A stretch of DNA of 39,824 nucleotides from Candidatus Woesearchaeota archaeon CG1_02_57_44 (GCA_001871415.1 MNWW01000030.1:1-39824); one strand, 5' to 3'; positions 1 to 39,824 are shown, counted from the first letter of the stretch. Translations and numbers: made by a program. The notes: generated from the letters alone by a model not told the origin.

Positions 1-84
1 CGCGCCGCGAAGCAGCGCCTCCACGAGCATCCTGCTCTGCAGGGTCTTTCCGGAGCCGTCCGTGCCTTCGATGACGATGAGCAT
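1..84 (-). CDS. tmk: Thymidylate kinase, N-terminal fragment (truncated by window edge)
   Basis: Reverse complement reads MLIVIEGTDGSGKTLQSRMLVEALLRGA; EGTDGSGKT P-loop is typical of dTMP kinase. AT-rich TATA-like element about 26 nt upstream of the ATG. Confidence 0.85.
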   Translation of the reverse strand, partial: MLIVIEGTDGSGKTLQSRMLVEALLRGA

Positions 85-166
85 GACGCGCAGGAGATGA
101 CAGGACATTAAGAATGTTGGGGTGCGCCTGATGCAGCACCAATTACCACCGCACACAGACGAGCAG

Positions 167-820
167 TCATGGCTTCCCGAACAGCGCGCTCCCAATCCGC
201 ACCATGGTCGCGCCATACCGCAGCGCGATACGCCAGTCATCGCTCATGCCCAATGAGAGCACAGACCAATCACACCCGCGCGCCCGCGCGCGCCGGAACA
301 TATCCTGCGCCAACGCGAATGCACGCTCCGGATGCGCCTCTGACGCTATGCCCATGATACCTCGCACATCAAGCAGACGACAGATGCCCGCGATGCTTTC
401 GCTATCGTCCGGGCGCAGACCGTGCTTCTGCTCCTCGCCCGAGATATTCACCTGGATGAGCACGCGCATGCGCCCTGCCCCCGGTGCCCCCCGCTGGTGC
501 CTCGCGATGGCCTGCGCCAACACGACACTATCAATGGACTGGATCATCTGGAAGCGCCCGAGCACCACCCGCACCTTGTTGCGCTGCAGGGTGCCGATGA
601 AGTGCCAGCGGATATCGTGGTATGCCCGGTCGCCCAATAGCGCCCTGACCGCATCCATCCTGACCAGTGCGTCCTGCACACGGTTCTCGCCGAAATCGCG
701 GATGCCCGCGTGATACGCCGCGACAATGTCATTTGGCGTTGCCTGCTTGGTCACCGCGACGAGGTTCACGCTTTTGAGCTGCGCTTTGATGGACGCGTAG
801 GCAGCGGCATCGAAGGTCAT
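167..820 (-). CDS. yggS: YggS/PLPBP-family pyridoxal phosphate-binding protein
   Basis: VAVTKQ, DFGENRVQDA, WHFIGTLQRNK, SIDS, LIQVNISGEEQKHG, LSLGMSDDW, VRIGSALFG are family hallmarks. The ORF track starts at 841; the internal ATG at 820 fits a TATA-like element (actttattacc) near 850. Confidence 0.92.
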   Translation of the reverse strand: MTFDAAAYASIKAQLKSVNLVAVTKQATPNDIVAAYHAGIRDFGENRVQDALVRMDAVRALLGDRAYHDIRWHFIGTLQRNKVRVVLGRFQMIQSIDSVVLAQAIARHQRGAPGAGRMRVLIQVNISGEEQKHGLRPDDSESIAGICRLLDVRGIMGIASEAHPERAFALAQDMFRRARARGCDWSVLSLGMSDDWRIALRYGATMVRIGSALFGKP

Positions 821-874
821 AATAGGAAGCAATGCCCGCAAGGTAATAAAGTCTTACCCTGCACGCTCAACAAT

Positions 875-1489
875 CTATCTCTCTAAAAGGGTCCAGAAAT
901 GATTGTCCAGCTTTGGATTCGCCTGCGCTATATCCACTGTCGCGATGGCGCCAGTCTCAGGACCGCTGACATACAGATGACGCAGTGTCTGCCAGTCGCT
1001 ACGACGTCGGCCGTTGCGCCGATAACGCGTCTCGATACGCTCGCTGAGCATCAGCGCATAGGTGAGTTTCTGCGCGTCCAATACATCCCTGGCCACCAAA
1101 GGCCTGAATGGCCCAAGATCCCCGCTCGCACCTACGAGGACCAGATCCAAGTCAGGCAGCGTATCCATGATACCCTCGATGCCCAGGTACTCCACGCCAT
1201 CTGCTTCATAGGGGACCACAACAGGCCGCATACACTCGTCCTGCGTCCATTGCAGCACCTGCTCCATTGCGCGGTCGCGACCATGCAAATAACCCCCGCC
1301 ATAGTGGCGCGTGGTATAAAGATCATCCTTAATGACAGCATGAAAATCACTCGTCAGATCCGATTCATGATTGTAGGCAAGAACCGTTTCGCCAGAGGGC
1401 AGAACGGCCAGTATAAATTTCTCACTGATGAACCACGCAGGAGGCGGCAATCGCGTGAACGGTGGCTCGCAGGCGGGAGGCATGGGCAA
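875..1489 (-). CDS. Hypothetical protein (~204 aa)
   Basis: Long ORF in a gap between plausible genes; no family recognised. Start codon uncertain. Confidence 0.55.
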   Translation of the reverse strand: MPMPPACEPPFTRLPPPAWFISEKFILAVLPSGETVLAYNHESDLTSDFHAVIKDDLYTTRHYGGGYLHGRDRAMEQVLQWTQDECMRPVVVPYEADGVEYLGIEGIMDTLPDLDLVLVGASGDLGPFRPLVARDVLDAQKLTYALMLSERIETRYRRNGRRRSDWQTLRHLYVSGPETGAIATVDIAQANPKLDNHFWTLLER

Positions 1490-1622
1490 GAGAACATTTC
1501 CCCTCTACATAAGCCTTGCGCAGCCTGTAACATCCGCCCGTAGACAATACGAGGCCATCGGGCAGCCTGACGGCACAAAGTATTATAAACAAAACTTCCA
1601 GCCATAAGCAGGAGGTGATTTA

Positions 1623-1799
1623 ATGATAGGGACTATCTGGTGGATACTTGGTCTAGTGTGCGCAGCTTGGGTCATCATCGACGTGCTGACAGCGCAAAAG
1701 AAGATGAGTTCCGGACAGAAGGCATTGTGGGTCATCCTGGCCATCGTCCTGAGCATCCTGACCGCTATCATCTATTACTTTGTGGTCAAAAAGAAGTAA
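1623..1799 (+). CDS. Small two-TM membrane protein (58 aa), PLDc_N-like
   Basis: Not in ORF track (too short). Reads MIGTIWWILGLVCAAWVIIDVLTAQKKMSSGQKALWVILAIVLSILTAIIYYFVVKKK*. Strong Shine-Dalgarno GGAGGTGAT at 1611-1619 and TATA-like tattataaac at ~1581-1590. Confidence 0.8.
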   Translation: MIGTIWWILGLVCAAWVIIDVLTAQKKMSSGQKALWVILAIVLSILTAIIYYFVVKKK

Positions 1800-1930
1800 G
1801 ACAGGAAAACGCAGATGCAGCAAGCGGACGAATAGACATCGTCGCGCGCTTCATCTTCACATCTGTAGGATGGCTCTGCGGCCAATGTCGCACCCATGCT
1901 TTTTTATTCTCGTATCGTCTTCTCTGCACT

Positions 1931-3418
1931 ATGAGACTTGGTGTGCTCTTTTCAGGGGGCAAGGACAGCACGTATGCGGCTCTTCTCGCGCAGCAGGCAG
2001 GGCATGAGCTCTGCTGCCTCATCACCTTGCAGAGCGCGAATCCCGATAGCTTCATGTTCCACACCCCCAGTATCAGCGCCACTGCTGCGCAGGCCAAAGC
2101 TATGGATCTGCCCCACCTCACGGTGACCACACCAGGACAAGAGGGGCAGGAATTAAGCGAGCTTCACGACGCGCTGCGCCGTGCGCAAGAGGAGCATGGC
2201 ATCACCGGAGTCATCAGCGGCGCTGTGGCCAGCACCTACCAGGCCACCCGCGTGCAGAAAGCATGCCATGCGCTAGGACTCTGGTGCTTCAATCCGCTCT
2301 GGCAGATGGATCAGCTCGCGCTGCTGCGCGCCATCGTCGACCAAGGATTCTTGGCTGTCATCACCGCGGTCGCGGCTTCCCCGCTGGACGCGCGCTGGCT
2401 GGGACGCGCGATAGATGACGCGTTCATCTCCGATGTCGCGTCGCTCGCAACAGCACACGGCATCAATCCTGCTGGCGAAGGCGGCGAGTTCGAATCATTG
2501 GTGCTCGACTGTCCGTTGTTCAAACACCCACTGCGCGTGGCGTCTTATCAGGATAGCGGCGCTGGCCACGCGTGGCGCAGGGAGGTGCGGCTTGAGGCTG
2601 GCATTTCTGAAGACAAGCAACATAGCCCGCGTGAAGAGAATACTGTCCAGCCTCGGCAGACAGCACAGACAAATAATCCAATAGAACAGAAGCAAACAGG
2701 AAAACAACGCCCCACTGTGCTGCTCATCAGCACATGCGCAGAGCCACTGAGCGAGCGCGAGTTCGTCGATCCTTTCGCAAGGATAGTGGAGCGCTTCGGG
2801 GCGCGATGGATAAAGAGGCATCACACTGAACTTGACGACAGGCATGGACCGGCCAAGGAACGATCTGAGGAGGAGCAGACTGACCAACAGGATGCTGACG
2901 CGGTGATCATCTGCGGCACTGCGCTCGCGGATAATGCGTATCTTGAGGGCTCAACCTTGCCCAGCGTCCTGGAGTGGCTGCGCGCATGGGATGGGCCCTT
3001 GCTTGGCATCTGCGCGGGCATGCAGCTTCTCGGACTCGCATACGGCGGCGAGCTGCGAGCGGGGCTGGAGATAGGATTGTATGATGAAGAATTCGAAGAC
3101 GGCATATCGGTTGATGGATTCGAAGACGGAGACTCTGGTGATGGAGAGGCTCCGGGACGCGAGTCAGGATTCCTTGGACTCACGGGCGCGCAACAGGTCT
3201 GGCATCTGCATGGCAAATATACTGCATTCAACCGCTTGCTGTTCAGCGTCATGGCGGAAAGCCAGAAGCGTACAGACAGCAGGTCCATCATCCAAGCCGT
3301 CAGGCACAAGACATTGCCGCACTACGGCGCGCTGTTTCATCCTGAGGTGCGCCAGGAGCAGTGCATCCAAGGATTCATCTCGCTCATCCGAGCACGCCCA
3401 GATGCTCAAAGACCCTGA
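1931..3418 (+). CDS. dph6: Diphthine--ammonia ligase-type ATP-pyrophosphatase (Dph6-like) fused to C-terminal class-I glutamine amidotransferase domain
   Basis: N-terminal MRLGVLFSGGKDSTYAALLA PP-loop and GEGGEFESLVLDCPLF match Dph6. C-terminal GICAGMQLLG nucleophile elbow and YGALFHPEV match the GATase1 triad. The 1640 start in the track is an over-extension; family homology begins at 1931. Confidence 0.88.
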   Translation: MRLGVLFSGGKDSTYAALLAQQAGHELCCLITLQSANPDSFMFHTPSISATAAQAKAMDLPHLTVTTPGQEGQELSELHDALRRAQEEHGITGVISGAVASTYQATRVQKACHALGLWCFNPLWQMDQLALLRAIVDQGFLAVITAVAASPLDARWLGRAIDDAFISDVASLATAHGINPAGEGGEFESLVLDCPLFKHPLRVASYQDSGAGHAWRREVRLEAGISEDKQHSPREENTVQPRQTAQTNNPIEQKQTGKQRPTVLLISTCAEPLSEREFVDPFARIVERFGARWIKRHHTELDDRHGPAKERSEEEQTDQQDADAVIICGTALADNAYLEGSTLPSVLEWLRAWDGPLLGICAGMQLLGLAYGGELRAGLEIGLYDEEFEDGISVDGFEDGDSGDGEAPGRESGFLGLTGAQQVWHLHGKYTAFNRLLFSVMAESQKRTDSRSIIQAVRHKTLPHYGALFHPEVRQEQCIQGFISLIRARPDAQRP

Positions 3419-3776
3419 GCGCGCCAGACCCTACCGGCACCCTGCGCTCGAAATAGAAGCAATCGTCACCGAGCCATACCTTGTCGGATGCCCTTGTGTC
3501 GGCCGCGCTACCGCGGTACAGCGGTATAGCGCCCGGCGCGCCACCGTTGTCCATGGCCTGATAGTGGAACATGAGATAGGTATCACCAGTGGTCAGGCGG
3601 CAAGAGGCCATGCGCTCATCCTTTCGCTCAGGATAGTCGTGCAAGACAACAGACCCGCCGCCTGCCAGCAGGTTGTGGAATGCCTGGCAGAAAGCATTGA
3701 CATCGATGTCAGCCAGGTGCTGGGCACTGTCGCGCGCCTGCGCGAGCAGCGCATCAAGGTCAGGATGTGGGCTCAT
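3384..3776 (-). CDS. Hypothetical protein (130 aa)
   Basis: TATA-like box (actttaaatgg) ~26 nt upstream of the ATG at 3776; 3' end overlaps the convergent dph6 fusion by 35 nt. Confidence 0.6.
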   Translation of the reverse strand: MSPHPDLDALLAQARDSAQHLADIDVNAFCQAFHNLLAGGGSVVLHDYPERKDERMASCRLTTGDTYLMFHYQAMDNGGAPGAIPLYRGSAADTRASDKVWLGDDCFYFERRVPVGSGALRVFEHLGVLG

Positions 3777-3920
3777 CAGCAGCAGGATTCAGTCCATCCA
3801 TTTAAAGTTTTAGCAGGGAACGTATTAGCAGGGGCCTGACGAATGATACCTGATGAGAGATATGCTTATAAACATCCTGCCCGTCAACGGCCCAGGCAGC
3901 ATCCTGCGAAGGCAACCACT

Positions 3921-4226
3921 ATGGGCATGATACAAGAGTTCATGGAATTCCTCAAGGAGTACAAGGTGCTCGCACTCGCTGTGGCGTTCATCATCGGTGT
4001 CGCGGCGAGTGCTCTTGTCAAGTCCCTGGTAGACAATGTCATCATGCCCATCGTGACGCCGTTCATCCCGGGCGGCGCGTGGAAGACCGCTACCTTCGCG
4101 ATGGGGCCCATCGTCATCGGCTGGGGCGCGTTCGTGGGAGAGCTGCTCAACTTCATCATCATCGCGCTCGTCGTCTTCCTCATCGCCAAGAAGATGATGA
4201 AAGAGGAGAAGGTAGCGAAGAAATAG
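3921..4226 (+). CDS. mscL: Large-conductance mechanosensitive channel MscL
   Basis: MGMIQEFMEFLKEYKVLALAVAFIIGVAASALVKSLVDNVIMPIV...GAFVGELLNFIIIALVVFLIAKKM matches MscL TM1/TM2. Track ORF start at 3843 is probably too early. Confidence 0.93.
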   Translation: MGMIQEFMEFLKEYKVLALAVAFIIGVAASALVKSLVDNVIMPIVTPFIPGGAWKTATFAMGPIVIGWGAFVGELLNFIIIALVVFLIAKKMMKEEKVAKK

Positions 4227-4335
4227 GCCGGGACATCTTGGTCGTTGGTGAACCGCGACATCCTTCTTTCCTTTCGCCACCCGGCATATCTTCCCTTTCC
4301 AGCCCGGTTCTTACATCACTCCTGACCGCCCGCGC

Positions 4336-5595
4336 TCACGCACGCACCTGTCCATCACCATGCACCTCCCACTTGCTGCTGACCAACGCATCAAGGCCGA
4401 TGGGGCCGCGGCAGTGCACCTTCTGTGTGCTGATGCCAAGCTCCGCGCCCATACCGAACTGACCGCCGTCCGTGAAGCGCGTTGATGCGTTCGCGTAGAC
4501 GACCGCGGCGTCGACATCCCGCAGGAACAGGTCCTGCGCCTCCTTGTCTTCGGTGATGATTGCTTCACTATGACCCGTGCCATAGCGCTCGATGTGGCGC
4601 ATGGCCTGCGCCATCGACGGGATGACACGCAGCGCGAGGATTGGTGCAAGGTACTCTGTGCGCCAGTCCGCAGCGGCCGCGGCTTCGCACGTGATGATTC
4701 GCTGACAGCGCGCGCATCCGCGCAGGACAATGCCCCGCAGCTCATAAAGCTCATGCTGCAGCAGCGGCAGGAATTCTCTGGCCACACGCTGATGCACCAG
4801 CACGGTCTCGACCGCATTGCAGACACCCGGACGCTGCGTCTTGGCATTGACGATTATCCGGATAGCCTTGGCCATGTCCGCGTCCTCGTGCACGTAGATA
4901 TGGCAATTACCCCCTCCTGATGCCAGCACCGGCGCGCGCGACCTGCGACGCACCAGTGCGATGAGGCGCTCGGAACCCCGGGGGACCATCAGATCGATCT
5001 CACTTGACGCGAGCATCGCAGGCAATCGCTCCCTGCCCACCAGCTGCACAAGGTGTCCTGCGTCCCTGCCTATCCCCGCACGCATCAGTCCCTCCCGAAT
5101 AGCACCGACCATCGCCGTGTTTGTCGCGATTGCCTCGCTGCCGCCCTTGAGCAGCACCGCTGATCCTGCCCTGATGCACATGGCCGCAGCGTCTGCTGTC
5201 ACATCGGGTCGCGACTCGTAGATCATGCCGATGACACCCAGAGGCACAGATCTTCGCTGCAGATACAGCCCATTTTGCAGAGTTCTCTGCTCGAGCACCC
5301 TGTCCACAGGATCCTGCATCTCAGCTATGGCACGCATGGAGCCGAGCAGCGCGTCTATCCTATGTCGATCCAATCTCAGGCGGTCCAGCATGGTCGCGTC
5401 AAGGTCCATCGCGTCTCGGAGGTCCTGCTCATTGGCAGCCAGTATGCCAGCAGCGTGAGCAGCCAGCGCGTCGGCCATGCCATGCACCACGGCTCTTCGG
5501 TCCATGCGCCGCAGATTACGCTGCGCAGCCTTCGCTGCCGCTGCTTCACGCACAGTCATCACCTCCCTGCTCGCTTCTCGCGGCTCTCGCATCAT
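4336..5595 (-). CDS. proA: Gamma-glutamyl phosphate reductase
   Basis: VPLGVIGMIYESRPDVTADAAAMCIRAGSAVLLKGGSEA; QRPGVCNAVETVLVH; STRFTDGGQFGMGAELGISTQKVHCRGPIGLDAL. Confidence 0.97.
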   Translation of the reverse strand: MMREPREASREVMTVREAAAAKAAQRNLRRMDRRAVVHGMADALAAHAAGILAANEQDLRDAMDLDATMLDRLRLDRHRIDALLGSMRAIAEMQDPVDRVLEQRTLQNGLYLQRRSVPLGVIGMIYESRPDVTADAAAMCIRAGSAVLLKGGSEAIATNTAMVGAIREGLMRAGIGRDAGHLVQLVGRERLPAMLASSEIDLMVPRGSERLIALVRRRSRAPVLASGGGNCHIYVHEDADMAKAIRIIVNAKTQRPGVCNAVETVLVHQRVAREFLPLLQHELYELRGIVLRGCARCQRIITCEAAAAADWRTEYLAPILALRVIPSMAQAMRHIERYGTGHSEAIITEDKEAQDLFLRDVDAAVVYANASTRFTDGGQFGMGAELGISTQKVHCRGPIGLDALVSSKWEVHGDGQVRA

Positions 5596-6476
5596 GCACG
5601 ATCATCACCTCCACAGGCAGCGCCACCTGTCCTGCATGCGAGATATGCTCCTCGCACCACATCCTGGAGCGCCTCATCCACTGTCGCTATCCTGCGCAGC
5701 CCCGCTTCAGTCGTGCCGCCGGGCGACGCCACCTTCCGCACGATGGACTGCGCGTCGCCGACGCGCATCATCTTCACTCCTGCCTCAAAGGCATGCAGGA
5801 CCGCTTGCCTGGCCTCCCTCGCCCCGATAGCGCCTCCGGGCAATGCCTTTGCCATGACATCCATGAGATGAACAGCGAAAGCGATGCCGCTGGCCGAGAG
5901 CGCTGTGTACGCGTCTATCTCGTGTTCTTGACATACACACACCCTGCCGACGCTGCTGAGCACCTCCTGCGCCAGTGCGATATCGTCGACCGTGCACTCC
6001 TGGCAGGGCGCGAGCACGCTCAGCGCTTCCCCTATCTCCACCGCGATGTCCGTCATCGCCCTCACTATCCTGCAAGGCACGTGCCGCCCCTTCCCTGCCC
6101 GCAGATCATCGTTCCGGTGCGATGCATCGTCGCCTGTTCCTGAGCCCTCGCATCCCATCAAAGCCGTCAATGCATCTGTCGTGACTCCCGCAGCGAATGA
6201 CACGACGAGCGCACCACGCAAGCCGGGCAGCACCGCGGGCAAGTCCCTTGGCTTGACCGCCACCAAGACAACATCCGCCCAATCTGCTGCCGCGTTCATG
6301 ACCCTTACCTTGTCGCACCCTGCCCGCTGCCGTCCGATGATGCGCACCTCATGCGCGCCCCTCTGACCTCCGCGAGATGCGCCTTCGCCCGCGCCATCCC
6401 TGCGGCACCATCCCGCACACAACCCTCCATGAAGCGCTGCACCAAGACGTCCATCGCCGATGATTGCTATCCTCAT
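5592..6476 (-). CDS. proC: Pyrroline-5-carboxylate reductase
   Basis: IIGDGRLGAALHGG Rossmann start; ADVVLVAVKPRDL; SASGIAFAVHLMDVMA; KVASPGGTTEAGLR. 4-nt overlaps with both neighbours. Confidence 0.94.
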   Translation of the reverse strand: MRIAIIGDGRLGAALHGGLCAGWCRRDGAGEGASRGGQRGAHEVRIIGRQRAGCDKVRVMNAAADWADVVLVAVKPRDLPAVLPGLRGALVVSFAAGVTTDALTALMGCEGSGTGDDASHRNDDLRAGKGRHVPCRIVRAMTDIAVEIGEALSVLAPCQECTVDDIALAQEVLSSVGRVCVCQEHEIDAYTALSASGIAFAVHLMDVMAKALPGGAIGAREARQAVLHAFEAGVKMMRVGDAQSIVRKVASPGGTTEAGLRRIATVDEALQDVVRGAYLACRTGGAACGGDDRA

Positions 6477-7291
6477 GTTATCACCTCGCTGTCTCTCTTG
6501 CTTCTCTCTTGTCCCGTCGCATGCCGCAGGCAGAGCAGCGTGCCCACACGTTCTCCAGTTAGTATGCGTCGCAGAATATCTCGTTCCCTGCCATCCGCTA
6601 TCACTGTCGCGGCACCGCAGGAGGCGGCCCGCTGCGCGGCCCTCAGTTTCGCGCGCATCCCGCCAACGCCCGTCACGCTGGTCGTGCCCTGCACATGCGC
6701 CAAGAGCTCTTCATCGATGCCCGTCACGCAGCACACCGGCCCGCCATCAACGAGCAGGCCAGGCACTGTCGAGAGGAGTATGAGCAGCCTCGCCTGCATG
6801 AGCACCGCAAGCTCTGCGGCCAATGCATCATTGTTACCGAAGCTGCTGCCCACCGGATCGTTCTCATTGACGACGATAATAGGCAGCTGGCGCAGCAGCA
6901 CGTGCAGCACCCGCGTGCTCCGGTCGATGTCCTGACGCGTGAGCAGCAGCTGCGCCGCGTCGATGCCGGTCGCATGGAACGCGTGCATCATGCGAGCCTG
7001 CCCTATCGCCGCCAATGCCGCGCGATCGCCGTTATGCATCCCTGCCCGCCGCGCTCCTTGCGCACCAAGCGCCACCGCCCCTGAGCAGACCAGGATGCCC
7101 TGCCATCCCTGCGCTCGCATCCTGATGAGCTGATGGGACAGCGACTGAAGAAGTCCCCCTCGAATTGCGCCATCATCATCGACGACCAGACCTGAACCCA
7201 CTTTCACGATGAAAATTCGCCTAGGACAGGCCTGCGCCTGCCGTCGGATCGTGTCCTGGTCCTGCCGACCCTGCCGGAAGGCAACCACCAT
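6473..7291 (-). CDS. proB: Glutamate 5-kinase (no PUA domain)
   Basis: FIVKVGSGLV, CSGAVALGAQ, AAIGQARMMHAF, LLTRQDI, VNENDPV, FGNNDALAAELAVLMQA, GVGGMRAKLRAAQRAASCG. Confidence 0.94.
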   Translation of the reverse strand: MVVAFRQGRQDQDTIRRQAQACPRRIFIVKVGSGLVVDDDGAIRGGLLQSLSHQLIRMRAQGWQGILVCSGAVALGAQGARRAGMHNGDRAALAAIGQARMMHAFHATGIDAAQLLLTRQDIDRSTRVLHVLLRQLPIIVVNENDPVGSSFGNNDALAAELAVLMQARLLILLSTVPGLLVDGGPVCCVTGIDEELLAHVQGTTSVTGVGGMRAKLRAAQRAASCGAATVIADGRERDILRRILTGERVGTLLCLRHATGQERSKRDSEVIT

Positions 7292-7514
7292 TTGCGACTG
7301 ATGCCACCTGATCAGTATCTAGAATACCATGCTGACAATAGCTACGACTACCACGGAAGACAATCACTGCCGTATGCTGCTGTCATGGAGCACAACAGAT
7401 TCGAGGAAGTATATTAATATTGCTCCTCATTGCACACAACGATAGCATGGTGAACCCATTGAGCCACGAGTTCCAATCACGCCATCAATCACCGTATCCA
7501 TCCACCATCACCTG

Positions 7515-8216
7515 CTACTGCTTATCAGGAACCCTCTCAGGCGGCGGAGGTATCTCACGCTGCATCGGTTCCGTCGCGTCAGCGTAGTCCTCAGGCGATG
7601 GCTTCCACACCGTGCCATTGACGAGCAGCTCGCGCAGTATGACGCGACCATCGCGGCCCACGATGACCCTCGCTGTCAGGTCACTCGTTCGCAGCCCCTG
7701 CCATGCCATGCCCGCGCCCTCCGGCACGAAGTAAGACTCGATACCGTACTCGACACCCAGCAACCTGCGCCAGGAATCCGGCGTCTCTGTCACAGTGCCG
7801 CGGATGAACAGGCCATCATCCGCCGACGGACGCACCTTGGTCAGTCCTGCAGCGCTCGCGACATCGTCATCGCCCACGGCAAGCAGCACATACACGCGCT
7901 CGCCATAGGTGAAGTCACCTTCAGTGATATTGAGCGTCGAGATGTCATAGCCCAGGCGCACGTAATCCCCACGGAAGAAGTCCCTCGGGTCGATGGGAGC
8001 GACCTTCAGTAGAACCTGCGTGCCGGTGCGGATGGCTGTCTCCTGCACGGTGATGAACACCACCATGATGATGAGCCACCAGACCGCAAGGAGGACAAAG
8101 ATCTTCCTGGACGGCAGCAGCGATGCTGATGATGCGGCGCTGGCGCCTGGCCTTGCTCCCTGAGCGTTCCGCCTAGCCACGCGCCCCACCTCGTCGTCCG
8201 CTACCTTTCGCCCCAA
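7515..8216 (-). CDS. GDYXXLXY-domain membrane protein
   Basis: Single TM near N-terminus followed by DPRDFFRGDYVRLGYDIS; overlaps the end of the upstream DUF2157 gene by 44 nt. Confidence 0.85.
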   Translation of the reverse strand: MGRKVADDEVGRVARRNAQGARPGASAASSASLLPSRKIFVLLAVWWLIIMVVFITVQETAIRTGTQVLLKVAPIDPRDFFRGDYVRLGYDISTLNITEGDFTYGERVYVLLAVGDDDVASAAGLTKVRPSADDGLFIRGTVTETPDSWRRLLGVEYGIESYFVPEGAGMAWQGLRTSDLTARVIVGRDGRVILRELLVNGTVWKPSPEDYADATEPMQREIPPPPERVPDKQ

Positions 8217-9354
8217 TCCTGCCCTTGATGTCTCGGCGCTTGCGTTCCATATAGCCGCCGCCCAGCACCAGGATCAGACCCGCGCTCATGAAGAACCAGG
8301 ACGTAGGCAACATGTCCCAGAACATATCGACATAGTGGGAGAACAGATAGACAAACAGCCACGCCATGGACATATTGATGAGACTCATATCCTCACGCTT
8401 CAGGCCTATGTTGAGGAGGAGCAAGAGCAACGCGAAAAGCATGATATTGAAGACCCACATGTAGATGCTTCCTCTGCTCGGAAAGAACAGCAGCAGACCA
8501 GCGGCGATGAGCAGTGCGGTCCCGACCGCCGTCTCCAGCGCTGACGTCTCCCTGCGCATCCGGATATACGCGATATCCAGGAGCGCGAAAGCCAAAATCG
8601 CAAACCCGATGAATACACCAGCACCGAATCTGGAGAACTCCTGGACAACCGATTGATGCAGCACAGAGAATCCCTCAAAGGACAACAAGAACAAAGCGAT
8701 GAGCATGATCTTGAGTCCCGCGAGGCGCACTATCCTGGCGACCAAAGCGAGACGCTCGCTCGCCTGATGCAATGAGCCGATGGCAAAGAGCAGGATGGCA
8801 GAGGAGAGCATCAGGACCGGCACGAACCGCTCAGGCAGCGCGCCGTGGCCAGAGAAGACTGCATTGAATATCCAGACATACCATAGGATGGAGACGAGCC
8901 ACGCGATATTCGCTTCGGGGACGATATAGAGCAGAGGGAGGATCGCGACCAGCCAGAGCAAGACCAGGCTCGCCGCCCCTGCCTGCACATGATAGAGCTG
9001 AGCGAGCAGGAAGATATCCGCACCGATGAGCAATGCGCTGAGAAAGAGCAGCGCCCGGCCCAGCGTCGGATAGGTCTGACGCTGGAACGCGAGATGGTAG
9101 CCGAGCCACAAGGCACCGAGGGTGAATGCGAACAGGACACCCATCTTGAGGATGACGGAGAACGCCTGCCAGTTGGCGGCGATGAAGAGGATGACGCCCG
9201 TGCCCAGCATCAGGGCGCCGATGGTCGCGATGATGGCCACCTGCCTGAGCTGCGCGCGCTGCTTCTGGCGCTCCTGCAGGTCGGCGAGCATGCGCTTCTC
9301 CTGCGCAGCTGATATCACGCCCTGCTGGCACCATTGATTGATGAGGTCTTTCAT
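8173..9354 (-). CDS. DUF2157-family polytopic membrane protein
   Basis: MKDLINQWCQQGVISAAQEKRML...ATIGALMLGTGVILFIAANWQ, then many TM segments; the upstream extension to 9639 in the track lacks homology features. Confidence 0.87.
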   Translation of the reverse strand: MKDLINQWCQQGVISAAQEKRMLADLQERQKQRAQLRQVAIIATIGALMLGTGVILFIAANWQAFSVILKMGVLFAFTLGALWLGYHLAFQRQTYPTLGRALLFLSALLIGADIFLLAQLYHVQAGAASLVLLWLVAILPLLYIVPEANIAWLVSILWYVWIFNAVFSGHGALPERFVPVLMLSSAILLFAIGSLHQASERLALVARIVRLAGLKIMLIALFLLSFEGFSVLHQSVVQEFSRFGAGVFIGFAILAFALLDIAYIRMRRETSALETAVGTALLIAAGLLLFFPSRGSIYMWVFNIMLFALLLLLLNIGLKREDMSLINMSMAWLFVYLFSHYVDMFWDMLPTSWFFMSAGLILVLGGGYMERKRRDIKGRIGAKGSGRRGGARG

Positions 9355-9467
9355 GAGCGTCGCCTTGCTCCCGGCAGCATCACACACAAGTGCACGTCTG
9401 CCGCACCTATGCTTTGTGCGTTTGGTAGAGAGCAGAGTATTAAAACCTTGCTCAAATCCCCCCTCAG

Positions 9468-10286
9468 ATGGACGGCAATCACGCGACCCTCCTGCATACA
9501 GGCTACGCCCTGCTCGCCTATGGTGGTGCCTACGCAGCAGCCTGCATCGGCGCATTCTATGAATACATCCTGCACTGCGACACCCCCATGCCCTGCACGC
9601 TGCATGTAGAACGGCTCGAGGCCCGCGTCGATGACCCATGGAAACGCCTCACGCTCGTCGGCGAGCCACAGGCCTATAATTCCGACGACCACGATATGGC
9701 GGTTGCCCTGCTCTCTGAGCACCAGAGCGTTGCATTCCAGCACCAGGACATGGACCAGGAAGCGCTGCGGGGCGCGCGCCGCGCACTCACCTTCGCCTAT
9801 GACCTCTCCACCTTCATCCCCTCGCTGCTGCACATGCTCAAGGAACGTCGCATGTTCCCATCACTGAGCGAACTCGCGTGCGATGCAGGACGTGACTGCT
9901 ACCGACTCGAGGAGCCATCCGCCTGGCAGCAGGAGCTGCGCGACGCTGACCTTGTGGGCGCCATAGCCCGTGAGACCTTGAGCACCCTCAGCAGCCCATT
10001 CACCTACTGGCTGCCAAGCAAAGCCGCGCAGCATGCGGACAGCCCCACAAGGCAGACCGCGCGCATCGCCCGCCTGGAACGCGTCCGACTCGCACGAGAA
10101 TCAGGGATAGCACATCGCATCACTGAGCTCATCACGCTGCCTGAGGTGACGGATCTGCTCGCCGTGTATCATCAGTCCCATCATCCTGGTGTGCAGGATG
10201 CGCTCGCAGGGATGCTCGAGCTTCGGGCCTGGCAACTGCCCACGGACGAGCAATGCTGCTGGCCTACCGCGGCGTATGGGTTCTGA
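9468..10286 (+). CDS. Hypothetical protein (272 aa)
   Basis: TATA-like tattaaaacc at ~9434 about 30 nt upstream; no recognised family. Confidence 0.65.
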   Translation: MDGNHATLLHTGYALLAYGGAYAAACIGAFYEYILHCDTPMPCTLHVERLEARVDDPWKRLTLVGEPQAYNSDDHDMAVALLSEHQSVAFQHQDMDQEALRGARRALTFAYDLSTFIPSLLHMLKERRMFPSLSELACDAGRDCYRLEEPSAWQQELRDADLVGAIARETLSTLSSPFTYWLPSKAAQHADSPTRQTARIARLERVRLARESGIAHRITELITLPEVTDLLAVYHQSHHPGVQDALAGMLELRAWQLPTDEQCCWPTAAYGF

Positions 10287-10337
10287 TGCGAAGTCATCCG
10301 ATTAACTGAGAAGCATTCGCCATGTTGGTTTTAGCTG

Positions 10338-11660
10338 TCAATACAACGGATATCTCCTTGCCAACGCGATGACCTGCCGCTTGACATCCTTGATAATGGC
10401 TTCGTCAGTGTGATGCTTCACCACCGTAGCGATATACCTGCCGACATCACGCATATCCTCTTCGACCATGCCTCGTGTCGTTATGGCAGGCGTCCCCAGG
10501 CGGATGCCGCTGGGATCAAAGGGGCTGCGCTTATCATAGGGCACCATGTTCTTGTTGCAGGTGATATTGGCCTTGTCGAGCGCAACCTCGGCTTCCTTGC
10601 CTGTGACGCCGATGCTGCTGAGGTCGACGAGAATCAGGTGATTGTCTGTGCCGCCAGTCACCACGTCAAGACCTTCTGCCACCAAGGACGCAGCGAGCGC
10701 CTGCGCGTTCTTCACTATCTGCGCGGCGTACGCCTTGAACTGCGGTCGCAGCGCCTCCTTGAACGCCACGGCCTTGGCCGCGGTCACATGGTCATGAGGG
10801 CCGCCTTGCATGCCGGGAAACACCGCCTTGTCTATGGCTTTGGCAAACTGCTCCTTGCACATTATCATGGCCCCACGGGGGCCGCGCAGGGTCTTGTGCG
10901 TCGTCGTGGTCACCACATCGGTATACGGGAAGGGGCTCTGATGCACACCACCGACGATGAGCCCCGCGATGTGGCTGATATCCGCCATGCTTATCGCGCC
11001 TACCTCCTCGGCTATCTCAGCGAACGCTTTGAAATCGATGATCCTCGGGTAGGCAGTCGCGCCGGAGAGGATGAGCTTGGGCTTTGTCTTCCTGGCAAGG
11101 GCGCGTATCTTCTCATAGTCCAGACGGTGGGATGACTCATCTACACCGTACTGCACAAACTGATACGCCCTGCCGCTGAAGTTGACCTTGTGCCCGTGCG
11201 TGAGATGGCCGCCCTGGTCAAGGGACATGCCCATCACGGTGTCGCCAAATTCAAGCAGCGCGAAGTAGACCTCGATATTCGCGGGGCTTCCGGAATACGG
11301 CTGGACATTGACGTGCTCTGCTCCGAAAAGCTGCTTTGCCCTCGCTATTGCCAGCTCCTCAGCGTCGTCGATGAACTGGTTGCCGCCGTAGTATCGCTTG
11401 CGCGGATAGCCCTCGCTGTACTTGTTGGTCATGACGCTGCCGAGGGCCTCCAACACAGCAGGAGAGACGAAGTTCTCTGACGGGATGAGCTCAAGGCCGT
11501 CGTTCTGACGGTCTCGTTCGTGGTCAATGGCCGCCGCAAGATCAGGGTCAAATTGATGAAGAGGGGTGCGGTTCATGGCGTGCTCTGGAGCACGAGATGA
11601 TCGAACAAGGGAATCGGTCGGATGGGCCGCACCGCTGGTTTTTGTGGATTCTATCTTCAT
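10338..11660 (-). CDS. glyA: Serine hydroxymethyltransferase
   Basis: [78 protein letters not shown]. Confidence 0.98.
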
Positions 11661-11813
11661 CCCCTGTGGGCGGGTGCCCGCGTATTTATGGGTTGCGACA
11701 AGACACGCTACATCACACAGACCTATGCCCCCTGAGGCCCGCTAGCCGCCCATCCGACATTCCAACGCAGATTTAAATAGAATGAGCGCAACCACTGTAC
11801 TCGAGGTGATAAT

Positions 11814-12044
11814 TTGGCATTAGTATTAGGACCGGTACTGCTGGTCGTAGCTATCGTCGCCTGCGGCGGCGTGTATTGGAAGACGAAGAGCTGGGCAAAG
11901 ACAGGACACACCCTGCAGGTCCTGCTCGCGTTGCTGGCGCTGGTCTACGCGCTCCAGTATGTGGCAGTAGGCGAAATAAGGACAGTACTCCTGCTTCTCA
12001 GCGTGGGATTGCTGCTCGATGGCGTCATCGATGTCGCTGACTGA
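11814..12044 (+). CDS. Small membrane protein (76 aa), TTG start
   Basis: GAGGTGAT SD at 11803-11810 before the TTG; TATA element TTTAAATA at ~11772; hydrophobic segments. Confidence 0.7.
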   Translation: MALVLGPVLLVVAIVACGGVYWKTKSWAKTGHTLQVLLALLALVYALQYVAVGEIRTVLLLLSVGLLLDGVIDVAD

Positions 12045-12060
12045 GAGATAGCCATGCCTA

Positions 12061-12117
12061 GCAGGTAGCCGGCGTCTGTCGTGACAACAGCGATTGCTTC
12101 ATGACATCGGCTACCGC
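12061..12117. ncRNA. Candidate structured element: GGTAGCCG...CGGCTACC stem in a convergent intergenic region
   Basis: 8-bp perfect arms (12064-12071 and 12108-12115) plus a possible G-U and two further G-C pairs; inner TGTCGTGACA. Confidence 0.3.
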
Positions 12118-12294
12118 AAAGCTCAAATGATGTATGTAATTCTTCGTCTCTATGCAGCAACCTGTCATCATCACCGTGGTCTTGACTTCTGCAAGAAACA
12201 CGTTCTTTCCGGAAAGGGACAGGTCTGTATGACATAAGGATCTATGTGAGGAGCATGACGAGTATACGCTGATGTACCTGCGCGTGCCAGCGGA

Positions 12295-13812
12295 CTAATC
12301 GCGCGTCGCATCCACGGCTTGCTTGTACGCCGCCCTGCCGTCTTCAAGAAGCTGCTCTGCAGCTGGCTTGGACCTCGCATCAGAATATATGCGAAACTGC
12401 CCTGCCGTGGTCGCGCTCGCGCGGAACCACACCCAGCCTTCATCCATGATGACCTTCAGACCGCTGAAGCGATCCGGCCTAGACAGCTCGTATCCTCTGC
12501 CACTGTAGTAGTCCTGCAGCGCGCCCATGACCCTCGCGACCGCTTCCTGATTGGGCTCGCAGCGTTGGTCATCGTCGCGAAGCGTGTAGTAACGAGGCAT
12601 CGAATCGAGGAGCCCTCCGACATCCTGTCCGCGCTCGGCGGTCAGCGCGAGCGTGTAGAGCCAAGTCATCACGCCGTCGCGACATCGCGTCGCTGGGTGG
12701 ATGAATCCTGAGCTTGAGCCATCGCCGGACAACGCTGCGTGTTGGTCAATCATCGTATCCACTACATTTATCTCCCCTGTGCCGACCTCGACGTATCGGC
12801 CGCCATGCCTTCGCGCGACATCCTTGACCAACCAGGACGTACCATCATTGACGACGATGGTACGATTCCTTATGCCGATACCGGGAACATTGACCAATTG
12901 CGCGTCCAGCACATTCTCGTTAGGACCAGTCGCCGCGCCCTTGCGGCCCAGCACATACTCCGTCATCAACCCCAGGACATATTGACCAGAGACGACCTGT
13001 CCGAATTCGCTGGCGAACTTGCTCCCGACAGGGATGCCCAACTCCGCACGATCAGCGTCAAAGTCAAAACCGACGTACAGGTCCTTTGGACCAAGTGTCG
13101 AGACAATCGCAGCGAGGGTCCGGCCGTTAGGCTCAATTCCCCGCTGCGGACCCCTTGCGACGCTTCCGTGGATAACTTCCAGAGGAATGCCCATGCCAAG
13201 CCTGAGCACATCACACAGACCACAGGCAGCGCCTCCATTCGGGTCCAGGATCACGCGCTTGTCCGCGTAGAAGGAACGGACATCGTCAAGGGTCCCACCT
13301 GGCAGGAGGGAAAGAACAAAATCCAGATACGATGAGCCCGGATTGCTGCGCACGCGCGCCACCCTAACCGCGCCCATACCATCCACTCCAGCGCCCACCC
13401 CATCCACTCCCTCCCCCATCAGCTCATGCGCCCTGCCAATGACTCCTGCCATGTCGTCTGGAGCCAACAGCGCACCATCCTCGCGCAGGAACTTGAAGCC
13501 ATTATGATGCAAAGGGTTATGGCTGGCCGTGAGCATGACACCACCATGCGCGGCCTCCTCACGGACCGTGTGCTCGAGCATGGGCGTCGTCACGACGCCA
13601 ATGTCCACTACACGAACATCCCTGCCGAGATGCCCCATCAAGGATTGCATTATCTGTTCGCATGAGGGCCGCGGGTCATGACCGATGATGACTGTGGGGG
13701 CCATGCTCCTTTTTCGCAGCCATTGACCATAAGAGAGCGCATAGGCCGGAATCACGGGCATGAGCACTTTCGCAGTACCTCTGACGCCTGAATGGCTCTC
13801 GACAAGGGTCAT
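12295..13812 (-). CDS. Phosphomannomutase/phosphoglucosamine mutase family phosphohexomutase
   Basis: SGVRGTAKVLMP; phosphoserine loop GGVMLTASHNPLHHNGFKF; metal loop VGFDFDADRAELGIP; sugar-binding-type GTGEINVVDTM; GDGSSSGFI. Confidence 0.92.
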   Translation of the reverse strand: MTLVESHSGVRGTAKVLMPVIPAYALSYGQWLRKRSMAPTVIIGHDPRPSCEQIMQSLMGHLGRDVRVVDIGVVTTPMLEHTVREEAAHGGVMLTASHNPLHHNGFKFLREDGALLAPDDMAGVIGRAHELMGEGVDGVGAGVDGMGAVRVARVRSNPGSSYLDFVLSLLPGGTLDDVRSFYADKRVILDPNGGAACGLCDVLRLGMGIPLEVIHGSVARGPQRGIEPNGRTLAAIVSTLGPKDLYVGFDFDADRAELGIPVGSKFASEFGQVVSGQYVLGLMTEYVLGRKGAATGPNENVLDAQLVNVPGIGIRNRTIVVNDGTSWLVKDVARRHGGRYVEVGTGEINVVDTMIDQHAALSGDGSSSGFIHPATRCRDGVMTWLYTLALTAERGQDVGGLLDSMPRYYTLRDDDQRCEPNQEAVARVMGALQDYYSGRGYELSRPDRFSGLKVIMDEGWVWFRASATTAGQFRIYSDARSKPAAEQLLEDGRAAYKQAVDATRD

Positions 13813-13909
13813 TGATGGACAGGATTGTTGCTCAGGTTTTGAATGTTTGGGCGCGGCGTTCCCTTACTGGCCAATACCAATATAAACCAAGAGCGCTTGC
13901 CCGATCACC

Positions 13910-14374
13910 ATGGCAACGCAGATGGACCTCGCCGGTAAGCCCAAGCGCGACGACTGGCACACGTACTTCATGAAGATAGCGACGCAGGTCGGCTCCAGGA
14001 GCACGTGCGACAGAAAGCATGTCGGCGCCGTCATCGTCCGTGACAAGACCATCCTGTCCACGGGCTACAACGGTTCGGTAAGAGGCCTTCCGCACTGCGA
14101 CGAGTCAGGACATGACATGGAAGACGGACACTGTGTCAGGACCGTGCACGCTGAGGCCAACGCCATCGTACAGGCGGCCAAGAACGGCGTGGCCATCGAC
14201 AGCGCCGAGATCTACATCACGGCAAGCCCGTGCTGGAACTGCTTCAAGCTCATCGCGAACGCTGGCATCAAGACCATCTACTTCGGAGAATTCTACCGTG
14301 ACGAGCGCATCTATAAGACAGCCGCGGCGGCGGGCATCAAGCTGGTCGATATGAGCAGGCAGAAGGAATCGTGA
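13910..14374 (+). CDS. Deoxycytidylate (dCMP) deaminase family protein
   Basis: CDRKHVGAVIVRDKTILSTGYNGSVRGLPHC; zinc motifs HAEANAI and PCWNCFKLI. TATA-like ccaatataaacc at ~13878. Confidence 0.95.
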   Translation: MATQMDLAGKPKRDDWHTYFMKIATQVGSRSTCDRKHVGAVIVRDKTILSTGYNGSVRGLPHCDESGHDMEDGHCVRTVHAEANAIVQAAKNGVAIDSAEIYITASPCWNCFKLIANAGIKTIYFGEFYRDERIYKTAAAAGIKLVDMSRQKES

Positions 14375-14383
14375 GCTGAGCCC

Positions 14384-14953
14384 TTATCCGTACGTCACCG
14401 GCTCGTCCTCGCCTGATTCCAGCCTCGCGCAGAGAAACAGCAGGTCACTGAGGCGGTTGAGGTATTGGATGACGAGCGGTTGTGTGTGGATGGTGTCTGG
14501 CTGCAGCGCGCACACCCTGCGCTCTGCCCTGCGACAGATGGTACGGGCGAGGTGCAATGATGCCGCGGCTCGGTTGCCGCGCGGAAGGATGAAAGAAGTC
14601 TGCTGGGGTAGTGTTGATTCTATAGATGCGAGAGCATCCTCCATGCGCTGTAGATGGATAGATGTCAATGCGGGAAGAGACGCCAACACCTTCTCCGGTG
14701 CTCCAGCCGACGCGAGCAGCGCACCGATGATGAACAGATCGTTCTGCACGTGCCGCAGCGGCATGATGACGGACTGCTGCTTGGCGTCGGCTAATGCGAG
14801 ACCTATCGCCGCGTTGAGCTCGTCGACCGTACCATAGGCCTCCAGCAGGATATCGTGTTTGGGCACCCTCTTGCCTCCGATGAGCGCGGTCGTTCCGTCG
14901 TCGCCCGTCTTGGTCGCGATGGATGGGCGGGAGGATGATGGAGGAGCAGCCAT
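14384..14953 (-). CDS. Cob(I)yrinic acid a,c-diamide adenosyltransferase, PduO type
   Basis: IATKTGDDGTTALIGGKRVPKHDILLEAYGTVDELNAAIGLA; FILPRGNRAAASLHLARTICRRAERRV; YLNRLSDLLFLCAR. Confidence 0.95.
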   Translation of the reverse strand: MAAPPSSSRPSIATKTGDDGTTALIGGKRVPKHDILLEAYGTVDELNAAIGLALADAKQQSVIMPLRHVQNDLFIIGALLASAGAPEKVLASLPALTSIHLQRMEDALASIESTLPQQTSFILPRGNRAAASLHLARTICRRAERRVCALQPDTIHTQPLVIQYLNRLSDLLFLCARLESGEDEPVTYG

Positions 14954-15004
14954 AATGGGACAGAAGAGGACAGAATATAAAAATGCATTGGGGTCGGAAT
15001 TGGC

Positions 15005-15325
15005 CTATCCTGACAACTCCAGCATCTTCTTCCTGCTCGACGCGCCTGCGACAACACGGACCTTTGCGCCAAGGAATTTGCTCAGGAATTGCTCCAGCTC
15101 AACGTTCGCCTTGCCCTTGTCCGGCGGCGCGGCTATCGCGACACGGAATGCCTTTCTCGCTTCGTCGTATCCGAGCAGCATGGTCTTTGATGCGCCCGGG
15201 CGCGCCATGATAGCGAAGCGCCTGCCAGATAGCTTGGCCATAAATTCTTCGCAAGTGATCGGAGCATCGTCCATAGTGCATGCGCTTCCTGCGTCATCCG
15301 CAGCAGATACCTGACAGGATGACAA
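15005..15325 (-). CDS. DUF167/YggU family protein
   Basis: RPGASKTMLLGYDEARKAFRVAIAAPPDKGKANVELEQFLSKFLGAKVRVVAGASSRKKMLEL. Actual start may be 15274. Confidence 0.9.
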   Translation of the reverse strand: MSSCQVSAADDAGSACTMDDAPITCEEFMAKLSGRRFAIMARPGASKTMLLGYDEARKAFRVAIAAPPDKGKANVELEQFLSKFLGAKVRVVAGASSRKKMLELSG

Positions 15326-15396
15326 AGGGATTAAATTAGTTTGGATTGGTAGAAAAATTCCCTTGGCAGCATCAGGGCAGATTCGTGAAGCGCGTT

Positions 15397-15714
15397 TCAG
15401 CTATAATCGCGCCAGGTGTGATTGCACTTGGTGCATCGCATGAACTTGGTCTCTGGCTCGTCGCCCGCGCGCGTCTGCACCATCCAAAAATAGGCCTCTT
15501 TATGACCGCACTTGCCACACTCGGCCTCAACCTTTGGATACGGCACTTCCTCTTTTTCCACCACGTCGACTTCGGTTGAGCCGCGCTGCATGTGCTCGGT
15601 GATCTCGGCCTTGGCAGCGTCACCGTCCTTGTAGTCGCCTCGGGGACAGACCATGACACGCTTGTTGCCCTCTTTCTTTGGCAATAGGATGGAACCGCAT
15701 TTCGGACAGAACAT
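15397..15714 (-). CDS. tfs: Transcription factor S (TFIIS/RPB9-like)
   Basis: MFCPKCGSILLPKK N-terminal zinc ribbon; CGKCGHKEAYFWMVQTRAGDEPETKFMRCTKCNHTWRDYS C-terminal zinc ribbon with DE tip. TATA ~28 nt upstream of ATG. Confidence 0.97.
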   Translation of the reverse strand: MFCPKCGSILLPKKEGNKRVMVCPRGDYKDGDAAKAEITEHMQRGSTEVDVVEKEEVPYPKVEAECGKCGHKEAYFWMVQTRAGDEPETKFMRCTKCNHTWRDYS

Positions 15715-15790
15715 AAGACAGGGGGGACGACGGCTGGTTTATAAAGGTTTAGGTGGTGGAAGGGGCCTCTGTCTTTGGCTGTCCAGGCAA

Positions 15791-16372
15791 TCACCCCGCC
15801 ACCCATGCCACCAGTTTCATAGCCATGAGCTTGACATAGCCGAGGTAGGGCAAGCGCATCCATGCCCTGCCGATGATCCGATCAGGCGTCACGGCCACCT
15901 CGTCAGGATTACTGCCGCAGTTATGGTCGCCCTTGAATGTATAGGACCCTTCGTTGACCGAGATGACACGGTGGATTATCGGCTCTGGTCTTGACGTCCA
16001 GTAGACCAGCACGTCACCGACCTTGACGTTTTCGGGTCTCACCCCTGTCAGGACGATGACGTCGCCGGCATCAAAGCCATTGCGGAAGCGGAAGAACTGG
16101 AACTGCTGCTGTTGGATATCGAGCGATGCGTATAGGTCGGCCTGAGTGAACGGGCCGCAGGATGATTGCCACCAAGTATCAAATGCGCCATCATGCTCCA
16201 TGCTGCCGGACACGACAGCCACCACCGGAAAGGGCGTACCCATGATGAGCCCCAGCACGGGATAGATGATGAAGCGGATGAGCAAAAACGCGAGCAGGAT
16301 ATTGGCAAGCCAGGACCAGATACTGTTGTCCTCGTGAAGAAAGTGCTTGATGCGCTTCCAGGTCATAACCAT
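15791..16372 (-). CDS. Signal peptidase I (archaeal type)
   Basis: N-terminal TM; VVAVVSGSMEHDG catalytic Ser; VGDVLVYW; PIIHRVISV; TFKGDHNCGSNPDEVAVTPDRIIGRAWMRLPYLGYVKL. Confidence 0.93.
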   Translation of the reverse strand: MVMTWKRIKHFLHEDNSIWSWLANILLAFLLIRFIIYPVLGLIMGTPFPVVAVVSGSMEHDGAFDTWWQSSCGPFTQADLYASLDIQQQQFQFFRFRNGFDAGDVIVLTGVRPENVKVGDVLVYWTSRPEPIIHRVISVNEGSYTFKGDHNCGSNPDEVAVTPDRIIGRAWMRLPYLGYVKLMAMKLVAWVAG

Positions 16373-16396
16373 ACCTCTGCGTGAGATACCAGAGGT
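16373..16396. promoter_or_regulatory. 7-bp inverted repeat ACCTCTG-N10-CAGAGGT between TATA box and start codon of signal peptidase I
   Basis: Direct reading; TATA-like ttttaaacc adjacent. Confidence 0.45.
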
Positions 16397-16483
16397 TTAA
16401 AAGCATTGCTCATGGGCAGTGTATTGTTGCCGTATCACTCCTTGGTCACACATACTCTCCACCATCATATGCGCTATTTATTT

Positions 16484-19400
16484 CTAGCGCGCGCGTGACT
16501 TCTGCCGTGACCTTGCGGAGCGGACAGGAGCAGTCGCAGTCCCGCTTGCTGCCACGGACGGTTGAACTTGCGCCTGAGCAATTGGCTCTAGCATCGGCTT
16601 TGCCTGCGGCTTGAGCAAGCGCTCCTTGATGACATGATCAATATCTTTCTTGTGCCAACCGTGACTGAGCAGATGCTGTCGTATCTCCCTGAGCGAGTGG
16701 CCCGCCTGCAGATGCGTCAACATATAGCGGGCGAGCTCGTCCTGCGCCTGCTGCACGACTGGATGATCATGATGCTCCATGGCACGCTTGGGTCGCTGCA
16801 TGAGCGGATGCGCGCGCACGTAGACGATGCCGGCGCCCACGCTGGTCAGGATGAGCAGCAGGAGAGGCACCAGGAAGCCTCGGGGCTTTAGCGCGGGGAG
16901 TGATTGACCCTGGGCTGCACCACGGGATTCATTTGTGGGTGCTGTATCGCTGGCGCTGCCGACCTCTGCGCCGCTTGCGGAACCGATATCAACTGCTGTT
17001 TGCTCCGCTGATGTGGTTTCTGGAGTAAGCGCAGCCGTAATAGAGCCATCATCCTGTGTTGGGAGCGAAACAGTCGCTTTGGATTCTTTGCCTATCGCGA
17101 AGTACGAGAATCCTGGCGTATCCGCGTAATAGGTCACGGTGTTGTCGGTCACCGCGTCAATGACGGTCTTAAGCTCGACCCATGCACCGTTGACATTGCG
17201 ATAGAGCGAGACATCACCATTGCGCAAACCGACGCTGTTGAGCCAGGTGACATTCACGCGGAAGTAGATGCGCACCGCGGAAAACGAGCCCATGTTGGAC
17301 GTGTCAAAATGCAGCCAGTGATAGAGCGGTTCAGCCGGAGCGTCCAATGATGACGGTTTGCCGATGGCCGATATGGTGAGCTTGCCATTCACGACGCTCT
17401 CATTCGGCGTGAATTCCACGCGGCTGACCGGGATGGGCGCTATTGCCAGGGTCATGCTCTTCTGCTCGCCTGCTGCGATCGCGGCCCATATCTGGCTGGT
17501 CTTCGTGGGCGCTGCGCTGTCGCCTCCGCCACCACCACCGCCCCCTGCGGCGGATGAACTGGAACTGGAGGAAGAGCTGGTAATGGTCACGCTCAGGTTA
17601 TACTCATAATCAGATGTCATGGCGTTGCCATGCCAGTCCTGGCAGCGGACATAGTAGACATAATTTCCTGACACCGGCGTGCTTACGGTCGCGTTGAAGC
17701 TGATGTTATTGGCTGTGTCAAAATAATTATCCATGATGCCGTAGGCCACGCCCGCGCCGGTCTCATAGCGGCAAGTGCTGTTCTCATTGACCTGGAAGGT
17801 GATGACACTCGCGGTGTTTGTCGACGTATAGGGATCCTGCGACTGCACGTATGGCGCGACGGTATCATTCGCCTGCACCACGCCGCTGTGATTGAGACCT
17901 GTTATCCTGAGGCGGGTGCCATTGTACGCGCAGGCGTATTGCCCTGTGCTTCCCGGGCATACGACAAAAGTCTCATAGGCGCCATCGCAATCTTTGCTGA
18001 TATCAGCGACGGATTGCACATCAGGACTGTCCTTTATGCAGACACCTTGCGCGCCGGTCGCGTTGGTCACATAGATGGTCTTGCCGGGCGCCTCCAGGCC
18101 ACGGATGATGATGGAGCCACCTCTGCTCGTGTTCTCGTCTTTCTTGAAGGTGAGATTGCGCAGGACAAGCTTCGTCGTGTTGGTGAACGTGTAATTGAAC
18201 TGCACCAACGTCTGGTTGTCGGCCGTGAACGTGACATTCAGGTTGCCGCCGAACGCCTCTGACAGGTTCCCTGACGCATTGAGGGTGATGTTGAGCGGCA
18301 CATTGGTATTGATGCTGCTGGCATTGCCGATGAGATAGTCACCGGTATCATTCAGGCCATCATTGTCCGCGTCGGTCTCGTTGTAGTCAGGATTGCCATC
18401 GCCATCAGTATCAAGGCTCGCCGTCGCGAAGGTCCAGTTGTAGGGACTCATGGTATTGCCAGCAAGGTCTTTTGCGCCCGTCACATTGACCTGTATGAGC
18501 TGGTCATAGCCCAGCCATGCCCAGGGGATGAAGATGCTCTGGTTGGACGCGTTCCAGGACACATTGCCGCGCCAGAGCTGGCTGGTGTTCAGCGAGAGGA
18601 CACTGAATGAAGGAAGCACGGAGGTGTTCATGCTCGTCTCATTGAAGAAGACGCTGATGATGGTGCCGACCGCGACGCTGGTGGACGCGTTGGCAGGCGT
18701 GACAAGGACCGGCACTGGCGCGGTCAGGTCGAGCAGGGCTGTGATATTTCGCGTCGACTGCGCATTGCCCGCCTGGTCGACAGAGTAATAATAGACAGAA
18801 TGGTTGCCCGTTGTGTTGATGAGCACCACGATGCTTCCTGCACCGCTGGCGCTGCTGTTGGACCAGCTGTCGCTGTCCAGGCGATAGTAGGTGAGATTGA
18901 CCTGAAGGTCGTCTGATGGCGAGATAGTGACATTGTATGCAGCGGACTGCCATCTGGCCTCGCCGGCCGACGACGCTGTGGTGTTCGGACTGGTGGTGTC
19001 GACGTACAGGGCCACGGACGCGTTGCCCATGTTGCCCGACGTATCATTGGCGAAGATGGTGAGCGTGTAGGTCCCGGCGGCGCTGACATTGAGCAGAAGC
19101 TGGCCATGCTGACCCGCGAGGGTGATGTTGCCGCCGGCATTGCCTGTGCCGTTGCTCAGCCAGGCGCTGCTGAAGTACGCTTCTGTTATGTTCCAGGCGA
19201 CGGTAATATTGACCGTACTGTTGACATAGGACGCATTCAGCGGGAGTGTGAAGTTGACGATTGGAGATGTGATGTCGCTCGCGCCGAAGGCGCCGGAGAA
19301 ATGGTCCGCATAGATGACGGTCGATGAGCCAGAGACCTCGTAGCAGGCACTGTCCGTTCCGATGATGGATACGTGGCTGCTGATGTTCACGGTGGCAGAG

Positions 19401-21421
19401 CAGGTGCTGATGGCGGAGCAGGACGCATTCTCCATTGCTGTGCCATTGCAATAATAGTTGGCCGCATAGGTCGTGGGGAGGGCGATGACACCGTACTTGT
19501 AGTTTGATCCTGCTGGTAGGAATGATTCCACGTCGAACCAGCCGAAGTCGGAGATGTTGAGACCTGACGCCTCAGCTGCCGCAACGATGCTGGCCGAGGG
19601 ACTCTCATTGACCTGCGTGTCATTCATCGCCGCCATCTGGCTGAGATTGATGGAGAAGCCCACGATAGCAAAGCTCTTATTTCCCTGCGTGATGGTGAGC
19701 GTGTAGTTGTAGAAGACCGGCGCCAGGTAGTCTGATGCTGTGCCGTCCTCCAGGGTCACGTTCATGGATTGCCCTGGTTTCTGGAAGAGGTCTGTCAGCT
19801 GGCTCGCGTTCACGGCCTGCAATTCTGCGAGCAAAGGACTGGTGCAGGTGACGCGGTTGAAGGTATCGTTGGCGCAGAGATAGACCGTATGCGAGCCTGG
19901 GCCCGTCAGGTTGCTCGTGAAATCAAGATCCACGCCCGCCACATAGGTCCCCTCACCGCCTGACCGTGCCATGGTGATTGCGCCGCTGTTCTGGCTCTCA
20001 AGCTGCCAGTGCGCGGTGATGTTGTACCACACGCTGTCGATGCTGGTATCCGACACATTCGCGATGAAGGTCACGTTGAGCGTAGTGTAGTTTGTGGCGT
20101 TAGGTGATATCTGAAGCACGGTCGGAGCTACGTCATCAAGTATGTAGTAGTAGGTCGCGTTGGACGCGCGGCCGAGCGAGTCGTTGGCTGTTATGAAGAC
20201 TGTCGTATTGTCAGCTTCTGCCCAGAGCGAGAGGTTTGCGGAAAGGGACATGGAGGTGTTACCGGAAGCGGCAAGTGCGTAACCCTGCAGGTTGCTGCCG
20301 CTGCTGTTGGTCACGTTCAGCTGGACGATGTCCAAAGCAGCGTCGCTCGCCACCATGATAAGCGAGCCGGATGTCGTGACGTAAGGAGTTGTCTGGCTCG
20401 GCGTTATCGTGGGCGCATCGTATGGCACTGCCGCGACGCTGGCGTTAGCGCCCTGATTGCCGCTGGTGTCATTGGCCGAGACGCGATAGCCGTAGCTTGC
20501 GCCGTTGGTGAGGCCGGTGTCCTGATACGTTGTCGCGCTTGTTGTGTTCAGGAGCGCCCAGGTGCCGGTGTTGTTGCTGAAGATGAGATAGTTCTCCAGG
20601 TCCGCGAAGGTGGTATCATCGGTGCTATTCGCGGGCGCTGTCCACGTGAGGTTGATGGTGGTGTTGCCCGCGGCCGCGTCCAGGCCCGTGACCACGCCAG
20701 GAGCCACATTGTCCAGCGGCGTCGCGTTATAGGCGATGACCGTGGTGTTGCGGTTGTCGGCCGTGTCATTGGCGATGACCGCGACCCAGGCCTCTGTGCC
20801 GTCAGCGAGGCCCTCCACATTCCAGGATGTCGCTGTGGTACTGCCATTGAAGGTCGCGCCCGATGTGCTGGTGAAGTTGGACGCGCTGACGTAGATGAGA
20901 TATTCGCTCAAGTCCGCCTCACTGTTTGCTGACCAGGACAGGGTGATGCGTCCGGAGCTGGTCGCGTTGTTCTGCACGCTGACGCCCGCGATGGGCGCTG
21001 GCGGAGAGTCAAAAAGCGTCAGGTTCGGCATGATGGCGTAGCCGTTGCTCACATCCGTCGCGGTCAGGGTGTAATTGGATGTGTTTGACTGGACCGGCCA
21101 GCTGTAATTGACGCTCAGGAGCACCACATCACCAGCGCCGGAGTAGTTAATGCTCCTGCGGAAGTGGAAGATAGCGGACTCGCCTGTGGGAAGCGCGCCT
21201 GACCGGTTGTCCAGCACGGTCGATGTGCCATTGTAGAAGACGACCACGGTGTAGGACGCGCCGGTGGCGTTGGAGCCATTCGCCAGGAGCACATGGCCCA
21301 TCATGGGCATCACGTTGATGGACGGCGGCGCGTCCGCGAGCACGACTGGCGCAAACAAGGCGCCAGCTACTCCTATCAACAGCACCCCAAGGAGCAAACG
21401 CTCCAACACGTATCTGCCCAT
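16484..21421 (-). CDS. Large surface protein: FN3/Ig-like repeats, Ser/Gly linker, PGF-pre-PGF domain, C-terminal TM and cytoplasmic tail
   Basis: Signal peptide; multiple FN3-like blocks (LSWSANSEADLSEYLIYVS, NLTWTAPANSTDD); poly-Ser/poly-Gly linker; YHWLHFDTSNM...VTWLNS...VELKTVIDAVTDNTVTYYADTPGFSYFAIG; TM FLVPLLLLILTSVGAGIVYV; basic tail. Confidence 0.93.
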   Translation of the reverse strand: MGRYVLERLLLGVLLIGVAGALFAPVVLADAPPSINVMPMMGHVLLANGSNATGASYTVVVFYNGTSTVLDNRSGALPTGESAIFHFRRSINYSGAGDVVLLSVNYSWPVQSNTSNYTLTATDVSNGYAIMPNLTLFDSPPAPIAGVSVQNNATSSGRITLSWSANSEADLSEYLIYVSASNFTSTSGATFNGSTTATSWNVEGLADGTEAWVAVIANDTADNRNTTVIAYNATPLDNVAPGVVTGLDAAAGNTTINLTWTAPANSTDDTTFADLENYLIFSNNTGTWALLNTTSATTYQDTGLTNGASYGYRVSANDTSGNQGANASVAAVPYDAPTITPSQTTPYVTTSGSLIMVASDAALDIVQLNVTNSSGSNLQGYALAASGNTSMSLSANLSLWAEADNTTVFITANDSLGRASNATYYYILDDVAPTVLQISPNATNYTTLNVTFIANVSDTSIDSVWYNITAHWQLESQNSGAITMARSGGEGTYVAGVDLDFTSNLTGPGSHTVYLCANDTFNRVTCTSPLLAELQAVNASQLTDLFQKPGQSMNVTLEDGTASDYLAPVFYNYTLTITQGNKSFAIVGFSINLSQMAAMNDTQVNESPSASIVAAAEASGLNISDFGWFDVESFLPAGSNYKYGVIALPTTYAANYYCNGTAMENASCSAISTCSATVNISSHVSIIGTDSACYEVSGSSTVIYADHFSGAFGASDITSPIVNFTLPLNASYVNSTVNITVAWNITEAYFSSAWLSNGTGNAGGNITLAGQHGQLLLNVSAAGTYTLTIFANDTSGNMGNASVALYVDTTSPNTTASSAGEARWQSAAYNVTISPSDDLQVNLTYYRLDSDSWSNSSASGAGSIVVLINTTGNHSVYYYSVDQAGNAQSTRNITALLDLTAPVPVLVTPANASTSVAVGTIISVFFNETSMNTSVLPSFSVLSLNTSQLWRGNVSWNASNQSIFIPWAWLGYDQLIQVNVTGAKDLAGNTMSPYNWTFATASLDTDGDGNPDYNETDADNDGLNDTGDYLIGNASSINTNVPLNITLNASGNLSEAFGGNLNVTFTADNQTLVQFNYTFTNTTKLVLRNLTFKKDENTSRGGSIIIRGLEAPGKTIYVTNATGAQGVCIKDSPDVQSVADISKDCDGAYETFVVCPGSTGQYACAYNGTRLRITGLNHSGVVQANDTVAPYVQSQDPYTSTNTASVITFQVNENSTCRYETGAGVAYGIMDNYFDTANNISFNATVSTPVSGNYVYYVRCQDWHGNAMTSDYEYNLSVTITSSSSSSSSSAAGGGGGGGGDSAAPTKTSQIWAAIAAGEQKSMTLAIAPIPVSRVEFTPNESVVNGKLTISAIGKPSSLDAPAEPLYHWLHFDTSNMGSFSAVRIYFRVNVTWLNSVGLRNGDVSLYRNVNGAWVELKTVIDAVTDNTVTYYADTPGFSYFAIGKESKATVSLPTQDDGSITAALTPETTSAEQTAVDIGSASGAEVGSASDTAPTNESRGAAQGQSLPALKPRGFLVPLLLLILTSVGAGIVYVRAHPLMQRPKRAMEHHDHPVVQQAQDELARYMLTHLQAGHSLREIRQHLLSHGWHKKDIDHVIKERLLKPQAKPMLEPIAQAQVQPSVAASGTATAPVRSARSRQKSRAR

Positions 21422-21515
21422 GACCTGAAGACCCCACTGCCCTTCGCCGCCCCTGATGCCTCTGCTGCATCACTGCGCGCAGATCACGACAGGCGGCGAG
21501 GCCCTTGCCTTGCCC

Positions 21516-23069
21516 TCATCCATACGACCAGGAATCATTCTGGCTGGTGCGTATCCAATAGCCCACTCCGGGCTCCACATCCGCGAAGCCGTCAAAGGAG
21601 CCGAGTATCTTGATATTCGTCTCCCAGCTGCTGCTGGACGTGTTGTAGCGCCAGAGACTGACATAGCCGGACACGTCCGCAAATACTGATGAGACTGTCG
21701 CGCTCGACGCCTGGCTATAGCCGACCATAGTCCAGGTCGCGACAAGAGAGACGTTCTGGCTCTGCTGCGTGCCGCTCACGGTCAACGTGCCGGGGCTGAG
21801 CATCTTTATCCAGTAGCCCTTGCCGATCTCAAGCACCTGCAGCTCGCCGTCCAGGATGCCCAGGCCGGACAGGTAGGTCGATGACTGCCAGCCCTGCCTG
21901 CTCGTGTTCCACCAGTAGAGGACCGTATAGTTGAGGCCGGTGAGGATGGTCTGCGCGCCCGAGGCGCTCGGCTGCAGCGGCAGGGAGAACAGGTTCCATC
22001 CTGCCGAGAGGTTGATGCTTGATGACAGCGTGGTGATGGAGCCGTTCACCTGTGTGCTGTTGCGCGAGATATGCCCCGCGTCATCATACGCGAAGACCTG
22101 AAAGTAGTAGGTATATCCGGTCAGGCCGGTATGATCGTGGGTGAGGGTCGCATTGGACGTGTTGGCGATATTGACCCAGTTGCTTGGCACCTGGGGCGGG
22201 CTTGTCGCGTTGGGCGTCGTGGTGTTGGCCATGTAGAGCATATAGCCCATGACATCGGCCGTCGATGTGCTGTCATTGTTGCTTGTGACCGCGCTCCACG
22301 TCAAGGTGATGGTGCTGGCGGAGACTGACGCAGAGAGATTGGCCACGCTCTCGGGCGCCAGGACATCAGCGACCACTCCTGCCACCGGGATGACGGACGC
22401 GTTATAATTGCCCTCCGCGTCCTGCGGGGCTATGGCGTACCAGTACGTGGCATCACTGGTGAGGCCGCTGTCCGTGTAGTTGTCGTCCGTGGTGTTGGCG
22501 ATGTTGCTCGCGGACGCTGTCGAGGAGAAGTTTGATTGGCTGCGATAGACGCGGTACAGGGCGAGGTCTGATTCTGACGACGCGCTCCAGGAGACATTGA
22601 GCTGTGTCTGCCCTGCGACTGATGCGACCGCCAGGCCAGCCACCTGCGCCGGCGGGAAGTTGAAGAGCGTCAGGTTGAGCATGATAGCATAGCCATTGCT
22701 CACGTCCGCGGCCGTGATGGTGTAATTGGACTGGTTGCGCTGGTAGGGGAAACTTGTGTTGACCACCAGGATGACCGTGTCATTCTCCGCGCTGTAGTTG
22801 AGGTTGAGACTGAAGTGATAGATTGAGCCGCCGCCCGTCGGCAATGTCCCGGCCCTGGCATCCAGGACCGTGCTGCTGCCGTTATAGTAGACCGTCACGT
22901 TGTAGCTCGCGCCTGTCGCATTGCTCCCGTTAGAAAGCAGCACATGCGCCTTGACAGGCAGCTGGTTGATGCTCGGCGGGCCGTCAGCTAACGCGACCCC
23001 CAGGAGGGCCATGGCCAAAACCGCCACCAGCACAGCCATCGCTGCATTGCCTTTGCCGACCCGTCCCAT
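21516..23069 (-). CDS. Secreted surface protein, N-terminal paralog of the 1645-aa protein, with two FN3-like domains and C-terminal GWN/GYWI repeats
   Basis: N-terminal block aligns with the neighbouring 1645-aa protein; TATA TTTATAAG at ~23093-23100 lies only ~10 nt from the ORF-track ATG (23087), so the second ATG at 23069 fits a leaderless start better. Confidence 0.9.
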   Translation of the reverse strand: MGRVGKGNAAMAVLVAVLAMALLGVALADGPPSINQLPVKAHVLLSNGSNATGASYNVTVYYNGSSTVLDARAGTLPTGGGSIYHFSLNLNYSAENDTVILVVNTSFPYQRNQSNYTITAADVSNGYAIMLNLTLFNFPPAQVAGLAVASVAGQTQLNVSWSASSESDLALYRVYRSQSNFSSTASASNIANTTDDNYTDSGLTSDATYWYAIAPQDAEGNYNASVIPVAGVVADVLAPESVANLSASVSASTITLTWSAVTSNNDSTSTADVMGYMLYMANTTTPNATSPPQVPSNWVNIANTSNATLTHDHTGLTGYTYYFQVFAYDDAGHISRNSTQVNGSITTLSSSINLSAGWNLFSLPLQPSASGAQTILTGLNYTVLYWWNTSRQGWQSSTYLSGLGILDGELQVLEIGKGYWIKMLSPGTLTVSGTQQSQNVSLVATWTMVGYSQASSATVSSVFADVSGYVSLWRYNTSSSSWETNIKILGSFDGFADVEPGVGYWIRTSQNDSWSYG

Positions 23070-23172
23070 AGTGCTTTTCGTACCCATCTGCCTTATAAAC
23101 CTTGCTCCTCATCCACTGTGCCTGAAAGGCCCCTGCTCCCGGGCGTCCTCACAACCTTGATCGCGCCCATCT

Positions 23173-24072
23173 TCATCGGAAGTAATCGCGCTTCATCCTG
23201 CGGTCATTGATGATGTAGCCACCGACCAGGCCTGCGGTCAGGGCCGCTATAGCAATGAAGACTATCCATCCAGTGCCGCTCTGCGGCGGCGCCATGATAT
23301 CATCGGCGTTAGGAGGATGCTTCGCGTCCTCCGTGGGTTCCGCCGCCGCATCCGTGGCCTGAGCGCCGCCCGCAGCCCCATCACCTGAGCCTCCGCTGGC
23401 ATCCACCTGCGTGTCCGCGGATGCGTCTGCGGCTGTGGAGCCATCCTGCAGGGCATCAGCGTCCGGGTCAGCATCGGTCGCGGGGGGCATGTAGGCCGTC
23501 GTCGACCCACCTGAAGTTGCCGATGAGCCGGATGACGCATCGCCAGAGGAAGATCCTGACGAGCCGTCGAACGGCGCGCTGTCTCCGGACGTGTCATCGC
23601 GGCCTGACACTGCCTGACCGACGCTGATATCAAGCGTATGCTCGGTTCCCGATGCGCCGATGGTCACCGGGTTCTCGTTGATCGCCTGCCCGTCCACCGT
23701 GATGGTTGCCTGCATGCCCTCGGTCAGCGTGCTGTTGAGCTGGAAGTACAGGAAGTACTGGTCAAACTGCATATCGCCCATGGTGTAGCGGGAGACTTGC
23801 GCGCCATCGACCTTGGCGATGATCACCGCGCCCGAGTCCTGCGTCAATGCTGCTCCGTCGACCGTCACGGTGCCTCGCAGCATGTGCGGTATGGCAGGAG
23901 GGGATGACGGCGCTGCGCTCACCGCCTGCATCGGCAAGGTGAGCAGCAGCATCGGTAGCGTGAGCAGCAGCATCGGTATCACGAGCATCAGCTTCGAGGC
24001 GAGGACCGCACCCGCACGCGCGCACGCAGGCCCCCGGAGGGCTGAAGAATCATCGCGTCTCATCGTGGTCAC
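23173..24072 (-). CDS. Membrane-anchored surface protein with beta-domain, low-complexity Ser/Gly/Asp/Ala stalk and C-terminal TM
   Basis: Hydrophobic N-terminus; LRGTVTVDGAALTQDSGAVIIAKVDG...EGMQATITVDGQAINENPVTIGASGTEHTLDISV; long stalk; TM GWIVFIAIAALTAGLVGGYII followed by NDRRMKRDYFR. Confidence 0.85.
   Translation of the reverse strand: MTTMRRDDSSALRGPACARAGAVLASKLMLVIPMLLLTLPMLLLTLPMQAVSAAPSSPPAIPHMLRGTVTVDGAALTQDSGAVIIAKVDGAQVSRYTMGDMQFDQYFLYFQLNSTLTEGMQATITVDGQAINENPVTIGASGTEHTLDISVGQAVSGRDDTSGDSAPFDGSSGSSSGDASSGSSATSGGSTTAYMPPATDADPDADALQDGSTAADASADTQVDASGGSGDGAAGGAQATDAAAEPTEDAKHPPNADDIMAPPQSGTGWIVFIAIAALTAGLVGGYIINDRRMKRDYFR
23939..23980 (-). repeat. Two tandem 21-bp units encoding duplicated hydrophobic heptapeptide of a signal sequence
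   Basis: gtgagcagcagcatcggta[g/t]c twice in succession; encodes IPMLLLTLPMLLLTLP on the minus strand. Confidence 0.8.
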
Positions 24073-25394
24073 CAGCTCACCGTCCAGTTGTCCGCAGCAT
24101 CAGCCGCTACATAATATGCGCGACCAGGAGTCATGAGATTGAGCGTGTTGAGGAACGAGAGCCCTGCGGAGTCGTACCAATACCAGCTGCCGGCCGCATA
24201 CGACCACACATAATAGCGCTGCGATACACTGCCAAACGCGCTCGCCATGCCGACCGTGGCATTCGCGTTGTATCCGAGCAGTTGGTAGGATGTGGCGAGC
24301 GGGACTGTCACGGAGAGATTCGTGCCGTTCACGAGCAGGGTCTGCGCGTTGCTGTCATTGACATAGAGCCAGTACCCATAGCCGGGCTGCAATGCCGCGA
24401 GGGTCCCGCCGGAGCCAGGGATGAAGTACTGCCACGATCCATTATAGGCCCAGACATAAGAATAATTGCTCCCCAGGCTCGCGAATGCGTAGGAGGGAGT
24501 CATGTTGGTCAGGTTGAGCGGGATGCTCAGCGCGTTCCATCCCGGTTGCAGGGTCGTGGTGAAGGGCGTCAGATTCGCGCCCGCGTCCTGCACCTGCGCC
24601 TCGCTGCTGTTGGACACCGTGGCATTGCGCCAATCCCTCACCGTAACATCAGCACTCACGCCTGCGACGCTCACGTTGAACCAGCAGGAGTCATTGCCCT
24701 GCACGAGCGTCCATGACGTGGAGGTCACGGCATTGTTGTTGATCGCGCCCATGTCATTCTGCTGGCTCTTGAGATCTCCCGTGATGACGCATTCGCTGGA
24801 AGGGATGGACAGGTTGGCAGTCACCGCGCCCAGGTTGCCTCCTGCGGTGATGCTCGCGGTGACCGTGAATGCGCTTCCCAGTGCCTTCTGGCTGGAGGCG
24901 CTCAGCTCCAGGTTCTTGATGCTGATGACATTGACCTGCGCGCTTGCGGCGGTGGTGTCAGATGTCGTGTCCATGAGGATGGAGCTGAACTGGTGCACGC
25001 CAGAGGTCGTTGGTGTGATGCCGGTGAACGAAGCGGTCGTGGTCGCTCCTGCCGCAATGCTGCTCGAGAATCCTGATCCCGCAAAGCTGGCCGCATTCGC
25101 CCAGGAGCCGCTGGTATAGAGGCTGACTGAATTGAGCGTCTCGGTGCTCGAGCCGGTGTTCTGGATAGCTGCCTCGCAGGTCAGCGAGCCCTGGTTCTCC
25201 ACGGTGATGGTGCCGGACTCAGAGTTGCAGGTGAAGGTGGTGACCTGCAGGGCCGCACGCGCCGCCAGCGGGAGCAGCGAGAGGGCCAGGAGCGCCACTA
25301 TCATCATCCCCGCCGGCCGTGCTGCCACGCGCAGCCAAGCCTGTCTCCAGGCCTGTCGCCTGCCCGCCTTGCTGCGCATCTGCTCATGCATCAT
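24069..25394 (-). CDS. Secreted surface protein with CARDB-like domains and C-terminal GWN/GYW repeats
   Basis: Signal peptide; ITVENQGSLTCEAAIQNTGSSTETLNSVSLY; LQPGWNALSIPL...LQPGYGYWLYV. ATG at 25394 forms a 4-nt ATGA overlap with the upstream stop codon. Confidence 0.88.
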   Translation of the reverse strand: MMHEQMRSKAGRRQAWRQAWLRVAARPAGMMIVALLALSLLPLAARAALQVTTFTCNSESGTITVENQGSLTCEAAIQNTGSSTETLNSVSLYTSGSWANAASFAGSGFSSSIAAGATTTASFTGITPTTSGVHQFSSILMDTTSDTTAASAQVNVISIKNLELSASSQKALGSAFTVTASITAGGNLGAVTANLSIPSSECVITGDLKSQQNDMGAINNNAVTSTSWTLVQGNDSCWFNVSVAGVSADVTVRDWRNATVSNSSEAQVQDAGANLTPFTTTLQPGWNALSIPLNLTNMTPSYAFASLGSNYSYVWAYNGSWQYFIPGSGGTLAALQPGYGYWLYVNDSNAQTLLVNGTNLSVTVPLATSYQLLGYNANATVGMASAFGSVSQRYYVWSYAAGSWYWYDSAGLSFLNTLNLMTPGRAYYVAADAADNWTVSW

Positions 25395-28300
25395 GGACCA
25401 CCCATGCTCGCGTTGAACCAGTTCTCCCATGACACGGCCAGCACGGTCGCCTGCGTCGCGTTCACCCAGGAAGACGCCATGGTGCCATTGATGCGGCCGC
25501 GATACCAGGACGCGGAGCCGCCCGTGTCAGCCAGCCCCTCTGTGGTGATAGCGTCCGCCCCGAGGCTGATGCTCTTGGCAGCGCCAAAGACCACTGCCTC
25601 GCGGAAGATAATCGCGTCCGCCTGCACGGGGAATGCCAGCGAGCTGTTGACGGTCAGGTTGATGGCCGTGTGGTTGAATGACGTGTCAGGATTGGTCACG
25701 TTGACCACACCTGCCGCCACGATATCTATCGGCACGAGAGAGACGTTCAGGAATGGCGCCTGCCCATCCACGGTGAAGCGCGCGCGCACCACGCTCATGT
25801 TCGTATAGGTCACATTGAGCTCCACGACACCCTGCGCTTCTACCTGAATCCTGAAGGTCCCGTTGCCATCAGCATTCACCATGGTATCGCGCCAGCTGAT
25901 GTTGCCGGCCATAGGATTGCCCTCGAGCCTCACCTCACCGGTCACGTTCACGGACTGCTGGCCCTGCCCGCCGGAGAGGTTGACCGTGAAGGTCACATTG
26001 GTGTAGGCCGACGGGTATTGCAGCGGCTGTGCGTCCTCGCCGCCGAGCCAGAGAACCGCCACGTGCGCGCCATCGGCCAATGAGGTCAGGTTGAAGGTGG
26101 CATTCATCACAGAGCTGTTGCGCACGGCCTGCGCGTCCACGCGCAGGAACACGGCGGAGACCAGCGTCAGGTTGCCCGTGGCATTGTAGATGAGGGTCAC
26201 ATTGTCCTGCCCGCTGAGGATCGCGCCCTCTGCGGGGTACGCGATGCTGATATTGGGCGGTGGCAGGACCGGGCCGGCGATGCTGACCGTGAAGCTCACA
26301 TTGCCGTACTGATCGACACCACCCAGCGGCGACCAGCCGCTGTCCGCGAGCCACGCATGCAGGACGTGCGCGCCCGGCGACGCGGTGAAGCTCTGGTTCC
26401 CGGACGCGTTCGTCGAGACATTCATCTGCTCATCGCTGTCCAGGCGGAGGATGACGCCTTGCGCCTGAGACGCATTGCCCGTCACGTTCCATACCGCGTT
26501 GACATCCACCGAAGAGATGCTCTGCCCCTCTGTCGGATAGCTTATCGAGATGTTGACCGGCGGCTGCGCTCCAGAACCCGCATCGCCCGACGCGTTCACG
26601 ACGAAGGTACGGTTGCGATACATCGGAAAGTCCGTGAACCTGACGCCATCCGGGTCCAGCAGCCATCCATGGATGACGTGCTCGCCGTCCGAGAGGCCGG
26701 TGAAGGTGTGGGCCTGCGTCACGTTCTCTTCGCTGAAATTGATCTCCTGCCCGGAGTCCATGCGCAAGGTCACCCCCGAGATGTTCTCGGCCGGGCCATC
26801 GCGATGGTAGCGGATGGTGACGGTGCTGTTCTGATAGGTCATGGGAGGGCCCTCCGGAGGCTCCTCGAACTGCAGCGAGAGCCCGCCGTCACCCATGGGA
26901 GGCATGGCGCCTCCACCCAGCAGGGTGCAGTTGCCTGTTGTGCCGATGACCTCGAAGGCGATGTTCCTCATCTGGAAGTTACGGTCCTTGTCCTCGCAGC
27001 GCACGGTCAAGGTCATGTTGTCATCACAGATCTCCGGCTGGCGGTGATGGAAGAACAGGGGGTTATCGTCCTGCGGCCAGAGCGGCTGGAAGCGATAGTA
27101 CGTCTGGTTCAGGTTCGTGATGAAGTATCCACACATCACCTTCTTGTCGGTGCTGACATTGATATCAAGACTGCCGTTGACCGGCAGGGACACCGTGCTG
27201 GCATTGAGCGGGAAATCGATGGTGACCACCGGCGGCGTGCGGTCCGTGGTACGGAAGTAGCCACGTATCGTGCCGCTGCCGCCTGTCGAAGCGTTGCGCA
27301 CGCTGAGACGCACGGCATACTCACCCTGCACCCACTGGCCATCAGGCACGATCACCAGATAGTCACCACTGCTCATGTTGGCATCCGCGCTGCCGGTTAT
27401 GGTCCAGCCGTACGCATCAGCATAGGAACGGCAGAAATCCTGGAAGCACGAAGGATCTGGCGCCGCTATCTGCACGCCGGTCACCTCGCCAGCCGCTTCC
27501 TGCCCATTGGCGTCAAAGAGCCAGACCTGCAGAGAAGCGTTCTCCGTGACACCCGGCTCATAGTAGCCCTGGAACTGGCTGTTGGCCGGGAACATGTTCC
27601 CCCAGTAGGACTGGCGGACCTGGAAGTTTATCCACTGGCTCGCCTCAAAGGTGCTTGTCGCATCATCCACTTCGCTGAACATGGTCTGCAGGCTGCTCCA
27701 TCCCTCAGGCCATCCCCCTGCCGGAGGGACAACGGTCACATTGGCCGTGTCCGTTATCTGGCAGTTGCCCTGCGCTGAGCAACCCTGCACATAGAACTGC
27801 ACATCGCCTATCCTGCTGTCATAGGACCAGATGCGGGAGAGATTGGCCTGGACCCCTGACTGAAGCATGATCTGATCCTGGGCGCTTGACAGCGCCACGG
27901 TGATAGAGACATTGCCGGCGGTCGTGACGCCGGGCGTATTGGTCTGCACATTGACAAGGGCGGACTGCACCTGAAAATTAAGCCACGCCTGCGAAGTATC
28001 GCCCGTGTCGTCATTGCGGATGATGATGGTGATATCATTGTTGCCAAGAGGCCACTTGCCGCCTGCCAGCGATGCGGGCGTGATGTTCACCTGCACCTTC
28101 GAGCCGTCGAAAACCCCCGCAGGGGTGAAATTCGTGATCAGGTCAGGCTGGCCCATGCCCCAGTTGTTGCGCTGCACGGCCTGGATGGAATAGTTGCCCA
28201 GCAGCACCGTGCCCGGACCGGCAGGGTCATTGATGGTGAGATTCCTCCCCACGATAGCGGTCCTTCCCACCTGCTCGAACATCCAGCCCATATTGACGCT

Positions 28301-31300
28301 GAAGGAGCGCACCTCAAAGAAGATACGTGCGCTGCTCGACTCTCCCTGTGCGTTCTGCAGGAGCACCTCTCCATCGTAAAAGCCAGTAGGCCAGCTTGAG
28401 CCATCATCCCGCGTGATGTTGATGACACGCGAGCCATTGATATCAGTCGCAGAGATATTGATGTCATCAGGATACGAGAACTCCTGCGGCGTGAAGGTGC
28501 TGGGGTCAAAGGAGTGCAGGCGCACCTCGGTGATGGTCGTATTGAGCAGCTGATCCTGAGGCACAAAGCCATAGGCCGGGCTCCTGCTGGTCGTCAGACG
28601 CAGGCGCAAGGGGTCGGCGGAGCGCAGCGACCAGGCGTCTGCTCCCGCGCTGTCCACGAGCTGGGCCGCGGAGAAGAAAGCCACGGCATTGAACCATCCA
28701 AAGCCGGTCTCTGTGCCGTTCAGGTCGAGCACCACGTCATAGAATCCCGAGTCCCATGCTCCGGCAGTGGGAACGATGGTCAGGACGTACTGGGACTTGT
28801 TGAAGCCTGTCCCCCAGAAGTCGCTGGAGGCATTGACGACTATAGGCGTCACGCTGTATGATGAGGGGTCCAGCTCCTGCGGAGGCCAGCTCGTGAAGTC
28901 CATTATCTTCCTGACACTGACGCGCACATCCCCGCCCAGCGATTGCTTGGACTGCCAATTCCCCGCGTTCTTGATGTCCACAAAGAGGGTCACATTATCC
29001 CGCAGGTTAAAGGAATCCTTCCATTGCCACTGCTGGGACTGGGCGCTGTACTCTGTCGGCATGGACGAGGCGAACCACTGGCGGATCTCGAACATGGCCT
29101 CGCCGTAATCAACGGTTCCTGAGGAGTCGTCGACGCCCTTGAGCACGGCCTTGTAGCTGCCCGATTTCCACTGCCCGTCGGTGAGACGCGCCGGGTCCAG
29201 CACCACGCTCCCCGAGCCGCTGCTGACCGACGATGAGGACAGCCCGGTGGTATTGTAGCCCGCGTCAACCGGCGCGGAGAGCCACTCCCCGGGACTGCCC
29301 AGATAGAGCACACGATCGATGGTCACGGTCCCGGACATGCCGCCGGAACTGCCGGACCACCATCCCTGGCCGGGCTGATACATCTGGATGCTCAGGTTCA
29401 CGGTGTCGTTGGCCTTGTTTATCCACCTGTTGGGCCATGACGCGAAGAAGAAATTGCGCGCCTCGAAGGTACCGTCACCCTTGGCCACCGTGCCGTCAGT
29501 GCCGGTGACCGTGATGTAGCCATGGTAGGATCCTCCTTCCCAATCAGCAAGGGGCTTTACCGTGCACTTATAGCCGCCATTGTTGTCCGCGGAAGTGCAG
29601 GTGCTCGCGGTGAGATTCAGCGGCGTATCCTTGCCGTTCTGCTCATTGACCACGCGATCGACCGTGATGGTGGCGTTGGTTATGGCCTGCTGGGCAGAGC
29701 TCTGCTCCTGACCATACGAGAGACAGCCACGGTCCTTCTTTCCGCGCATCCCTCCGCCCATAGGATCCCCAAAGCCCGCGCCGCCCCCCTCGGAGAAATC
29801 TTCCTTGCGCCCGCTGCCCGAGCTGTGCGTGGCCTGCGTCACCTTGAGCTGGAAGTAGACCGTGTCGGACGTGCGGAACTGCCAGACGAAATTCGGGTTC
29901 TGCCCCAGGCCATCGACAGCCGCCGCGCACAGCTCATAGGGAGCGTAGATGAAGGTCGCCTTGGCCTTTGCCGAGCGATTATTGACATAGATCTCCGCAG
30001 TGTACAGACCGCCCCTGAGCGGAGTGTTGAGCGCTATCATCTGCTTGCTGCCATTGAAAGCCCAGCTGACATTGATATCGGACGCGTTGAGCTGGGGCCA
30101 CGCGCGCAGCGTGATGTTCTGCGCTGCCCCATCCTCATAGGTCAGGCGCGAGAGCTGCGCGTCGGTGATGTTGATGGTGCCGGTGTTGTTCTTCGCGCTC
30201 ACTTTCAGGTAGACCAGGTCGGTCGCCCCGAACTGATCCTGCTGCTCGCCGTCCTTGTTCGCGCTGTACGCGGTGGCCGTCTGGTCGGTCACGGTGATGA
30301 CGCGCTCCTGCTGCTGGAGCTCCGAGGACCAGTTGACAGCCACGGCAAGCGTGTAAGCCCCTGTCTGGTTGGGCGCGGTCAGGTTGAATGTATAGCATCC
30401 CGCAGCCCCGCACGTCGCATCCCAATACGGGACAGCGCCAGCTTTGGTCGTGCCCAGCTTGTTCTTGAGCGTGATGTTGACATCGCGGGTCACATTGAGG
30501 TTCACTATCATCGAACCATTGGCCCGGTAGACCGGCGTCAGCTGGAATGAGAGATTAGCATCAGCGAACCCCCTGTAGTCCTGCAGGAAACCTGAGTTGC
30601 TCGACGCCTTGGCCAAGGTGAACGACCAGGTGCGCACACGGAACGATCCCTGCCTGCGCACGGTCTCAGTGCCATAGACATCCACATCAGCTGCGTACGC
30701 TCCTGAGCTCCAGTCAGAATCCACAGTGAACTGATAGCTGCCGATGTATGCATTGGAGCTGTTCAGGATGGTGGTAGAGATATTGGCCAGGACCCTGCCG
30801 TCCGGATTCCGGATAGTGCCATTGAAAAGATACGCCCCGGATGCAGGCGATGTGCCATTGTAGGTGACCGCGACCTCGACCTTCCCCGCATCACCCACCG
30901 TGAAGAGCCCCTTGAGGTTGGCGCCCGTGCTGTCCCTCAGCCGCACGGCCACGTCAAAAGGCACCACCTTGATGAAGGTGGACGCAAGGAAGCTGTTGGC
31001 CTCCAGACGATACGCACCTGATGTCGCCGGGGCATTGACAGTAACCGTGCAGTATCCGTCAGCATCGGTCAGCGCGCTCTGCGTCTGGGAGCAATTGGAG
31101 AAGGCGCCCAAGACGGTGTCCTGCAGGTTGCGCATGGTCGCGTTGATGGATATATTGGCCACACCCACTACTGCTGTGCCACTGTCGCGGAGCGCCTGGA
31201 TAGTGGCGGTTATCGGCTGGCCCCCATAGTAGGAGGCCTTGTCCGGCACCAGTCGTAGCTCATCCACCTGCACAGACTCCACGATGAACGACTGCTGGTT

Positions 31301-31708
31301 CTGCCAGCGCGTGCCATTGTCATTGTAGGTCGTGATGACCAGATAGGATCCTGCTGATGATGGAGCGATTATCGCGGGACTGTTGGGCGCGGAATCCGCG
31401 TCATAGGAGATGAAGATGCCCTGACTGGAGATATTGAGCGTGGTGAGCGATTGCGTCTCTCCGCCTGTCGTGCTCACATTGATGGTGACATTACCGCTGC
31501 TGACCGCGTCAGGCGCTGACGGCGGCTGACCGGGCGCTGATTGCGTGGCCTGATAGACCGCGCCGTACGCGACCATGGTCTCGCCCGGACCAAAGACGGT
31601 CTTGGTCAGCCCGGAGCGCAGGTAGATGATATTGTCAGCGCTGACAGCGCTCACGCAGCACAAGAACAGCACTGCCCATAGGCCCCACCGATTATGCTCC
31701 GACCTCAT
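25391..31708 (-). CDS. Giant (~2105 aa) repetitive Ig-like surface protein
   Basis: MRSEHNRWGLWAVLFLCCVSAVSA signal peptide; many divergent beta-repeats with W-x-x-G-x-Y hallmarks; dense N-x-S/T sequons. TATA-like aaatctttaaatat at 31766-31779 favours ATG 31708 over the track start 31759. Confidence 0.92.
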   Translation of the reverse strand: MRSEHNRWGLWAVLFLCCVSAVSADNIIYLRSGLTKTVFGPGETMVAYGAVYQATQSAPGQPPSAPDAVSSGNVTINVSTTGGETQSLTTLNISSQGIFISYDADSAPNSPAIIAPSSAGSYLVITTYNDNGTRWQNQQSFIVESVQVDELRLVPDKASYYGGQPITATIQALRDSGTAVVGVANISINATMRNLQDTVLGAFSNCSQTQSALTDADGYCTVTVNAPATSGAYRLEANSFLASTFIKVVPFDVAVRLRDSTGANLKGLFTVGDAGKVEVAVTYNGTSPASGAYLFNGTIRNPDGRVLANISTTILNSSNAYIGSYQFTVDSDWSSGAYAADVDVYGTETVRRQGSFRVRTWSFTLAKASSNSGFLQDYRGFADANLSFQLTPVYRANGSMIVNLNVTRDVNITLKNKLGTTKAGAVPYWDATCGAAGCYTFNLTAPNQTGAYTLAVAVNWSSELQQQERVITVTDQTATAYSANKDGEQQDQFGATDLVYLKVSAKNNTGTINITDAQLSRLTYEDGAAQNITLRAWPQLNASDINVSWAFNGSKQMIALNTPLRGGLYTAEIYVNNRSAKAKATFIYAPYELCAAAVDGLGQNPNFVWQFRTSDTVYFQLKVTQATHSSGSGRKEDFSEGGGAGFGDPMGGGMRGKKDRGCLSYGQEQSSAQQAITNATITVDRVVNEQNGKDTPLNLTASTCTSADNNGGYKCTVKPLADWEGGSYHGYITVTGTDGTVAKGDGTFEARNFFFASWPNRWINKANDTVNLSIQMYQPGQGWWSGSSGGMSGTVTIDRVLYLGSPGEWLSAPVDAGYNTTGLSSSSVSSGSGSVVLDPARLTDGQWKSGSYKAVLKGVDDSSGTVDYGEAMFEIRQWFASSMPTEYSAQSQQWQWKDSFNLRDNVTLFVDIKNAGNWQSKQSLGGDVRVSVRKIMDFTSWPPQELDPSSYSVTPIVVNASSDFWGTGFNKSQYVLTIVPTAGAWDSGFYDVVLDLNGTETGFGWFNAVAFFSAAQLVDSAGADAWSLRSADPLRLRLTTSRSPAYGFVPQDQLLNTTITEVRLHSFDPSTFTPQEFSYPDDINISATDINGSRVINITRDDGSSWPTGFYDGEVLLQNAQGESSSARIFFEVRSFSVNMGWMFEQVGRTAIVGRNLTINDPAGPGTVLLGNYSIQAVQRNNWGMGQPDLITNFTPAGVFDGSKVQVNITPASLAGGKWPLGNNDITIIIRNDDTGDTSQAWLNFQVQSALVNVQTNTPGVTTAGNVSITVALSSAQDQIMLQSGVQANLSRIWSYDSRIGDVQFYVQGCSAQGNCQITDTANVTVVPPAGGWPEGWSSLQTMFSEVDDATSTFEASQWINFQVRQSYWGNMFPANSQFQGYYEPGVTENASLQVWLFDANGQEAAGEVTGVQIAAPDPSCFQDFCRSYADAYGWTITGSADANMSSGDYLVIVPDGQWVQGEYAVRLSVRNASTGGSGTIRGYFRTTDRTPPVVTIDFPLNASTVSLPVNGSLDINVSTDKKVMCGYFITNLNQTYYRFQPLWPQDDNPLFFHHRQPEICDDNMTLTVRCEDKDRNFQMRNIAFEVIGTTGNCTLLGGGAMPPMGDGGLSLQFEEPPEGPPMTYQNSTVTIRYHRDGPAENISGVTLRMDSGQEINFSEENVTQAHTFTGLSDGEHVIHGWLLDPDGVRFTDFPMYRNRTFVVNASGDAGSGAQPPVNISISYPTEGQSISSVDVNAVWNVTGNASQAQGVILRLDSDEQMNVSTNASGNQSFTASPGAHVLHAWLADSGWSPLGGVDQYGNVSFTVSIAGPVLPPPNISIAYPAEGAILSGQDNVTLIYNATGNLTLVSAVFLRVDAQAVRNSSVMNATFNLTSLADGAHVAVLWLGGEDAQPLQYPSAYTNVTFTVNLSGGQGQQSVNVTGEVRLEGNPMAGNISWRDTMVNADGNGTFRIQVEAQGVVELNVTYTNMSVVRARFTVDGQAPFLNVSLVPIDIVAAGVVNVTNPDTSFNHTAINLTVNSSLAFPVQADAIIFREAVVFGAAKSISLGADAITTEGLADTGGSASWYRGRINGTMASSWVNATQATVLAVSWENWFNASMGGP

Positions 31709-31946
31709 GATGCGAATGGGCAGACCCTGCCCTACCAAAATCAGTACTCTATTCCGCACTTAGTGATATTTAAAGATTTCGGTTATTCAAACACCGTCAA
31801 AATATTGTTTTACTGATGCTTATTGCTGTCTGGAAGGCATAGCATGCGCCAGACCATCCCCCCCAGCCCAGCGAAAGAACCCGTCTGGACAGCCACACCA
31901 CCAAAGCCAGTGCCCCGGGACACGCTAAACACGCTAAAAAAAGAGC

Positions 31947-32369
31947 CTAAAAGAGCCCCAGCACCTTGCCTCTCTTTTGCTGCGGGTATGTATCGCCCAT
32001 AGCCTTCTTGATGGTGGACTGATGCCATCCCTGCTCTATCAGATGGTCCACTATCTCCTGTGCAGGGTGCCCTGACGCCAGCGCCTTGCCGATCAGGACC
32101 TGCAGGCGCCTGACCGGCGCATCGACCTTGTGGCGCGCCATGTGCTTGTGGAAATCGTCCTTCCTGCGCGCTTTGGCATCACGCTCGGCCTCGCGGGATT
32201 CCCACTCAGGAGAAAGACGGAACAGACGCTCTGAGGTATCTATTTTCGGCGCGTTCTTCTGGCGCGCGAGCCAGTAGGCAGCGACGCCTGCCACGAGCGC
32301 GATGATGACCAAAACCACGAGAGGGAGCACAGGACTATTGTGGACGGGCTTGTTAATAAGGTTTGTCAT
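31947..32369 (-). CDS. Small membrane protein (140 aa): one TM plus charged tail with GH-x(4)-EI-x(2)-HL-x(3)-GWH motif
   Basis: MTNLINKPVHNSPVLPLVVLVIIALVAGVAAYWLARQ...RRLQVLIGKALASGHPAQEIVDHLIEQGWHQSTIKKAM. Track ORF start at 32420 is upstream of the likely promoter. Confidence 0.8.
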   Translation of the reverse strand: MTNLINKPVHNSPVLPLVVLVIIALVAGVAAYWLARQKNAPKIDTSERLFRLSPEWESREAERDAKARRKDDFHKHMARHKVDAPVRRLQVLIGKALASGHPAQEIVDHLIEQGWHQSTIKKAMGDTYPQQKRGKVLGLF

Positions 32370-32397
32370 ATATAAATGGGTCTGACGGGCAGGCCCA

Positions 32398-32413
32398 CAA
32401 AGCTTTATATTGC
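32398..32413. promoter_or_regulatory. Shared bidirectional archaeal TATA region (AAAGCTTTATATT) between nmd3 and the divergent TM protein
   Basis: Overlapping CTTTATATT (+) and AATATAAAG (-) placed ~25-40 nt from both start codons. Confidence 0.55.
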
Positions 32414-32434
32414 CACCCACGCACGCGTATTACT

Positions 32435-33376
32435 ATGAAATGTCCCATCTGCGGCAGGCTCTCACGCGGGCTCTGCGACGCGTGCCAGCAAAAAGAGGAC
32501 AGCGCAGGCACTCCTGGCAAGAGAAAGGACAAGAAAGGAGGAAAGAAGCAGAGCCGCAAGCCAGTCGAATCGCTCGCTGAGGCCATGCAGCAGGCGTCTG
32601 CAGGGGCTGGCACACCAGAAGACCAAGCGGCTGGCACTGCTGCGGCGATGCGCCAGCCGCGCATCAGGCAATGCACGCGCTGCGGCACATGCTTCCGGGG
32701 CGCGCACAAGGTGAAGAGTCCCGGGCCATCACCGGTCAGGTTCGTCTGCCCGACGTGCTCGCGGCAGACAGGACAGTATTTCGAGGCCATACTGCAGCTA
32801 CGCGGAGACTGGGAAGACGCGGCCAATGAAGCAAGGACACAAGTGCATGTCGCGAAGCAAGTAATGCCCCGCGGCGGCGGCGTAGACCTCTATACGGATG
32901 ACACGTCAAAGACGCGAGCTGTCGCAAAGCGCCTCGCAAAGAAATTTGGAGGCAATGTGGTCGAGACCGCGAAGCTGCACACGCAGGACCATCTCAGCAG
33001 CAAGAAGCTCTATCGCATGACCTTCCTCATCACGGTCCCCCCATTCCACAGCGGTGATATCGTCGCGCTCTCTGATGTCAAAGACAAGGCCCGCGAACCT
33101 ATCATCATCACCAAAGTGGATAAGCACGTGCATGGCACAGGGATCGCCACCGGCAGGCACTACAAAGTGAATCCTGATGAAGCGAAAGAAGGCTTGCCCA
33201 TCGTCAAGACACAGGTCAGCATATCCTCGCCGCGGCTGGAGGTATTGCACCCTGAATCTTACTCCAGCGTCGAGCCAGTGATGCGCGAGGGACAGGAGAT
33301 TGCGATAGTGAAGGACCGGATACGGGTCGTCGTGCATCGTGGCGTGGTCTACGCGGTGCCACGCGACCAGCGATAG
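32435..33376 (+). CDS. nmd3: NMD3-family protein
   Basis: N-terminal MKCPICGRLSRGLCDAC and CTRCGTCFRGAH/CPTCSRQTG zinc-binding pairs; YFEAILQLRG; DLYTDDTSKTRAVAKRLAKKFGGNVVETAKLHTQDHLSSKKLYRMTFLITVPPF. Confidence 0.93.
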   Translation: MKCPICGRLSRGLCDACQQKEDSAGTPGKRKDKKGGKKQSRKPVESLAEAMQQASAGAGTPEDQAAGTAAAMRQPRIRQCTRCGTCFRGAHKVKSPGPSPVRFVCPTCSRQTGQYFEAILQLRGDWEDAANEARTQVHVAKQVMPRGGGVDLYTDDTSKTRAVAKRLAKKFGGNVVETAKLHTQDHLSSKKLYRMTFLITVPPFHSGDIVALSDVKDKAREPIIITKVDKHVHGTGIATGRHYKVNPDEAKEGLPIVKTQVSISSPRLEVLHPESYSSVEPVMREGQEIAIVKDRIRVVVHRGVVYAVPRDQR

Positions 33377-33406
33377 TCGGCTACCTGATTGCACGGGGAT
33401 GATGAT

Positions 33407-33841
33407 TCATATAGTGAGCAGATTCAGTCCGACACCGTCATTGTATGTCCTCGTGAACGCCGCGTCAATCGGCTTGAGCACTATCTCACACGTCGCGCCG
33501 ACCCTGGCTTCGTTAAGATGCCCGCCGAATGCGCGCATCTCCTTGTCCGTGACCACGATGTGCGCGTGCACGTGGCCGCCCTTGAATCCGGTCACCATGC
33601 CTGAGCAGGACGCTATCTCCAGCGGCGCCTCCAGCTGCTTGCTCGTGTATTTTTTCTCTTCGACGTCATAATGGCCAAGGTCTATCCAATCCACGGCGCC
33701 GATGGCCGTGAAATAGCCTGCCTTAATCTTTTCCATATGCAGGATGCGCTGGACACTGTCGATAAGATTGTCTCCCTTGCTGAGCCTTATCACCAGGATA
33801 GAACCTGGATCCTCCATCTCTATCTTGAAGCGTTTGTACAT
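33407..33841 (-). CDS. PPC (DUF296) domain protein, predicted DNA-binding
   Basis: GDNLIDSVQRILHMEKIKAGYFTAIGAVDWIDLGHYD...EIASCSGMVTGFKGGHVHAHIVVTDKEMRAFGGHLNEARVGATCEIVL. Confidence 0.92.
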   Translation of the reverse strand: MYKRFKIEMEDPGSILVIRLSKGDNLIDSVQRILHMEKIKAGYFTAIGAVDWIDLGHYDVEEKKYTSKQLEAPLEIASCSGMVTGFKGGHVHAHIVVTDKEMRAFGGHLNEARVGATCEIVLKPIDAAFTRTYNDGVGLNLLTI

Positions 33842-33990
33842 GATGATACCCCCTGCACGCGCCTTGCTGCTGGCTTTCGCACGCGACGCGCCACAATGGT
33901 GGTCTGCCGCGCACGCTTAATTAGTTTGCGGCCGTGATGACACAAGCACCTATCATGCGTAGGGGGATGGTCACCGTCTCTGGCCGCAGG

Positions 33991-34992
33991 TCATGCAGTC
34001 CTATAGGACCTTGCACCCAACACCTTCGCTAGTCTCTGGTCAGCGTCACGCGTCAGGCCCCAGTCGTCGTGGCCATTCTTGAACTCGTAGACAGCCATGA
34101 CATCGCGGACGATGCCTTTGCCGAGAATCTCAAGCCAGGAAGTGAAGGGCGCATCACCCTGCCCGATGGGCAGTCCCTCATCCGCTTTCGTCGGACCGGA
34201 CGCATCGCTGATGTGGATGATGCCCAGGCGAGGAGCGATCACCTGCAGGACACATCCTGCCCAGCACTCAGGATAGCGCGACATGGTCGGGGTCAGGTAA
34301 GAACGGGGGGCAGACGGATGCCTGGCGCACCTGCGCATCTCCCCGGTCCTCGCATGCTCGTACATACGGAAGTGCGCCAGGTCTATATTGAGCAGGACGT
34401 CTCCCGGGGAGTCGAGCATGTCCCGCGGGTCAAGGTCCAGCACGCCCTGCATGCCGCCATGGTCAGGCGGATTATTCTCGCGGACGATGCTCGCCGGGAC
34501 ACCATACCTGGACGCGCAATAAGAGGCTGCGGACACAAGGTCGCCCAGCGCCTTCCTTGCGCGCATGCCTCTTCGGGCACGCATACTGCCCGGGTCCTGC
34601 CCCTCCTGCATCAGGCCCAGCAGATGGATATTAAAGTAGAGTTGGGTCGCGCCGATGGCCTGCGCCACCATCCCGCCCTCGTCCATGGAGTCGAGTATCA
34701 GGCCTTCGACATACACCCCCTCGGGCGATCCCAGATCGTAGCGCAACGCGTCGATGGTGTCAAGCCTGTCGGGCAGCGGCATATGGACACACAGGTGCGT
34801 GATGTCCGGTTTGCCGACCGTGGCCCAGGAACTGACCACGGCCTTCGCGCGCTCTTCGGCTGGGAACTGATAGAGGGATTCAAGCGCGTGCAGCTCCAGG
34901 CCGCTGAAGCCAAGCTGGCCCGCCAAGGTCAGCGCAGGGATAAGCTGACTGTACACCGCGGCACACTTGACACTGCGGATGAAATCCGACAT
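33991..34992 (-). CDS. Sugar phosphate isomerase/epimerase or AP endonuclease family-2-like TIM barrel protein
   Basis: GFSGLELHALESL; THLCVHMPLPD; NIDLAHFRMYEH; LGIIHISDASGPTKADEGLPIGQGDAPFTSWLEIL; MAVYEFKNGH. Start 34992 chosen because the track ORF extends across the divergent rtcA promoter. Confidence 0.83.
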   Translation of the reverse strand: MSDFIRSVKCAAVYSQLIPALTLAGQLGFSGLELHALESLYQFPAEERAKAVVSSWATVGKPDITHLCVHMPLPDRLDTIDALRYDLGSPEGVYVEGLILDSMDEGGMVAQAIGATQLYFNIHLLGLMQEGQDPGSMRARRGMRARKALGDLVSAASYCASRYGVPASIVRENNPPDHGGMQGVLDLDPRDMLDSPGDVLLNIDLAHFRMYEHARTGEMRRCARHPSAPRSYLTPTMSRYPECWAGCVLQVIAPRLGIIHISDASGPTKADEGLPIGQGDAPFTSWLEILGKGIVRDVMAVYEFKNGHDDWGLTRDADQRLAKVLGARSYRTA

Positions 34993-35065
34993 GAGCGTGG
35001 GATACCAGGTTACTTCAAAAAATCGACGGGAAAGATTATTATGCTGGGTGGTGATAGTATGCTGT

Positions 35066-36145
35066 ATGCTCACGCTCGATGGCAGCAGGTACGAGGGCGG
35101 CGGCCAGATGCTGCGCACGGCCATGGCGCTCTCCTGCCTCACGGGCAAGGATTTCCGGATGATGAATATACGGGCGGGCAGGAACAAGCCAGGCCTGAAG
35201 ATGCAGCATGTCACGGCAGGCAAACTGCTGATGAAACTCTGCGACGCGAAATGCGCCGGGTTCTTTGAGGGCAGCATGGAGATAGAATTCTTCCCGGGCA
35301 AGCCCGTCGGCGGCGTCGTTGCTGTGGACATCGGCACCGCGGGGTCGGTGACGCTCCTCTTGCAGTCCGTGCTGCTGCCCTGCTGCTTCGCGGAAAAGCG
35401 TACGATACTACGGATAACCGGTGGCACCGATGTCGCCTGGAGCATGAGCAATGATTATTTTGCTCATGTGGTGCTACCGTACTATCGGCAATATGCGGAC
35501 ATCGAGTATTCGGTCGAGCGCAGAGGATTCTATCCTGTGGGCGGCGGACAGGTGAGCATCAAGATTGTGCCCAAGCACGGACTGCATGAGTTCGGCAGTG
35601 TCGATGCGCTGCGGGCCCACCTGCAACCACTGCTGGTGGTGGAACGGGGCAGGCTGTTCTCCATCAAGCTGATGGCATCCGCGTCGTCGGACCTTGCGGC
35701 GCACAAGGTCGCTGAGCAGCAGGCGGAAGCAGCGCGCATACGGCTCGTCAGCAAAAGCACAGTTGACGTGCGTCATTCCTACGGCCCCACGGACTGCCCC
35801 GGCAGCGTGCTCTTTGGCATGGCATTGTTCTCTGCAGCAGCTGATGAGCCGCGCGAGCCTGTCCGGACAGGAGTCGATGTCCTTGGCGATGGACTGCATC
35901 CTGAAGAGGTCGGCAAGAAAGTAGCAGAGCTCCTGCTGGGGGTCATCGACTCTGGGACGCTCGATCCGCACATCGGCGATAATCTCGTGCCGCTGGTCGG
36001 GCTTGCTGGTGGGCAGGTGCGTTGTCCTGTGACGTCGCATGCCAAAGCGAACGCGCACGTGTGCGAGCAGTTCCTAGGCGGGAAATTCAATCTCTCGGAC
36101 GGGATAGCATATGAGGCTCCTACCGGAAGCGTGGATGAAGCATGA
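35066..36145 (+). CDS. rtcA: RNA 3'-terminal phosphate cyclase
   Basis: LDGSRYEGGGQMLRTAMALSCLTGKDFRMMNIRAGRNKPGLKMQHVTA; RRGFYPVGGGQV; HIGDNLVPLVGLAGG. Confidence 0.96.
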   Translation: MLTLDGSRYEGGGQMLRTAMALSCLTGKDFRMMNIRAGRNKPGLKMQHVTAGKLLMKLCDAKCAGFFEGSMEIEFFPGKPVGGVVAVDIGTAGSVTLLLQSVLLPCCFAEKRTILRITGGTDVAWSMSNDYFAHVVLPYYRQYADIEYSVERRGFYPVGGGQVSIKIVPKHGLHEFGSVDALRAHLQPLLVVERGRLFSIKLMASASSDLAAHKVAEQQAEAARIRLVSKSTVDVRHSYGPTDCPGSVLFGMALFSAAADEPREPVRTGVDVLGDGLHPEEVGKKVAELLLGVIDSGTLDPHIGDNLVPLVGLAGGQVRCPVTSHAKANAHVCEQFLGGKFNLSDGIAYEAPTGSVDEA

Positions 36146-36306
36146 GCATCCGCGTGGATATGCGAGGGAAGTGGCTGTCGCTCGCGCTGATACTGCTGGA
36201 CGGGGCGCTGCTCTTGTATGGCTTCATGTTCGGCGGGCTTCTGTTCATTGTGGTCGGGCTCGCGCTCGCGTGGGTGCTCGGGAGGATGTGGAAGGGCAAG
36301 CAGTGA
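36142..36306 (+). CDS. Small hydrophobic membrane protein (54 aa)
   Basis: ATGA overlap with the rtcA stop; reads MSIRVDMRGKWLSLALILLDGALLLYGFMFGGLLFIVVGLALAWVLGRMWKGKQ*. Confidence 0.68.
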   Translation: MSIRVDMRGKWLSLALILLDGALLLYGFMFGGLLFIVVGLALAWVLGRMWKGKQ

Positions 36307-36404
36307 AAGCTGTTGTCCGCCACACGCTCATCCTTGGTCCGCCCGCTTTCTCGCTTCACTGGTCTTTGGATGGGATGGCGCCTTGAGCCCATACTACTTC
36401 CTTT

Positions 36405-36674
36405 CTATCGCCACTCCAGCAGTGTCGTCTGCACGCCTTGCTGGCGCGGGGGAAGTGGTATGAGGAGGAGCGACGCTCGCTTCGCCGCGAAGTCCGCCGC
36501 GCGCAGGCACAGGTGCAATGAGCGCTTGCGACGCTTCCTCACCACGTCCATGCGCACCCAGCCATGCCGGGTCAGGACGTGCAGGATGATCGCGACACGC
36601 TCCAGACGATGATTAAAGTCCTGCCTGAAGCGCATGCGGTCGTTGGGAAGACTATAGGTCAGACAGATGACCAT
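36405..36674 (-). CDS. Hypothetical basic protein (89 aa)
   Basis: TGATG stop-start overlap with the preceding small ORF; Arg/Lys-rich, weak support otherwise. Confidence 0.4.
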   Translation of the reverse strand: MVICLTYSLPNDRMRFRQDFNHRLERVAIILHVLTRHGWVRMDVVRKRRKRSLHLCLRAADFAAKRASLLLIPLPPRQQGVQTTLLEWR

Positions 36675-36802
36675 CAGGACTCACCCATGCATGATAAGAG
36701 AAGCCTGAGGGGGAGCAGGATGACCGCGAGAAATGCCACCTTGAAGCACTGCATAGTCAGACTGCCGGAGAGCCGTGCCGGGTCAGGATATAGCATGGCC
36801 AT
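36674..36802 (-). CDS. Putative small ORF with hydrophobic segment (42 aa)
   Basis: MAMLYPDPARLSGSLTMQCFKVAFLAVILLPLRLLLSCMGES*; starts 4 nt after the preceding stop and overlaps the next ORF (TGATG). Confidence 0.4.
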   Translation of the reverse strand: MAMLYPDPARLSGSLTMQCFKVAFLAVILLPLRLLLSCMGES

Positions 36803-36806
36803 GGTG

Positions 36807-36941
36807 TCAGCATCCTTCGGCCGGGTACCGGTAGATGGACAGCAACAGCATGCTGCAGAATCCCCGCACGATGAACCACTCAAGACCGTCTTTGACCTTC
36901 CGGCTTCGCTTGCCGCGCTCGCGCTTTGACAGCGGTCTCAT
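36807..36941 (-). CDS. Putative small ORF with hydrophobic segment (44 aa)
   Basis: Not in ORF track. MRPLSKRERGKRSRKVKDGLEWFIVRGFCSMLLLSIYRYPAEGC*; ATGA overlap with the AAA+ ATPase stop. Confidence 0.45.
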   Translation of the reverse strand: MRPLSKRERGKRSRKVKDGLEWFIVRGFCSMLLLSIYRYPAEGC

Positions 36942-38374
36942 CCGAACATGACCTTGGGGGGCTCTATGAGAGCGCGGTATGAATCGTCAGGGATATAGCC
37001 AAGCTCCAGATACTGCACCATCAGCTCCTCCCAGACCCTGTCCAGCTCCCGATAGGAGCCGCCTTCGAGGCGACGCGAGAGCATCTCGATATCCAGACCG
37101 GGGATATGCTCACGGGTCTTCTCCGTGAGATACTGCACCCGCTCCTCATGAGTCGGCAAGGGAAACTCTATCTCGACAAAACGGTCGCGAAACGCGGGGT
37201 TGAAGCGCTGCGGCTCGTTCATGGATAATATCAGCGTCCCCTTGAAACTGCGCTTGAATGCACTGTCCAGAAGCTCCTGAAAATCACCCACGAGAAAAGT
37301 ATCCTCGCCGTATCTGTGATTGCCGAAGAGTTTCTCGGCCTCGTCAATGAAGACTATGGCGTTCGGGTGCGTCTCAACCAGACTGATGACCCGTCGCAAT
37401 ACGACCAGAGGATACTGCTTCAGCTTGTCTGATTTGAGCAAAACAAGCGGGCTCTTGAGCTCGCCCGCGATGGCCCTTGCCGTGAATGTCTTTCCTGTGC
37501 CAGCAGGCCCATGGAACAGAAAAAAACAAGAGGTCCTGATTCCCAATGCCTGCGCCCTCACAGACTCCTTCCTGAGCACACAGATGCGCCTCACTGCCCG
37601 CAGCACATCCTTCTTGCCTATCAGGTCAGATAATCCCTGCTTAATGTCACGCAACATATCAAAGTCATCGGGCACACCAAATATCTCATGCATCGCCTTT
37701 CGCAATGTCTTCGCGGTGATGGCATCGGCATATAATGACGCCTGGAAGATGACACGGTCCAAGGCGTCATAACTTTGCTCGTCGGCCGCGTTGACCAGCA
37801 ATGATGCCTGCCTTGCGGACAGCTGTGGGTGGAACAGACGCAGATATCTGAGGCGCTGGGATCTGGAGGGAAGGTCGAATGGCACTGACTCATCCCCACT
37901 GATAACCATTTGCTCTGACTGCACCACAAATAGTGGGATGCCCCGGTGTCGTGATTCTCTCTTTATCCGCAGGAATAACTGCGCAGCCCTATAGAAATCT
38001 GGTGACTCGTTATCCCCAGCGAAGTGTGGTACTGCACCAAGAAAGATAATACCATTCATCTTGGGTACGCAGTCAAGCAGTTCCGTGAGCGTCTGACATT
38101 GGATGCCCATGCCCGGAAGGCCAATCGTTGCGACAGGAGCTAGTGTCCGGGCAAGAGCTTTTGCGAGCAATATTGAACCAGAGCCTTCGTACCTTGTAAA
38201 TGCCAGTTGGCTTACTGGACTTGTACCCAGGCGCTCTGGATGGGACAAGAGCAACTTGTAGTGCTCAGGGATATTGCAGAGCTCAAGGGCCTGCGCGACG
38301 GAGAGGTCTGGATCCGCTCGCTGATACCCCTGCCCATCAGGACGGGAGGGAAGTGGCTCATCAGGAGATCTCAT
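36938..38374 (-). CDS. AAA+ ATPase (478 aa), apparently with degenerate N-terminal and intact C-terminal AAA modules
   Basis: Walker A FLFHGPAGTGKTFTARAIAGEL, Walker B NAIVFIDEAEKLF, sensor-1 TLILSMNEPQRF, Arg-finger region NPAFRDRFVEIEFPLPTHEERVQYL. ATG at 38374 makes a 4-nt overlap with the upstream stop. Confidence 0.93.
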   Translation of the reverse strand: MRSPDEPLPSRPDGQGYQRADPDLSVAQALELCNIPEHYKLLLSHPERLGTSPVSQLAFTRYEGSGSILLAKALARTLAPVATIGLPGMGIQCQTLTELLDCVPKMNGIIFLGAVPHFAGDNESPDFYRAAQLFLRIKRESRHRGIPLFVVQSEQMVISGDESVPFDLPSRSQRLRYLRLFHPQLSARQASLLVNAADEQSYDALDRVIFQASLYADAITAKTLRKAMHEIFGVPDDFDMLRDIKQGLSDLIGKKDVLRAVRRICVLRKESVRAQALGIRTSCFFLFHGPAGTGKTFTARAIAGELKSPLVLLKSDKLKQYPLVVLRRVISLVETHPNAIVFIDEAEKLFGNHRYGEDTFLVGDFQELLDSAFKRSFKGTLILSMNEPQRFNPAFRDRFVEIEFPLPTHEERVQYLTEKTREHIPGLDIEMLSRRLEGGSYRELDRVWEELMVQYLELGYIPDDSYRALIEPPKVMFG

Positions 38375-38997
38375 CTCACTTCCTCTTTGGGCGTCAGCTT
38401 CGCGCCCAGATATTTCTTCTTCAGCCACGGCGCGCAATACATGGGCACCTTGGATTCGGTCACAGGACCATTCACCAGTATGATGTCAGCGTCAATTGGG
38501 TCATCAGACTCCTGTATCTCGATGCGCCCGGCTTCCACGAGCGTGATGAGCGCTGCCATGTCCCAAGTGGAGGACGCCAGCTGATTCTTCATGGCCACAG
38601 CAAGGGACATGACGAAGCGGCGCACATCATCCGGCTCACGCGCTATCGCCTGCATGACCTTGGGATAGTCCCACATGCGATGGTGCGCGAGGTCATAGTC
38701 GCCCTCTGCGTCCTGCTCATCGAGGACCTGCTTTGGCAGGCACAGGAAGAGCGCAATCGCCTCCTCCTGAAGCTCTGGACTGTGCACCCATGCTGAGTCA
38801 CCGTCATCAGTGGGAGGCTCCTCACAGCCCTCAGGAAGGATGGCATAGCAGTAATTGCTGCCCTCTGCCTTGAACGGCGGCTTGCCGCGCACCACTCTCG
38901 CGCTGTCGGCCTTCTCAGCCAGACCTATATCGCCGCCCAATGCCCTATACTGCTCGATGAATCGCTCTGCTTCTTGGTCCATGATAGCATCTGTCAT
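38371..38997 (-). CDS. Hypothetical protein (208 aa) coupled to AAA+ ATPase
   Basis: First gene after an AT-rich divergent promoter region; ATGA overlap with the AAA+ ATPase gene. Confidence 0.75.
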   Translation of the reverse strand: MTDAIMDQEAERFIEQYRALGGDIGLAEKADSARVVRGKPPFKAEGSNYCYAILPEGCEEPPTDDGDSAWVHSPELQEEAIALFLCLPKQVLDEQDAEGDYDLAHHRMWDYPKVMQAIAREPDDVRRFVMSLAVAMKNQLASSTWDMAALITLVEAGRIEIQESDDPIDADIILVNGPVTESKVPMYCAPWLKKKYLGAKLTPKEEVR

Positions 38998-39059
38998 GTA
39001 TCCTGTTTAATATATATTTCTATATTCCAGTAGAATAATTTAAATAATAGTATAATCTA

Positions 39060-39073
39060 CCATCAAGTGATGG
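39060..39073. promoter_or_regulatory. Inverted repeat CCATCA-AG-TGATGG in the CARF/AAA+ divergent intergenic region (candidate operator)
   Basis: Perfect 6-bp arms, 2-nt spacer, next to the TATA-like ccttttaacc of the CARF gene. Confidence 0.5.
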
Positions 39074-39108
39074 AAAACCTTTTAACCTCCCCTGATGACC
39101 AGCGATGC

Positions 39109-39708
39109 ATGGGGAAGAAGGTATTGATAGCATCGCTTTATTCCGCAGACCCGGTCATCTTGGCTGTGACGCGACTGGGCGCTGAACGGCTCATCCTCCT
39201 GGTGGATGATGACGCCAACAAGGAGCAGGAGAAGTCACTAAAGCTCATCCAGGACTCGCTGGGAAGGGTCATCGACGTCAAGACTGTCAAGGTCGGCACG
39301 TACGACGTGCTGGGCACGGCCCGGAAGGTGGCTGAGGTCATCATGATGCAGCCCAGCGAAGACTGGATATACGTCAATGTCACGGGCGGCAGGAAGACCA
39401 AGGCATTGGGATTGCTGTATGGAGCATACGCCAGAGCTGAACGAGTGCGCAAGATCGCCTATAACGCCGACGACAAGAAGACCGTCGTGTACCTGCCCAA
39501 GATGGGCTATAACCTGAAAGACAGCGAGAAGACGGTCCTTGACGCGGTGGCGTCAGGCAGGTACACTACGCTTGCGGCTCTCGCCGAAGGCGTCGATATC
39601 TCACGCGCCATGCTGTATCGCAATGTCAAGGAGCTGGAGGCGAACGGATACCTCGACATGACGGATGGGATCAGATTGACGATGGCTGGAGAATTGGTGA
39701 GGGTGTGA
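39109..39708 (+). CDS. CARF-domain winged-HTH protein (Csa3-like regulator)
   Basis: N-terminal KVLIASLYSADPVILAVTRLGAERLILLVDDD, DWIYVNVTGGRKTKALGLLYGAYA (CARF-type G-G-x-K loop), C-terminal wHTH SEKTVLDAVASGRYTTLAALAEGVDISRAMLYRNVKELEANGYLDM. Confidence 0.86.
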   Translation: MGKKVLIASLYSADPVILAVTRLGAERLILLVDDDANKEQEKSLKLIQDSLGRVIDVKTVKVGTYDVLGTARKVAEVIMMQPSEDWIYVNVTGGRKTKALGLLYGAYARAERVRKIAYNADDKKTVVYLPKMGYNLKDSEKTVLDAVASGRYTTLAALAEGVDISRAMLYRNVKELEANGYLDMTDGIRLTMAGELVRV

Positions 39709-39824
39709 TGAATGCACAGTCCAAGATTGCTATTGCTGATTTAATGAATCAGATCACTGTCGAAGATGTGACATCAATTGAAAAAATTGCAGAGGAGTGC
39801 CTTAAGAGATTATGTATGTTTAAG
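39708..39824 (+). CDS. Unknown protein, N-terminal fragment (truncated by window edge)
   Basis: TGATG coupling with the CARF-wHTH stop; open frame MNAQSKIAIADLMNQITVEDVTSIEKIAEECLKRLCMFK to the window end; notably AT-rich. Confidence 0.6.
   Translation, partial: MNAQSKIAIADLMNQITVEDVTSIEKIAEECLKRLCMFK

Follow-up and report, generated by a model that had tools for sequence, protein, structure and literature searches.

The window, i.e., the whole stretch of DNA analysed here, is contig C58 in its entirety (39,824 bp), one of the 77 contigs of a 1.53-Mb draft genome that is 82% complete. Woesearchaeota are tiny DPANN archaea with reduced genomes, mostly without CRISPR. The locus lies at the right end of the window and is readable only to position 39824. 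Its gene for a regulator with a CARF domain and a winged helix-turn-helix (CARF-wHTH) faces a minus-strand operon in which the genes for a 208-aa protein and an AAA+ ATPase are coupled by an ATGA overlap. On the other side, a truncated downstream gene is coupled to the regulator gene through the TGATG at 39706-39710. Both the tightly coupled divergent pair and the coupled truncated gene are as originally predicted. An identity search with the truncated gene gave no match. It is visibly AT-richer than the rest of the locus, and in this it looks like recently acquired cargo, a weak indication in 117 bases. The features are collected in Table 1.

Table 1. Features of the CARF locus at the right end of the window.
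Feature	Position	Strand	Basis
CARF-wHTH regulator, 212 aa	39070..39708	+	Families, fold, PDB matches; start from N-terminal extension of relatives; pocket motif
Operator arm TTTCTATATTCCAGTAGAAT	39017..39036	+	15.4 bits leave-one-out; sole site in own genome
Expected partner arm, degenerate in window copy	about 39037-39056		Right arm undetectable
208-aa protein, first gene of divergent operon, no family	38371..38997 (start may be 38982)	-	ORF and codon-position composition
Tandem-AAA+ ATPase	36938..38374 (longer ORF to 38437)	-	PF00004, 1.6e-16; alignment with CARF-adjacent L051, L056, L057, L090
89-aa basic protein, probably real	36405..36674	-	32% over 57 aa to ORF by another CARF locus
Truncated downstream cargo gene	39708..39824	+	Overlaps CARF stop (TGATG); no match

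The original prediction placed a CARF domain and a wHTH at 39109-39708. The domains stand, whether judged by Pfam (HFX_2341_N, 1.8e-10), by NCBIfam (Csa3 TIGR01884, 64.4 bits against a cut-off of 60.2), by PADLOC or by structure. The best family match, full-length, is to PADLOC CARF3 (PDLC01849, 'CARF3--CARF'; 204.8 bits, 2.5e-61). That is, judged by this sequence match the family is already catalogued as a PADLOC cluster; the catalogue entry comes without operator, cargo or function, which are described here for Woesearchaeota. The AlphaFold model (pLDDT 91) has as its top PDB matches in Foldseek the Csa3 structures 2wte / 6wxq, apo and cA4-bound. A CARF Rossmann domain is thus followed by a winged HTH, the arrangement expected of a CARF-wHTH protein. 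The predicted start, on the other hand, had to be corrected: because the relatives keep a conserved 'MENYINE'-like N-terminal extension, translation is assigned to the ATG at 39070 rather than to 39109.

The ligand-pocket motif reads N-V-T-G-G-R-K in the window protein and N-[IV]-T-x-G-R-K in its general form. It contains the Gly and the basic residue of a CARF ligand pocket, and the pocket Lys109 is invariant in 47 sequences. The pocket motifs described for Csa3 are T-h-G-F-(N/D)-E-X4-R (motif 1) and L-X2-G-h-R (motif 2) (PMC8699464). Here, motif 1 is replaced by T-L-Y-x-x-(E/D)-P; of motif 2, the Gly is kept and the Arg, at the Arg98 position, is a Lys. The same genome encodes a second CARF-like wHTH protein of 217 aa (contig C5:6054-6524 / L139:5931-6584, minus strand), which sits in a metabolic context and is without the G-x-K pocket motif. 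Comparable weak full-length matches are found in many genomes of the phylum.

In the divergent operon, the start of the AAA+ gene is probably the ATG that overlaps the 208-aa stop; for the 208-aa gene, translation may begin at the sixth codon. Its product matches no family and has no homologue among 79 relatives, plasmids, phages and viral contigs, and the single-sequence fold of this product (pLDDT 46) is unusable. The AAA+ protein has an intact C-terminal AAA domain; its N-terminal AAA domain has lost the Walker A and B motifs, which are intact in the homologues at loci L051, L056, L057 and L090. With the AAA+ protein alone as query, a search of 79 genomes returned exactly two foreign matches better than 1e-40 (3.9e-44 and 1.1e-43). 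Each of them is encoded divergently from a CARF relative, which places the CARF/AAA+ arrangement beyond chance. No homologue of either gene was seen in a housekeeping context without CARF: the close AAA+ homologues adjoin CARF genes, and those of the 208-aa gene are not detectable.

The AAA+ protein was also compared with named systems. As TRIP13/CBASS, or as IetA proper, the window copy is too weak. Its C-terminal ATPase resembles IetA (7e-12; 4e-36 for the protein at L049), but the window protein carries a second, degenerate N-terminal AAA domain and scores 35 bits against an NCBIfam cut-off of 510. Moreover, the 208-aa and 89-aa neighbours match no family, so that there is no IetS subtilase.

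Two smaller ORFs of 44 and 69 aa had been read as hydrophobic-segment peptides and joined with the AAA+ ATPase in a membrane-peptide module. Neither has a homologue in our searches, and the 69-aa ORF has a codon-position composition resembling non-coding DNA (GC2 0.57). The module is therefore not supported as a unit, its peptides being unsubstantiated and its AAA+ protein one of many exchangeable neighbours. The 89-aa basic ORF fared better: a single relative, at L049:12029-12199 beside another CARF locus (E = 6e-8), suggests that it is probably real.

Could the CARF gene, the AAA+ gene and the gene of a small protein belong together as a single, fixed system of defence, with an IetA-like AAA+ effector, a small adaptor and the CARF protein as dedicated sensor? 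The close AAA+ homologues do adjoin CARF in these data, and a small protein often stands between the two. This small protein varies, however: it is the 208-aa protein in the window, F8 in the IetA-like type and F47 at L051/L090. The AAA+ cluster is present at only 11 CARF loci, and its two subfamilies have small partners that are unrelated to each other; the second, IetA-like subfamily takes the same position at L049, L052, L094, L107 and L110. Given as well a 208-aa protein without homologue and a window AAA+ that is only weakly IetA-like, we consider a fixed system unlikely.

Two further observations concern the rest of the window. A gene for RtcA, the RNA 3'-terminal phosphate cyclase, adjoins the locus at 35042-36145 (+). 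RtcR is also a CARF regulator; a link of the RtcR kind between CARF and RtcA was ruled out, as no RtcA lies near any other CARF locus. At 16484-31759 (-), very large ORFs of 1645 and 2122 aa flank two others of 523 and 453 aa. The first of the very large pair, of 1645 aa, gave Big_5 and fn3 domains and nothing else, and no domain was recognised in the other three ORFs; the very large ORFs are possibly surface proteins.

A motif search of the intergenic regions of the CARF loci returned TTTCTATTATTTAGTATAAT with its inverted copy immediately after it, an inverted repeat of about 40 bp. Scored with a leave-one-out matrix, 25 of 26 loci show the second arm at spacer 0 or -1; its mean score is 9.9 bits, against -6.9 +/- 0.96 for dinucleotide shuffles. 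Its position is nearly exclusive. Thirty-four arm matches of at least 15 bits fall within 220 bp upstream of CARF and one elsewhere in 784,519 bp; this lone exception comes from L093, where a Bro-N gene stands ahead of CARF and the match, upstream of that gene, heads the CARF-containing operon. Both arms, at spacer 0, are also present in the held-out locus L136, which comes from another order and lay outside the training set. The arm ends (TAGAAA) overlap, on both sides, BRE-like sequence beside TATA-like boxes, the BRE and TATA labels being assigned by consensus and the promoters putative. The window copy has a clear left arm but no detectable right arm, for which 65 of 100 shuffles score equally well. 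A wider regulon was ruled out, the own genome holding one operator site.

The operator is confined to the strict CARF clade, the more distant CARFs being without it. Several members of one distant clade (L109, L111, L113, L114 and L115) share a different motif close to the start, resembling GTGAGATAATTC...GAGTAA, which is perhaps a second operator type. A partial literature search found no paper on this archaeal hub or its operator, both of which we regard as well supported.

Within the order, 44 of 353 genomes, belonging to 41 of 220 genera, carry a CARF relative. At the 54 loci analysed, the CARF gene usually stands first in a tight operon, with a divergent gene 70-200 bp away. Conservation of the gene neighbourhood had been proposed as a check, and it separates two components: the CARF gene and the inverted repeat are constant across loci, whereas the flanking genes are swapped. 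CARF pairs that are 93, 91 and 86% identical have almost entirely unshared neighbours. Defence-type families abound downstream: the PD-(D/E)XK nuclease family PDDEXK_1 accounts for 12 and Bro-N for 11 of 129 genes, in tallies that count homologous genes repeatedly and use gene calls from a simple ORF caller. Other downstream families are DUF2779/PDC-S13, GmrSD, SLFN_AlbA_2 (Schlafen-AlbA), GajB-like UvrD, Eco57I and N6 methylases, RhuM and ORF6N; on the divergent side there are, among others, AAA+, nSTAND3, ThsB-TIR and type I methylase genes. Among 116 genes that served as a distal control in the same loci, no PADLOC family rises above three. At least one of twelve defence-type families is present in 21 of the 28 strict loci with readable cargo, and none in the other seven. 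Linkage to defence genes is by itself weak support, because defence genes cluster anyway.

Bro-N, ORF6N and RhuM genes are characteristic of mobile elements. Such phage-type cargo, together with the high turnover of neighbours, would fit a CARF gene that merely travels with defence islands or a mobile element and exerts no control over its neighbours. Against this, the operator keeps its exact place between the two promoters irrespective of the neighbours, at L093 it stands at the operon head and not next to CARF, and no relatives were found in viral contigs, for which reason a viral origin was rejected as well. A passenger role is thus very unlikely.

CARF domains are known chiefly as readers of the cyclic oligoadenylates (cOAs) made by type III CRISPR systems, and the usual cOA synthase is Cas10. 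Neither cas1 nor cas10 was found in the own genome, an 82% complete draft. Of the 353 genomes in the order, 17 have a detected Cas1, and so have four of the 44 that carry CARF (no Cas1 was found in the other 40); a Cas10 palm domain scores over the cut-off in two of the 353 and in none of the 44. The absence of Cas from a single genome is weak evidence because the drafts are incomplete; the pattern over 44 genomes is not weak. As a side observation, Cas10-palm-like domains with weak to moderate scores are found in Woesearchaeales ORFs of about 360-506 aa, at G010:C1:876773-878763 (L127), G347:C38 (L125) and G350:C110 (L126). These ORFs could encode stand-alone nucleotide cyclases, i.e., candidate signal makers.

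That the protein is an ordinary Csa3, which regulates a CRISPR-Cas locus just past the contig end or at another place in the genome and answers type III cA4, is most unlikely: the NCBIfam match over cut-off, the Csa3 folds and, in genomes G023 and G163, a cas1 gene that shares contig and island with CARF at a distance of 8-10 kb speak for it, and the Cas1 and Cas10 counts, the other cargo on long neighbouring contigs, the missing motif 1 and the Arg-to-Lys change in motif 2 speak against it. The likeness to Csa3 extends to domain order, fold and a palindromic site by BRE/TATA, which in Csa3 is CAPPa (PMC8699464). The differences are that the operator of the window clade is another, longer one, and that the linkage to CRISPR-Cas (mainly type I-A) which marks Csa3 is not found in most genomes, incomplete as these drafts are. 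Because pocket motif 1 and this linkage are both lacking, the protein is a CARF3-type CARF-wHTH and not a Csa3 in the strict sense.

The CARF-wHTH protein, in our view, is likely to serve as a ligand-gated and probably autoregulatory switch, resident at a site where defence genes are exchanged. A dimer would bind the inverted repeat between the two divergent archaeal promoters, with the outer ends of the arms overlapping the BREs of both. It would control two operons: its own, made up of CARF and the cargo behind it, and the divergent one, which in the window is the 208-aa/AAA+ pair, the function of which may be antiviral. Most likely both operons would be repressed in uninfected cells, and a nucleotide-type signal bound in the CARF pocket would release both. 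Repression and release are suggested by the overlap of the operator with both BREs. The precedent of Csa3a, in which a palindrome lies 12 bp upstream of BRE/TATA, would instead suggest activation (PMC8699464). Of the characterised relatives Csa3a is the nearest; it is described as activating acquisition genes, and its DNA binding in vitro was not altered by cA4 (PMC8844856, PMC8699464). Both facts count against the switch, as do the undetectable second arm in the window and the seven loci without a defence-type family.

The best analogy for such a switch is found in bacterial defence islands, in the WYL regulators BrxR/CapW; these come with diverse defence systems, and each binds an inverted repeat at its own promoter (PMC9122601). 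In both cases, a regulator made of a ligand domain and an HTH is encoded with diverse, exchangeable defence systems, and an inverted repeat lies at the regulator's own promoter, with both arms in the clade and one arm in the window. The window protein differs in that its promoters are archaeal and its operator lies between two divergent operons, and since its ligand domain is CARF and not WYL it is not a member of that family. It is best read as an archaeal CARF counterpart that would work like BrxR/CapW. Regulation of defence by CARF and WYL domains was proposed in 2014, including CARF genes unlinked to CRISPR (PMC4012209).

The original prediction of a nucleotide-signalled defence locus pointed in the right direction, outside CRISPR, given the 40 carriers without Cas1 and the own genome without cas1 and cas10; nucleotide signalling itself is possible. 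Tentatively, and at somewhat less than even confidence, we suggest that the locus belongs to a CRISPR-independent, second-messenger immunity of DPANN archaea. The CARF switch would sense a nucleotide signal that does not come from Cas10 and, through a bidirectional operator that is conserved, open entire exchangeable operons of defence genes. Infection would thereby control any defence set inserted at the site.

To summarize, a CARF regulator has been maintained over many mostly CRISPR-less genera, its operator conserved while the flanking genes turn over. Two questions thereby become testable: what ligands CARF domains have where CRISPR is not involved, and by what means archaea with reduced genomes keep a large and potentially toxic defence cargo under control. 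Numerous cargo proteins are unannotated, and the operator motif, nearly exclusive to these sites, is a practical marker for new defence genes in DPANN genomes.
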